Position numbers and translations under genes: made by a program
Notes under the pieces: model-generated
Database searches by the model: none
What the model saw: the letters and a program-made list of their open reading frames with translations, nothing else
Told to the model about the DNA's origin: nothing
NCBI RefSeq assembly: GCF_019649055.1
Contig: NW_026570349.1
Span: 62,001-126,000 of the forward strand
DNA: 64,000 nt
Reading direction: 5' to 3'
Source: Paramacrobiotus metropolitanus
Lineage: Eukaryota; Tardigrada; Eutardigrada; Parachela; Macrobiotidae
In this document: piece after piece, positions 1 to 64,000 of the stretch
How positions within the stretch are numbered: the first letter of the stretch is position 1
Layout of the letters: every line of letters starts with the position of its first letter

Positions 1-1170
1 AGGAACGGGGTTACGGTAAGCCGCTAAAGGTCACATAACGACTTTGTGAGAACAGATGCTTTCGATACAGCACAGTGTGAATTTTTATCATGGAACCTCG
101 CGAGTTCCTGTATATATACAGAGTAGGACATGCAACTGAAATAACGGCGTTTTGCAGGGCACGTTCACCGCCTCCCCGATTCCAAGCCTTCGAAAATGGA
201 ATCTACGATCCCAAACGAATAACGGCCGAAGAGACTCTCTATATTGCCGGGGAAAGATATCATCCGGCAATGTATGCTCTCTCAAAATTTAGCTTTTAAA
301 TGGAGTCTGCAGCAAATCAGTCAGGATTTTACCACTGAACAAGTTAAATATCGTCCCTTGAGCGGTCCTCGTTAGCCGCGTTTATCGCAGAACGGACTAA
401 TACTCTACGCTACACGCCGATAAAAACAATGAGCGTTTTTTTCACAGCAAAAAACTATTGGAGGCGAAAAGACCAAAAATACTGAGGGAAGGGTTGGTTA
501 CATTAACTAGCACGCGACTGGCGGAACTTCACAAACGTGTGGCCATGTATGTAGTGCATTTATGACCTTCAGGGATTCGATTAACTAGTGTGCAAACATT
601 GCAGATCGGGGGGTTTGTTAGAACGCGATCACACCCACTGCTGTGCTCCGGAGCCGGAAGGCGATAACAGTTCCATGGAGTTAGGGTAGGCCTGGTTGCG
701 ATTTATTTTCCTTTAAAAGCACACGCCTATCACTGTACAACCTAACACTCGCTGCTGTCTGTGGCTTTGTATGTCCAGAAAAGAAGATCACCTGCAGCAG
801 CAGTCAACACAAACGAGGACAATTCCCACTCGAACCTCACCGGACTGGAGTGATACTCGAACGATCTGCACGCAGACACCTGCGGCCTTAATTGACGAGC
901 CTGCTGATCGAGAAATGTACGAGCTATGGACATAATATTTTTATTCGAGATCATAGTAGGATCACTTTCAACCAAAAGTATTCTACCATGTAAATTTTAG
1001 ATCGCCGAGGCGCGCTAAAAGATCACATCACGCCGAAGGGACGTACGTATGCATTTACTGCCCGTGCACCGCGGCCGTCGCGATAACGTACTCCGGCACA
1101 TGCACGGAACGAAAGCCCGACCAAAAACCTGTCCCAGCCGCCCACCGGATGCACAGAAGAGCGACGTTCC
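1..1170 (+). pseudogene. Family B copy B0, diverged, 5' end outside window, C-terminal exon frameshifted
   Basis: This is a diverged member of the plus-strand family described at 58543-60150; the function is unknown. Exon 3 ends near 15 (donor GTAAGC). Exon 4 is 158-271 (114 nt) and keeps the pattern FENGIYDPKRITAEE. Exon 5 is 448-546 (99 nt) and exon 6 is 605-685; their lengths match or stay in phase with the intact copies. A Gln/Thr-rich exon 7 lies at about 768-943. The zinc-finger exon is recognisable at about 1050-1170 (CIYC, then in another frame VLRHMHG), but one base is missing between the cysteine pair and the histidine. Exons 4-7 are open, so the gene could still make a shortened product. 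I call it a likely pseudogene because of the frameshift. Confidence 0.5.
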
Positions 1171-1299
1171 TGAGCTAGTCGAACCAAGCTCCCACATTTC
1201 GTAGTTGTTACCGTTAAGGACTGCTTACTTATCGTAAACTGATAGTTCCCTTGAGGATATTACCTGTAGGTCTTTAAGTATGGCTTCCGCTTTTTTATT

Positions 1300-1885
1300 G
1301 TATGCAGCGGCTGTTTTTCCTGCTTCGTTTTAACTGATTATGTAATTGTCGATTGATTTTTAAATTTTGCGTAGCCGCGACGTGCCTGATGTAAACCGTT
1401 GCCAATTCCACGAATCCAGCTACAGTTTTTAGGGGCACAATGTGACAATGGCAAGGGATATCGATAGTCTGGGGTATTTTGTCCTTCGCCTTTGGGTAGC
1501 CCATAACTACAACACCAGAACGACTTAATCAAGAAATCCCGAGCTAACTAATCATGTACAGATATTCCCAACCAGCTATCAGAAGGTTGATTTCGAAAAA
1601 CGAAATTTTTTGAACGCACTTGATAATTGTTAACCATCTTAACGCCTCACCATTTTAGTTTAAAGCTTTCATTAGCTTTTTATAAACCCTTTTATACTTA
1701 TACAGTTCAAGTATTTGTCGCAGTCCAGTCCATTTCCTTCCGGGATAGGGAATCGTTGCCAGCCAGTGAGAATCAATCTTCTTAAAACGTTTCCTCAAGG
1801 CACTGTCAACCGGAGGGCAATGTTGCTCCAGTGCACGCTTGAACCGCTTTGTGCTTTCCCTGTCGTCTTCCGCATCGAAACGCAT
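1300..1885 (-). pseudogene. Decayed family A (F-box/Tudor-like) copy A0, 3' part only
   Basis: The minus-strand reading 1885-1655 ends with CPPVDSALRKRF and IPYPGRKWTGLRQILEL. This matches the end of exon 3 in the intact genes at 6334-8524 (CCPPTDWF, VPYPGKKW) and 3151-5330. A possible donor (GTATAAG) follows. The reading at about 1504-1295 contains VELATVYIRH, which resembles the last-exon pattern TKVATVAVSSY of A1. I find no F-box or Tudor-like exon upstream on the minus strand, so only the 3' half remains. The role of this region is unknown. Confidence 0.4.
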
Positions 1886-3150
1886 AGCCGGAATTCGTGA
1901 TTCTCGCCGAGACTGCAGACTGGAACTGTGTCATTTTGACGTCACTAACAAACAGGGATATTACAGTGCGCCAACAGGAGAATCATGCATTCGTTCTGTT
2001 TCTGTTCGTGTGCTGTCATATGGGCGGTGGTGTAATACCGTGGCCATAGCACTAGCGCTTGATTTAAGAATACTGTAAACATTTTTATCACACGTTTTTT
2101 GCTCGTTTGCAAAGGATGGTTTTTTTGTGAATTTTCATGTATCTGCCCAATTACCAAACAGCATAGTTTGCAAACGCGCGGTATTTAAAAAGTGCCGGGC
2201 TCAGCACTTGTTGTTATGGGCCTACGATGACTTCCCGGCGCACCTTAGGCGCACGGCTGCCAACCACCACAGGGTACCATCCCGGCGAGAATCATCAATA
2301 ACGAACGTTAATGGAAAAGGCTTGTTCCATTGGACATTAACGCTGATAGGGTGATAAACGCGCCATCGAACAATCAATGATGAACTGCCACATGAGTAGA
2401 TGATGGCAAACACTCTTCAGCGGCAGCAGATGGAACAGAATGTTCCCGTAAAAAAATCGTAATAGTCGGTTGGTGACACCCATCATGACAGTTCGGATCG
2501 ATTTCCAGTGGAACCCGACAATTTTTTACGAGTATTACATGAATGTGCACGCTCTTCAGACTAATCAAATCCGCTATGGCGTGTGCAGTGGCATAGGCAC
2601 TGACGACGCGGTGGTCAAAATGCAGCAGCGCCAGTGCCTTGGTACAGGCGGGACAACTGAATGGACGGTTAGTCCCAAGCGAGAACCGCCGAATGGAAGT
2701 CTATCTCTCCATTTTTCCCAAAAAAATTATGAGAAGAGCAGAGCGTAGTATAATGCCGACTTAACTAATTTTTGTATGGAATACGCTCTAGTCTTTTGCA
2801 TGAAGTGGAAAGGTGACAATTGAACACTGGACGGCAATGGCGCACTTTAATGAACCAAACTGGCATCCTGGTCAGACACCCGGTACATGATTGTCATGAT
2901 TAAATGGAACAAAAGCAATAAGTGTTTCTCTTTACTACGACATCAATGCAATCTGAAATTCAAAATAAAGTTCTTTTAGATGCTAAACCAAAAGCTGGAG
3001 CTCGCAAATTTGCAAATCTTACGAAATGATTACAGTAATTGTGATGACCTTGCAACTGGCAACACTATACAGGTTGCCAACCTAGATGTACGTGCGCAGC
3101 TCACTAATTGACCATCAGTTGACTCCAGACACAGTCTGAATAAAGTTGTA
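1886..3150. other. Intergenic, no supported gene
   Basis: A plus-strand open frame at 2470-2748 (92 codons) has no homologue in the window, no matching splice partners and ordinary composition. I treat it as chance. No repeats or RNA genes were recognised. Confidence 0.5.
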
Positions 3151-5330
3151 TTAAACGAATACACGACAGTAATCAAAATACGAACTAACGGCTACCGTTG
3201 CCACTTTTGTAAGATCAGCCACATCCAGCCATCGCAAATCTACATCCGTCCAACTGTATACACTGCCGTCTGCCCGGAAGCCGCTGTACCTGTAAAACTT
3301 TGCAATTAAACCACATGTTTCGCCAAGAATATTTAAAATAAATTTTTTGCAACTTACAACTGAAGCAAATCCCGAATAGGACGCCACTGGTCAGGGTAAT
3401 CCAGGTTATTATTCCACTGCTGGTGAATAGACCGCACATGGGCGTCAGTCTCTGGATCAATAGCAGGGTAGCGCGTTTCCAGTGCTGACAGTAACTTTCT
3501 GACCATGCCGGCATCATCATCGGTGGACTGCAAGAGTAGATATGGGACGGTTGTTGGCATTTCCTGGGCGCCAATACCTGCTGGCCTTCCGCCGTTATAA
3601 CCGGCCCCATCTGCCAGTTTGCTTTGTGTATAAGGATAAAATAATGACGGTACACTGTTGCTGATACAAAGCACTGAATAGTCACGCAGAACCAGCCGAC
3701 GACAAATGGTAACGAGTGCCGCTATATTGTCCCATCTCCATGCCGGGGCGACACGTATCAAACGCCCTGTGATGTCGTACTTTTTCTGCTCAGAGGAGAT
3801 CGTAACTCCGTCATGTGTCCAGCCATTTTTGATCACAAGATGTCCTAATTGAATATTCTTCGCCATCAACAGCGCCACTAATACTTTTGTAATCAACGCC
3901 CAGTTGGAGAAGTAGATGGCGTCGATGAGATGGAGGACGTCCGTATGGACGGTTATAGCCTTATCCAGGCACCAAGCAAACTTGTACACCTTGCCGCAGT
4001 AAAACGTCGCAAATTTTGATAGCTTGAATAAGGAAACATCTAAGGTGACGTGCTTGCGCACCGAGGCGCCGGAGAGAAGCTGCTGCCATAGCATGCAAAC
4101 CCTTCAACATATAATAATGATAATTTTTTAATATACTTCACATCAATCATTGGACCTTATTAAACACGCAAAACGTAGATCCGCATAAGAAACAGTGAAA
4201 TCAAAAGTGAAGAATGCAAAGATTTACTGTAACGCTATGCTTCGCTAATCAAGTTCACTTCCTACCTTGTGCATGTTTCTTGAGTAACCAGGTCCAGATT
4301 GTTGAGCACATGAGCTAGCACAGGATGCGCGACTGCACCGATCCATCCGTTACCCTCAGATTCTAACAAACGCAACCGTAAGTACTTTTACAAGACATGA
4401 ACTGTACCGTAATTACCGATTTGTTAGCGACGCCCCTCACAAGAACGTGTAATTCATATGCTACGATTCATGAATTACGTAATATTAGTTGCACTTACCG
4501 AATATCTCATAATATTTAGGTGCATCCATAATACTGCTTAATAATGGAAGGGATAAGTCATTGTTGGCGCACTGCCCAGCCAAGGCTTGTTCATTCCACT
4601 CTGCACGGCTATCCAAAGTGGCACGGATCTGACCGCAAACAAAACTGAGACAATCTTCCCTGATACTAACAAAGAACCGGAATGCAATCTGCGAATTGCA
4701 GCGATAATGTGTATTGCCTCCAGTCGGCTTCGGCACATCGGCTACAAAACCGGCTTTGATGAAGCATTGCCGAAAAGTAGCTGCATCCAGCTCGCCGACC
4801 ATTTTGGCTTTCTTTAAAGGCACAATGAACTTGCGAAAGTATAGTCCGGTGGTCTGGTGGAGGAGCGGCGGCTCGGTGGAAGCGAAATCGGCAGTGGCGG
4901 CAATCTGCCACAAGTGAACCACCATGCATCGCGGTGCAGAGCCACTGCCATCATCCAGTCTAACATAAAACATGTTTACCGCAGCCATGGCTGTGAGAAG
5001 TCGAGATGAACGAAAAATAAGCGGCCCGTTGTGGGTACTGCGTAACGCCACCTGCACCGTACAACCACCGGCTCGCACATCGTTGTCAATTGAAGGCCGT
5101 AACCTATCTGTCACATGTCTGTGTGCCCGGATATGGCGTGAGTGAATCCAGCCGGCGGAAACCGTCACGCAATCGAAATTACTAATAAACATCATGTCAC
5201 CATCGATGTCCTGTACGTATCCCAGCCACCATTCGCCGTTGTCACGATGGACCAGCACCGTATTCCCGGAGTTGATCTCATGAGGACTGCCTCGTGGAGG
5301 TCGAAAGAAGCCCGATAAGGTGAGGTCCAT
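3151..5330 (-). CDS. Family A gene A1: Tudor/Agenet-like F-box protein, 603 aa, 4 exons
   Basis: Exons on the minus strand are 5330-4499, 4362-4266, 4101-3358 and 3289-3151. All have GT-AG borders and all phases agree, giving 603 residues. The start is the second in-frame Met, MDLTLSGFF, because the paralogue at 13059 starts with the equivalent MDVIPTDFF. Residues about 22-65 (NTVLVHRDNGEWWLGYVQDI) look like a Tudor/Agenet barrel. Exon 2 and the start of exon 3 give an F-box pattern at about 285-320 (HPVLAHVLNNLDLVTQ, then RVCMLW). F-box proteins normally bind Skp1 in SCF ubiquitin ligases; the remaining region would then choose the target. The C-terminal part (WCLDKAITVHTD, KNIQLGHL) is unlike anything I can name. 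All sections recur in A2 and A3. The gene is intact. The F-box call is a motif judgement, not a database match. Confidence 0.72.
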
Positions 5331-6333
5331 GGTAGAAATAGTCTTTACCGAAGTGTGTTTACTTGCACACAAAATTTGATATACTTCAAATTTCTAACAC
5401 AGCAAAATTCCTTTTTCTTCAGGTGCATTTGCTAGCAAAACGTTAGCACTTAGTACAGACATCCTTGTTGGTGGCTGTTAATTTTCCACTAACCACTGCT
5501 TCACTGCACTTCAGTCCACTAAATCTCTACTTCAATACAAGTATACCGCTTCGAAAATTTACTTTCTAGACCTATGGCTATAAGGGCATAGACAAACGTG
5601 ATCATGTGGGTCATATGACAATGTACAGACGAAGCAGAGGGTTCAAAGAGAGCTTAAAAAACCTGTCTTTGAATCTTTAAAAAAGATCCGTAACAGGATT
5701 TTCTCTATGCAATACCACTTGTGTGTATTTTCTGTGGTTGCATGCGAATCCGTTTTTGCATCCGACCGTAAAAAATTACTCGTGTGGCGTGTCCGTTTGA
5801 GCTTCTTTTATAAGCATTTTTATACCCTTAATTCCATCAAAAATGAGCGAAAAGAATACCTGCTCATTAAGTAGTATTCATAATGCTGTAATGTTTGTCG
5901 AAGTATTCATTAAGCTAATTATAACAAGAATTTGGCTTGGTAAGCAGCTGTCAAGTGCCAAGTCCAACATATGCTTCAAAACCTTCATTACGGAAGAGGT
6001 CAGGTTAAACTTGGACGATTTTGCATAGCTGTTATACAAGGCTAACACACCTAGGAAACGAGCATACATGAAACAGACGAAAAGCTATTGCAAAAGCCAA
6101 CTTTTCGTTATCACTTCGCAGACGGATGCAGGTAGTCTTGAACGAGAATCGCCAGGCTGAGATTGCCGAAAGGTAGACTATCAAACACTCGCAGATCTAA
6201 ATCCCGCCAGAATAAAGAACCCCCCGGTTGGCGTATTCCATAACTGCAAAATATTGTGCGTTCATAATTATTATCGTGATTTTGTACACTAAAATTACGT
6301 GAATATACCCATCAGTAAGTTGAGTCGGGCTTA
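5331..6333. other. Intergenic between A1 and A2
   Basis: This is AT-rich spacer. It should hold the A1 promoter (just above 5330 on the minus strand) and the A2 3' UTR. Short open frames at 5843-6069 overlap on both strands and show no family resemblance. No gene is supported. Confidence 0.5.
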
Positions 6334-8524
6334 CTATTCTAGATGCTGCCTGAATACAGCCCATTTCTTTCCCGGATATGGCACAGTACGAATCCAGTCA
6401 GAGTGCAGTCTCCACAGTTGTTCCTTAGTGAACCAATCCGTTGGCGGACAGCAGTCGTCTAGTGTGCGCGTGAAGCGATATGTGCTGTCTTCTATACTCT
6501 CGTCGCCTGCGAAGCGCACATTGGGAATTTCGATGTGCAAACTACTCAAAGTGCTGGCTTGAGCGAAACCCGGCATCCGGTATTTGGCATATTTGGGGAA
6601 CGTGTTCTTATCGAAATGCAAGTCGACGTTCACGACAAACTGTGAGAGGACTAACTGCCGGCAGAATTTCTTCAGGTGTAACGGTAAAATCGGATAATGG
6701 CGTTCGCTGGTTTGGAAATCGAAGAAATCAGTGCCTTCGAATTTTGCACGCGGTGGTCGGTTAACGGTCACTTCCCAATGTTTTAGCAGCAGCACAGGTA
6801 ACTGGGCGTTGTTCATAGTCAGCACAGTGATAGTGATCTGCATCAGTGCAGCCATGCCATCGCTGCTGTTAATGCTTTGGCTTAGCTTTGTCAATGACAA
6901 GACTTGAGCGGCTCGGCTCACAGCATGATTCAGTACGAATCCATAATGATAGCTTGTCGTGGCGCGGTGGAATGGTGATATACTTGTTCGACTAAAGTCG
7001 ATTGTCGCGAATACTGACGAATCGATATCGGACATCAGAATATTCCACAGGGCGCATACGCTGTAATTGCGACCAGATGTCCACACAAACTAATTTTACT
7101 CGTTTACGTAGTGCATTGCTTGGAATTTTATGCTGCTTCCTTTAGAGAAGCAGACCAGAACGTTAATAGTATCAGCATCGTCCACGATAAAAACCGCCTT
7201 TTTTAGATTCGACTCAGGAAACCGGTTTTTGCGCTACCTGTATTGCAATGAATCTCGCACGACAGTACCTCCATAGTTAATATATATGACGGAAACAGAA
7301 TATATAGCTTTAAAATGCAGCTCACTATCTCGTATCTTGTGTAAAAATGACATTCGTACGTTAATTCCTTTTGTTAAATTCAGCAGTTTTCTCGTGTTCT
7401 GGATAAAAAAGTATCAAATTTTTTCATCTTTGCAGTTCACATTAATTTTACGATTCTTACCGTTTTGCTACGGCCTGTGAGTGGACGTCCAAGTAAAGCA
7501 AAGTGTCCTTAACGATTTCGGTTGGAAGATATGTGAAAGGGATTTCTGTGGTATCTGCAAGAAGCTTGATGTGGCAGCCGTAACTCTTGTGTCGAGGTCA
7601 AGAGGATAAATAAGATTACCTGTATACCAGTTTCTATTGCGCACATGCATTACTGTTCCCTATGATAGTAGTCTGTACTCTATACTACCCTGCGCTTCTA
7701 AGTGCTAAGTTGATACCTGCCGTCGGCACAATGCGCGGAAATTCTGGCTTGTCGCAGCGAATACGATGAAGACACTTCGTGACACTGGCTACAACTTTTC
7801 TGGCTGTAACTGGGCTCTTCGAATGGATTTTGCAGCAAGGGCGCGCGAATAGGTAGTATGGCGTCGTATAGTGCGAAATGCCTCCGATTACAATAAGGAA
7901 TACCATCTCATTCTCCTTATTTTGCACAAAGATTCGATCCAAGAACTTAAACGAAACGTAAGGATCCTTTGAGCGCGGGTAAGCCGCCTTCAGTTCCGCG
8001 GCAATATCAAACCCATCAATCCCTCCAGTAACTTCCGACTCTTGTAGATTTATCACAACCTTCTCGATATCCAGCTTCTCAGCTCGCTCCATCGCCGACC
8101 TTTCATTCGGTGAGGAAGTGGTTTGCCAGCGGTGCACGAGATGCAGTAAGGTTGATTCGGAATCCACTGGCTGCCGAGTGAGACGGCACAGGAACAAGTC
8201 ACAGTGGTACCAGACCACTAGCGCCGGACGGAAAATATACGGTCCAGTTGGCTCGTTTCTCACAGCCACAAGTATTTCCTTATCGATAGGATAATATACT
8301 TGAAAGAGGTTGTAAAACCACACACGCTCTGCCGGGAACCACCATGGCGGAAGGGTGGGGCAGTCAAAGTCCACGAAAAGGTTGTCACCATCGACATCTT
8401 GAAGGAATCCCAGGCAGTACTCGTTGTCAGTGACATCAACAATCACGGAATTTTTCACATCCAACTGCCCCTGGCGTCGGCTTTTACCGCGCGCAAAGTA
8501 TTCGCTTATTATGGCCATGGGCAT
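6334..8524 (-). CDS. Family A gene A2: diverged Tudor/Agenet-like F-box protein, 542 aa, 3 exons
   Basis: Exons are 8524-7717, 7554-7461 and 7060-6334. Donors are GTATCA and GTAAGA, acceptors are TTGCAG and TTACAG, and the phases join without a stop (542 residues). The Tudor-like section reads NSVIVDVTDNEYCLGFLQDV. The short middle exon gives a good F-box (LPTEIVKDTLLYLDV), completed by VCALWNILMSD in exon 3. The gene is a diverged paralogue of A1. It stops after FRQHLE, where A1 and A3 splice to one more exon (YSGFRADG), so the last about 45 residues are absent. A GTAAGC lies just after the stop and may be the fossil donor. A Met two codons downstream of the first would serve equally well as start. 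A role as a substrate adaptor in a ubiquitin ligase is inferred only from the F-box. Confidence 0.68.
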
Positions 8525-9703
8525 TCAGGGACTATGGAACTGACTATCAACATGGCGATGGGATCGGAGGATGTTAACTATCACCAAAGGACGATGGAAA
8601 TTTTCAGGTCTCTTAAAGCGGCACTCGTATACGATTATTGTACATTTATCAATTATCGCACCCGTCTCGCGAAATTCCTTGTTCATCATTTAAAACGGTT
8701 TTACGATGGAAAAGCGACTGAGTCGAGGCAGGGCATACTGTAATATCGATCTGTGGATTTACGCTGTTACCGAAGAAGCACCACCGGACAATATAGCAAG
8801 CAAAACTAGAGGCGGCGTTTGCGGAAATGCACTTAATGTCCTGTCAAAGGTACTATCATAACATTGTTTGCTTAGAGAGTGTATGCATACAGAAGCATTT
8901 CCGAGCTTGACGATGATGTCGGATACAAAAGCAAAAAATCAATAGTGGACGGAATTTGCCATAACTTGGGGTTTCATGCAATACAGTTTTATGAATATGC
9001 TTGTGTTGTCCCGCTGCGATTATGGTCGTTGTAGCTGCACAATCTGTTGCCTCAAATTCACTCATTTTAAATTCAATCAGCGCACAAATTTTTGCTTAAA
9101 TTGCTTTTGTCGTAACTCGAAAGGTAAGGTTAATTAGCATTGCAGTTGCGGTTTACGATTTCAACTTGTTTGTGCAGTGCTACCCTAGTGGTTCGTTAAC
9201 TTCTGTCTTTTACTGTGATTGTAGCGATTGTCGCTGCTCAATGTTCGTTCGGCTAGTGAATTTGTGTACATGTGTAAGCTGTTTCGTGTAGCGTAGTTTA
9301 TCTTCTTTACGTTGCCACCTTTTTTGTTTTAGCTTGAAGGCGGCAATACTCTGTTGTAAAATAAAGGACAATGAACTTCATTACTTCAACGAAAAAAACG
9401 TTCTTCGGCACGATTAACAAAAGGCAGCGCTTTGAAATTGCCGTAATCTGAATGAAAAATCCACTCTACTCAACAGCGCATATTTTGGATTAAAAACATT
9501 TTCCTTTTCGGAACAACTAGAGCAAGCAATTCATCTCTCGAGAGGAATTAAGGCGAGGTCACTGAAAAATTATATCAAAAGTTAAGGAATAAAAACCTAC
9601 CCGCATTACGTATGGACGGAAAGGACCCATGCAGTTGCTGATTAGTTTGTTAATAGTACATAGCACAGCTGAAACACAGACGTCAAACTCCATGAACCCC
9701 TTA
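8525..9703. other. Intergenic between A2 and A3
   Basis: The overlapping open frame 8300-8743 on the plus strand is mainly an antisense shadow of A2 exon 1. Beyond it I see AT-rich spacer with no repeat, RNA gene or coding pattern. Confidence 0.5.
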
Positions 9704-12700
9704 CTAGACATCAAAACACGAATTGATTGCTACAACTGCCACTTTGGTAAGGTCTGCCACATCCAGCTGTCTCAAATCGACATCACTCCAACTGCGTGCG
9801 CTGCCATCTGGTCGGAAACCGCTGTACCTGAAAAAAAGGACAACTGAACAAACGTCTGCCAGCTGTGCAAAACGTTTCCATGTTTCCAACTTACAGCTGC
9901 AGTACGCGTCGAATACGGCGCCACCTGGGTGGATATTTCAGCTTATCAATCCACCGCTGATGAATACATCGCACGCGGTCGTACACTGCAGCGTCAATCG
10001 GAGAATAACACTTCTCCAACGCAAATAACAACTTCCTGATCATACCGGCATGATCATCAGTGGACTGTAGCGCCAGGTACGGGATGGTTATTGCTGTTTC
10101 CTGGGCGTGTAGTAGGTCCAGTAAGGGTAGCTTTCTCTCGTTAAAACCAGCCTTTTGCGAAGTCTTGGTGCGGAAAGGAAATATGCCTAATATACTTGTG
10201 TTGATATTCGGCAGGGAATAATTGCGCAGAACTAGCAGCCAACAAATGGTGATAAGTGCACTCAGACTGTCACATCGCCATACCGGAGGTGGTGGAGGTG
10301 CTCCATACCGATGGTAACGGCCGAGGGATTGCGTTACCTCGTCAAGTGTGCCACCGTTTTGGATGATAAGATGTCCCAGCTGAATATTCTTCACCGTCAG
10401 CAGCGCCACAAATGTTTTCGTAATCAGGGCCAAGTCGGAGAAGTTAGCGGCATCAATTAGAGTGAGGCTGGTCATTTGGGCAGTTATAGCCTTATCAAGA
10501 CACCACGTGAACTTGTACATGTTGTCGTAGTAAAACCTAGTCATTCCTCTGAGCTTGAACGTAGAAATATCGAGGGAAATATGTCTGTTCAAAAACCGAT
10601 CGGAAAAAAGTTCACGCCATAAGGCGCAAACCCTAAAAACCCACAATTTTAAGTTGTCCTTGTTTAAATCATTATATAGATTGTCACAGCTCCATGCCGG
10701 GGCCTTGCGAACAAAATGTCCGTTCATGTCGTACTCTTCCCTGCCAGAGTAGATCCTAATCCCGTCCTGTGTCCAGCCATTTTTGACGGCGAGATGTCCC
10801 AGTTGAATATTCTTCGCCATCAGCAGCGCCACGAGCACTTTTGTAATCAGGGACCAGTCGGACAAGTGGATGGTGTCGATCAGAGTGAGGCTGTCGGTAT
10901 GGACGGTTACAGCCTTATCCAGACACCAAATGAACTTGTACACGCGGTGGCAGTCGAACATTGTACGGTCTGTCAGCTGGAATGTCGAAATATCCACGGT
11001 CACATGCCTGCCCACCGCGCGGTCGGATAACAGCTGCCACCATAATGCGCACACCCTTCAAACACACAGAAATAAGTTGTTATCATTAACAGGGTCAGGA
11101 ACTCACTTTAGCTGTAAGGACTGGGAACTGACTGCACAACGGTCGACTACGTCATCACTCTCGCATACAGAAGGCATTACTGCGCTATTACTTACCATGG
11201 TTCCACAGATTTCATGGTCAAGTTAAAAGATATTCTCAAATTTCTCATCAAAAGCTTTCTGATATCATAACAGATCATATTGACAATTCTTAACTCATAT
11301 TCGGGAGGCTATAAATGGAAGAGAAAAGAGTTCTGATACGAAAACAAAAGTATCTGTTAGTCTGTTACCATGACAGCCGCCCTCCCCTATACGCGAGAGT
11401 GATAACGTCGAATGGTAGCGTACCAGTCCCTTTCACGCTGTAGCAGGTAGGTACTTGCCAGTTGCCATTAATTAATTGGTAATACGATTGGTAATACGGC
11501 CGTATTACCAATCGCACGGTTGTTGTAAGTAATTGTGTAAAATTCAAATAAGAAAAGGGGAACGCTGATACAATGATCAGTTACCAAATTAGAAAGGTGC
11601 ACTTTGTTACCTTCTGGATTTTGCTTGAGTGTGCAAGTCCAAACTGTTGAGCACGCAGGCCAAAACCGGGTGTGCGACATTACCGATCCATCCATCATCA
11701 TTCAACTCTGGCATACAAAACCGTAAAATTAAATACGGTACATTCAAGCGCATTCGACAAATTCCAAACCGCGGCAAGGGGGAATTTTTAAAAAGGTTAA
11801 CTGAAGCTATTGAAACAACTGCGGTACACCAAATTACTGTTCACCAGTTCCGAAACAACACAACGTGTTTTATGAATTACTGATACGCCGATTTTGCATT
11901 ACTGTACTATGTATCTGTTAAGCGGTTATGGATCAGCTGAATGGAGGACATTCTCCTGCCTATTTACTGCGTCGTAATCCCTTTCAGCAGCCAGGAAATG
12001 CGTAAATACCTAGATGTTCAAGAAAATCGGAAAAAGGGTGGGCATCCACCGATTTTGCAATTTGCACCGGCGAAGAGCTTCAAACCATTTATCACATATG
12101 CATCAAGCTTTACACTGCTGAAACCCAAATGTATAAGCACAACGAGAGTAGGCCGTACGTAGTACGCAACAAAGATCGTTGGCCTGCTAGAGTCTACGGT
12201 TCCGTCTTACATAGTACTCTGTACACATTGCACTGACCGAATATTCTTGGTTTAGGAACTGCCAAAACATTGAGCAGTACTTTCGGACATGGATCAGAGA
12301 TGGCGCACGCTTCGATCAAGGCATTTTCCACCTCGTCATTCAGTTCGGCTCGACTGTCGCAGCAAACAAAGCGGAGACAGTCTCCCCTGACACCCACGAA
12401 GAATCGGTTTGCAATCGGCGCACAGCCTGGATTGTTGTATGTAGTGGACCCTGTCGGCTCCGGTACTTTTGCAACTGACATCTGACCGACTTTTATGAGA
12501 AACTTGCGAATGGCAGACACATCTAGGCTGTCAACCATCTGAGCATTTCTCAACGGCACGCTGAACTTGAAAAAAGGCAATTCGGGGTTTGGTTGGGAGG
12601 CGGTGGTTCATGGGAAACGCAGTCGGCATAATATGCAATCTGCCATAAGTGGACTACAAACCAGTGTGGCGAAATACCTTCATCCAGTCGAATAAGGAAG

Positions 12701-13059
12701 GCGTTCACCGCAGCTGTTGGCGCGAGGAGCTGAGCCGGGCGAAAAATATGTGGTCCGTTGATTTTACTGCGCAACGCCACCTGTACCGCGCAGCTGCGGA
12801 GAAATCGCACCTTAAGGTCGAACAAATGTCGCATCTTTTCGTGCAAATGCCAGTGTGCCTGAATGTGGCGTGAGTGGATCCAGCCGGCGGAAACCGTCTC
12901 GCAAGCAAAATCAATGAACATCAAGTCGCCATCAATATCCTGCACGAATCCCAGCCACCATTCGCTATTCTCGCGCTGGACCAACACCGTATTCCCTAAA
13001 TTTATCTCATGAGGACTGTCTCGTGGACCCCGAAAGAAATCGGTTGGAATAACGTCCAT
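9704..13059 (-). CDS. Family A gene A3: Tudor/Agenet-like F-box protein with duplicated exon 3 and a frameshift in exon 1
   Basis: Exons are 13059-12238, 11707-11611, 11055-9895 and 9827-9704, matching A1 exon for exon. Tudor-like NTVLVQRENSEWWLGFVQDI and F-box HPVLACVLNSLDLHTQ plus RVCALW are present. Exon 1 is one base short at about 12565-12580, next to a run of six T on the coding strand. Relative to A1 this moves the frame, so either the gene is broken or the assembly lost a base. Exon 3 is 387 codons against 248 in A1 because its front half is present twice (RVCALW recurs at 11055 and 10632). The second copy keeps its own splice acceptor (TTTTTAG before 10632), and the two acceptors are 423 nt apart, in phase. 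The last exon ends AINSCFDV. The general role is as for A1. Confidence 0.6.
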
Positions 13060-13249
13060 GATGATAATATGTTCTGCTCGACAACCGTTAACAAAACATC
13101 TAACCGTATTTCACATGCAGTTGAAAGTGATCAAATGATTTCGATGAACGCAACTAAAATTCCTCATGGCTCAACTGCAACTGGCCAGCACAAAAACCCG
13201 CAATTTTGGCGATGCAGATATTCGAAAAATGATTGCTGCTGTCCATCAG

Positions 13250-14112
13250 GTGACATTGTTTGGGTTTATACTTCTCCGCCCGGCACGGACATCTGGCTGA
13301 TCAACGAGGCCAAGGTAGGGCCGATAGTCCTATACTACCGTGTAATCCTTAGGTTTTTGGGAAATGTTATCACTGGTATACGAAAAAGGCTCGTTGGTGA
13401 TTTGATAGGTGAGCAAACTGCATTCCTTGTCGTCGCGATATCGTGATGAGCAACTAGAAATGGACGCTTGCATGCCGATGTACGAAGTGGAACTACCGTG
13501 GTTTCTGTAAGCTCTCTATATAGATATTACTTACGTTCAGATACGCAGTTACTTCGACGTCCTGAAAGTCATTAAATTTTGTCCTTTCGTCAACAGGCCT
13601 GAACGGTCGGTGCGCGACATGTTCTTCGAGAACGAAATGTACAATCGCCAGCGGCTAAATGCCGAAGAGATGCTGTGCATTATCGGCGAGAACAATCAGG
13701 CAGTACTGTATGTGTGCTTCCCCGGCAACGTCTTCTCCTGCTGTGGTGCCCCATGTCGTGCATCCCTGTGTTTATTATAGAAGGGATTTATCCATTGAGG
13801 AACGGCGATTAGTCCCTCGCGACGGCTTAGTGTTCCTGGGCACTTCGCAGATGGCCGCACTGCGGGACTATGTCGCTAAGTGCGGCGTGACCTTTACAGT
13901 TCTCACGGTAGCGTGCAGACGTAGCAGACATCGTATGCTTTTGCTTGTAGAACGGGCGGAATGGTGGAATCCGAGCGTACTATTTGCTGCGACTCGGAGT
14001 GGAAATTAACAGCGACATTGAGCAAGAAGAGAACGAGTACGTGCCGCAGTCAACACAAACCCAGCCAGTTTCCAGTTCAACGCAGACCTCAACGGACTGG
14101 AGTAATGTGGTG
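13250..14112 (+). pseudogene. Family B copy B1, lacking exon 1 and the zinc-finger exon
   Basis: Exons 2-6 of the family are recognisable: 13250-13314, 13409-13506, 13597-13707, 13781-13879 and 13951 onward. All splice signals are present, with the typical VWVYTSPPGTDIW, SSRYRDEQLEM, MYNRQRLNAEEM and LVFLGTSQMAAL patterns. The sequence before exon 2 matches family intron 1, but the MCRILNQRR exon is missing. In exon 6 a base is lost relative to B0, so the Gln/Thr-rich tail (compare 768-943) is read out of frame. No finger exon follows, only a decayed match near 14290-14320. The copy is truncated at both ends. Confidence 0.6.
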
Positions 14113-14199
14113 TACGTACATATTGCGTTGTAGCAACGACTGTCAGTTGTGTTTTGTTATTACTGTGCTACTAACATACTTACTTAATCATTCATGATC

Positions 14200-16160
14200 A
14201 GTTGTCGTACTAATGAACAGTTAATAAATACATGTATTAATAACCAGGAAAGTGCGGACCTCACAACTCACAAGTAATACTAAACGTGATTGACGAATCT
14301 GCTGACCGAGAAATGCATCGACTGCTAATTCTGTTCGAAATTCTAGTTATTTCTCCTACATAATCGTGTTACCCGATCGTGGACACTGGATAGCGTGGAT
14401 TGCATGGCTGTATGTATCTTTATGGTCTTGTTGGTGCCGAGTCTGAGCTGTATGGTTTATGATCATATTTGTGCGGGACATTTATGTCTTTATGGTGTTA
14501 TGCATTTATATGCATGAGTGTTTGTGACCGATGGTCAAGTGTGAATGAGAGGAGGCAGGACTAATCTGGCCTGCAGGAGCGGATGTGCAGTGGTCAGATT
14601 GGTGCGTGTGGTATTATAGCTTTTGTGGCTGTATGCGATATGAGCGTGTTGTGCGAGCATGCATATTGATGTGGTATATAAGTTGATGCAACTGTGTGGA
14701 GACGACACAGTTGTCGGGAGTGCAGCTGTCATGAAATAAAAGTTAAGCTTTTTCCCTGTGGTGTACGTTGTACGAGGTAGACGTAGTGCTGCAGGGTTTT
14801 AAGACATGTAAGTAAATTTCAATTCACCGAGCCGCGTTCGTCCACGCCACATTGTTGCCTGTCAAAAACGGCTTTGGCAAATTTTCGATCTAATTAATTT
14901 CGTACGTTTTGTGCATTTTGCTGTACGTAACTACGGTTTAATAAACGTTGGTACCTTGTTTGTTTACCTGACTGTGGCGTGTCTGGACTCGATCTCTAAA
15001 AATTCCCGCCCCGATCTTGTTTATACTATGTAGCTGTACCCACGCAGGGCCACGCTGCAAGTATTTCCCCTACACGCACTTTGCGGTCTAACTTAGTTAA
15101 ACGGCTACAGTCTTTGGTGCATCAGTTTTCTTCATAACTTGCAGCTGCGATTTGGTCCGCGCCTCTCCGTGTTACTAAACCGCTACACCATTTTATTATT
15201 TTTTTGTAAAAGCAAACATCTTCTACATTCATAACTGCTCCGTTTATCTTTTAAGCGCAAATCTGCGGTGGCATAACGTGGACAAGATAATGCCTATGTG
15301 TAAATACTATAAGCGCCACACACAACAAAGTAGCCACTTCACTTCGAATCCGTAGTTCGAACGAGGCACATTAACCGTTGTCACGCAGCGAGCGGTTACT
15401 AATTAAGGCAACCTCGACAGCACAAAATTGACGTTTTCGGCAATCAGAGAACGGCACTGCAATATTTCTAGGAACATTTTCCTGTGGTGCTGGAAAGGAT
15501 TACTTACTGAATATCATACGTGCACGTACACGTATGTATTAGTACATACTAAAGCATGATTAAACCTTCTACCACAAATAGTAACATTTCATGTAGTACC
15601 TTGAACGCTGTCTTCTTTACGGCAAGAGCAGCGGATCTGTGCCGATTTTCTGATTAAATATCAACTTTTTGCCCCTAGCAGTAGAGTATGTTACTAGTTA
15701 CGTGTTTCCAATTGCTGCTATGGATGCCCAATGCTCTCTTACCGGCTTGACTGTTGGACTATGAACCGCGCGAGCATTGCTTGGCTTTTATCGCACTAAC
15801 ACTTGAAGTAAGCTGTGCATGAGCCGTATCTAGGCTGAAATCACGATTTATTTTTACAAGCGAGTAATATACTTTATAGTGTACAATTGTGCATAATATC
15901 AAAATATTGGACATGTGTTGTCATTATGTGCTCTTATCATTGAAGTTTACGGCAATTAGCAGGTGTGATTTCTAGTGCTTCCAAAGAAGACTGCGGCATT
16001 CTATTAAAATATCTTTAGTCTGTCCTGCGTTAAACCCAAAATATCGTATCTGCTTCTAAACGCTGTTTAAATCGCATTCGAAATACTCCACTAGCTATTT
16101 ATTCTGCCGAGAAAACGAAAGAAAAAGCCTGCAAACCTTTGTAAAGCTGCTGAGTCTAAG
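14200..16160. other. Intergenic; promoter-like and poly(A)-like signals only
   Basis: A TATATAAG at about 14675 is followed some 60 bp later by ATGAAATAAAAG, and another AATAAA lies near 14940. These could belong to a promoter, an old solo LTR or a retrotransposon fragment. I found no matching terminal repeats or coding sequence. The rest is AT-rich spacer leading to the kinase gene. Confidence 0.35.
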
Positions 16161-18585
16161 ATGAGCGGTGGGCGCATAGCAATGTTAGGTATGGAGTCTG
16201 ATTCCGATACGCTGCCTGACACGCCTGCTGCTCCAGGTAATATAATATATAGCAATGCAAACGTTTACATACAAGTCTTATTGTTTGGCTACAAGTTGTA
16301 CAATATGCAATAAATCTAAACATGTAACCGAAATCGTTGTAGCTTAATTACGTCCGTAAATTACTTCTAGGGTCCAAAATTTCTAGGGTACATAAATACG
16401 TACAGTACGCCCATAAAAAAGTAACTAAAAATAAACAAATTTTAAAAAAAGAATGTGGAATTGATACGGCACTTATTTTCTAGTGACACCCTCTTGCGCA
16501 GAGAATGTCGACTGCCAGAACATTCGGCGTATTGTTAGCGCCGTCGTGGACCAGGCAGTGCAGTTACCGTATTGCCACGGGGGAATTTATCTAGAAAACA
16601 TTTCCATGTGCGGTGACCAGCCAGTAACTCTGGGCGATGCTAAGAAACTGCTGAGTCTATGGTTGACGTGGATATTCCGTGGCTCTCGAAATGTGGCATA
16701 CATTCCACCGGAGGGCGTTTCAGCACTGCCACATTTAACCGGCGACACTTCCAAAGCCGATGCCTGGGCGGTTGGATGTGTGACCATTCAGCTCCTTAAT
16801 GCCAATCAACCGCTTCAACTTGTCCGGTATATGCGGTTTACCTCCAGTATCGTGGCTCTTCAAATGGAGCAGCCATTACTTCCGAAACTGCAGGCCCTGT
16901 ATTCCGGAGCGGGCCAGGAGAGCGATCTCGTGATTGGTCCCCAGATGGAGTTGCTTTGTCCGATTCCGTGCGCTTGCGAGGATTTCCTGAGCCGCTGTTT
17001 GAAGCGCGACCCGGCTAAGCGGTGGAGTTTGCAGCAGTTGCGTGCTCATCCATTTCTGGATATGAGTAAATCCGCTGATGACCTTTTCGCACTGGACTCA
17101 ACGTTTTACCAACACACACTGCTCTTTGATGATATGTTTATGGTGTCGAAGCTACAGAGACATCCGTTTTTAAAGGCTGAAAACACTTTGTCGCCGCATC
17201 AACTAGGCGAACTTGTGCATAAGAACTCTAGCACCCGCCCACCGCAACTGGTGGATGTTTTACACTTTGGAATGTACAGGAGTAAAGACAAAGAATTGCA
17301 GGAACAACGTGAATTAGCGATTACAGCCGTCAGACAACTGGTAGACGCATTGCCGACTGATGTCAGTGCAGACGCAGAAACAAGAGATTGGGCTAATATC
17401 TACAAGGTGCGAGCGTTGCAGATCGGCGCTAGAAACCTTGTGCAACATTTTGGCTGCCAGTTAGTCGAGCCGGGCGACCGTATTTTTCCCATGGAGCTGC
17501 AGGTTATCACGGAACACTGTACAGGTAAGAGCAACAGGTCTAATGTGGCATGGAAAGCTGTCAGTCCGGAACTGCTCTCAGAATTCATGATGCTCTCTAA
17601 CTAAATAATAATTCTTTAATTAATTAGTTCTAACTAATTTACTAATTTCTTTAATTCTTCCTTCTCTTCCTTAATTTGAAGAAATTTCTTTAAAACATTC
17701 ATGCAAGTTATTATGCAACCATCGAGGCAGGTATTTATGCAGTTCCCTGTTTATGCAAAATACTTCTAACTGAATTTAGTTAGCAAGATGTTATTTGCGT
17801 GTGCACTTTGTGACTGGCAAAAGTATAATGCCAACAATCGCTTATAACTTGTGCAAATACGAGTAGCTTTACGAGTGTAATTCTAAAAGTCTAACCACAT
17901 TTTATCAGGAGGCTCTTTCCACGACGCCGCTCAGTACAGACTACCGCTCGACATCATTGCCAAATGGACACGGCAGGTGCTGCAAGGCCTGCAATATCTC
18001 CACGGACACCGCATCGCCCATCGCAACATCCGGAGCAACAGCATCTTTTTCAGTCACCCCGATTACCGGGGGCCCATCAAGATCGGAGGTTTCCAGTACC
18101 TGCGAAATACCGACACGGATCCCTCTGGGCGATGTGAATGGGTTTTTCGGCCAGGTAGTAATGATGATGGACGGTTCGCCTCTCCGGAAATCATTGACAT
18201 GCACAGTGCGGATGCGAGGATGGGAGAGCAGTGTGCCGTCTGGAGTTTGGGCTGTGTTGTACTGCATTTAGTCAGCGGTCAGCCACCGCTGTACACCGGC
18301 GCCAAAAATCGACCGATCATAATAGAAATGGCGGTGCTGTACCATCTGAACAACGGGCCCAGGAAGTTGCCGTGTATTTACGACTGGATACCTAGCACTG
18401 TTCAGAACTTCATTAAGGCATGTCTGCAATTTGATCCTCAGCAACGACTAACGGTTGTCGATCTCTTGCAAAGAGTAGGAAGTGGAGTGTTTGAAGAAAT
18501 TGGTGCGGATGCCGAGTACTTGACACATCGTAGCGGCGAGCCCCTTCGTGATGATATTGTGGAGTACTGGAAAAATGTTTCTTAA
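16161..18585 (+). CDS. Two-domain pseudokinase-like protein, 597 aa, 3 exons
   Basis: Exons are 16161-16236, 16484-17524 and 17909-18585; the phases agree and give 597 residues. The first kinase unit (about residues 30-215) is only a C-lobe. The catalytic loop reads HGGIYLEN instead of HRDxxxxN, the DFG position reads LGD, the APE motif is PPEG, and KADAWAVGC and CLKRDPAKRW are typical late motifs. The second unit begins near 345 with a weak N-lobe and the hinge HCTGGSFHD, which is created exactly by the last splice. It continues with HRNIRSNS in place of HRD, IGGF in place of DFG, SPEI and WSLGC. Neither unit has a clear VAIK lysine or catalytic Asp, so both look inactive; such proteins usually act as scaffolds or regulators. 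Without the last splice the frame would stop at 17604. The substrate and pathway are unknown. Confidence 0.7.
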
Positions 18586-18610
18586 TGTTATGGCAGCTGG
18601 TTCGCTCGTT

Positions 18611-19136
18611 AGTCGTTATCGCATGTCGTAGTTTGCGTTAGTAACGGCACACCGACAACTCGCTGTCCACTATCCTGCTGACCGACAACTTGCTGGCGAC
18701 TTTCTGCTGACCGACGAAATGTTGACCCGCCAGTTTGTTGAAACGACAAATCGCTGAACGACATTTCGCTGAACGACATTTTGTGAACACCGGCAACTTG
18801 CTGCCGACAATTTTCGGACTTGAGAAACCCAAGAAACCTAAGAAACCTAAGAAAACTAAGAAACCTAAGGAACCTAAGAACCCTAAGAAATCTGAGAATA
18901 AACAACAAAAAGTTAAGAAAACTCAAAAACTAACGTCCCAAACTTGACAGCAAGTTGTCGGTCAGCGAAAATGTTTCAACAAAACGTCGGTCAACAACTT
19001 AGCCGAAAAGCAAATTGTCGGTCAACAAGTTGTCGGTCAGCGAGTTGTGTAAGTCAGCAACATGTCGGTCAGCAAATGGTCGGCCAGCAATTTGTAGGTC
19101 GACGAATTGACGGTTAGGGGCACGGTAGTAACGACT
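18611..19136. mobile_element. Foldback-type inverted-repeat element with internal short repeats
   Basis: The ends carry AGTCGTTA (18611-18618) and its reverse complement TAACGACT (19129-19136). The left arm (about 18640-18820) repeats variants of TTGCTGACCGACAAC. The right arm (about 18950-19110) repeats the reverse complement (GTTGTCGGTCAGCAA), so the whole element can fold into a long hairpin. The centre (about 18826-18900) is a tandem 9-bp repeat, AAGAAACCT. The arrangement resembles Foldback elements of Drosophila, whose long arms also hold short tandem repeats. It has no coding capacity, and the Lys/Pro-rich frame in the centre is a by-product of the 9-bp repeat. It lies 26 bp after the kinase stop codon. 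Confidence 0.6.
18826..18900 (+). repeat. 9-bp tandem repeat in foldback core
   Basis: About seven or eight imperfect copies of AAGAAACCT run head to tail between the two inverted arms. Confidence 0.75.
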
Positions 19137-20145
19137 TGTCTCCTTCTTCTTAAGTGTTGGTCCAACTTCCGTAGACAAATTAATTACGCTTCTGTTAATT
19201 GCAATTCCTAAAACATATCACTGTCTCCAGCTATCTACCGTTATCTTGCTAGACAAGGCGACCAGGCACAGTACTACCTCACCAGAATTTTCGGTCTGGT
19301 TACTTTCGTTTTCCTAGCTGCGCGTTAGATTTTAGAACTGCAGCAACATTCGGCTGCACAGTACATGAGGCGTTCTTTTAGGCGCTGTGGCTTAGTGAAA
19401 AAGATTTTGGGATACGCTGTGATTTTCTGTTACAGCGACTTACCTCAAATCATTTGTACGAGTACATACATGTACATGCAGTTAGCCTATCGGTACAATC
19501 TGTATACGATGGCTAGCAATATGTGTTTGGATTGTGGATGCAGACGTTATGTAGGAAGCAGCGATCGTCTCGACACAGGTGACACCGCATTCTAGGCACA
19601 ATTCCCTTTGTCTCGAAACGTTGTGCATCGTGCGCTCGTGTGCGAGGTGCCATGCAGTTCCGGTTTTGCTGGAATGTCGGTTGAAACAAAAGCACGGCAC
19701 ACGATGTTGTGAAGATCGCCAAGCCGTGGATGGTTGTCGACGGAAAAAGAGCAAGATAACCGTGACGTTCACATCGGCCTACAGGCCCGTGGCACTTCAT
19801 CCAACTCCATTTAACCGTTAATCACCCGTAATTTACAGTTGTTAGTTTACTGATTCTGCACAAGTCCTCAAGAAAAACGATTTTAATTGGGCCGCATATA
19901 TATATTTGTTGTTCAGGAAGCGATTGGATTTTTATGTTTATTTTAATATTAAGTTAAGATGTCAATTATTGTTAATTAATTATAGCAAGTCAATCGTCAA
20001 CGACTTTGTTAGCCTCTAGCTGGTACGTAAGTCACCCATAACCAGCCCAGTAAGAAAGTGCGATTTCAAAAAACTGTATAAAAACAAACTTAAAATTTGT
20101 GAGTACGGCTGAGTAACCAAAAGTGACAACAGTATTATCCGGAGC
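19137..20145. other. Intergenic with a fragment shared with family B copy B2
   Basis: About 19428-19500 (TTCTGTTACAGCGACTT and following) resembles 44085-44160 at the end of family B copy B2. That makes it a small dispersed repeat or a gene fragment. The overlapping open frames at 19482-19821 show no recognisable domain. The stretch after about 19850 is AT-rich spacer. Confidence 0.35.
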
Positions 20146-20889
20146 TCAGATAATCCCATTTCTGACAGTGCTGGTCAAATACGCATGCTTCAATAGCTGG
20201 GCCGCTTCTTCACGATTCTTTCGGTCGAAGATTAAGCAGGACTGCATGAACTGTAATAAAAGTGCGTCCAGTCCATAATTTGTAAGTTGGGATGGCAGTT
20301 TTGGTTTGGCCAAGCGTTTTGCCACGTGGAACATAACGGAAGTTCCGGACAACAGTTCGTTTCCGTAGGAATAGTGACACGGGTCCCACTCCCAGCTGCT
20401 AGTACCGTTTGCGCTGCTGGTCTTGAAATATTTACAAATTGTCGGTATCTCCCCGGTGCTTAATTGTATAGCAACACAGTCAACGCTCCAGATATCTGTC
20501 TTACCACATACCGGTCCACCATCGTGACACAGCCACGGCAAAAGCTCGGGTGCCGAATAAACGGCAGTATAGCACTGCAGGTCGCGTGTACCTTCCATTT
20601 CACCCGCACTGTGCAGCTATCAGTAATAGCAGCGCCGTCGAAATCAACGATTACCACTTTTTCACCTGAGCAGGTTGAGGTGAGCATTAGATTCCCTGGC
20701 TTGATGTCATAATGAACAATTCTGTGGTTTTGGCAAAACTGGTGGTGTAGATAGGCAAAACTGGTTTTGGCAAAACTGGTGGTGGTCCCTTCAGCAAATC
20801 TCGAAAAAAGTTTCGAATTTGTTCGTGCGGAAGCCCGCTGCTTGGCCTGTTATGGATGTTCTTCTTCGCCCAATCGCTTAAATTAATAC
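20146..20889 (-). pseudogene. Broken protein kinase gene
   Basis: The minus strand reads like the middle and C-lobe of a kinase. It starts at an acceptor (TTCGCAG before 20889) with GINLSDWAKK and GLPHEQIRNFF. The catalytic loop is HYDIKPGN (HRD to HYD), then VIVDFDG (DFG to DFDG), SAPELL, GKTDIWSVDC and a late FDRKNREEA motif. Two defects break the frame. About 20 bases containing TTTTGCCAAAACCAG are duplicated around 20735-20790, just before the YLHH motif. A one-base shift near 20598 separates the DFDG frame from the APE frame. No N-lobe exon was identified. It may be related to the intact gene at 16161-18585, but it keeps more of the active-site residues. Confidence 0.6.
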
Positions 20890-21949
20890 CTGCGAAATCA
20901 TTCTTTACAAATTAATAATATTTTGATTTTTTGAAGTGGGTGACACGTGCAAACAGTTTCTGATTATGGTGCGCTCAATACCTCTGCACAATGTTCGATA
21001 GAGTGCCGGCGCCGACATCTATTATTATCATTTATATTGACCGCTACATTTACTGCTTAGTTTACAGTGCGTTTACAATTTCCTCTTTCGTTTTAGCACT
21101 TACAGATACAGCTCAAACAAGCGCGTCTCTGTTCGAGCCCAGTACTGGCGATATCTGCGCACTGTTTGCACCCGGGTTGTTAACTTATTCGAAAAACTTT
21201 TGAGCCGTGAACTGTTCGTTGTTTTTGGTAAGCTTTCAGTCTTTGATAAACTTTAAAATTGTACAAAACAATTATAGGAGTACGACTTTAAAATATATAA
21301 TGCAAAACAAATATGACAAAAAAAGCAAATAAGACAAAAAGCAAATATCACAAGTCATTGCAAAAGGACTTCTGTTATGTTTTCCATGTCTGGCAAACAG
21401 TCTATAAAGCATTGCGCGTTCCCTCATTGAATGTGGGCGGTTGATGGACAAGCGCTGCCGGAAAGCTTTAAACGAATACAATTTATTCCAAGAATTTAAT
21501 CGTTGATTTGCTAAGGCGTTTATTATCTTTGGCCGATTACTTTCATTTAAATTTTTATACTTCGCTTGTTTTCATATTCCTGTCACTTTAACTATACAGT
21601 TTCATTTTCCGGTCACCAGGTAGCAAAATGTCCTAATAAAACAAAATTCACAGAAATGGTTAGTTTTCATAAAAACGACCTCTCTCATTAAATTTGGAGG
21701 CCGGTAAACATGGCAAAATAAAAAGCAAGTTGTGCGATCAGCAGCTATTCAAGTAGTGCGAAAAATGTGCGGTCATACCAGTGAACGGTGACCGGAATAT
21801 GAAACCATTCACTTAAAGTGACCGCAATGTGAGAAATAGCGAAGTAGCTAAGTTGCTGCCCTGCAAACCATACAAATTTAAAAGTTTTCTAGTAGAATTA
21901 AATAGAATCTCTGGCAATGCTGGTGACAGATGACACTCTGAAAATCAAT
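20890..21949. other. Spacer before the LTR element
   Basis: No gene is supported. Open frames at 20991-21203 and 21272-21481 are short and AT-rich. The last bases (ending GTAC at 21950-21953) are the target site of the LTR element. Confidence 0.5.
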
Positions 21950-21953
21950 GTAC
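21950..21953. repeat. Target-site duplication (left copy)
   Basis: GTAC here and GTAC at 42276-42279 flank the two LTRs. Four bp is within the usual 4-6 bp range for LTR elements. Confidence 0.8.
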
Positions 21954-22520
21954 TGACGTATGGGAGTAGGATCATACGCCGGATGTACGTACGGATGCTG
22001 ACTGTCCGCCTTTCACCTGCAACACAACGGATAATCTAGTCAATCAATGCTGTGATTTGCTGTTCTCTTTTACTAGCGATGTACATGATGTCATAACGCA
22101 AAGTCTATATAAGTTCTTGTTACTTCTAATATCGGAATCGGTAGTCTGAGATTTACTTCTGAGACTGCTTTCTAATTACGATTTCCTAGCGTTGTGAACT
22201 GTGATGTGAATTGGATAAAGAGACAGCAATACTTGTTCCTACTGAAGTGCATAGTTGTTCCCGGATTATCGCTTAGTATACAGGTTTGCTCGTGACACAA
22301 TCGTCCTAGCTCTTGCCGATCCTCACAGGACTTACGACCGGAAGTTGTGGTTAGCGTGTTCCTGAGGGATTCCTGAGTTCCTGATTCGTTCGTCCTATTT
22401 CCACCATAGTTCTTCTGTTACAGTTTGAGAGTACGAGTGCCTACCGATTGAGCATTACAGGCGTGGAAGAGTAAAGATTGTTCATGGAGCCTTAATCGGC
22501 GTGAACGCTTATACACGACA
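21954..22520 (+). repeat. 5' LTR (567 bp)
   Basis: It begins TGACGTATGG and ends CACGACA, with a TATA box TATATAAG at 22106-22113 as the likely promoter. Compared by eye with the 3' LTR, the only difference is two instead of three copies of the 8-bp unit GAGTTCCT, near 22375. Confidence 0.93.
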
Positions 22521-22537
22521 TGGCGCCCACCGGTGTC
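22521..22537 (+). promoter_or_regulatory. Primer-binding site
   Basis: TGGCGCCCACCGGTGTC starts directly after the CA end of the 5' LTR. TGGCGCCCA is the start of primer-binding sites complementary to tRNA-Lys type 3' ends in retroviruses and gypsy elements. The rest does not match that tRNA well, so the exact primer tRNA is uncertain. Confidence 0.7.
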
Positions 22538-23312
22538 TTTTAATTTTCCCGATGTAACTGAAAATTATTGGTGGAACGTTTGATGGTAATTTATTGGTAA
22601 AAAGTGGTCCGTTTTTGAAAGGCGTCGAACCGCAAAGGTACGCCGAAGGAGGTCAGCGTTCCCGATCTGGCCTAGTTTAATTTATTTTCAGCGAGCTTCC
22701 TCGCAATTGTGAGCTTCCTCACTGGTGAGCTTCCTCGCCAATTAAATTAATCACTTAATTTAAATTGGACCGTAGGAATTAAGCAGTCGAAACCTTAAAG
22801 GTCGGCTGTGCTAAATAAACCAGTACTGTGTGGGTAATTTCCGGGTTGTCTGCGCAAAGCAGTAACCGCGGTGAATAAAGCGTAATCTGCAGTGTCAGTG
22901 TACCTGGCCTGCAGATAGAGCAGATAGTAGGCACCGAGCCATTGTCAGTGGCCAGGTGAGATAACGATCTCCAGCAGACTGATATAGGCAAGCCGCAAGC
23001 GGTAGCCAAAATCAGCAGCTAGAGAGAGTTCACTGTGAAAAAAGGTAAACACCGGTAGACGGTGATTGACCTGTGAATTTTAAATTACTGTAGCACGCAA
23101 AGTGCAGCAGTGTAATTTTAGGAATTTGTTACAGTCGAAACCGCAAAGGTCGACTGTCAGTAAACTATCACTGAACAATTCAAACCTAAAAGGAGGATTG
23201 GGAAGTGACGTAGTAGTAATTGCACAATTGCAATTTCGGAAGCAGTAGCACAATCGCTGCTGTACGTAATATTGTAAATAGCCGCAAAGGTTATTTAAAA
23301 TAAAAAGCAGAA
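22538..23312 (+). promoter_or_regulatory. Leader with repeated hairpin motifs and possible splice donor
   Basis: There is no ORF. The motif CGAAACCGCAAAGGT or close variants recurs near 22627, 22787, 23135 and 23281. At 23132-23156 it sits in a hairpin (CAGTCGA pairing with TCGACTG). At 22784-22808 the same hairpin recurs with one G-U wobble (CAGTCGA with TCGGCTG). Three copies of GAGCTTCCTC lie at about 22690-22735. Such leader hairpins could be packaging or dimer signals. AAAAAAG/GTAAAC at about 23045 is a candidate splice donor for downstream ORFs. Confidence 0.5.
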
Positions 23313-26300
23313 ATGTCGGGCGGTTCGATTCCTAGAAATCGCCCACCACCGCGTAAAGTCCCAGACAACAAAGTGATTATTGGGGCGTACGATGGATCGA
23401 GAGCTCAGACAAGGTTCAAATTCAATGCAAAAGAAATCCCGCTGAATTTAATGTACATCGCTCTTAATGTCGAACCACCAGAAGCACAAGATGCATTCTG
23501 TGGAAAGTCATGGATTGACTACCAGGAAATCAGGCGGTACTTAAATTCCAAAACGAGATTACCAGCACATTTTAAACCTTGGATTGAGTACGAGGGATGT
23601 ATCCCTGAAGCTTACCTGGACATCACTGATGAGCAGTTTAAAGTGGCTGTGCAGGATGCAAACAGGTGGCTGCCAGAATACACGGAAGATTTGAATAGAC
23701 GAAGAGAGGCGGCCCAGGCTGCACTCACAGCGTCAAAAGCAACCGGAAAAACTCCCAAAAAACAGGCAGCAAATGAGCGCGTCACGCGCGGTGCCAAGGA
23801 GAGAATTCCAGCCCAGGTATCTGGTGCGATATTGGACGAACCCATATCGGAAACTCCAAGCGTGGCCGAGAGCCAGACAGAACCCCAGTCGTCCCAGTCG
23901 GACAATAACTTGATAGCGTTGTCGGCTGCGGATAAAGCGGACATATCCGAGGGATCTGAAACAAGAGCAAGTAAAAGCATTCGCGGTGGAACGATGACAT
24001 TCCACCCGGCACAGCTAAAACTTCATAGCTTCGTGTCCGAAAAGGATTTCGAACAACCTGATGAAGACTTCCTTACTCAAGCTAGGGAAGTCGATGAGCA
24101 GTTGGCTGCGGCAGAAACTGACCAGGACGTGGGCTTGATAGTCCGGCAAACTATGCCCGTGTTGATCCAAAGTCTCCGCACGCTCATCGCATCTACAAAA
24201 ACAAAAGTAGATGAAATGGGCAATTCAACGTCTTTAGACGCTCGTGTCGATGCGGAACGAAACGAAAAATTGAGATTCCAAAACGATTTCAATGAGATGC
24301 GTGTTAAATTCGAAAATGAACAAATAGAAAATGAAAGATTGGCTAACGAAATACGTATTGCGAATGATAATTTGCACAGTCTAAGACAAGCCAACAGAAA
24401 TGCGGAAGCCGCGTTTAATGCAATGAAAGATGAGCGTGATACTTTAACAGACACGAATCGTAATTTTGAAAAGCAGTTGGAAGACGCTCAGAGAGACCTT
24501 TCAAACGCGAAAGCTACGATTGATGGCCTCAGTGCGCAACCAGCACCGGATTTAACGAAACAAATAACTGATTTGAATCAAAAGCTGTCGAAAGCTCAGA
24601 AAGATTGTAATTCTGAGAAAGATGCGCATAAAGTAACTAATAAAAATTTGACGGATGCGCAGAACCTGGTCACAAAACTCACCAAAGATTTGGAAGATGA
24701 AAAGAAACGGGCTAAAGATGCGGAAGACTCTCTACAGCGTGAACTCACACAAGCGAGAGTGCAGCTGAATAACAAGTCTTCGGTTGGCCCGATGCATATT
24801 CCCAAGGAAAAGGATGATGCGTCCCAAAAGGAAATTGAGAGGTTGCAGGGTTTGTTGAATACAGAGCGAGAGAATGTTCAAAAGGCCCAAAAGGAATTAA
24901 AAGACTCGAAAAAGGACAAAAGATGCGATAATTGTGAGAACGCGATTCAAGCGAAATATACAGCACAGGCTGACGCTTACGAAAAGTCCGAAAGGTGTAA
25001 TCGGCTGTATGAAGAAAATGCGCGATGCCGAAAGGAATGGCATGAAAAACAAGACCAACTTACTAAGATGGAAATGGATCTAAAGCAAGCGTTTGACGAA
25101 CTTCGTCGGCTTCGAAATACAGATGCTGTTCTTGGCGGCGGTGAAGGATACTTTCAAAGGGAAGCGCCGGTAGCATCAGGAGATGTATTACGCCCTCCCG
25201 CTTTTACACCATTTAATCCCCAAAATTTCTCGTCATACGTGGATCAGCCCTTAGCTACTGGTAGTAATCCAGCTGGCATCTTGCGGAGACCTAGACAGGA
25301 ATCACGAGTCGAATTCTCGGAGGCTCAGGCCATACCGCGTTCATCGTCAGAAAGTCAAATTCCAAGGGAAACAGCATCTGCGAAACAGAGGAAGAATGGC
25401 TCAACAGATTTACGCCAACAAATTCTAAAACGAACAGCTGACGAATCTAGTCGCCAGATGCGAGGAACAGAAAACAGAGACAGTTCTGATACAGAAAATG
25501 AACTGATGGATGATGCCCTAATGGAGGATGAACACCGTCGCCCCAGTAGCACGGCCAGCAATGAGTCTATGTCTAGAAATCCTCAGCTGGAGGAATGGCT
25601 AAACAAACAGACCCAAATTTCGGATAGAACGACGCTTACACAAGAAAGCGTTGTTGAGCTTTTAGCGAAAATTGTGGAAAAAGACAGCGATAAAACGGTA
25701 GGTGGCATGAAGTTACTTGCCTTTGATGACGCTCATCCGGAAAAAATTCAAAGATGGCTCATGAACGTTGAACAATGCAGAGCCACGAATAACTGGAATG
25801 ATGAGACAACGTGCCGCAGAGTAATCGGTGCATTCACTGGTCCGTCTTTTCAATGGTTCGAAAAATTTTGGAAGGATAATAAAGGCAAATCGTGGCCTGA
25901 CTTCTTTAAGCCGGCTATTGTTGAGCACTTTAACGGCTCTCTCTCTAGAGCCGACATTCGTAGGAAAATGAATAATCGCAAATTAGAATTTTACGAACCA
26001 GTTCGCGCTTACCTGGATAGTTTCCTCCCATGGTTCGAAGAATTGAAAACATCGGATGAAGAGCAAGTGGAAGCACTTCTTGACGGCGTGCAGGAGCATC
26101 GACCGGCGTGGTTCCGAGAAATTTATAATGCGGCACCTAAAAATTATGCGGAATTTGAAAAGAAGTTACAGGAATGTGAAAAACTGTGGAAGCGCATGAA
26201 TAAAGATAAAAAGGCACCTGAATCAACTCAGAGAAATGCCCCTGCAGAGCCCAGAAGCGCCGGAAATAATAATAATTATTCGAATTATGAAAATCGAGGC

Positions 26301-29300
26301 GGCCGCGGTGGCTCGTCTCAGAGAGGAAATTATTATTCGAACCGGGGAGGCCGCGGAAATTACGGCAATAATCGAGGCGGATACTCCCGCTCGTACACGG
26401 AAACGGTGATTCCGCAGCCGCAGAATTCGGTGGCTCCAATCCAACCTGTCCTGAATGTTCCCCAGCCGCAATTTGTTCCAGTTCCGGTGTATTCACAACC
26501 ACCATTCGTTGAACAACACCCGGTACAATTTGCCCAGACCTTCCCGCAACCTATTCCCATGCAGGCTCCTATGCCTGTCCCAGTCCAAATGATGAATCCA
26601 ATGATGCCGGTTATGCAGCCGCAATTCCAACAACCGGTACCGAATTTTGATCCACAGTACCAACAGAATGGCCCTGCGAATAATAACAGTTATGATGGCG
26701 GTAATAATCGTGGAAATTACCGAAATAATAATAATAATCATCGCGGACGAGGTGGCTATAATAATAATAATAATCGTCAGCAAAATAACCAGAATTACCG
26801 GCAAAATCAGCAGGCCGGTAGTCAGCCTCCGTTTGATGAACGAAATATCCTGAAGGATAAGTGGCGCACAAACCGCGGAGTTGAAATTTGTTTCCGCTGT
26901 CATGGTCTCCATCCGGCTGCAGGTTGTACGAACCAGTTTGTACTTCCTCGTCAGTATGAACCGTCTGCAGAATTATTGGCTAGGTACAACAACCCGCAAC
27001 AACAAATTAATATGATGGAGTTGGATTTACCTGCTGGTTTGTCCACGCCGCCGCCACAGTGCAATAAAATGGAAGTACAGGATTTTTCGCAATATCCGTT
27101 GGCAGATCACGTTTGTTTGTTGCCGACGCTGGATGCCCAGGCATGGTATTCTGTTATTGACATAAATTATCAGAAAGTGAAAACCATGCTGGACACTGGC
27201 TCTAGCATTTCTGTTATGTCTTTAAAAATGGCGAAGGATTTAAAATTAAATATTCACCGCTGTCCTGATCACATTAAAGGCAGGGTTGTACATACAGCTT
27301 ACCAAGGGAGACAGCTGATTGAGCCGTTGTCGGTAGTGGTCACAATCCACGAATTCGGGATGGCTTTTGAGCACGCAATGCTTGTGAGTTCCACTTTCGA
27401 TAGGGACCACGTTGTTTTAGGTTTAGACTTTTTAGCTACCAAGCCTTTTATCCTGGATATGAACACCATGACGTGGCGTCTCTCGCGTAGACAGCCTAAT
27501 GCACCGGTATTTTTACGTCGTGAAACTCACTTGATGTCGGACGTCATTAGGTCACACGATTTTGATCCGTTAATTCCTGTGGGAGTTAAGCCATCCCCTG
27601 CAATCCCTGCGTTGATGTTGACAGAGCGCATCGGTGTCGCTAAAGAAGCAAAATTCGTACCGTATGAGTCAGCTCATTTAATTCTAGCAAAGGCTGATCC
27701 AGAAATTTGTATTCTGCACTTACAAAAGGCTAAGCAGGAGTGGCCGCGTCCAGTCCCGTCGCCACCAGTCACAAAAGCGGTTGATGTCCCGGTGAAAACG
27801 GAAGCTAAAGAAACTACATCAGTTCAGGTAGCCCCGATTAAAAAGGGATCTGACCAGCGTGATGAAGAATTTGTGCGCAGTGTAGTACAGGAGATGATTC
27901 GTCAATATCTCCCTAGAGCAGCTTCCGTCGCTGATGAACCAGTTCGTCCTGTAATTAAACAAGAGATTAAAATAGGAAAAAACCCAGAACCAAGTCAAGT
28001 TCGTGGGGGAGGCGGTGAGACAATCGTAAATAGTATGCAGTCAAGTTCGCGGGGGAGAGAACAGGCGTCTTCCCAGCCGCCAATTAAAAAGGAAAAAGTT
28101 GTTCAGCCGTCACCGGCAAGCACTCCGCGTACCTCACCTTCGGCATCGATTAGTCCTGTGCCTAATTCTGGCTCCAGTCAAGTTCGTGGGGGTGACGACT
28201 CCCTGCAACTTCCGATTCAGATTTCTTCTGTGGACGCAGTATTGAAACAGCATCCTGCAGCAAAATATCTATACATGGGAGTTTTGGAGAAATCAGCGAA
28301 GGTGGTCGAATGTCTTAGTATGGATAACAAATTGCTTAATATTATACCTGTTGAGCGCGACCGCAGAGACGTAGATGAAGTCCACGATTATCCGTCTTTC
28401 ATGGCCCGGAATCCAGAGCTGAAAAAGTGGATGACGCCGATGGACAGGCCACAGGATAAACAGCTGTTCCCTTCAGAAAAAAGATTCCGTGACCCACAGT
28501 TTTGGCGTGAAACTCAACAGCAGTGCGTCGATAGCCGGATGTGGTACAAAATGTACAAGAAACCATCGCACGCTAATACGAATTTTACCAAATACGAAAT
28601 CAACAGATTTGTGATTTGTGAAGGGATATTGTGCAGAGTACCTGATCATTCTGGTGCATGTCCGAGAATTTACGTGCCGCACCAATGGCGACAGAAATTA
28701 ATCGCCTGCTTCCACGAAATTTTAATCCATCGGCAAGCGTACGGCCGGCACGAAAAATTATATCCGTACTTAGTAAAGTTGTTTTACTGGCCAGATTGTA
28801 TTATAGAAATCGAACGGTACGAAAAGAACTGCGACGTGTGTCGGAACTCGATTAATGACCGTCGGCATTTTGAAACGATTAAAAGAAATGAACAGTTGGC
28901 CACACAGAAAGCTACAGGAAAACGTAAGGTTACCTTTTCCGTGGACAATCCAGCTCCCGCAGGAGAATTTGAAAATGGTAGCTTTGTCCCGGCAGATGGC
29001 ATGAAACCCATTAACATCGGCCCGTGTCCGGTCTCCTTCGAAGATAAACAGGCGGAGAAGCAAAGGGAAATAAATTCTCAAATGATTGGTAACTCACCGC
29101 CGCCGAAACCGTCTGAGTTTGTCTCGGAGGATGTCAGAGCGACCTATGACGTTGCGACAAAGGTTAATATTAATGAACAGTGGGAAATCTGGAATGACAT
29201 TCAGAAACAAAAACTATTGAGCGAATCTGCAGCTGCTAATGCAGTACAACCCACCGTAGGAAATTACGAACCATCACCGGAAGGTTCGGGAAGGAGTTCT

Positions 29301-29933
29301 CCTCGGCGTAAAAAGTCCAGTTACAGCCGCAGAATTCGGCGGGAATACGCAGCAAGAGAGGAATACGCATCTGAACCAGTTGCGCCGTTGGCCAGTGATA
29401 CTTCGTCAATTACCTGTAATGCAATGGAGATTGGGCCGGCGCAGCCAGCAAAAACCTGTTTTGCAGTTGTAGAAGACAGAACTCTCCCAGTCCCGCCTTG
29501 GGCACGCCCAATTGAGCAGTTCTGGCCACAAGGCGTAACATCAGATGACGCCCTTGATAAGCAGGAATTCTGGAGGTATCGCCAGATGGAGTGTAGTGAC
29601 ATGATGTTGTGGGACGCCGTTGTTGATGGAGATTGCACTCTTGAGGAATCTGCATACGCGGCCCGGCATCTTCCTTTAGTTCTAAAAGTAAAAGGCATGA
29701 TCTGCCATTACGGCGAAAGAGAGGATATCCAGAAGAGAATCCCTAAAATTCTGATCCCGTTTCAATGGCGTAAGATATTAGCCGAATCAGTACACCGTCG
29801 GTTACTTCATAAGTATGGTAGTGCCATTTCGCCATATGATTACTTATATAAACACCTTCGGTTTTTCTGGCCTGAAATGAAGTCTGATTTAGCGAAATTT
29901 TGCCGGATCTGTACCTTATGTAACCTGGATTAA
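23313..29933 (+). CDS. Element ORF1: Gag-protease polyprotein with two integrase-type H2C2 modules, 2206 aa
   Basis: The ATG at 23313 is the first after the leader, in AAAGCAGAAATGTCG. Reading along the protein: unknown N-terminal part (1-300); long coiled coil (about 305-600); Gag-like core (about 760-960, with RWLMNVEQC, WFEKFW and FFKPAIVEHF); Arg/Gly/Asn-rich RNA-binding region (970-1180); CCHC-like knuckle CFRCHGLHPAAGC (about 1193); retroviral-type aspartic protease with active site LDTGSSIS (about 1293) and the partner motif VVLGLDFL; linker; first H2C2-like module (about 1766-1846, ending CDVCRNS); charged linker; second module (about 2123-2206, ending CRICTLCNLD). Each module is preceded by a related segment with FWRETQQQC or FWRYRQMEC, so the whole unit is duplicated. 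In Ty3/gypsy integrases this zinc finger is followed by the DDE core; here the frame stops instead. The Asn runs come from AAT repeats. Confidence 0.9.
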   Translation: MSGGSIPRNRPPPRKVPDNKVIIGAYDGSRAQTRFKFNAKEIPLNLMYIALNVEPPEAQDAFCGKSWIDYQEIRRYLNSKTRLPAHFKPWIEYEGCIPEAYLDITDEQFKVAVQDANRWLPEYTEDLNRRREAAQAALTASKATGKTPKKQAANERVTRGAKERIPAQVSGAILDEPISETPSVAESQTEPQSSQSDNNLIALSAADKADISEGSETRASKSIRGGTMTFHPAQLKLHSFVSEKDFEQPDEDFLTQAREVDEQLAAAETDQDVGLIVRQTMPVLIQSLRTLIASTKTKVDEMGNSTSLDARVDAERNEKLRFQNDFNEMRVKFENEQIENERLANEIRIANDNLHSLRQANRNAEAAFNAMKDERDTLTDTNRNFEKQLEDAQRDLSNAKATIDGLSAQPAPDLTKQITDLNQKLSKAQKDCNSEKDAHKVTNKNLTDAQNLVTKLTKDLEDEKKRAKDAEDSLQRELTQARVQLNNKSSVGPMHIPKEKDDASQKEIERLQGLLNTERENVQKAQKELKDSKKDKRCDNCENAIQAKYTAQADAYEKSERCNRLYEENARCRKEWHEKQDQLTKMEMDLKQAFDELRRLRNTDAVLGGGEGYFQREAPVASGDVLRPPAFTPFNPQNFSSYVDQPLATGSNPAGILRRPRQESRVEFSEAQAIPRSSSESQIPRETASAKQRKNGSTDLRQQILKRTADESSRQMRGTENRDSSDTENELMDDALMEDEHRRPSSTASNESMSRNPQLEEWLNKQTQISDRTTLTQESVVELLAKIVEKDSDKTVGGMKLLAFDDAHPEKIQRWLMNVEQCRATNNWNDETTCRRVIGAFTGPSFQWFEKFWKDNKGKSWPDFFKPAIVEHFNGSLSRADIRRKMNNRKLEFYEPVRAYLDSFLPWFEELKTSDEEQVEALLDGVQEHRPAWFREIYNAAPKNYAEFEKKLQECEKLWKRMNKDKKAPESTQRNAPAEPRSAGNNNNYSNYENRGGRGGSSQRGNYYSNRGGRGNYGNNRGGYSRSYTETVIPQPQNSVAPIQPVLNVPQPQFVPVPVYSQPPFVEQHPVQFAQTFPQPIPMQAPMPVPVQMMNPMMPVMQPQFQQPVPNFDPQYQQNGPANNNSYDGGNNRGNYRNNNNNHRGRGGYNNNNNRQQNNQNYRQNQQAGSQPPFDERNILKDKWRTNRGVEICFRCHGLHPAAGCTNQFVLPRQYEPSAELLARYNNPQQQINMMELDLPAGLSTPPPQCNKMEVQDFSQYPLADHVCLLPTLDAQAWYSVIDINYQKVKTMLDTGSSISVMSLKMAKDLKLNIHRCPDHIKGRVVHTAYQGRQLIEPLSVVVTIHEFGMAFEHAMLVSSTFDRDHVVLGLDFLATKPFILDMNTMTWRLSRRQPNAPVFLRRETHLMSDVIRSHDFDPLIPVGVKPSPAIPALMLTERIGVAKEAKFVPYESAHLILAKADPEICILHLQKAKQEWPRPVPSPPVTKAVDVPVKTEAKETTSVQVAPIKKGSDQRDEEFVRSVVQEMIRQYLPRAASVADEPVRPVIKQEIKIGKNPEPSQVRGGGGETIVNSMQSSSRGREQASSQPPIKKEKVVQPSPASTPRTSPSASISPVPNSGSSQVRGGDDSLQLPIQISSVDAVLKQHPAAKYLYMGVLEKSAKVVECLSMDNKLLNIIPVERDRRDVDEVHDYPSFMARNPELKKWMTPMDRPQDKQLFPSEKRFRDPQFWRETQQQCVDSRMWYKMYKKPSHANTNFTKYEINRFVICEGILCRVPDHSGACPRIYVPHQWRQKLIACFHEILIHRQAYGRHEKLYPYLVKLFYWPDCIIEIERYEKNCDVCRNSINDRRHFETIKRNEQLATQKATGKRKVTFSVDNPAPAGEFENGSFVPADGMKPINIGPCPVSFEDKQAEKQREINSQMIGNSPPPKPSEFVSEDVRATYDVATKVNINEQWEIWNDIQKQKLLSESAAANAVQPTVGNYEPSPEGSGRSSPRRKKSSYSRRIRREYAAREEYASEPVAPLASDTSSITCNAMEIGPAQPAKTCFAVVEDRTLPVPPWARPIEQFWPQGVTSDDALDKQEFWRYRQMECSDMMLWDAVVDGDCTLEESAYAARHLPLVLKVKGMICHYGEREDIQKRIPKILIPFQWRKILAESVHRRLLHKYGSAISPYDYLYKHLRFFWPEMKSDLAKFCRICTLCNLD
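28182..28197 (+). promoter_or_regulatory. Internal polypurine-tract copy with LTR start
   Basis: GTTCGTGGGGGTGACG is identical over 16 bases to the junction of the 3' polypurine tract and LTR (41690-41705). Two related G-rich copies lie at about 27999-28009 and 28045-28056. It is embedded in the ORF1 linker (SQVRGGDD). Confidence 0.5.
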
Positions 29934-30280
29934 AAGGCCGAGCGGCCGTGTAAATTTGTACATTTATTTTATTTTTATTTTATTTTTGAATTTTAAGAAT
30001 TGGAATTTTTACTCTCTACTGCATTAAATTGTTTGGAAAGTTCCCATTAAATCTGTGTGTACGTACGGATTGAGTAGCCGCATTCGCCATTGGACAGTCC
30101 GCGATGACGTAGTAGCGTTCGTTGCTCTATCGGCATATCACCTGCGTGGAAAAGCCGCTGATAAATGGCCGCAAATGCGATTTTTACCTGCAAAGATCAG
30201 TGTCATTCATTAATTTGCTCTTGGTCTTGTGCAAATTTGCTCCTTTTCTACACTGATTTTACGCCTAACAATCTCTGATA
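29934..30280 (+). other. Spacer between ORF1 and ORF2
   Basis: It begins with the palindrome GGCCGAGCGGCC, then AT-rich sequence with ATTTT repeats. Pyrimidine-rich stretches before the ORF2 start could serve as a splice acceptor region. Confidence 0.4.
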
Positions 30281-31126
30281 ATGTATCGCCCGAAAGTGCC
30301 AGCACATCCTTCCTTCATGCATGAGGATACTACGAGTTCCTCGGAAGATTCAGTGCAGGTTTTGGCAGATGTCTTGGCCGATGTTCAGCCGCCAATGTAC
30401 CCCGATCCTCACGTCGGATGGCCAGAACCGACTTTTGAATGGTCCCATCGCATGGTGGATTGTGGCCTTCGTCCGTCTCCGCACGACTATGCCCGTGGAG
30501 GAAAGAGTTATATTCCCCCGTCTGGTTTGATTAATTGTCCCTACAATCCGGACAGAGATTATGTGGAGCTGCATCCTGATACTCGATTGCGTTTTCGCGG
30601 CAAGATTTACCATAATGGATCGGAAATGACGGTAGACAAATATAACCGTTTTGTCCACACTCTGGATCTGTCAAAGGATGCACATTATGCATTGCTGCGT
30701 TACCTGCGAGTGGATTTCCGACAAGGATGGCTCATCGGGCAAATCGTCTGCGAACTTCGTCGGAACTTCGGCATTAATGTTGTGCGTAACCCCATTGAAT
30801 TCCTCACTGCACTGGATTATGTCCCCGGGGAAACGGGAGACCATGGTGCCGTTGTTACGCTCGTGGACGCGTATAATCAGCATATTGAGGAATTGGTTTC
30901 CAACATTGATGAGGACCACCGCTTGGAAGCAGAGCAGCGTTATTTTGATCGTCTGAATGCAGCGGACCCGCGCTCGTCATCCCAACAACAGCAGCAATTG
31001 CAACAAAGTCGTTGGCTGTTACATGAAGGACAGGAAAAGCGTGGCCCGGGTAAGCTGGATGCTTCGATCGCCAAACGTCACCGTCCACGCCGCGATGATG
31101 ATGATGATATGGGCGCTGCTGTTTAG
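30281..31126 (+). CDS. Element ORF2: unknown protein, 281 aa
   Basis: The ORF starts MYRPKVPAHPSF at 30281 behind a pyrimidine-rich stretch. The N-terminus is Ser/Asp-rich. The middle carries INCPYNPDRDYVELHPDT and HYALLRYLRVDF. The C-terminus is Gln-rich, then basic (KRHRPRRDDDD), like a nuclear signal followed by an acidic run. I do not recognise a family. CPYNPD recurs as APYNPD in the ORF at 38875, so these two accessory proteins may be related. It is unlike any reverse transcriptase, RNase H, integrase or typical envelope protein; I see no signal peptide or membrane segment. Confidence 0.65.
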   Translation: MYRPKVPAHPSFMHEDTTSSSEDSVQVLADVLADVQPPMYPDPHVGWPEPTFEWSHRMVDCGLRPSPHDYARGGKSYIPPSGLINCPYNPDRDYVELHPDTRLRFRGKIYHNGSEMTVDKYNRFVHTLDLSKDAHYALLRYLRVDFRQGWLIGQIVCELRRNFGINVVRNPIEFLTALDYVPGETGDHGAVVTLVDAYNQHIEELVSNIDEDHRLEAEQRYFDRLNAADPRSSSQQQQQLQQSRWLLHEGQEKRGPGKLDASIAKRHRPRRDDDDDMGAAV

Positions 31127-31730
31127 CCGTTTCCCTGCAACACAGCATTTAATAAGCTTTTTACGTTATTGTGCCCTCTACTTCGCCATTATTTAGTGTT
31201 TTTCACGGTTTGAAATGAGTACCCTCCTCTTTCTTTGAGTTTACAAATTCGGTACAGCCTTTTATCTGTCAGTTCTACAATTAGCTTTTAGCGTTGCTTT
31301 TTAGTGCACAACTTCTCTATGTATTGGCTTACCGTTGTCGGCCTTGCACGATATTAAATTGGCAGTTTGGCAAGAAATGGTGGAATAGTATTTAAATCCG
31401 ATTGTTTAAAATTACAATTCCCGGGAAATCCAAGCAAAACAGTACAGCTAAACGTAAAAGGTGTAAATCTCATTGCGCTCTGAAAAAAAATGCAAAGTCT
31501 TCATGTTTGAACATGTAAACAATTATGTCACTGTACCGACCGCCCGTATGTCGTTAAATTTTAGGGCAGTGGCAGTCACATAGTGCACAGCTGCTTCCGG
31601 TCTGCACAGCTGCGCTGTGTCAGCGGTTTTCTTGTTTAGTCTTGCTTTTTTACATTTTTAGCTGCAGCTTTTAAACTCTTCAGACCTTGGCCGTCATTTG
31701 CTCTGGTTTAAATCTCTGATCTTTCATACA
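31127..31730 (+). promoter_or_regulatory. Spacer with a strong splice-acceptor-like tract before ORF3
   Basis: A long pyrimidine run followed by TTTTTAG (ending 31661) and by CTCTTCAG (ending 31683) lies 48 bp before the ORF3 ATG. No gene is seen in the remainder. Confidence 0.45.
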
Positions 31731-32522
31731 ATGGAGATGGAATTTTACAAATCAGAGCGCGGGCGTTTGATTTGCGCGGAACAGGATGATAAGAAACGCC
31801 GTAAGTTTGTCAAGTTCTCTGAATCTGTTGCGTATGTTTCTGCGAACCAGGAACACATCGCTGAGTTTGTGTACTTTTGGCGTTCCTTGGTTGGCCCGTA
31901 TATTTCTATTTCGGAGCTCTGCAAGCTTTCTAATTCCGAAATTATGGCCTTAACTTTTGTAGAACCCGAGCCATTGGATTTTGAGGCTCAGGTGACTCTG
32001 GAGATTGAGAACATCCGCAAGTCGGAGTCGCAAATGTACTATTTGAAGATCGGGTTTATTCTGTACCCCGACACTCCTGTCCTACGTGAAGCATCTGAAC
32101 GGCTTCGCAAGGAATATGGTTTGCCATCCCTATTTAACCCGCCGGAAACTCCGCGTGAGCGCCATCAGCGCATGGCAGAACACAACAAGCGTGTGATGGA
32201 GGAGGAACTCTGTTGTGTTGACTGCGAGAATAATGGTCCGGGTTCGTGTGGCCGTATTTTGTACACCTTGAATGATGACGAGCCCGTTCCAAATATCTGG
32301 GGATCTGGCAATCTAGAGGACTGGAAAGAGCCAGACTTAGATGTGGATGACTGGTGGGCAGAGCACAAGCTGGATTTTAAGGATCCGATGGAATTCTTAC
32401 CTGCGGATATGCTGTGGGTGGATGAAGATTTCGGTACTGACCAGAAACCGGAGAAGAAGCGTAAGCACATCGTCGTGCAGCGTCACTCTCTGCGTGGCAT
32501 TCCCCACAACTACTGGAAGTGA
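31731..32522 (+). CDS. Element ORF3: unknown protein, 263 aa
   Basis: The start MEMEFYKSERGR at 31731 is the first ATG after the acceptor-like tract. The protein is highly charged. A segment EHIAEFVYFWRSLVGPYIS is followed by a region with CCVDCENNGPGSCG, a possible metal-binding cluster of four cysteines. The end is Trp/Asp-rich, then basic (KPEKKRKH). There is no signal peptide or membrane helix. I do not recognise the family. Confidence 0.62.
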   Translation: MEMEFYKSERGRLICAEQDDKKRRKFVKFSESVAYVSANQEHIAEFVYFWRSLVGPYISISELCKLSNSEIMALTFVEPEPLDFEAQVTLEIENIRKSESQMYYLKIGFILYPDTPVLREASERLRKEYGLPSLFNPPETPRERHQRMAEHNKRVMEEELCCVDCENNGPGSCGRILYTLNDDEPVPNIWGSGNLEDWKEPDLDVDDWWAEHKLDFKDPMEFLPADMLWVDEDFGTDQKPEKKRKHIVVQRHSLRGIPHNYWK

Positions 32523-33162
32523 GGACTTTTGCCGATCGGCCGTTCGTGTGCTTAAATTGCGGTTTGAGATTTAACTCTGTATGAGCCCTTTTGTTAAATC
32601 CCTGCTGTTCTCTGCCTTTTCTGCGTTCTTTCTTTTTGATGTCTTAGTGTGGCACGCTTAATCCAGTATAATTTTACAGCTGCCGCGTTTTGAATGTTTG
32701 AATGAGTGTTGTTTTGCTCTCCTCCCAGTTGTGATCGAGCCCATCGTTATGGCTCTGTTTTCCACGAATTTTGTACTGATGGAATGATCTGTAATTTTAT
32801 AGGCTTTAAGTATTTTGTGAAAAGGAATTAAAAACCTGTGGAAGTTACGATTTTGCGTGTTGAAAGTGGTGAAATGTCGAGCGTATATTCGTTTAATACA
32901 CACACTCGAGCGAAATTGTTGACGGTGCTAAGAAGTGTTGCTGTAATACACACGCTCTGCTGTAGGCCGTGTGTTAATGGACTTCGCTGGTTACGAAGTA
33001 TGCGGTCGCCGTGTGTGGGCGGTTGTCAGAATCGTAATCTGAATGTATCCCAGTTGGTAATTTTGTTAAAATCCAATCGTTTGCAGTTTTCTGTGTTTTA
33101 TTCTGCTAAGTTGAGCCGTGTAAACCTTGCTCAGAGGGATTTGAGATATAGCCCTTATCACT
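32523..33162 (+). other. Spacer between ORF3 and ORF4
   Basis: No gene is supported. The frame at 32838-33179 lacks a good start and any recognisable pattern. TTGCTCAG near 33132 is a possible acceptor for the next ORF. Confidence 0.4.
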
Positions 33163-33345
33163 ATGACTCCGCCAGCTAATGAGAAGAAGAAAGCGGCCAA
33201 GCAGGCGCTGGAGAACCGTGTCTCCACATGGACGGAGACAGTCGCTCAGAAGATGGCCGAGCGCACTGAAGCCCAGCAGCGTTTCGAGCGTGGGAGAATT
33301 GCCGTCAAGGAGGCTGTATCCAAGCTCCCTCCTAAGATTCCTTGA
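33163..33345 (+). CDS. Element ORF4: small Lys/Glu-rich helical protein, 60 aa
   Basis: It starts MTPPANEKKKAAKQ and is almost wholly Ala/Lys/Glu/Arg, which predicts one long helix, perhaps a coiled coil. It has no homologue in the window. It is short enough to be chance, but the clear ATG and biased composition favour a real product. Confidence 0.4.
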   Translation: MTPPANEKKKAAKQALENRVSTWTETVAQKMAERTEAQQRFERGRIAVKEAVSKLPPKIP

Positions 33346-33884
33346 TGTGGCATTATCTGGCGGACTTTTCGATGTGGATTTCGCCACTATTGTTAGAATG
33401 TTTGGTATTTTGTACGGAATGCCTGAAACATCGCTTCACGTCTATGATCTCCTTGCCTTCATTCTTTTATGTGTACGCTCATGCCTCTTTGGAGATCTCA
33501 TATTGTAGATTTGGCGCAGCGTTTTATCTTGTATTTTTATTGTTTTGCGGTTAGTTTTCTTCGTTATTCAAGGTTGCGTTTCGCCATATGTGTTGTACAC
33601 TGTTTAGCTGGTACATTATGGTTTTTGCGCTTCGTTCCGCAAGGCACTTTTGTTGTTTAGTTACTATGCGAGTTGCGAGTTTAATAAAGCAAGAGTAGTT
33701 ACCGTCCGTGCTGTCTGTCGGTAATTTTAGGGCAATCTAATGCATAACCGCACGAGGATACACTTTCGTTAGGATGTTGTACTGGTTTTCATGCAGCTGG
33801 TCACTAGGGTGGGTAGGTCACAGGCACATTCACTATTGCCTAGTGTTCGTGTACGTTTTTGGTGCTGACGTTTGTCCAATATTT
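33346..33884 (+). other. Spacer before the tRNA-like array
   Basis: The sequence is T-rich and hydrophobic-coding, with no supported gene. It leads directly into the first tRNA-like unit. Confidence 0.4.
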
Positions 33885-33992
33885 TACGTAGAGCGACCCC
33901 GCTAGTATAGTAGAGGCTTCCGTTGCTTCGTCATTGGAGGTCGGAGGTTCCAGCCCACATAAAAACGCGATTTTCTAAATATCCTCATTTTT
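33885..33992 (+). ncRNA. tRNA-like unit 1
   Basis: An A-box-like TAGTATAGTAG is at 33903-33913, a B-box-like GGTTCCAGCCC at 33946-33956 and a T run at 33988-33992. This is the most degenerate 5' member of the array, and I could not draw a full cloverleaf. Confidence 0.45.
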
Positions 33993-34120
33993 GGTTTTTA
34001 TTTCATGAATCGTTATATTTTTATTCGCGGGATTTAATATGAGGAATATTGGTTGAATCGCTGTTGAGAGGTGTTAAAATGAATACTGCAAGCGGTGTTT
34101 TTAACATTATTTTTGTCGAT

Positions 34121-34240
34121 GACTCCTGTAGTCGAGTGGTCCAGTAAAGAGGACAATACCAGGCGAATCCGTTTACCTGTTGCTGGTCCTGGGTTCCAAT
34201 CCCTAAAAGTTTAAAAGCATTTTCATAAAACCTTCTTTTT
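34121..34240 (+). ncRNA. tRNA-like unit 2
   Basis: The A box TAGTCGAGTGG (34129-34139) fits the Pol III consensus TRGYNNARNGG. The B box is GGGTTCCAATCCC (34191-34203), and the unit ends at ACCTTCTTTTT (T run 34236-34240). A GTCC/GGAC hairpin follows the A box. Confidence 0.6.
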
Positions 34241-34370
34241 CGTGCTTAAATTCTTGCATTTAGTTGTATTTACACATTCGGTGTGATACCGTTAATTCCT
34301 TATTAGTTTTCAACGAGCGGCACATAGTTGTACAGCCCTTACCGTGCGGATTTTCGTATTTTGCTGTGAG

Positions 34371-34481
34371 ACTTCGTAGTGTAGTGGTTGTCCGCCTTAT
34401 CCCTGCGACTACTCGGTGAAGTTAGGGCCTTGGGTTCGAAACCCCTACAAGTAATGCACATTTTCATACACCTTCTTTTTT
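34371..34481 (+). ncRNA. tRNA-like unit 3, with acceptor-like stem
   Basis: The A box is TAGTGTAGTGG (34377-34387) and the B box GGGTTCGAAACCC (34432-34444). The ends pair as an acceptor-like stem: ACTTcGTA (34371-34378) with TACAAGT (34446-34452), seven pairs with one bulged C. ACCTTCTTTTTT ends the unit (T run 34476-34481). The D arm is poor, so this is tRNA-like rather than a normal tRNA. Confidence 0.65.
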
Positions 34482-34575
34482 GCTTTTTATATGGTAAAAG
34501 TAGCATCAAATACGCGTTGCCGTTGACCGTTGTAATTTTACGATCATTTCCGATGAGCGAATTTAAAAGTTACTG

Positions 34576-34696
34576 TCGTAGAACAGCGTAGTATAGTGCT
34601 TTGCACCGTTGAACTGCAGCAACGGGGAAATGAAACGGTTGCGGGTTCAAGTCCCTTACAGCTAATTTGCAATTTTGACAAACTTACCTTTTTTTT
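34576..34696 (+). ncRNA. tRNA-like unit 4, with anticodon-arm-like hairpin
   Basis: The A box is TAGTATAGTGC (34589-34599). The hairpin CCGTTG/CAACGG spans 34606-34625 with an 8-nt loop. The B box is GGGTTCAAGTCCC (34643-34655), followed by a run of eight T (34689-34696). The hairpin covaries with that of unit 7. Confidence 0.65.
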
Positions 34697-34842
34697 CGTT
34701 TTACATTTTTGTTCTCGTCCTGGGAAAAGTATTGACAAATAGCTCCCAGAATATTAGAATTAAACTCAAAGAGCTGGGTGTAAAATTGTATATATACTCA
34801 ATGGTTAACATTGCACTTGGCCGTCTGTTTGTCTGTATTCGA

Positions 34843-34955
34843 ATGACTTTGTAGTTCAGTGGCTATGAATGACGGCCATTCGCCCCATGTTCTACCTCCT
34901 AAACGGTTAGTCTTAATCTCAGGGTTGCATGCTGCATGTTAAAAACTACATTTTT
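34843..34955 (+). ncRNA. tRNA-like unit 5, degenerate B box
   Basis: The A box TAGTTCAGTGG (34852-34862) fits the consensus. GAATG/CATTC forms a short hairpin at 34867-34881. The B box position is only weakly preserved (about 34917-34932). T runs lie at 34951-34955 and 34967-34974. Confidence 0.45.
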
Positions 34956-35030
34956 CCTGCCCTATATTTTTTTTGTACCTTTGTGGGATGAAGAGTTAAT
35001 CGTTTGGTGCCTTATTGCAGTAAGGTTAAA

Positions 35031-35056
35031 TATACACGACATGGCGCTTCCGGTGT
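35031..35056 (+). repeat. Internal copy of the LTR-end/primer-binding-site junction
   Basis: TATACACGACATGGCGC (17 identical bases), then CCGGTGT, repeats the sequence at 22510-22536 that joins the 5' LTR to the primer-binding site. It lies in the array between units 5 and 6, in the same orientation. Confidence 0.7.
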
Positions 35057-35083
35057 TGAATCTAACTCGGCTTTAACGTAGAG

Positions 35084-35191
35084 CACCTTGTGGCGTAGTG
35101 GCTAGACTGAGAATCCATACCGACCCGCTTCTCCCAAGTCTAGAGTTCGAATCCCTAAAAGTTAATTCGTGTAATTTAAAACCTTCTTTTT
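35084..35191 (+). ncRNA. tRNA-like unit 6, with long hairpin
   Basis: The A box is TGGCGTAGTGG (35091-35101) and the B box GAGTTCGAATCCC (35143-35155). Between them CTAGACT plus GAGAA (35102-35113) pairs with TTCTC plus AGTCTAG (35129-35143), a 12-bp stem with a 3-nt bulge, replacing a normal cloverleaf. The unit ends ACCTTCTTTTT (T run 35187-35191). Confidence 0.6.
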
Positions 35192-35283
35192 CGGTTTTAT
35201 ATTTTTATATCAATATGCAGTATTAGGTTGGCTTCGAGATCGCTAATTTTCCGGTCACTCCCGACGAGCGAATTTTAAGTCTA

Positions 35284-35405
35284 ACTTCGCAGATTGTAGT
35301 GGCGTAGTGCACTGAACTGTTGAACCACAACAACAGGTGCAATGAAGGTTGCGGGTTCGAAACCCCTTGAAATTAAAATTGCATTTTCTAACATCCTACT
35401 TTTTT
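35284..35405 (+). ncRNA. tRNA-like unit 7, with anticodon-arm-like hairpin
   Basis: The A-box-like TGGCGTAGTGC is at 35300-35310. The hairpin CTGTTG/CAACAG spans 35317-35336 with an 8-nt loop. The B box is GGGTTCGAAACCC (35353-35365) and the T run is 35400-35405. It is closely similar to unit 4, and one stem pair is changed on both sides. Confidence 0.65.
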
Positions 35406-35534
35406 GTCTCTATGTTTTTACTGTCACTCTTGTGGAAATATTTCCGTTGTCGGCGTGAATTCTGCGATCATGATGGTGGTGAAATCTTAAAACTTATCAG
35501 CTGCTGCAGCGGTGAATTGTTACTATATCGTGAA

Positions 35535-35700
35535 TTTTCGTAGTACAGCGCCTCCAGTGATTGCCAAATTAAAAGTAAAATGTGGTATAGCCATGCTAGC
35601 GTATGGGCAAGAGCAGGATTTAGTTGTCCACCTAGATGCAAGGTTCAATCCTGCGTGAATACAAATTTTGCAAGTTTTAAACGTTCCTTTCAATTCTTTT
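35535..35700 (+). ncRNA. tRNA-like unit 8
   Basis: The A-box-like TAGTACAGCGC is at 35541-35551 and the B-box-like AGGTTCAATCCTG at 35641-35653. GCAGGAT (35613-35619) pairs with ATCCTGC (35648-35654), enclosing the B box region. The insert between the boxes is longer than in the other units, and the terminator is weak (CTTTTTA near 35695). Confidence 0.45.
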
Positions 35701-36119
35701 TACTTTTCCTTGGTGGTTTCTGTAACCTTGTTCCCAGGATGGAATATTACAATTGTTTTTAGCATCTGATTCACGGTTCCTGGTGTGATAATTGATTTTA
35801 AGCTGCTAATTTCTCACTCTGCACTGGAATTCACTGTTGTTACGGTTGCGCATTCTGTTACACCGATTTTATTGCGGTTATTCAAATGCTGCATAAATCC
35901 AAATTAAAAACCCGAATTAAGATCTGTCTGACCAGCAAAATTAATGACTATATGAGAATCTGTACGGAATTATGAGAATTGCCTGTTAAGACATTGATGA
36001 GATCAACTCAACGAGATTAAAAGATTAAACGGAAGAAACAAAAGTCGGCCGAAAATCAGATTCAAATTATCAAACAGCCGCGGGAAACGCATTATACGCA
36101 TACGTTACAGCGCTGCTAT
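35701..36119. other. Spacer between the tRNA-like array and the antisense gene
   Basis: AT-rich sequence with no gene or clear repeat. It should include the 3' UTR of the antisense gene. Confidence 0.4.
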
Positions 36120-37525
36120 TTAGTCCAGATCTAGATTCTCCTTCGCAGTCTTCAAGTTCGCAAGACGTTGTTCCAGCGCCTCACGGATATATGCGATATG
36201 TTTAGCATCCATCGTCGCTCGAGCCTTCAGCGTATTTACCAGCGCCTTGCAGTTATCCATAATTTCCTTCTCGCGTTCAACTTGTTCTAGTAATTTGTCG
36301 ATTGCGTCTGGCTTCTTAATGGCATCCGGTTCTGCAGTGCTCACTTCATTGTCAGGCTTTTCGGCCTTCTCTTTGGTCTTCTGGCCTTTCTTTTCGGTAT
36401 CCGTATTCTTTGATCGGGGGACATATTTAGGACGGCCGCCCATAGCTTTTAGTTGAGTGAGCGTGATAATTGGTTCTCTCTCAATACGCCCGTCCTTGCT
36501 TGCCCGGATTACCAGATTTACGTTGGTGGTGTTGTTCTTCTCGGGCTCGATTGCGTCCAGCCGCTCCATGACGCCATCGACAACCAAATCCCCGTCTTGT
36601 CCCACGTAACCAAAGCTGCAATCGGCGACATGCTGTTTGGTCTCCTTGCCGTTTACGATAACCTTCATGGTGCCCATTTTGATATCTGCAAAATACGTTA
36701 TTTTCATAGAGAGTACGATAAGTTGCAGCATGTAGAGTGATTTTACTTTCAAATGGAATTTCACACAATCAAATAAAGCAAATATTCGTCGCATATTTCT
36801 GTCTTGGACTATTTCCTAACCGAAAATACGTAATACATACTGATGGTCTGGGCCAGAGTGGTGCAGAGACAGCAGCCGCGAATGCTTCGTAGCCACAAGT
36901 CGATGCAACTATCCACGAAAAGATTCCCATACACGACGACGACATGTTTCTGGTTAACCAGTTGGCGCAGCCCGCGCTCCAGCCAGTAGTCCACGTCCTG
37001 CAGGTGTACGTCGAACGTACAGATCCAGTGTTGGATTTCGGTGCGTGACATGGCGTATCGACCGTGGTAGAGGATTACGCGAATCATCCGACGAAACTTG
37101 CTAGTTGTGTCGATTACCTTCGTCTCTGGATCGCGGTTATTTTTCACTTCCTCGGCCACCTCGAGCACGAAACGTCCATCGCGGCTCATCTTCTTGAGCA
37201 AGATACCAGCGTTAATAGCGTCGCCGAGGAAGAAGTCTACTCGTTCTTCCGTGAAATCATCATGCATTTCCACAACGAATTTCTTGATAGATGACATGTC
37301 CACATAATATCCCGTAATGTCAGCTTCAAGAATGCACGCGTGGGCTGCCGTATGCATCGCCAATTGTCGACGGTCTCGGATGGTTTTGTTTGGCTGCAGA
37401 GGCTCTGCCATGGCAAACTGAACTGATTCGCGAGTTCGTCCCTTCCAGTATTCATAGTGGGCAATCGCATCTGTTTCGGGCGAAGGTAACGGCTCTCCAG
37501 TTGGCCCCACAGGCTGTGCTGACAT
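36120..37525 (-). CDS. Antisense spliced gene inside the element, 416 aa, 2 exons
   Basis: Exon 1 is 37525-36841 and exon 2 is 36685-36120. The donor GTATGT and acceptor TTTTGCAG are strong. The 685-nt exon ends in phase 1 and exon 2 continues in the correct frame (IKMGTMKVIVNG), giving 416 residues. Exon 1 contains two similar segments (IKKFVVEMHDDFTEERVDFF and EIQHWICTFDVHLQDVDYWL), each followed by a strand-turn-strand pattern, suggestive of two winged-helix modules. Exon 2 is Lys/Glu-rich with a coiled-coil end (LLEQVEREKEIM). I do not recognise the family. Antisense extra ORFs between pol and the 3' LTR are known in some large Ty3/gypsy lineages, but no sequence link is claimed here. Unspliced, each exon is an independent ORF. 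Confidence 0.65.
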
Positions 37526-38130
37526 GATGCTCGGATGATTAGAAGTGATTAAGATAAAATTCGGCGAAGAGAAACAAGCTAGTAATTAAATGAAACAGAA
37601 AACCCGTCACCGCGAAAGGATAAATATTGTTGGGTTCCTCGCTTTTTATGAATGAACAGCTGATATTCTCTGTGCTTGCGATGCGGCATTCTGTCACTTG
37701 CCAGCCGCCCTGATATGGCAATGCTATCGGAAACTGCGCAGTCTCTGGTCTGTGTCTTGAATATTTCCCAGCCGCGTGTTTTCATTCGGACTTTCCTTTT
37801 TCGTATCCCTTTAATTGTCATGATCCGTTTGTTGTATTAAAATCCGGTTTTTGTGGTGGATATTTACAATCATCGGCGAATTAATTCGGTTCCTGTGTGT
37901 TCTACGCCACATGATCATAGTGGGGATAAAATTCGCAAAAAACGCTGGTCGCCTGTCAACCGCCTGGTGGTATACTTCGTGAATTTTCAGTTCTCGGTGT
38001 CGGTGCCAGTCGAAATTGTCTGTTGTGCTTTTTCCCTGCACTCCAGTTCTTCAATTCTCTGAATCTGTTGGCATCGATAGTACCCTGTTTTCCCTGTGTT
38101 TTTATAATTTATCATTTTCACGTTTTGAGA
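37526..38130. other. Divergent spacer between antisense gene and ORF5
   Basis: Probably the promoter region of the antisense gene. On the plus strand it is a pyrimidine-rich leader of ORF5. No supported coding sequence. Confidence 0.4.
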
Positions 38131-39212
38131 ATGTCGCCTCCCGCAAAGAAAGCCACTGCGCGGAAGACTGCATCGCGTACACCGCGCCCGAGTCGAGCAA
38201 CAGCGGGATTAAGTTTTGGCTATTCTCCGGACAGCGATGAAGCCCGTTCTTCATCGCGTGTCACTCGATCTCGAGTCTCTCGCCGTACTTCCGCGCAACC
38301 AGTGTTTTCTGCGCAATCTTCTGGGTCATCGGGATCGGTGAGTGAAGCAGAGGCTCAGCAACCTTCAACGAGTTGGGCAGATGCAGTAGTCAATGCTTTG
38401 CAGCGCCGATATGATGCACAGCGGCGACGCACAATCTTACGACGCAATGCTGCTGTGGTTCGCCGTCAGGCCCGCCGAGGATTATTTGCTGCCAGTCCTG
38501 ACGTTGAGATTCGTCAGCCGTCACCGAAGAAACTGCAGACGCAGGCAGAAAGACAATTGGGTACTCCTGACTTGACTGAAGAGGAGCCTTCATCATCTGA
38601 GACTCCGTCTGTGCGAGCAAAGCGAGGTACCGTCGTAATACCTTGCTGTTTTGGTTCCCTTTGCTTGATAATAATGATAGTCCTCAGTTTCCGTCATTTC
38701 TAGTCGGCTTTATCGATTTAAAACTCCAATCTATATTATTGCGAATCTGATTGGCGCTTCTATGTGGAATTAAAGGATATTTGGTCTGTGTTCTCGTTGC
38801 ATATCCGTGATACAGTTTAGCGGGGATAATTCTTTGCCTCGCTGGTGTTAATTGTTGCTTCTTGTTTATATCAGATGAAGAGCATCTGCGTAAAGGCGGA
38901 ATTTTATACGCGCCCTACAACCCGGATGCACCACGGCCGGTCTTCAAGACCAAGCAGACGGCTCGCAAACGAGCGCATTCCGGAGTATTTCCACGAATGG
39001 CTGTGGCGGATAACCGGGGTGAGCATCAGTTAGTGATTACCGAGGCTTATTTTTCCGGATTAAACAGATTTCATCGATATTATCCTCGTTTATACTTGTC
39101 GCGGTTTTTGTTTACCAACGGAGCTTTAATTAATCGATTTGATTTGTGTACCATTACGCGGTCCCTGCCCACGCCTCTCGCTTTGAATTGCGTCGCCAGT
39201 ATTTATATTTGA
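38131..39212 (+). CDS. Element ORF5: Arg/Ser-rich protein, probably spliced, 277 aa
   Basis: The ATG at 38131 opens with MSPPAKKATARKTASRTPRP, a basic Ser/Arg/Ala-rich stretch. Read unspliced it stops at 38703 after a hydrophobic tail. A donor (CGAG/GTACCG) after 38626 and an acceptor (TATATCAG) before 38875 join it in phase to a second exon, 38875-39212, with DEEHLRKGGILYAPYNPD. The second exon has no ATG of its own near its start, which supports the splice, but the donor is weak. APYNPD resembles ORF2. The family is unknown; the basic start suggests nucleic-acid binding. Confidence 0.5.
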
Positions 39213-39700
39213 ACCCAGTTTTTGTTCGTCTGTTTGAAGTTTTGGACAAGCATCAGGAAGCGGATGCAGTTGCTCGTCAAGCGGCCATTGTATCTCCTGC
39301 CGTGGAGGATGATGATCCGCAGCCATCCACTTCTGCTGGACCATATAACTTTCGCACTCGTGGGCAAAAGCGCAAGTATAAGGAGGTTTCACCGTCCTCG
39401 TCTTCGGCGCCAAGCGAAGTATCTGTCTCGGATGATGGTGAAGAGCGTGAGGATCCTTCGGCCGTGTTATCCCCTGAGCAGAATGCTGAGGTCGAAGCTG
39501 ACGAGAATGCAGATATGGTGGTCGATTGTGACGATGATGATGGATCTGATTTTGAGAAAATGGATGTTGATCCGCTGCCGTCTCTGCAGCCAGTTGCCCC
39601 GGCTGTAATGCCTATTCCGGCTGTTGCGCGTGAGGATTCATCTGAAATTGCGGAACCAGCAGTTTTTGGTCAGCATCAGCCGCACTCGGATGAACTGTAA
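39146..39700 (+). CDS. Element ORF5b: acidic protein part, out of frame with ORF5
   Basis: This frame overlaps the end of ORF5 in another frame and lacks an ATG at its start. It reads FELRRQYLYLNPVFVRLFEVLDK in full, then a Ser-rich and strongly acidic tail (VVDCDDDDGSDFEKMDVD). It probably belongs to the ORF5 product through a frameshift near 39146, or through an alternative acceptor (TTTGAAG before 39242) that also fits the phase of the donor at 38626. I cannot decide which. Confidence 0.4.
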   Translation: MYHYAVPAHASRFELRRQYLYLNPVFVRLFEVLDKHQEADAVARQAAIVSPAVEDDDPQPSTSAGPYNFRTRGQKRKYKEVSPSSSSAPSEVSVSDDGEEREDPSAVLSPEQNAEVEADENADMVVDCDDDDGSDFEKMDVDPLPSLQPVAPAVMPIPAVAREDSSEIAEPAVFGQHQPHSDEL

Positions 39701-40240
39701 TGTTATTAATGTTTGCTATTGCACTATCTTCGCTGTATTCCTTTGGTATCGTCGGTTTCTTCAATTCGTGTCATAATGGTTCCTTTCATTTTATTCTTGC
39801 AGTGATATTTTGTAGAGTGGTATTACATTTTAGAACACAACGAAAATTTTGTCCTTCAATTTTGTTTTCCAATTTTACGCGCTGCGCTGAGACATTGAAC
39901 TGGTCGTTAGTGTATTATATGTGCGCGATAGCCGCCAGTGCCGAATCTTTCGTTGTACCTGGATTAGATCTGATTTTCCGATTACGTTGAATTAAAAGGA
40001 TATAGCGCGAAGCGCTGATTGGTTGCTTCTCTTACTAGTATGGAATCTGCCGCAGTTTAAAATTTCGCTCCCGCAGACAGGTATAAAATCACTTGCGTGT
40101 AGTGTGCAGAAATCGGCATTGTGGATTTTTCGTTTCGGCACCAGTGGTGTATTAGATTTCTTGCTTTTCCGAATGCGATTTTGACGCTTTTCTCTCTTCA
40201 CTTTTAGCGTTAAAAGGTCACTAGTTTTCATTAGTTGGGC
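39701..40240 (+). promoter_or_regulatory. Spacer with strong acceptor-like tract before ORF6
   Basis: TTTTCTCTCTTCACTTTTAG ends at 40207, 34 bp before the ORF6 ATG. It is the best 3' splice site I see in the element outside the antisense gene. Otherwise no gene. Confidence 0.45.
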
Positions 40241-41041
40241 ATGCCGCCTATTGATCCTAACCGAGCCTTTGATAAGTTAGTAGACGCCATTTTTCATTCG
40301 TCTTCTAACCAGCAGCAACAACAGTATAATGCCGGTTATAATCACCGAGGAAGGGGTGGAGCCCGTGGTGCTTACCGTGGCAACTTTCGTCCGTACGGCC
40401 GAGGAAATCATAGGAATTTTGGAGACAATAACTTGCGTCGTGGAAACGATCATTGGCGTCGTAATGGCCGACCTCTGGGCGCACCGGAAGTTATTGAAGT
40501 ACCTGATGGAGACGCTCACCCAGTTGCTCCAGTGGAAGCTGCCGCCGCAAACATGGAGGTTGACGACCCGGGCAACCAAGCAGCGAATGCACCGAATCCG
40601 ATCCAAGGCAACGGAAATGTGGCTGCAGGTGAGCCCAATGGTGTCAACCCTGCTGTCAATCTACATGGCCCACCAGCCTTGAATGCCGTTGTCGTTCCTC
40701 TGGCTGTCATTCCGCCTGTGCAGCAGCAAGCCCCGCAGAACGCTGAATTTCCCGGTTTGCCACCAAAAGTGCTGCCGCTTCCTGAAGTGCCGATTGTCCG
40801 CGATGCCCGCGACCGTTCTCCGGCTGATCGCCCACGTGCGCCGTCTGCGCCTTCCGGTCCTGTTGGTTCTGCTGAACATAATTTTGTGCCTGGTTATTTG
40901 GCTCAGCAACAGCAGCGGGAATTGGATGCCGATCGCCGACGACAGATGGCTGCGGAAGTTTCTCGCCGTTTGGATGCCGCTGCTGCATCTGGCTCCGGTA
41001 TCACTGGCCTCTTTTCATTGGCTCCCAGTGCTGGCAAGTAA
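40241..41041 (+). CDS. Element ORF6: RGG-rich protein, 266 aa
   Basis: It starts MPPIDPNRAFDKLVDAIF, then has a Gln run and an Arg/Gly/Asn-rich stretch (HRGRGGARGAYRGNFRPYGR) like the RNA-binding region of ORF1. After that come a Pro/Ala-rich middle and a helical end (QQQQRELDADRRRQMAAEVS). RGG stretches commonly bind RNA, so a nucleocapsid-like or RNA-chaperone role is a reasonable inference, not a proof. The family is unknown. Confidence 0.6.
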   Translation: MPPIDPNRAFDKLVDAIFHSSSNQQQQQYNAGYNHRGRGGARGAYRGNFRPYGRGNHRNFGDNNLRRGNDHWRRNGRPLGAPEVIEVPDGDAHPVAPVEAAAANMEVDDPGNQAANAPNPIQGNGNVAAGEPNGVNPAVNLHGPPALNAVVVPLAVIPPVQQQAPQNAEFPGLPPKVLPLPEVPIVRDARDRSPADRPRAPSAPSGPVGSAEHNFVPGYLAQQQQRELDADRRRQMAAEVSRRLDAAAASGSGITGLFSLAPSAGK

Positions 41042-41689
41042 CCTTGACTCACCTTTGTCCTTGATCTTTTGCTTTCTTTGATCTCGCCTTTTTACTGGCC
41101 TGGTGTTGTCTAATGATTTTGCCTTACCAAAGCCGTGTTGATCTTATTGCTACTGATATTCTTTTGCTGGTTTAAATTTGCTCTCATCTACCAGTAATTT
41201 GTGCTCATGATTTTTATGCGGATATTTTTGCTTGTTTGTTGTTGTTGACTGTTGTTACTGGATGATGTAGTACTCGAGAATTCGTAAGAATACTACTGGT
41301 TGTTGGTTATCGCGGTCCCGTTCGTTTAATGCATAATTCTACAGAATTCCACATAATCACATTTTAAGATTTTAGTTTCACAATTCATAAAGCTTTATGC
41401 CGTATACTGTACATACAAAACACCATCTACACTCAAGCGACACAATGTCAGTAATTCATAGTTTGCCTTCCTGGATCCTTGGACCTCCGCCCTGCCAAAC
41501 CCGTGGACTTCCGGATGCCTCTTCGCCAAGGATTCCACACTAACTCTCTGGGGATCGCGGCGTACAGTCACATTGGGCATCGGATGGACGCGTGGATTGT
41601 GCGGTGGATCGGGATCAGGACGGATGGAAGTGCACAATCGCACTGGGATGTTGCGGGATGGATTGTTTATATTGGCACGGCCAAGCATC
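41042..41689. other. Spacer before the 3' LTR, with a small antisense frame
   Basis: A minus-strand frame 41688-41395 (97 codons, starting MLGRANINNPSR) is open and slightly biased to Arg/Pro. No homologue was seen, so I leave it as a possibility only. Otherwise AT-rich. Confidence 0.35.
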
Positions 41690-41700
41690 GTTCGTGGGGG
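41690..41700 (+). promoter_or_regulatory. Polypurine tract before 3' LTR
   Basis: GTTCGTGGGGG ends directly at the TG of the 3' LTR. It is short and G-rich. Retroelements start plus-strand DNA at such tracts. Confidence 0.65.
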
Positions 41701-42275
41701 TGACGTATGGGAGTAGGATCATACGCCGGATGTACGTACGGATGCTGACTGTCCGCCTTTCACCTGCAACACAACGGATAATCTAGTCAATCAATGCTGT
41801 GATTTGCTGTTCTCTTTTACTAGCGATGTACATGATGTCATAACGCAAAGTCTATATAAGTTCTTGTTACTTCTAATATCGGAATCGGTAGTCTGAGATT
41901 TACTTCTGAGACTGCTTTCTAATTACGATTTCCTAGCGTTGTGAACTGTGATGTGAATTGGATAAAGAGACAGCAATACTTGTTCCTACTGAAGTGCATA
42001 GTTGTTCCCGGATTATCGCTTAGTATACAGGTTTGCTCGTGACACAATCGTCCTAGCTCTTGCCGATCCTCACAGGACTTACGACCGGAAGTTGTGGTTA
42101 GCGTGTTCCTGAGGGATTCCTGAGTTCCTGAGTTCCTGATTCGTTCGTCCTATTTCCACCATAGTTCTTCTGTTACAGTTTGAGAGTACGAGTGCCTACC
42201 GATTGAGCATTACAGGCGTGGAAGAGTAAAGATTGTTCATGGAGCCTTAATCGGCGTGAACGCTTATACACGACA
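41701..42275 (+). repeat. 3' LTR (575 bp)
   Basis: It is identical to the 5' LTR by eye, except for one extra copy of the 8-bp unit GAGTTCCT. The TATA box is at 41853-41860. It is flanked by the target duplication GTAC at 42276-42279. Confidence 0.93.
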
Positions 42276-42279
42276 GTAC

Positions 42280-43165
42280 TGACGGTTGCTGAATATATCG
42301 TCAAATACGGATGCTCTCTAACCTGACTCTACGGAAGCATTCTTGATTAGAATTTAGAAACAACAAGATGCAGGACATTATCAGAGAGTCCTTTTAAATT
42401 AACTATAAACGTTTAAATTGGTAGGGTTTTCAGAGTAAAAATGCAAAATCGTGTAAACGCTAAAAATAAGCAAACTGTAAACTGATAAACTTAAGCAAAC
42501 GGCGTTTAAGTTTAGCAGTTATTAAAGGAATACTGCGGCAGTTTTAGAAACTCTGAACGCGCATCCTAAGACAACGAGCAACACTAACGATTTTGGTTAT
42601 TTTTCAATGTTTAAATAAGTCATTTTAATTAGTTTCCAGTGCGCAGGCAATTTGTTATGTTTGGTGGCTACTGCCAAATAAAATAAATAACAGTAAGTTT
42701 GTGAAATATACAGAGCAGTTTGTCGAATTAACGAATATTTACTTTCAATGCGACGACTAAACCTAAAGTTTTTGTGAATAGGAGAAAAGCAGCGGCCTCA
42801 TTTCTTACGATCGCCGCTTCTAGATGGTGGTACAGTGGTTCTGTACGCTGAAATAAGCGTTTCCCATAACGCCCATTAGGATGTTCACGCAGCATGGCGC
42901 AATTCATATCCGTATTCCTACTGAAAATTAAGCAACAACTGCAGTGCTTCAGCACAGCTGCTGCGTTTTCGCATTGTTACGCAGACTCTGGCTTCGGCTC
43001 AACAACCGGCTTTTTGGTTTTTCTTTACTGTATGTTTTTTGACCAACTCCGAATACATATATTCGGCGTTTTAACTTTCAAGCGAACGCAAAGTCAATAC
43101 CAGCATTAATTTCCTGGATATCCAGCACTCTTGCCCCGCGGTTATTACAACTGTACAGGAGAAAA
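42280..43165. promoter_or_regulatory. Spacer and conserved upstream region of family B copy B2
   Basis: About 42890-43130 resembles 48815-49050 upstream of B3 (TGGCGCA then TTCATATCCGTATTC and AAAATTAAGCAA). It is therefore the inherited promoter/5' UTR region of the family. No TATA box is obvious. 42280-42890 is AT-rich with no gene. Confidence 0.45.
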
Positions 43166-44177
43166 ATGTGCAGGATTCTCAATCAGCGCCGCTTGGAGTA
43201 TTATCTGAATCCTCAATACGACAAACGTCCACTATACTCTACAGGTAAATATCAGCAGCGAAAACAGCAATTGGCGCGATGCAGTGATGCTGCCAATGCT
43301 TTCCATCTTCAGGTGACGTCGTTTGGGTTTATGCTTCACCACCGGGCACGGATATCTGGCTGATCTACGAGGCCAAGGTAGGTATTAAATTACTATGTAA
43401 CCCCAACATTTTCGAAACTGTTAGCAATAGAGAAAAAAATTTTTTAAGCTTTTTGACGTTGAATTGACAGGTTAGCAAATTGCTTACGTTGTCGTCGCGC
43501 TATCGTGACGAACAACTGGAAATGGAACCTTGTTTGCCGATGTACGAAGTGTCACTGCCATGGTTACTGTAAGCTCTATACCATCTTTACTTCTTATTTC
43601 AAGCTACACAGTCAGTTTTACGTCATGAAAATGATTTTCCCTTTTTAATATTAACAGATCAGAACCATTGGTGCGCGTAACTGACGTGTTCTTCGAGAAC
43701 CACATGTACAATCGACAGCGGCTGACGGCCGAAGAGATGCTGTGCATTATCGGCGAGAACAATCAGATTGTACTGTATGTTTTCCCAGCCCTCTGTTGTC
43801 TTGGTGTACTGTATTATGAGTTGTCGTGCATCCCTGCTTTTGTTGTAGAAGCGATTTGTCCGAGGCGGAACGACTATTGGTCCCTCGTGACGGCTTGGTG
43901 TTCCTGGGCACCTCACAGATGGCCGCACTACGGGACTATGTCGCTAAGTATGGCGTGACCTCTACAGAATTTCTCACGATAGCGCGTAGTATAATAGATA
44001 ACGTTTGCTGTTGCTTTCAGAACGGGCGGAATGACGGAATCCGAGCATACGAACTGCTGCGACTCGGATTCGGAAATCGACTGCAGTCTTTCTGTTACAG
44101 CGACTTGTCCAGAGTCACCTGTACGAGTGCATATACTGTACTTCCCGCAGTTCAACAGTCGATGCTATCAATTATAA
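43166..44177 (+). CDS. Family B gene B2, variant without zinc finger, 204 aa
   Basis: Exons are 43166-43244, 43313-43377, 43471-43568, 43658-43774, 43849-43947 and 44021-44177; the phases agree. It begins MCRILNQRRLEYY, has the Tudor-like VVWVYASPPGTDIWLIYEA and LVFLGTSQMAALRDYVAK as in the other copies. After GMTESEHTNCC the sixth exon runs on into foreign sequence (resembling 19428-19500) and stops at 44177. The two last family exons, including the C2HC finger, are missing. If expressed, it would make the N-terminal part only. Otherwise it is intact. Confidence 0.6.
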
Positions 44178-44532
44178 ATGACTGAACATGCTAAACCTCC
44201 GATTAAACACACAACCAGTGACGACGATTTGTAACAATTATCCGCAAACTGCGGTTTTGCACACGGACGCTAGAAGGCGGTTTATCCGCGCCCGCTGCCT
44301 TGACCAATGGCCAATGGGCGCACGCCGGCTAAATTGTTGATTAGCTAACCACTTTCCACGCAACGGCGCTTACACTGAAACATAGCAGGCGGTTGATTTC
44401 GTATTTCATTAAAGCAAAACAACGTTTTGTTGCTTGCTAACATTACATTTATTCATTTTCAAACGTGTTGACCTCTCTTTAAGTTGCTGGTTGCGTTTTT
44501 TACCTTTGCAGTCTGGTTTACTCCCAGCAGTT
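44178..44532. other. Spacer before the Tudor-like gene
   Basis: AT-rich, presumably the promoter and 5' UTR of the next gene. Nothing else seen. Confidence 0.4.
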
Positions 44533-46079
44533 ATGGGTTCATCGTCTTCTCGGTCTCGTGTGCCGGATGACGAGATGGAGGTGTTCTACGATCCCGTTTC
44601 TGAGGACGATACTTTCCATGACGCTTTGGACGAGACGGATCCTGCGCCAGCAGACCAGAAATCTTCGCGGAACGATGAGGAGGAATCACCATCCTGCAGT
44701 AATAGAAGGGACTGCCTCGGTTCCCGCCCTGGGTCTTCTTGCTTTTCGTGGTCTTCGGATTCCTTGGAACTTTCGTCAGATGGCGACCTCTCGGATAACG
44801 CAGGTGTATCCATGGACAACTCAGTGCCGTCCTTCACGATCGCTTTGGAAGAGAGCCACAACACTTTTGACTGTTCACTCATATCGGAAAAATCCCAGTC
44901 AGTTACAACGGATCAGCAGCATCCGATGAACGCAAGCCTTATGGATCCCATCGAGAATCCTGGTGTGCTGAGACCCGACGCAGATCTCACCGGGGACTCT
45001 TCCGCGACTACTTCTAGTTCAGTTGGTATTGTGGCTGCCCAAGACGAGGAAATGGGAACTGACCGTGTTTCGTTGGAACGGTCAAGTGAGCCTCACGTGA
45101 ACGCAGCGGGATCTTCAACCTATGAAGCCATGCCCCTGGCCATCACGGTTGCTCCTGTTGATCCCCAGCCGTTGGATCAAGCGGGTACTCCAACAGTCCC
45201 TGGTCATGCTGGATGCCAGAGTGGTTCGCAACGGACGATGGAGCGTAGCAGACGCCGCACCAAGCTGACTGGTAGTGGACCGGTTGGAACGGCCGCTAAA
45301 CCGTCTGCAAAACGTTCCCAACCATCGCGGCAGCGGCCCGCACATCCGGCAGCCATTTACACTCGAGCGGCCAATTTCAAAAAAGGCAAGTGTCATGCGA
45401 CGTGTTACATGCTTCATGACTTCCTCAGACATTTTTCGGTAATTGCGGTAGTTCTTCCTACGTTCCGATGTGGTTCCATCATTAACGCGACATTTTACTG
45501 CGCAACTGCAGCTGCACTAAGTTTGACTGTACGTTAGGCAGTATCTGTAGATGGTTTTCCAGATTCTTACAGCTGGGTTAAAGTGGCCCGTTAAACCGAA
45601 GTTGCTTTTCTAGGGCAAATCGTCTATTTCCCAGCGAAGCCGATAGCCAACCAGCCGCCATACTGGTATTCAGGACGAATTGTCCAACGAGCACTGGACA
45701 CCGACGACCGGCCGTGCTATCGCGTTCAGTACGCTTACGGAGACGTGTCCCAAGAAAAACCTCGGTACGAACAATTTGTCGCTTCGGATTCTTTAACATT
45801 ACGGTTAACCTGTATTGCATATACGTTCAGTTATAATATATATATTAACGTGTTGTAATTCCGACTTCAGTAAGAATTCCGCGGTGTGCCTGTCATCCTT
45901 CGTTTTTGTTCCACAGGCGCTTTTACAAGAAAATGGAGTGGATCTCGGCTAGCGTCTTGAAGGCGGATGGTGCTGGTGCACGGCAGACGGTGCAGCACGT
46001 CAATCAGCGTTATCACGCTGTTATGAGCCGGAAGAATGACAATGGCCGTCGCACCGGTGTGCAACCGAAGCGAGTGTAG
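44533..46079 (+). CDS. Tudor-like acidic/Ser-rich protein, 401 aa, 3 exons, one GC-AG intron
   Basis: Exons are 44533-45385, 45614-45803 and 45917-46079; the phases agree and give 401 residues. It starts MGSSSSRSRVPDDEM (Gly2 and Ser-rich, so N-myristoylation is possible). Residues 15-280 are acidic and Ser-rich, without a fold I recognise. Exon 2 gives a compact Tudor-like module (GQIVYFPAKP, PPYWYSGRIVQRA, CYRVQYAYGD). Exon 3 gives a basic tail (MSRKNDNGRRTG). The first intron uses GC instead of GT at its start (AAAAAG/GCAAGT), a known minor class; read through, the frame would stop at 45537. Tudor modules usually read methylated Lys/Arg, but the ligand here is unknown. It lies inside the family B cluster and shares its Tudor-like theme. 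Confidence 0.65.
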
Positions 46080-46683
46080 TGTGTCCATGCGGAGACTGTT
46101 GGGATGTTCTTTCGTAACTCGTTGTATTCTAATGTAGACATTGCCATTGCGCTTGTTTGTTTTTCTGTTTTGGAACATTTCCGTTTATTTTTGCGTCAAT
46201 CCCGCATAGATCTTATTATCTTTATGTATGCTTATGTGCTACCGTACATAGTAATCTTTTACAATTTCACCAAACTAGAACTTACGTCGTTACCGTTTTT
46301 GAAAGCACCGATGTGAGTGATATTTTTTCATACAGCGCGAAAACTCGTATTTCCGTTTGTGTATTAGTATTAGACGACATAATGTTGATGTGCCTATTGC
46401 TTGCTGTTGATATGCGATTTCACTGTTACTACGATTAAATTAGCAAAAAATTAAAGGAAGCTCAAGTCAAGGAAGCTAAAATGATCTCGCGTTTCTTAAA
46501 TAAAGAACGGCATATATGAAGTACAAATGAAGTGAATTTAGGTAAGCGTAAATGACCCGTTGTATCATTTAAAGTCTGAATCGGCAGATTTTTTGTCGGC
46601 CGCATTTCCTTCCGTCACCGCTACTAGATCGTGGTGCTTTACGCATAACCAAATAATTCCAGTAATTCTCATTAGAAGGGTAA
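46080..46683. other. Spacer before the non-LTR element
   Basis: AT-rich sequence, 3' UTR of the Tudor-like gene. The open frames at 46104-46438 are hydrophobic and T-rich and are not supported. Confidence 0.45.
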
Positions 46684-48747
46684 AGCATCTTAGCGGCGCT
46701 TACAAAGTTAGTGAATCACGTTGTCTTCCACCCGATTCCCGATAGCGTCCGCACAGTGCTTTTTGGCGCCACGCTGATACCTTTCAACAAGAAAGCGGGC
46801 GGGATACGGCCCATAGCGGTTGGCTGCACTATAAGACGCCTGTGCGGGAAATTGATTAGCAGACGTGTACAGTCGGAACTGGGCGGCATTTTTCGCCCAG
46901 TGCAGTTGGGCTACGGAACACCGGGAGGAGCAGAAGCAGCTGTTCATGCCACCCGGAAATTTCTTCGAGCCCACCCAGCCAGCCCTACCGTGGTGTTAAA
47001 GCTTGATTTTCGTAACGCGTTCAACACCATTCGTCGCGATGTCGTTCTGAAAGAAGCTGCTGATAAATTACCGCAATACTTCCATTTCATTTCTCAGTGT
47101 TATAGGAATTCCTCTACCTTGTTCTGCGGCGAAACTACGATGCCATCCGCTCATGGGGTGCAGCAAGGTGACCCTCTTGGCCCGTTGCTGTTTTGCCTTG
47201 CCTCGTACAAGCTGGCAAAAAGTCTCCAGTCCGATCTCAATGCCTGGTTCCTCGATGACGGGACAGCAGGAGGAGACCCAGAAGTGGTCCTGGAAGACTT
47301 TATCAGAGTTTGCAATGATGCGCCAAAAATTGGTCTGGAACTCAACTTCGCAAAGTGTGAGCTGTATGTCTATGGCGGGTCTGAAGCGGAACAGCAAGAC
47401 ATATACGACCGGTTTGCCGCAGTCGCACCTGGTATTCAAAGGGTTACCCCAGAGACGTTGGAACTGCTCGGTGCTCCCCTTACGGACTGGTCCATTGGCC
47501 ATTGCTTGGACGGTAAAATTGGCCAAATCAAAAAATTGACAGACTCATTAAGCGTCTTGCCGGCGCAGCAAGCGTTATTTCTCCTAAGAAACAGTCTGTC
47601 ATTACCGCGACTTATGTACACTCTTCGAGCGGCCGCTTGCTACAAATATCCGGAGAAGCTCAGGGAGTTCGACGAAGTGATTAGGTCAAAAGCTGAAGAG
47701 ATTACGAATGTTGTGATGGACAACTGCACATACGTGCAAGCTTCTCTTCCGGTGAATTCAGGCGGTTTGGGTTTGCCTAAAGCCGAAGAAATCGCTACGC
47801 CGGCTTATCTTTCCTCGCTTTATTCTACCGACGAGCTAGTACGTACTATTGTGCCCGAAGATTGCCCCGACGAGAGGTCTGACGTTGAGCTGTGCTGGGA
47901 AGAACGTACAGGAAAGAGTGCACCTGCGATGGAAGACCGGAGCAACCAACGCTTGTGGTCGGATATGCTGACTGTCGGGAAACTGGAAGCCTTAAAAGAG
48001 AGCGCCGACGTTATTGCCTCTGCTCGTCTGTTGGCTGCCTCTGCTAAGGATGCCAGTGCCTGGTTGTTTGCATTGCCGGTCGCCAGCCTTGGCACACTGC
48101 TGGACGATGCCGGTCTGCGGTTAGCTGTTGCTTTGCGGTTGGGGGCACCTATTTGTAAGGAGCATAAATGCCGGTGTGGTGAAATGGTTGATACAGGCGG
48201 CTTACATGGATTGTCGTGCGTCAAAAGCCAGGGAAGGTTCAGGAGGCATGCGAGTTTGAATAGCGTGATTCAGCGTAGCCTGGGATCAGCAAAGGTGCCG
48301 ACAATCTTGGAGCCTCCCGGACTGTGCAGACTGGACGGGAAGCGGCCAGACGGCTTATCGCTCTTCCCATGGAGAAATGGTCTCCCTCTGATATGGGATG
48401 TGACAGTTTGTGATACATTCGCTACTTCGTATATAGCTGGCTGTTCAGAAGCAGCGGGATCGGCTGCTGAAGACGCGGAAGTGCGGAAGCGAAACCTCTA
48501 TTCCGAACTCACTGATCGGCATTTTTTCCAGCCAGTGGCACTCGAAACTATGGGAAGTTGCGGCGAAAATACACATCAGTTCATCAGTGAAATCGGCCGG
48601 CGTATCAAAGAACAAACAGGAGAAGCGCGCGCTGTTCAGTATTTGTGGCAACGTATAAGTGTGGAAATTCAGCGCGGAAACGCGGCTTCTGTCCTGGGGA
48701 CGGTCGGGTGTTCTCGAGAGTTAGAAGAGTTATTTTTCTTGTTCTGA
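46684..48747 (+). CDS. Non-LTR reverse transcriptase with C-terminal restriction-like endonuclease, 5' truncated
   Basis: The open frame starts after a stop at 46681-46683; the first usable start codon is GTG at 46711, and numbering below is from there. Reverse-transcriptase motifs: PFNKKAGGIRPIAVG (about 24-38), KLDFRNAFNTIRR (97-109, catalytic Asp99), VQQGDPLGPLLF (150-161) and WFLDDGTAGG (179-188, two catalytic Asp). The C-terminal part has a CxCG...HGLSC cluster (about 487-503), then KRPDGLSL and PLIWDVTVCD (about 543-566), the arrangement of the restriction-like endonuclease of R2-type elements. Such enzymes nick a target and prime on it. The frame is uninterrupted for 687 codons, so the copy is young, but the N-terminal DNA-binding part is absent and it is unlikely to move by itself. 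Confidence 0.8.
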   Translation, partial: SILAALTKLVNHVVFHPIPDSVRTVLFGATLIPFNKKAGGIRPIAVGCTIRRLCGKLISRRVQSELGGIFRPVQLGYGTPGGAEAAVHATRKFLRAHPASPTVVLKLDFRNAFNTIRRDVVLKEAADKLPQYFHFISQCYRNSSTLFCGETTMPSAHGVQQGDPLGPLLFCLASYKLAKSLQSDLNAWFLDDGTAGGDPEVVLEDFIRVCNDAPKIGLELNFAKCELYVYGGSEAEQQDIYDRFAAVAPGIQRVTPETLELLGAPLTDWSIGHCLDGKIGQIKKLTDSLSVLPAQQALFLLRNSLSLPRLMYTLRAAACYKYPEKLREFDEVIRSKAEEITNVVMDNCTYVQASLPVNSGGLGLPKAEEIATPAYLSSLYSTDELVRTIVPEDCPDERSDVELCWEERTGKSAPAMEDRSNQRLWSDMLTVGKLEALKESADVIASARLLAASAKDASAWLFALPVASLGTLLDDAGLRLAVALRLGAPICKEHKCRCGEMVDTGGLHGLSCVKSQGRFRRHASLNSVIQRSLGSAKVPTILEPPGLCRLDGKRPDGLSLFPWRNGLPLIWDVTVCDTFATSYIAGCSEAAGSAAEDAEVRKRNLYSELTDRHFFQPVALETMGSCGENTHQFISEIGRRIKEQTGEARAVQYLWQRISVEIQRGNAASVLGTVGCSRELEELFFLF

Positions 48748-48810
48748 TTATTGGGTATTTAAAGTTTGAATGTAAATGGCATTGGCTTGTACAAGTTGAA
48801 ATAAAAATAC
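46684..48810 (+). mobile_element. 5'-truncated non-LTR retrotransposon, R2-like with restriction-like endonuclease
   Basis: The coding sequence enters abruptly inside the reverse-transcriptase region at about 46684 and ends at the stop at 48747. A short A/T-rich tail (GAAATAAAAATACAC) follows to about 48810. Loss of the 5' end is typical of target-primed reverse transcription. No clear target duplication was found. Confidence 0.7.
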
Positions 48811-49078
48811 ACTCTTGGCGCAGTTCGTATCCGCATTCTTACGGAAAATTAAGCAATCATTTGTTGTCGGCCTTGGCTCAGCGCAGTTGCTGCGTTTCGT
48901 ATTACTACGCAAGCCCTGGCCTCTGCACGACAACCGGCCTTTTTATTTTCTCGTCATATTATTCAGCCAACTTCGAATGTCTGTTCGGCGTTTTGCCTTG
49001 TGAGTTCAGCAACCCCGGCAAAGTTAATATCAGCATTAAATACCGGACATTCAAGCGCTTCTTGCTCCGCGGGAGAAA
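48811..49078 (+). promoter_or_regulatory. Conserved upstream region of family B copy B3
   Basis: It resembles the region before B2 (42890-43130), including TTGGCGCAGTTCGTATCCGC and the segment just before the ATG. Probably promoter and 5' UTR. Confidence 0.45.
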
Positions 49079-50556
49079 ATGTGCAGGATTCTCAATCAGC
49101 GCCGCTTGGAGTACTACCTAAATCCGCAATACGACAAACGTCCACTATATTCTACAGGTAAATCTCTGCAGCAAAAACCACAGTTTTTGCCGATGCAGGT
49201 ATTCGTAAAATAAACGCTGCTTGCTTTTTCTGACGTCGTTTGGGTATATGCTTCCCCGCCCGGCACGGATATCTGGCTAGTTTACGAGGCCAAGGTAAGG
49301 TCTATATAATATTACTTCTTTAACCTTAACGTTTTTGCAACCACCAATATCAATATCACCAATAGAGAGCGAAGCTTTTTAATTAAGCTCTTTGACGTTG
49401 AATTGATAGGTTAGCAAACTGCTTTCGTTGTCGTCGCGCTATCGTGACGAGCAACTGGAAATGGAAGCTTCCTTGCCGATGTACGAAGTGGAACTACCGT
49501 GGTTTCTGTAAGTCTCTATACATACTACTTACATTCAGCTACGCAGTGCTGGTGACGTCATGAAAACAAACTTGAACATTTGACCTTTCCACTGTCAACA
49601 GGGAACAACGGTCGGTATGCGACACGTTCTTCGAGAACAATATGTACAATCGGCAGCGGCTGACGGCCGAAGAGATGTTGTGTATCATCGGCGAGAACAA
49701 TCAGGCAGTACTGTATGTATGCTTTCCTGGCAGCCTGTTCTCCCGTGGTGACTAGTGCCCGATGTCGTGCATCCGTCTGTTTTTTTACAGAAAGGATTTA
49801 TCCGATGCGGAGCGGCTTTTAGTCCCTCGCAATGGTCTAGTGTTCCTGGGCACTTCGCAGATGGCCGCTCTGCGGGACTATGTCGCTAAGTACAGCGTGA
49901 CCTTTGCAGAATTTTTCATATTAGCGCACATGTTTACCAGACAACGTGCGCTGATGCTTGTAGAACGGGCGGAATGACGGAATCCGAACATACAATTTGC
50001 TGTGACTCGGATCCGGAAAGTGACTACAGCGACCTTGAACAAGAAGAAAACGAGTACAGGTAAGTGTCCAGTATTTTATTTTTTATGCTATCAATGGCGT
50101 TTTGCCGCTCAGTATTATTGCTTGTGATCTGCATGTGTGCCGTTCGCCATTTTTATTAACAAAAATTGTGTTAGATAAAAACAGAGAAAAAGTTGCAAGA
50201 ATTTGAGTTTTGCAGGGCAGCCGTCAGCCGAAAGCTCGATCTCGTCGCAAGGTCGCGCGCAACTTCTCTTCCAGTAGCAAGCTCGTTGGTGGCCGCATCG
50301 AAAAGCAAAAAACGGTAGACGACATCGAATGGTTTCCTTATTCCGTAGTTTTGAAAGGCGAATAAAACGATTTCCGTCATTCTGTAGACCGGATGCGCCA
50401 CGGTCCATGTTCATCTGTCCCTACTGTCGAAAGTATGCGAGACAATCCTACAATGTCGTTCTGCGTCATATGCGCGGAGAGTTCCGGTCCAAAAGGGTGC
50501 AGTGTCCTTGTCGGCCGGCGATAGCCAATGAGCACGATGTCCCTGAAAAACTGTAG
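49079..50556 (+). pseudogene. Family B copy B3: full-length but exon 2 splice acceptor lost
   Basis: Exons by comparison are 49079-49157, 49230-49294, 49410-49507, 49602-49712, 49791-49889, 49964-50059, 50216-50314 and 50388-50556. Each coding section is open and in phase, ending with the finger FICPYCRKYARQSYN...VLRHMRGEF. The sequence before exon 2 reads CTTTTTCTGACG where all other copies have CATCAG/G(T/C)GA. The AG is therefore gone and no nearby replacement keeps the frame. The gene may skip exon 2 (65 nt, a frameshift) or be dead. Everything else suggests that loss was recent. The family description is at 58543-60150. Confidence 0.6.
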
Positions 50557-51027
50557 CACCGTTTAAGAATTGTCCCAAATGAAAAGATTCACCAGTTGCA
50601 ACTACCTCCACCCTCCAGTTCTTCAGAGAACCATGCGACGACAAGTCTTCTTATGTTTATGTACGCCTGGAAGGGTTGCAACTAGAGTATTTTTTGTGGA
50701 CAATGCTTTCTTGATACAAAGAATGAGCGGCATAGTATTATACTGTGTCGCATTTTGCATTGGCGCGGAAGTTTTAATGAATAATTAAACTGATAGTTGT
50801 AATACCACCGTTTTGATCTAAACGTTTTACGATAGCTTTCTCAATAATTATTTTATCATTGTTATCAGTGAACGACGAAGCGCTGTCTGGTGTTAACCGA
50901 ATTAAAGCGTGAAGAGTGGTGCTGGTTCCTGTCATATAAGTACTGTCTCAATTTTGCGCAGCGGCGCTTTGGCTACAACCAACGAGTCCTTTGGGACTGA
51001 TTTTTAATAAAAAAGATGGCTTAGGCC

Positions 51028-51303
51028 GCTGAGCGGGCTTCCAGGGAGAAGATTGGGAAATACAAGTCTCTCATTGATCGCTGTCACTTTGTCGCCTTTG
51101 CATGCGAGACTTTTGGCACTTGGTGTGAGACTGGCATTGTCACGTTAAAGGAGATTGGAAAGAAATTGTATTTGAGAACGGGCGAGAGTCGCTCGACTTG
51201 TTCTTTGTTTCAACGTATAAGTTTGGAGATTAAGCGTGGTAATGCTATGAGTGTATTGTGCACAGTCCCTTCTCATGTAAATTGGGACACATTCTTCATT
51301 TGA
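51028..51303 (+). pseudogene. 3' remnant of a second R2-like non-LTR element
   Basis: Ninety-two codons match the end of the element at 46684-48747: RTGESRSTCSLFQRISLEIKRGNAMSVL in pattern, with a different last stretch (DTFFI). The fragment begins abruptly near 51015 and ends in A/T-rich sequence near 51360. The duplicated block around 57130 lacks it, so it is a separate 5'-truncated insertion. Confidence 0.65.
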
Positions 51304-51360
51304 TTATAATTGTTGAGCGAAGCTCGCTTTGTGCATATTGAGAAATAAAATCTTATAAAA

Positions 51361-51919
51361 AGATTTCTTTAATTTCGTCAAACATATTTTCCTGTGATGG
51401 ACTGTCGTAGAAAATCTTACGTTTGACGCTTGAACTCGCCTATACACTACAACATTCCTCTCACGTACACATAACACACTCAACAAAAATTATCACATCA
51501 AGAAAATGTTGAATGAGATTTGCCGAATGAAAGTTGTTCGAAAGGTGCGGATTATAATTTCAACACAATAATTATACTAATAAGAGAATCGCAACGCAGC
51601 TGCAACAACCTGAAATCCCGGACGTCGACTTGCTAATACACTGTAAGTATTCATATCCAAAGCCGGAGACAATGTCGGTTTATTGTTCACCCGCACTGCG
51701 CCAACCATATATCCTGGTTCCCATGGCATCTGCAGTTTTAATTTTACGTTGCTTTTTGCTGACTCTGAATGCTGCTGTTTAACAACCGTCTGCAGTCCGT
51801 TTCTTGATCATCGTTATCGCAATCAACAGGCTTTAAAAATCTGTGCGTCGTACTGCAGCGCGTTAAAGCGTCTGAAATTTCAGGTGTTCCTCGGGTTTCC
51901 CCGTTAAACTAGAGCAGAA
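51361..51919 (+). promoter_or_regulatory. Upstream region of family B copy B4
   Basis: It is shared with the region before B6 (about 57660-58540), including GGTGCGGATTATAATTTCAA and CCCATGGCATCTGCAGTTTT. Probably promoter/5' UTR. No gene. Confidence 0.45.
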
Positions 51920-53721
51920 ATGTGCAGGATTATCAATCGGCGCCGTTTGGAATATTACACGAGCGTTCGGTATGATAAACGTCCTTTGTTCGCCGCAGGT
52001 AAACCAGTTCGCCGTGCCAACGAAAACCCGCAATTTTTGTACTATTATTTTAATAATGGTTATACGTATGTCATTTGTTGTTTTGCAATGTAATATTTAA
52101 TATTGATGGGTTTGTGTGAAAAGAATGCTGCTTGTCATCAGGCGACGTTGTCTGGGTGTATGCATCGCCGCCCGCCACGGACGCCTGGTTGGTCTACGAA
52201 GCCAAGGTACGGTCTGTAATCTACCTTCTTTGTCTGATTTGTTTTTCCAAAACGTTGGCGCCGGAGAGGATAGTGTTTTGTTAACGTTCTTGATGCTGGT
52301 GATTATTAGGTTATTAAACTACGTTCCTTGTCATCCCGCTATCGTGACGAACAACTGAAACTGGAAGCTTACTTGCCGGCGTACGAAGTGCAACTACCGT
52401 GGTCGCTGTAAGGTCACAGTACTATTTTCTGTTTACTTGAAGTAAATAGCGTATAAGTGACCACCCCTTCCGTCACTTCTTGCGTTAACAGTGCTGCTGC
52501 GAGGAGGAAGAAAAGCGGCGACCATTATCATAGCACAAAATTTGATTACATAATACGAAATGGCACTGCGATGCCGTTGTCGCAGGACGTGAATTATTAT
52601 AGTGTCTACCGATTTGCCGGCTCAGTTTATTACAGTACCGAAGTACATGTATGATTAACCACGGAGAAATGCCATTGTGTACTGGACGTTACGTCATCAG
52701 AACAGTTTGTCGGTTGACAGGGAACCATCGCTGCATGCTACCGACACGTTCTTCGAAAACCACATGTACAATCGGCAGCGGCTGACGGCCGAAGAGATGC
52801 TATGCATTATCGGCGAGAACAATCAGACTGTACTGTACGTGTCTCTTATACCCTGTCGCCCTTGTTAATTGCCTTGGTGTGACTCTCAGTTTCAGTATAC
52901 ACTCGTGTTGGTTGCAGACGCGATTTGTCCGATACAAAACGGCGGAAAGTCCCTCGCGACGGCTTAGTGTTCCTAGGCACGTCACAGATGGCCGCACTGC
53001 GCGACTATGTCGCTAAGTATGGCGTGACCTTTACAGAGGTTCTCACGGAGACGTGGCAGACAGCGTTTGCTTGTGCTTGTAGATCGGGCGGAATGACCGA
53101 ATCCGAGCATACGGGCTGCTGCGACTCGGATCCGGAATTCGACTGCGACATCGAAGAAGAAGAAGAGTAAGTGTCACGTCAAATCTTTCTTTCGAATTAC
53201 AATAGTGTTGTCAATTTTGTTCCTAAAATGAGCATATTAGTACAGTACATATCAGTACCGTTTATCTAACTTGTGACCTTTTGTTATGAATCTTTTGATT
53301 TAAATCTTTAGTAGCAAACGCTAATAACTATTAGTTTCCTTAAATGGTTGGTTTCATAGTCAGTACATGTTATGTTCCGCATTTCTTCAGAGAAAACCGT
53401 ACCTTGGATCTCGATCGTATAAGGTCACGCGCCAAATCGCTTCCCACACCGAAATCGTTGGCGGCGGCATCCACTAACAAAAAGCGGTGCGTGCTTCGAA
53501 TTTTTGCCTGATCAATAAGTTTTGCGAATGGCAAATTAAAAACACTTCTCTCGTTTTGTAGACCCAAGGACCGGCCAACCATGTACATCTGTCCGTACTG
53601 TCGGAATTACACGAAACAGTGCTACGGCGTTGTGCTGCGCCATATGCGTGGACAGTATTCTGCGAAGTGTCCCGCTCAGCCGGCGCGGGCCAATAAGAAG
53701 GACGTCCCGGAGAAGCTGTAG
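51920..53721 (+). CDS. Family B gene B4: Tudor-like, C2HC-finger protein, 264 aa, 8 exons
   Basis: Exons are 51920-51998, 52142-52206, 52310-52407, 52721-52834, 52918-53016, 53083-53166, 53391-53486 and 53562-53721. All borders are GT-AG, and the total is 795 nt with no internal stop. It begins MCRILNQRR-like (MCRIINRRRLEYYTS), then VVWVYASPPATDAWLVYEA, YRDEQLKLEAYLP, FENHMYNRQRLTAEEML, LVFLGTSQMAALRDYVAK, an acidic short stretch, and the finger MYICPYCRNYTKQCYGVVLR plus HMRG and a late Cys. Intron 5 is only 66 nt, a multiple of three without a stop, so retention would add 22 residues. Intron 3 is longer than in B6 because of extra sequence. Its block-mate is B3. The function is unknown. Confidence 0.68.
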
Positions 53722-54950
53722 GGCCTCCCCTATAGAGGGACGGTCACTGAAGGCATTCTAAAATGTCCTCGTCGTTCGACGGATGAGTTTAGCTGCAATT
53801 ATACCAACTTCCGGGTTTGCCGCATGGCCTTTCTTCGTGTTCCTTGTTCTCGTGGAACCATGATGTGTGCTTCTTGAATTGGAATTCCGTGTCATAGTGC
53901 GATTTCAGTACCATTTCTTTATTGTCATCTCTCTACAGTAGCCAACTCCTTTCCATACCCAAGCAAAACGAAGGTCGGAATTTTTTGGGAAACACCAATG
54001 GGTTTAGGTGACCCGCGGAAACGGGAAATACAAATTAAAAGCAATGTTGTATTTTAACTTGAAAAGTTATTTAAGCTTCTGCGACAGTTTTTTTGCTGAA
54101 AGAACTTCGAGCACCACGGGCCGAAACGAAAAAAAAAGTATGAAAAGAGAGATTCACTTGCTATGCTACATTGGCTAATATTTAATGTACCCATCCCTAA
54201 TTAGACCACCCATATGTTGCCACTGCACTACGCCCAGATATGATACATACCCAACTACATGTGCAGAAAATTTGATACCAATCGACTAACACAGAGTGAT
54301 AGCTTTCGTGTCAAAATCTGTTTTACCGTATTATTGCATATTGACTATTGAATAATTATATTTAATATTTACTTTTGAACCTTTAAATCTATTTAACCTG
54401 TTCACCGTATTGACTGTTTAAGTAATTAGATTTCATAATGACTGCTTAATCGATTATTATACTCGTACTTAATAAAAAAGTTATTTGTAACAAATCGGCC
54501 AACAATAGCAAATTACAGCATCAAATTCTTATTTCATAACGTAAATATCGGTATATCATATCACCTTATCGAAAATTCTCATATTTGTTTTAGAGAATCC
54601 CATCTTCTTTTTATTCCATTTCTTTAAATCCATTAATTATACTATCTAAAAAAGAAACTGCCGAAAACCCCAGCAACTGATTATACAATAATTAATTATA
54701 GCACCTGTCCAAAAGGAACGCCTCACTGGCAAAAAGGGGGAAAAACTCTAAGCGCGCCTAATCTCACAGCAAAATGAGAACACACCCAGAAAAACTAGAG
54801 AAAAATCACAAACTATTATTTCATTTCCAGGACGTTGGGGCTGCAGGGGGCAACAAACGAAGCCATCTTCCAATGCCATCACTCAAACAGGGACGGACTG
54901 GAGATTAAAAATTAAAAGCACACCAAAAAGAAAACGTCAAAAACAGCGAA
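53722..54950. repeat. Duplicated spacer, left copy (matches 60151-61655)
   Basis: This stretch resembles 60151-61655 throughout, and the last 330 bp or so (from about 54620) is nearly identical to 61335-61655 (CACCTGTCCAAAAGGAACGC onward). In the right copy it is the natural 3' flank of the CLASP gene. It holds no gene. Confidence 0.75.
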
Positions 54951-55115
54951 CCACATGTACAATCGACAGCGGCTAACGGCCGAAGAGATGCTGTGCATTA
55001 CGGCGAGAACAATCAGATTTTACTGTAAGTTTTCCCAGCTCTCTGTTGTCTTGGTGTATTGTGTTGTGAGTAGTCGTACACCCCTGCTTTTGTTGTAGAA
55101 GCGATTTGTCGCGCG
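54951..55115 (+). pseudogene. Family B fragment at the duplication breakpoint
   Basis: It starts inside exon 4 (CACATGTACAATCGACAGCGG), includes its donor, and reaches the start of exon 5 (GAAGCGATTTGTC) before a CGCGCGCG stretch. It matches B2 best. One base is missing (CATTACGGCG for CATTATCGGCG). The CLASP-flank copy joins directly to it. Confidence 0.65.
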
Positions 55116-55203
55116 CGCGCAGACAAGTTAAAACATCAGCATTAATTTCCTGGGTATCCAAGCTCTTCTTGCCCCGCGGTCACTACAATCGATGCAAGAG
55201 AAA

Positions 55204-56641
55204 ATGTGCAGGATTCTCAATCAGCGCCGCTTGGAGTATTACCTGAGTTCCCAGTACGACAAACGTCCACTATATTCTACAAGTAAATCTCCGCAGCGAA
55301 AACCCGCAATATTTGCCGGTTCAGGTATTCGTAACAAAAATGCTGCTTTCCATCAGGTGATGCCGTTTGGGTTTATGCTTCACCGCCCGACACGGATGTC
55401 TGGCTAGTCTACCAGGCCACGGTGGAGTCTATATTACCGCATAATTCTTAGGGTTCGGAAAGTGTCCTCGCTGGTACTAAAATATTTAATCAAGCTCGTT
55501 GGTAATTTGATAGGTGAGCAAACTGTATTCCTTGTCGTCGCGATATCGTGATGAGCAACTAAGAAATGGAAGCTTGCATGCTGATCTACGAAGTGGAACT
55601 ACCGTGATTTCTGTAAGCTCTCTACATTGATATTACTTACATTCAGATACGCAGTTACTTCGACGTCCTGAAAATCATTTGCCCTTTCGAATGTCAACAG
55701 GGAACAACGGTCGGTGCGCGACATGTTCTTCGAGAACGAAATGTACAATCGGCAGCGGCTAACGGCCGAAGAGATGCTGTGCATTATCGGCGAGAACAAT
55801 CAGGCAGTACTGTACGTATGCTTCCCCGACAGCGGGTTCTCCTGGTGTGGTGCCCGATGTTATGCATCCCTGTGTTTCTTGTAGAAGGGATTTATCCAAT
55901 GAGGAACGGCGATTAGTCCCTCGCGACGGCTTGGTGTTCCTGGGCACTTCGCAGATGGCCGCACTGCGGGACTATGTCGCTAAGTGCGGCGTGACCTTTA
56001 CAGTTCTCACGGTAGCGCGAAGAGGTAGCAGACAATGTTTGCTTGTGCTTGTAGAACGGGCGGAATGACGGAATCCGAGCATACTATTTGCTGCGACTCG
56101 GATCCGGAAATCGACTATGTACAGCGACCTGGAACAAAAGAGAACGAGTAAGTGCCCAATATTTTATTACTGATGGTATCAATCCCGTTTTGCCACTCAG
56201 TATTATTACTGGTAATAATGTGAATGTAGACTGTTCGCCAGTTTTATAATAAAATTCTGTTAATTGAAATAGAAAAAAGTTACAAGAATCTGAATTTTTC
56301 AGGGCAGACGTTAGCTAAAAGCTCGATTTCGTCGTACGGTCAAGCGCAGCATCGCTTCCAGTACCGAGGGCGTTAAGGACAGCATCGAATGGCAAAAAAC
56401 GGTACATAAGTTTGTTTTCCCATTTCTTATGTGTTGTGAAAGACGAATAACACACGTTGCGCGCACTCTGTAGACCGGCTGCGCCACCGTCCATGTTCAT
56501 CTGTCCCTACTGTCGGAAGTATGTGAGACAATTATACAGGTCGTGCTCCGTAATATGCGCGGAGATTTCCGGTCCAAAAGGGCACAATGTCCTTGTCGGC
56601 CGACGACAACCAATGAGCAGGATGTCCCCGTGAAACCGTAG
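55204..56641 (+). pseudogene. Family B copy B5, frameshifted
   Basis: All eight exon regions are present from MCRILNQRRLEYYLS at 55204 to the finger at about 56475-56641. An extra A in exon 3 (near 55561, CAACTAAGAAATGG for CAACTGGAAATGG) shifts the frame. In the last exon a base is missing after ATTATACA and the finger His codon CAT has become AAT. The exon 1 donor is AAG/TAAAT instead of CAG/GTAAAT in pattern. The conserved upstream region is cut off about 90 bp before the ATG, so it probably also lacks its promoter. It is the duplicate of B3. Confidence 0.7.
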
Positions 56642-57290
56642 CCCAGTTCTATGAACTGTGACAATTGTCCTAAATGAATGATCAGCTGCACCTATTCCCA
56701 CCATCCAACTCTTCAAATTACCACGCGACAATTCTTCCTATGATTATATAGACCTCAAAGGAGCATAACTAGAGTGTTTATTGTAGATAACGCCACTGTT
56801 TTTCTAAATACAAAGATTGAGCGGCCTTGGTACCGTATTTGTATTGTGTCGTACGACGTTTTGCATGGTCGCGGAAGTTTTACTGAACAACTAAAGTGAT
56901 AGTTTTAATACCACCGTTTTGAACTATGAGTAGACATTTTACGATAGCTTTTTCGCGATGATATTTATTTTGTCCTTCTTATCAGTGAGCGGTGTCTGGT
57001 ATGAGTATTTACCGAACTAAAGCGTGATGAGTGGTGCTGCTTTTCTGTCGTCCGTAATGTACTGCCTCAATTTCGCGCAGCGGCGCTTTGACTACGGCCA
57101 GCGAGTACTTTAAGGGCTGATTTTTGAAAAAAAAATTCTTAAAATACGGGAAAATTCGTAAATCGTATTATTCTGTGAAGGTTATTCGTAGAAATTCTTA
57201 CATGTACAGTAACGCCGGCGCCAGTGAACTCGCCCATACACTACAACATTCTTCTTACATTTGGTCACCGAAGTCGAGAAGATGATATAA

Positions 57291-57451
57291 CAGGAAACAG
57301 GCGAGATACAGGCGACAGAGTATCTGCGCCAACAGATCAGCATTGAAATTCAACGCGGGAACGCGGCCTCTGTCATGGAAATAGCACCAGCATCGGCTAG
57401 CTTAGACGAAATGCTCTGTGTGATTAGGCCGCTAATTTTCGTAGTCGGATG
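57291..57451 (+). pseudogene. 3' remnant of a third R2-like non-LTR element
   Basis: The reading EYLRQQISIEIQRGNAASVM matches the end of the reverse transcriptase at 46684-48747 (QRISVEIQRGNAASVL). A stop follows, then a repetitive tail of AATAAAGAAT units at about 57515-57560, typical of non-LTR 3' ends. Confidence 0.65.
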
Positions 57452-57959
57452 AGGCTGTGTATTCAGTACAAATCTTTCACTTTCATATTAAACTTGTGAC
57501 TGTATCGTATCGCCAATCTGAAATAAAGAATATAAATAAAGAATAATAATAAGAGTATGAAAAAAAGAATGGAACAAAGAATATCTGAAATAAAGATCGA
57601 TGTATTGAACTGTACCTATGGTACGGTACCTAATCGTAATTCACAAACACAAGATTGCCATGGCAAACTTCTGCACACAATTATCAGATCAAGAAAATGT
57701 TGAATTGAGGTTTACCGAACGGAAGTCGTTCGAAGTGAATTTTACAAAGGTGCGGATTATAATTTCAAACGCACCATATGCGTACTAATAAGAGAATCGC
57801 AGCGCAGCTGCAGCAACCTGAGAATCGGACATTGGCTGGACATTACACTGTAAGTATTCGTATGCCAAAGCTGGAAACAATTCCGGTTTATTGTGATTTT
57901 ATTTCTCAATATATACAACGCGAGCTCAATATATACAAAGTGGTGAAACACGCTCGCAT

Positions 57960-58064
57960 GAGTTTCTACGACAGCGGTTGTCGATAGAAATACAACGGGG
58001 TAATGCAGCGTCAGTGCTGGGTACTATGGAAGGAGCTGATAAACTGAACGAGATTTGTTTTTGA
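57960..58064 (+). pseudogene. 3' remnant of a fourth R2-like non-LTR element
   Basis: Thirty-four codons, FLRQRLSIEIQRGNAASVLG in pattern, then a different end (LNEICF) and a stop. A perfect hairpin follows at 58078-58112. Confidence 0.6.
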
Positions 58065-58077
58065 ACAAGATTTTTTT

Positions 58078-58112
58078 AGTTTTGCGTGTTTTCTCAGAAA
58101 ACACGCAAAACT
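58078..58112. repeat. Perfect 17-bp inverted repeat
   Basis: AGTTTTGCGTGTTTTCT is followed after one base by its exact reverse complement. It lies 13 bp after the stop of the fourth non-LTR remnant and may be a 3' UTR structure of that element. Confidence 0.7.
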
Positions 58113-58199
58113 ATAACAAAAAAATTATATTGTATGCACAAATTATCGGTTGTGATCAAATAAAAATTCCTTTCAAGCCAGCTTCGCTCAACAGAATAT

Positions 58200-58542
58200 A
58201 GATATAAATCAAATGAAGAATGCCGGTTTATTGTTCACCCCACATTGCGCCAACCCTATATTCTCGTTCCCATGGCATCTGCAGTTTTGTCTCTGCCGTG
58301 CCTTGCTGGTTTCGGTTGTCTGTACCGGCGTATTGCCTGCGTTGTTTTTTTTTGCTTTGACCCGAAATGCTGTTTAACAACCAGCTTGCTCATTATCGTA
58401 ATCGTTTCCCATTATCGTTTCTTGCTCATTATCGGCTTTAAACATTCTGTGCGTCGTACCGAGCAACGCGCTTAACGCGTCTGGAATTTCACGCGTTCCT
58501 CTGGTTTTCCAGTTACAGTACACAGTGTACACTGGAGCAAAA
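58200..58542 (+). promoter_or_regulatory. Upstream region of family B copy B6
   Basis: It matches the region before B4 (51690-51919), with TTGTTCACCC, GCGCCAACC and CCCATGGCATCTGCAGTTTT. Probably promoter/5' UTR. No clear TATA box. Confidence 0.45.
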
Positions 58543-60150
58543 ATGTGCAGGATTATCAATCGGCGCCGTTTGGAATATTATACGAGCGTTCGGTATGACA
58601 AACGTCCACTGTTCGCAGCAGGTAAACCAATCAGCCATGCCAACGCAAACTCAGAGATTTCGCAATGTACTATTTAATATTTATTACATATTTATTATTT
58701 TTGCAATCACGTAGTATTCATTATTTCTGAATTTGTGTTACTTAAAAGAATGCTGCTTGTCATCAGGCGATGCTGTCTGGGTGTATGCATCCCCGCCCGG
58801 CACGGACGCCTGGCTGGTCTACGAAGCCAAGGTACGGTCTGCATTCCTCTTTTGTTTTTCCAAAGTGTTGTCACTTGTCACTGGAGAGGACAGTGTTTCT
58901 TAACATTCTTGATGCTGGTGGTTATTAGGTTATCAAACTACGTTCCTTGTCATCCCGCTATCGTGACGAACAACTGAAACTGGAAGCTTATTTGCCGGTG
59001 TACGAAGTGGAACTACCGTGGTTACTGTAAGCTCATAATACTAACGATGTAACATGTAACATCTATGTTTACTTGAGGTGAATAGTGTAAGGTAACCTCT
59101 TCCGTCACCTTTTGTGTTACGTCATCGAAATAATTTGTCGGTTGACAGGGAATCGTCGCAGCACGCCACCGACACGTTCTTCGAGAACCACCTGTACAAT
59201 CGGGAGCGACTAACGGCCGAAGAGATGTTGTGCATTATCGGCGAGAACAATCAGACTGTACTGTATGTGCCTCTCATTTATACTGTCGCACTAGTTAACT
59301 GCTTTTGATGTAACTGGCAGCCTCAGTACACACTCGTCTTCACGTCTTGGTTGCAGAAGCGATTTGTCCGATGCGAAACGGCAGAAAGTTCCTCGCGACG
59401 GCTTGGTGTTCTTGGGCACTTCGCAGATGGCCGCACTGCGGGACTATGTCGCTAAGTATGGCGTGACCTTGGCAGAATTTCTCAAGGCAGCGCGCAGGTA
59501 TAAAAAAGTGTGCTGTTGCGTGTAGAACGGGCGGATTGACGGAATCCCAGCACACCACGTGCTGCGACTCGGATCCGGAATTCGACTGCGACATTGAAGA
59601 AGAGTAAGTGTCCGTCACGGCGAACCTTCGACCAGTCTCATTTCCTGGCTGTATACAATGTTATTAAATACTTTTTAAAAATGTAAATATCAACTGTTAT
59701 CTCCCCATTGACCTTCTGTTTTTGATGTTATCATTTAAAAATTTTCAGTATCGAGCGTCAATAGTTAGTTGGTTTCCCTAATGGTTATTTCAGTAGTCAT
59801 TACATTTTATAGTTCGTATTTTTCAGCGTAAATGGTAGCTTGAACCAGGATCGCCCGAGGTCACGCGCCAAATCGCTTCCCATACCGAATGCGTTGGCTG
59901 CCGCATCCTTGGATAAAACGCGGTACATGGAATTTTTGCATGGTCAGTAAGTTATGCGGATGACGAATTAAGAACCCTTTTTCCGTTCTGTAGACCGGAT
60001 AATCCGCCCATGTACATCTGTCCGTACTGTCGGAAGTACACGAAACAACGCTACGGCGTTGTGCTGCGACACATGCGTGGACAGTATTCTGCAAAGTGTC
60101 CCGCTCGTCCGGCGCGGGCCAATAAGAAGGACGTCCCGGAGAAGCTGTAG
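58543..60150 (+). CDS. Family B gene B6: Tudor-like, C2HC-finger protein, 261 aa, 8 exons (reference copy)
   Basis: Exons are 58543-58621, 58767-58831, 58929-59026, 59149-59262, 59357-59455, 59526-59603, 59827-59922 and 59994-60150, totalling 786 nt without a stop. The start ATG is shared by five copies. Residues about 27-85 (AVWVYASPPGTDAWLVYEAK, then YEVELPWLL) look like a Tudor/Agenet-type barrel. Residues 95-150 (ENHLYNRERLTAEEML, LVFLGTSQMAALRDYVAK) form the most conserved part. An acidic patch and a Ser/Arg-rich linker follow. The end has CPYCRKYTKQRYGVVLRHMRG and a late Cys, a C2HC-type finger. DNA, RNA or protein binding is possible; no function is known to me. Intron 5 is about 70 nt by comparison (donor GTATGG). 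A 28-nt alternative (GTATAA) also fits the phase but is implausibly short. Confidence 0.72.
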
Positions 60151-61655
60151 GGCGTCACCTATAGAGGGACGGCCACAGAAGGCATTCTAAAATATTCTCG
60201 TCGAAGGATGAGTTAGCTGCAATTATACCAACTTCCGGGTTTGCCGCGTGGCCTTTCTTCCTGTTCTTTTTCTTGTGAAACCATGACGTATGCTTCTTGA
60301 GGTGGACTTCCGTATCATAGTGCGATTTCAATTACGAATATTCATACTTAGTCTACAGATACTAGAGTAGAGTAGGGTACTATTTCTTTGTTGTTTATGT
60401 TGAAATAACTAGGCAGGTATTCTTGTTGGACCTTTACATTTTACTATTATTTTCAGTACACCTGTCACGTATCCAAGAACGAAATCTTTTTTTAGTTTGA
60501 CCGCGCTTTTGTTGTGACCAGGATTTGTTAGTTCTCTACCTATGCGAGCTTAAGGTCGCAAACACCAAGGGATTCAGGTAACACATGAAAACGGGAAAAT
60601 AAAAATAAAGTACTGTAATGCAAGAAAATTAAGCTTCTGTGGCAATTTTTTTGCTGTAAGAACTGTGAACACACGGGACTGACATGAGAAAAATGTAAGA
60701 CAAGATGAATCGATTTTTATACTAAAAAAACTAATTTCGATTAAATTCGTGATAAATGCAACTCGGTGCACTTTATCAGAATACAGTGCCTTACCTGCTC
60801 GGCCCGCATCTTGCCATCGCACTACACCCAAACATGATGCACAGCCAACTGCACGTGCAGAAAATTGGATAACAATCGGCTAACTTGAGTGACAGCTTTC
60901 CTGTTTTAATCTGTTTTACCGTATTGATGCATATTGACTATTTAACAATTATGTTTAATATTCACTGTTTAAATCTATTTTACCGTAATAATCCATATAT
61001 CGATTATTTATTAAAAAAGTCATTTTTAAAAAATCGGCCAATGTTCTATGTTGTTCTATGCTTCTCTTTTTTTTTTTACTTATGGCGTGTCTGCTACCCC
61101 GAATTGGGTTTGAACCCAGATTGTGTGCGGACGTTAATGAATTAAAACAAAGCAGTAGCAAATTACAGTATCGAATTCTTATTTCAAAACCTATGTATCG
61201 GTATATCATATTACCTTATCGAAAATTCTCATAGTTCTTTCAGAGAATTTGTTTTTTCTATTTTTTTGTTTTTGTGTCAATATTCAGTTTTTATCATATT
61301 TTATCCCATTTTATTTTTATTCCATTTCTTTAAATCCATTAATTATACCATCTAAAAAAGAAACTGCCGAAAAAAGCCAGCAAATGATTATACAATAATT
61401 AATTATAGCACCTGTCCAAAAGGAACGCCTCACTGGCAAAAAGGGGGAAAAACTCTAAGCGCGCCTAATCTCACAGCAAAATGAGAACACACCCAGAAAA
61501 ACTAGAGAAAAATCACAAACTATTATTTCATTTCCAGGACGTTGGGGCTGCAGGGGGGCAACAAACGGAGCCATCTTCCAAAATCCGTCGCTCAAACACG
61601 GGACGGACCGGAGATTAAAAATTAAAAGAACACCAAAATGAAAACGTCAAAAACA
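60151..61655. repeat. Duplicated spacer, right copy (matches 53722-54950)
   Basis: This is the original 3' flank of CLASP and of B6. Homology with the left copy ends at AACAGCGAAC (about 61655), after which this copy continues into the last CLASP exon. A long T run lies near 61068. No gene. Confidence 0.75.
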
Positions 61656-61712
61656 GCGAACTTCGCACAATCCGCAACGGGACACCGCCAAACGGTTTCC
61701 ACGAATTTTTCT

Positions 61713-63840
61713 TCAATTCCCTTGTACGCGCTTCTCGTACACTTTCAACAAACGCACCTGCAAACAATGTCACTGTTACTACACCCTAGGATCGATAAAC
61801 AATGAAATAAAATTCAAAAAAAATTAATAAATCAAAAATAAATTTACCACAACAATACAATCAATTAATCTGCGTAAAAAAACCCCGAAAATTATTCAAG
61901 GAAAAGCATCAGAACTGAAAACCTGTAAGAGGTGAAGACACTATACTACACTTACATAATATTATATCACCCCGTTAGGAAAAACAAAATCGGAATCAAC
62001 AAGGCAAAAATAACAAGACACCCGTATTTCTGAAGACCAGAAAGATATCCGAAAATCACAGCCAATTTTATCAGTCGGCTTTTTTTTTAACGCACCTTGC
62101 TGGGCGACAACGGGCTGATGTAGGGCTCCATCTGCTCGTCGCCCACCTTCATGCGAGCGTAGACGATGGCGTACACGCATTCCTTCCGCATCGCCGTATC
62201 GTCGCTCCCGGCGAATGCCTACCAAGCCAAACAAATCAATTATCTGTACAACCGGATTTCAATACAAATAATGTCACCATCCAGCCATGCAGGTACTGTA
62301 TGCAATCGAAGCAAATTGAAAATAAAATATTTCTCGACAAGATCGAATAAATAGTATTCAACTTCGACCAAAAGATATTTAGAAAAATATTTAGATATTC
62401 CTTTTCACCCATAACTGTACAAACTACGCAAGCTTATGGCTAGCGACCGGCATAAGTGACATGGATTCGAATGTTTTTATCCACTGCACTACGATTTCAT
62501 CGCAGGCACTGGGTAGTGGGTACACATACGATTACTCGAACCGAACATTCTTCTACTGTATGTACTTTGTAACTCCAGAACATTCACCAAAACCACGCGA
62601 ATTAAAAATCGGCTTAAATAAAACTGAAACCAAAATTTTCGAGATAAAACTGAAAGACTATATTGAGCAAAAAGAAAAAAAAACACTTTTTTGGTTTTCG
62701 CGGGCTTACGCTGACAAGTTTGGGCAAGATGGCCGGCAGGGCGCCGACGAGATCCTCCTTGGCGGTGGCCGACTGGCACAGCGTGGCGAAGAAGCGGACG
62801 GCGGCCGCGGCGTCGCCCTCGGCCTGCGCGACGATGGGCGCCAGGATGCTGACGGTGGTGGCCGGCGGGAAGCAGCGGACGGCCAACTGCACGCACTCTT
62901 CCGCCGCCTTCATCACCTACAGAAATCCAACAACAAAAATCAACCATCCGGTAGGAAAAAGGCGTTGCGCGGTAAACACTGCAGCTAGTTTACGATAAAT
63001 TCCATACTAGGAAAGTCAGTTTCCCACCAATAAAATAAAATTAAAGATTAAGCAAACTGTTTCAAACTGATTCTAATTTTTCACAGCGCTTCCCTTCGAA
63101 TATCCGTATCAGTAAAAAAAGAAAAGATATTAATATAATACAGTACTATTATGTTTAGTTGAACTGACCCTTCAGTTAAAGTTAACTGCATTGCGCAACA
63201 CAACACAGTCGGCATGCCAAGCACAACCGGCTTCAGGTTTGCATACCACTGTACTACGATTCCTACGATTTCACATACAAAGCTCACATCGCCAAGCTCT
63301 CGATCAGCCAACAGCGTGTCGTTAATTAAAAGCAAAACAACCGGTTCTCTGATAAACAATAACTCATTTTACCTTTTTACAACTCATTATTATAAAATTC
63401 GAAAGTAACCGTCAACACGGCAAAACTGCATTACCATCAAAAATTTCCCTGTCACGCGTTTATTCCTTGTTAGTAATAATATTAACCGATTTATTTTTGA
63501 CACTAAATTCAGAAAATTTTCCAGAAATTTTTAAAATTAAGAAAAAATTCCAGTAGCGTTACATTACCAGGCACGTACCGAATTGACGGCGTTCCGCTGA
63601 ATCTCCAGCAGATTGACGATGGTCAGCTCGGGGAACTGGCGCATCCGGTCGGGTTGGCTGCGCAGCAGAACGGCGAAGCACAGAAGAGTGGCGGCCACAA
63701 TGCCGGCTTCGTGCTGCACACTGGGATCGTGCAGCAGATCGAACAGCATCGGCAGCACCACCATGAAATGCTCACTCCACAATTTCTCATCCAGACCGCC
63801 AAGAACCACGCCCAGATGGTCCAGCAGATCCACGCGTTTT
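61713..63840 (-). CDS. CLASP: CLASP (CLIP-associated, Orbit/MAST) C-terminal exons; 5' part outside window
   Basis: Four exons are visible on the minus strand: 63840-63579, 62916-62710, 62218-62096 and 61757-61713, with GT-AG borders and matching phases. They read LGGLDEKLWSEHFMVVLPML, AAEECVQLAVRCFPPATTVS, SDDTAMRKECVYAIVYARMK, EPYISPLSPSK and VRLLKVYEKRVQGN-stop. The order and spacing of these patterns match the C-terminal TOG-like/HEAT region of CLASP, which stabilises microtubule plus ends and spindle microtubules. Here WxEHF, the AAEE helix, AxRKxCV and the final SK/RLL are the landmarks. If the donor after SPSK were not used, a stop would follow at 62088. Base composition in the exons is far GC-richer than in the introns. 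The rest of the gene lies beyond 64000. It is the only clearly conserved single-copy gene here. Confidence 0.8.
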
Positions 63841-64000
63841 CTGCAACAACAAAAAAATAAACCAGTGCATTTAATACGTTTAAATATAATAGAACCAGTC
63901 AGGAAAATTAATCCACAACAGAAAATAAAAATATCAACAAAACTGAATACCGAACAAAAATATTGACTAAATCAAACCACAAAAAAGACACCAAAATATC

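Follow-up and report, generated by a model that had tools for sequence, protein, structure and literature searches.

A tandem cluster of tRNA-like RNA polymerase III-type units within giant Ty3/gypsy-type retrotransposons of the tardigrade Paramacrobiotus metropolitanus

A giant Ty3/gypsy-type LTR retrotransposon family of the tardigrade Paramacrobiotus metropolitanus, present in dozens of copies, carries a cluster of eight tRNA-like units which, judging from their sequence, probably encode short non-coding RNAs made by RNA polymerase III (Pol III) and likely to act in trans. The cluster lies in a 64,000-nucleotide stretch of contig C129 (the window, to which all coordinates refer), and the genome searched for its relatives comprised 169.8 Mb. 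An HSP70 fragment encoded on contig C83 of this genome matches a P. metropolitanus protein with 100% identity over 539 aa, which makes this tardigrade the host; nematode SL1 was not found, in a search whose control gave no match either. The original prediction had described a set of Pol III-type units in a giant LTR element whose transcripts could serve, among other roles, as primers or as small RNAs, and had cited the microRNA hairpins of murine gammaherpesvirus 68 (MHV68) as a known case. The first part of this reading held up, whereas the primer role and the MHV68-type microRNAs did not.

The array and the element that carries it

The array occupies positions 33903-35670 and consists of eight units, each with an A box followed by a T run; a B box within two mismatches is present in seven of the eight, where five or six good ones had been predicted. 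The A boxes start at 33903, 34129, 34377, 34589, 34852, 35091, 35300 and 35541, and their spacings of 226, 248, 212, 263, 239, 209 and 241 bp agree exactly with the predicted 209-263 bp. All units are on the + strand and, when each is taken from its A box to the end of its T run (the first T run in units 1 to 5 and 7), unit 1 is at 33903..33974 with its B box at 33946, unit 2 at 34129..34223 (B box at 34192), unit 3 at 34377..34464 (34433), unit 4 at 34589..34676 (34644), unit 5 at 34852..34955 (without a B box), unit 6 at 35091..35191 (35144), unit 7 at 35300..35387 (35354), and unit 8 at 35541..35670 (35642). The layout of a type 2 Pol III gene, namely internal A and B boxes and a downstream T run, is seen in all of them except unit 5, for which none of the 32 aligned rows having that stretch, the window included, has a B box within two mismatches. 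In units 1 and 6 the B box stays within one mismatch in no more than 20 of 34 rows and 15 of 32 rows, respectively. When an A box, a B box and a T4 run were taken together as a unit, seven were counted in the array, whereas 1000 dinucleotide shuffles contained 0.054 on average and never more than 1. Counted in the same way, the + strand of the window has none in its other 62 kb, LTRs included, the - strand has none either, and none was found antisense in the 40 arrays scanned.

As had been foreseen, the units are not normal tRNAs. No tRNA was found in the window by ARAGORN or, at the gathering score, by cmscan with Rfam, and cmscan of 33000-36600 with E values of up to 5 gave only two antisense snoRNA matches, which were far below the cut-offs. 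A cloverleaf recognised by tRNA models, as in cellular tRNA genes, is not seen in the units, nor did RNAalifold find a common cloverleaf when it was run on each unit. When fold energies were examined, no unit was better than its own shuffles (z from -0.49 to +0.75), and microRNA hairpins were rejected on this absence of a folding signal. In single-sequence folds, units 4 and 7 form a stem of 6 bp between the boxes that closes a loop of 8 nt, the size which the original prediction had given for the anticodon loops. Antisense targets of the units inside the window did not reach significance, the best E value being 0.066.

The carrier of the array is a Ty3/gypsy-type LTR retrotransposon of 20.3 kb (21954-42275), which confirms the predicted location inside a giant LTR retroelement. 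Ty3/gypsy elements are defined by LTRs, a short target site duplication, a primer binding site (PBS) for a tRNA, and the pol order protease - reverse transcriptase (RT) - RNase H - integrase. In the window copy the 5' LTR (567 bp, 21954..22520) and the 3' LTR (575 bp, 41701..42275), both on the + strand, have the ends TG...CA and differ by one 8-bp indel and 0 mismatches, and the 4-bp target site duplication GTAC stands ahead of the former at 21950-21953 and follows the latter at 42276-42279. Because the LTRs are nearly identical, this copy looks recently inserted. The PBS (22521..22533, + strand) is complementary over 13 nt to the CCA end of the host tRNA-Lys(CUU), 30 of the 60 listed tRNA loci having been examined, and a pattern search for the PBS tRNA gave 19 matches compared to 17 in the control. 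The primer role that had been offered for the units is not supported, because host tRNA-Lys(CUU) matches the PBS and the array lacks a complement of the PBS; the longest exact match there is 10 nt and comes from the non-tRNA part.

An open frame of 2209 aa (23304..29933, + strand) encodes an aspartyl protease and H2C2-type zinc fingers, along with coiled-coil-like and Ty3-capsid-like stretches that are both below cut-off. No protein homologues of the capsid-protease part were found at E 0.001, and no RT or integrase core was found in the window copy. About 4.0 kb that is present in the C180 copy (L078) is missing from the window copy at 29352/29370, and since this segment holds the RT, the RNase H and the integrase core, the pol order given above is seen in the C180 copy and not in the window copy itself. 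Presumably the window copy moved in trans. Downstream of the array there are two overlapping antisense open frames of 231 and 258 aa (36120..37585, - strand) in which no Pfam family scored above cut-off. As for the size of the family, 11 of the 13 same-strand LTR pairs among the matches listed (42 matches; 40 of 181 candidates scored) span 22.9-24.2 kb, and the LTR pairs of the window copy and of C11 span about 20 kb.

Other copies and the conservation of the units

The genome was searched for other copies, as the original prediction had recommended, and with unit 3 as the query 40 places were scored out of 49 candidates. One of these is the window and the other 39 (L039-L077) are further arrays, 33 of which belong by identity to the subfamily of the window (A) and six to a divergent subfamily (B). 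All 39 carry units, which is no independent evidence since the places were found by unit 3 itself; two of them are incomplete, L045 through a contig end and L049 through an internal deletion. No solitary copy that could represent a tRNA-derived SINE was seen, with 39 of 39 places outside the window lying in arrays, in a search that used unit 3 only, skips very common words and scored these 40 of 49 candidates. A check that is independent of the array as starting point was provided by an RT search, in which 105 matches were listed (1576 candidates, 103 scored). These fall approximately into identity groups of 94-98, 84-90, 66-70, 51-61 and 42%, with degraded copies between. At 38 of the 49 RT loci that are at least 94% identical, unit 3, the U5-end/PBS-like motif described below or the unit-6 core was found 5-12 kb downstream on the same strand, a count that rests on the matches listed and on element pieces merged by hand. 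Among the same matches, 11 of the 49 are without array evidence; two of these, C23 and C11, reach a contig end or nearly so, a third, C69, has been rearranged, and the other eight may lack the array.

Two copies from the group with 84-90% RT identity (group C) were read, L087 (89%) and L088 (87%), and both carry arrays. Strict thresholds gave 3 A+B units on the + strand and 1 antisense in L087, and 2 and 0 in L088, with one of the + strand units lying outside the array. When the thresholds were relaxed and the sequences inspected by eye, at least five tRNA-like units, at about 165-250 bp, could be made out in each copy. The L087 array, used as a query at the DNA level, gave a single close copy, C13, and four partial copies at 71-75%. 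In L089-L094, three of which are from the 66-70% group and three from the 51-61% group, no unit was found at strict thresholds in 4 kb per copy. With relaxed thresholds the + strand showed between 0 and 5 A+B pairs, in scattered positions, and the opposite strand 0-1; two A boxes in L090 stand alone. In a tree of 48 units, drawn from eight arrays, the classes of units in A and B group according to position, with strong support for units 1, 3 and 8 and weaker support for units 2, 4, 6 and 7, and the group-C units do not join them. The set of units is older than the split between A and B because the classes of both cluster by position, and from the sequences a unit pair seems to have been duplicated again in subfamily B.

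The mean pairwise difference among 34 subfamily-A rows was 0.059 in the A boxes, 0.082 in the B boxes, 0.085 in the bodies of the units and 0.154 in the spacers, and in the flanks it was 0.21-0.25. Boxes and bodies thus vary about half as much as the spacers, or less, and boxes that decay as fast as the spacers, the outcome which the original prediction had set against itself, are not what is found. When the mask of the boxes was shifted circularly, a difference as low was reached at a frequency of 0.0011 for both boxes, 0.0027 for the A boxes alone and 0.056 for the B boxes alone, the last of which misses the 5% level. Among 607 tiled 21-nt segments, the median one had an exact match to the window copy in 9% of the remaining rows, whereas the top 14 listed reached 90-97%; these are in the conserved cores of unit 1 (33919-33948) and unit 8 (35587-35631) and at the U5/PBS motif. 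Unit 6 has a near-invariant 21-nt core (35112-35132) that was found with up to three mismatches at 45 places genome-wide, of which 37 are exact, 4 have one mismatch, 0 have two and 4 have three, and only some of which were checked as lying in an array. This core is not kept in subfamily B.

We also asked how the folds between the boxes fare in the other copies. The hairpins given by the window sequence stay paired in 81-98% of cells compared to 19-73% when they are slid, the structure having been taken from one of the rows tested. Double changes in these hairpins do not clearly beat the slid controls (in unit 6, 5 pairs compared to 1-5 when slid), with units assigned by best score and a unit-6 set (n=47) that includes 16 from subfamily B, some of them probably of other classes. 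It is with moderate confidence that we regard the short hairpins between the boxes as retained across copies.

TTTT is the stop signal of Pol III, and it is nearly absent from the units of two subfamilies. Between the A and the B box of the 227 units detected in subfamily A it occurs once in 15,926 nt where 79.3 occurrences are expected from composition, and in the detected units of subfamily B once in 2,590 nt where 13.3 are expected. The rarity is strand-specific, since AAAA inside the units is close to expectation (53 compared to 52.7 in A and 10 compared to 8.5 in B). When boundaries aligned to the window were used for all eight units of subfamily A, TTTT was found 10 times in 19,049 nt of units and 1593 times in 38,203 nt of spacer. 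A substitution simulation over 254 copy-units gave 17.8 +- 4.8 TTTT compared to the 4 seen, a count so low that 1 of 300 runs matched it; for AAAA the simulation and the data agreed. The TTTT result is support and not a clean p-value, as the copies share ancestry. The window copy has no TTTT inside its units, which taken by itself is not significant (31% of dinucleotide shuffles likewise have none), and no avoidance is seen in the six units detected in group C, which have 3 TTTT in 395 nt where about 2.7 are expected. Behind the units, in contrast, a TTTT is reached no more than 60 nt after the B box in 226 of 227 units of A, 42 of 42 of B and 6 of 6 of C; T runs had been predicted after most of the units and in the window copy they are present after all eight. 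The near-absence of TTTT from the units of A and B suggests genuine transcription by Pol III.

These data bear on two other explanations. The units could be TFIIIC-binding sites only, in which case they would be kept for binding protein and not for any RNA and would act as an insulator or a chromatin tether, tDNA insulators being a known model. Conserved A and B boxes, the suitability of many tandem boxes for an insulator, folds no better than those of shuffles, and the lack of TTTT avoidance in group C are all in keeping with this, but binding requires neither the avoidance of TTTT inside the units of A and B nor a T run after nearly every B box, and it does not need near-invariant bodies; we therefore consider it unlikely. 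The units could also be a passive relic of tRNA-derived SINEs or tRNA pieces that entered a successful element once, were duplicated, and have simply been transmitted with it. They do resemble tandem duplicates, down to the unit pair seemingly duplicated again in B, unit 5 is without a B box and other boxes are weak, and the 11 RT copies without array evidence would fit as well. That boxes and bodies vary about half as much as the spacers, that the rarity of TTTT is confined to one strand, and that the 39 other unit-3 places are all in arrays makes a relic extremely improbable.

Transcription of separate short RNAs by Pol III would explain the boxes, the bodies, the T runs and the rarity of TTTT together, while TFIIIC binding alone, or a role of the array in the genomic RNA, explains only parts of this evidence. 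In the mechanism that we propose TFIIIC and TFIIIB would be recruited to the units, and each unit would be transcribed singly by Pol III, which would initiate some 10-20 nt upstream of the A box and terminate at the T run to give an RNA of about 85-145 nt. The likely product would be an RNA of tRNA-gene design, folded into a short hairpin over the body that separates the boxes and, in the case of units 1, 6 and 8, bearing a near-invariant core. As to function, the most likely role, which we put forward with low certainty, is that of abundant decoys or adaptors that would occupy tRNA-handling or small-RNA factors of the host while the element is expressed.

A copy of the LTR-end/PBS junction in the array

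Between units 5 and 6 there is a motif that resembles the U5 end and the PBS (35026..35056, + strand), and within it 35031-35047 is an exact 17-nt copy of 22510-22526, the junction of the LTR end and the PBS. This copy in the array is a new observation and it is nearly invariant. The motif is present in 38 of the 40 rows of A and B, the exceptions being the truncated L045 and the deleted L049, and over 16 nt it is exact in 30 of 32 rows of A and in 1 of 6 of B, the other B rows having 1-3 mismatches. It is the longest low-variation run in the alignment of the arrays and the sole one outside a unit, if a unit is taken to begin shortly upstream of the A box and to end with the first T run. The A box that follows the motif, that of unit 6, is 59 nt away in 35 of 38 rows, 62 in 2 and 50 in 1. 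Genome-wide, the 16-mer of the motif was found with up to one mismatch at 120 places compared to 6 for a control, and many of the 100 places listed pair about 16 kb apart. The two group-C elements have a related motif upstream of the array that is partly like their own LTR end, so that likeness to the own LTR end is seen in three lineages (A, C80 and C9), weakly in C9; with up to two mismatches the group-C motif was found at 8 places genome-wide, its own place being the only exact one, compared to 2 for the control.

In pairing with host tRNA-Lys the PBS-like part of the motif scored -21.6 and the PBS -30.9, and because of this weak pairing it is doubtful that the motif is a second functional PBS. 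Its fixed distance from the A box suggests instead an upstream promoter element or a decoy. Another explanation is that the whole array works within the genomic RNA, where the tRNA-like stretches and the U5/PBS copy would aid packaging, primer loading or strand transfer of an RNA of 20-24 kb. The exact and nearly invariant copy of the junction speaks for this, as does the related motif in the two group-C copies that partly follows their own LTR end. On the other hand, such a role needs no Pol III boxes, no T runs and no avoidance of TTTT, the pairing with tRNA-Lys is weaker than at the PBS, and in one group-C copy it is tRNA-Arg that pairs best with the PBS-like part (as scored on 22 distinct tRNA ends from 30 loci and not on the whole tRNA set). 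Misdirected strand transfer at the inner PBS-like site was rejected as well, as the two pieces read for it were an ordinary array and an ordinary LTR leader. Taken together, this makes a role in the genomic RNA very unlikely.

The motif can also be joined to the separate Pol III RNAs that we favour. It has been reported that 3' tRNA fragments can target retroelements (PMC7472051). The element might combine distinct trans-acting Pol III RNAs with the U5-end/PBS mimic in a counter-defence module, in which RNAs and mimic would sequester tRNA fragments or small RNAs of the host and keep them from binding the PBS and blocking reverse transcription, although as a whole this combination strikes us as rather improbable. 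Whichever way it falls, the mimic offers a second precise hypothesis, either of priming or of defence against tRNA fragments.

Relation to known Pol III gene clusters

To our knowledge, Pol III gene clusters in mobile genomes are known from a few viruses. If the array holds up, retrotransposons too can maintain small-RNA genes of their own, and the question is directly testable in P. metropolitanus, for which transcriptome work has already been published (PMC11191345). In the literature on Pol III or tRNA-like arrays in LTR elements, on tardigrade LTR retrotransposons and on viral Pol III RNAs, no title among the matches listed, in part the best 8-12, described such a retrotransposon array, and few subscription papers were covered; the main text of a paper on tardigrade transposable elements names neither P. 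metropolitanus nor tRNA (PMC11071193).

Among viruses, the array is like the TMERs of MHV68 in that eight Pol III units with tRNA-like promoters lie close together in one genome. TMERs are 200-250 nt long and have two pre-miRNA hairpins after the tRNA-like element (PMC4838037), whereas in the array a TTTT comes at most 60 nt after the B box, no prominent hairpin is seen, and the carrier is a retrotransposon and not a herpesvirus. Because no unit folds better than its shuffles and the TTTT comes so soon after the B box, the MHV68-type microRNA reading finds no support. Bovine leukaemia virus (BLV) shares with the element that a retroelement has a cluster of type 2 Pol III units, five in its case. 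The BLV units have the terminator between the A and the B box and one pre-miRNA hairpin each (PMC13192155); unlike these, the array has its T run after the B box, almost no TTTT occurs between the boxes in A and B, and the bodies do not fold into hairpins of unusual stability. Foamy viruses are a further case of Pol III RNAs encoded by a retroelement, and their RNAs are described as microRNA precursors that for one SFV are located in the LTR (PMC7693620, PMC7104284), whereas the units of the array are internal and not hairpin-like.

Among transposons, the TRIMp3 elements (Cassandra, Helenus and Ajax) are likewise LTR elements with Pol III promoters of small-RNA-gene type. They are non-autonomous, at most 1263 bp long, and have the small-RNA-derived sequence in their LTRs (PMC10886601), whereas no unit was found in the LTRs of the element described here and the array is internal to a family of 20-24 kb with coding capacity. 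The closest known systems are thus in principle the TMERs of MHV68 and the Pol III units of BLV, and among transposons TRIMp3, each of which is set apart from the array by a defining feature.

Probable mobility of the element and a possible tandem pair elsewhere in the genome

In the giant Ty3/gypsy-type LTR retrotransposon at window 21954-42275, the stretch from the reverse transcriptase to the integrase core is missing, and the two LTRs differ by one 8-bp indel only. That the LTRs are nearly identical despite this loss suggests that this copy was mobilised recently in trans. Two overlapping antisense open frames were called within the element at window 36120-37585 on the minus strand, and neither of them matched a Pfam family above the cut-off.

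On another contig of the P. metropolitanus genome, C96, the region from about 580 to 30810 holds the U5-end/PBS-like motif that lies in the array (window 35026-35056), a second copy of this motif 7 kb on, a third 16 kb further, and an LTR. The second copy is probably an LTR end with the primer-binding site (PBS), and the whole region looks like two elements in tandem that have one LTR in common.

Coding stretches and repeats around the element

To the right of the retroelement, an open frame of 687 aa at window 46684-48747 contains a reverse transcriptase domain (RVT_1, 1.9e-18) and perhaps belongs to a LINE-type element. Two protein kinase fragments in adjoining open frames at window 16465-18585 are probably exons of one or more host genes. 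The window also holds a multicopy family on the plus strand, with members at 13227-14013, 43163-44083, 49076-50026, 51905-53145, 55189-56117 and 58528-59588, whose pieces are about 60-97% identical and of which some copies carry a zinc-finger-like stretch; these copies may represent either a mobile element or a family of repeated genes.

HSP70 in the host genome

When the P. metropolitanus genome was searched for the HSP70 family, at least 88 exon-level matches were found, with 69 of the 130 candidates scored. These matches lie on contigs C13, C45, C72, C83 and others, with clusters on C13 and C72, and a large expansion of HSP70 in this tardigrade is likely.
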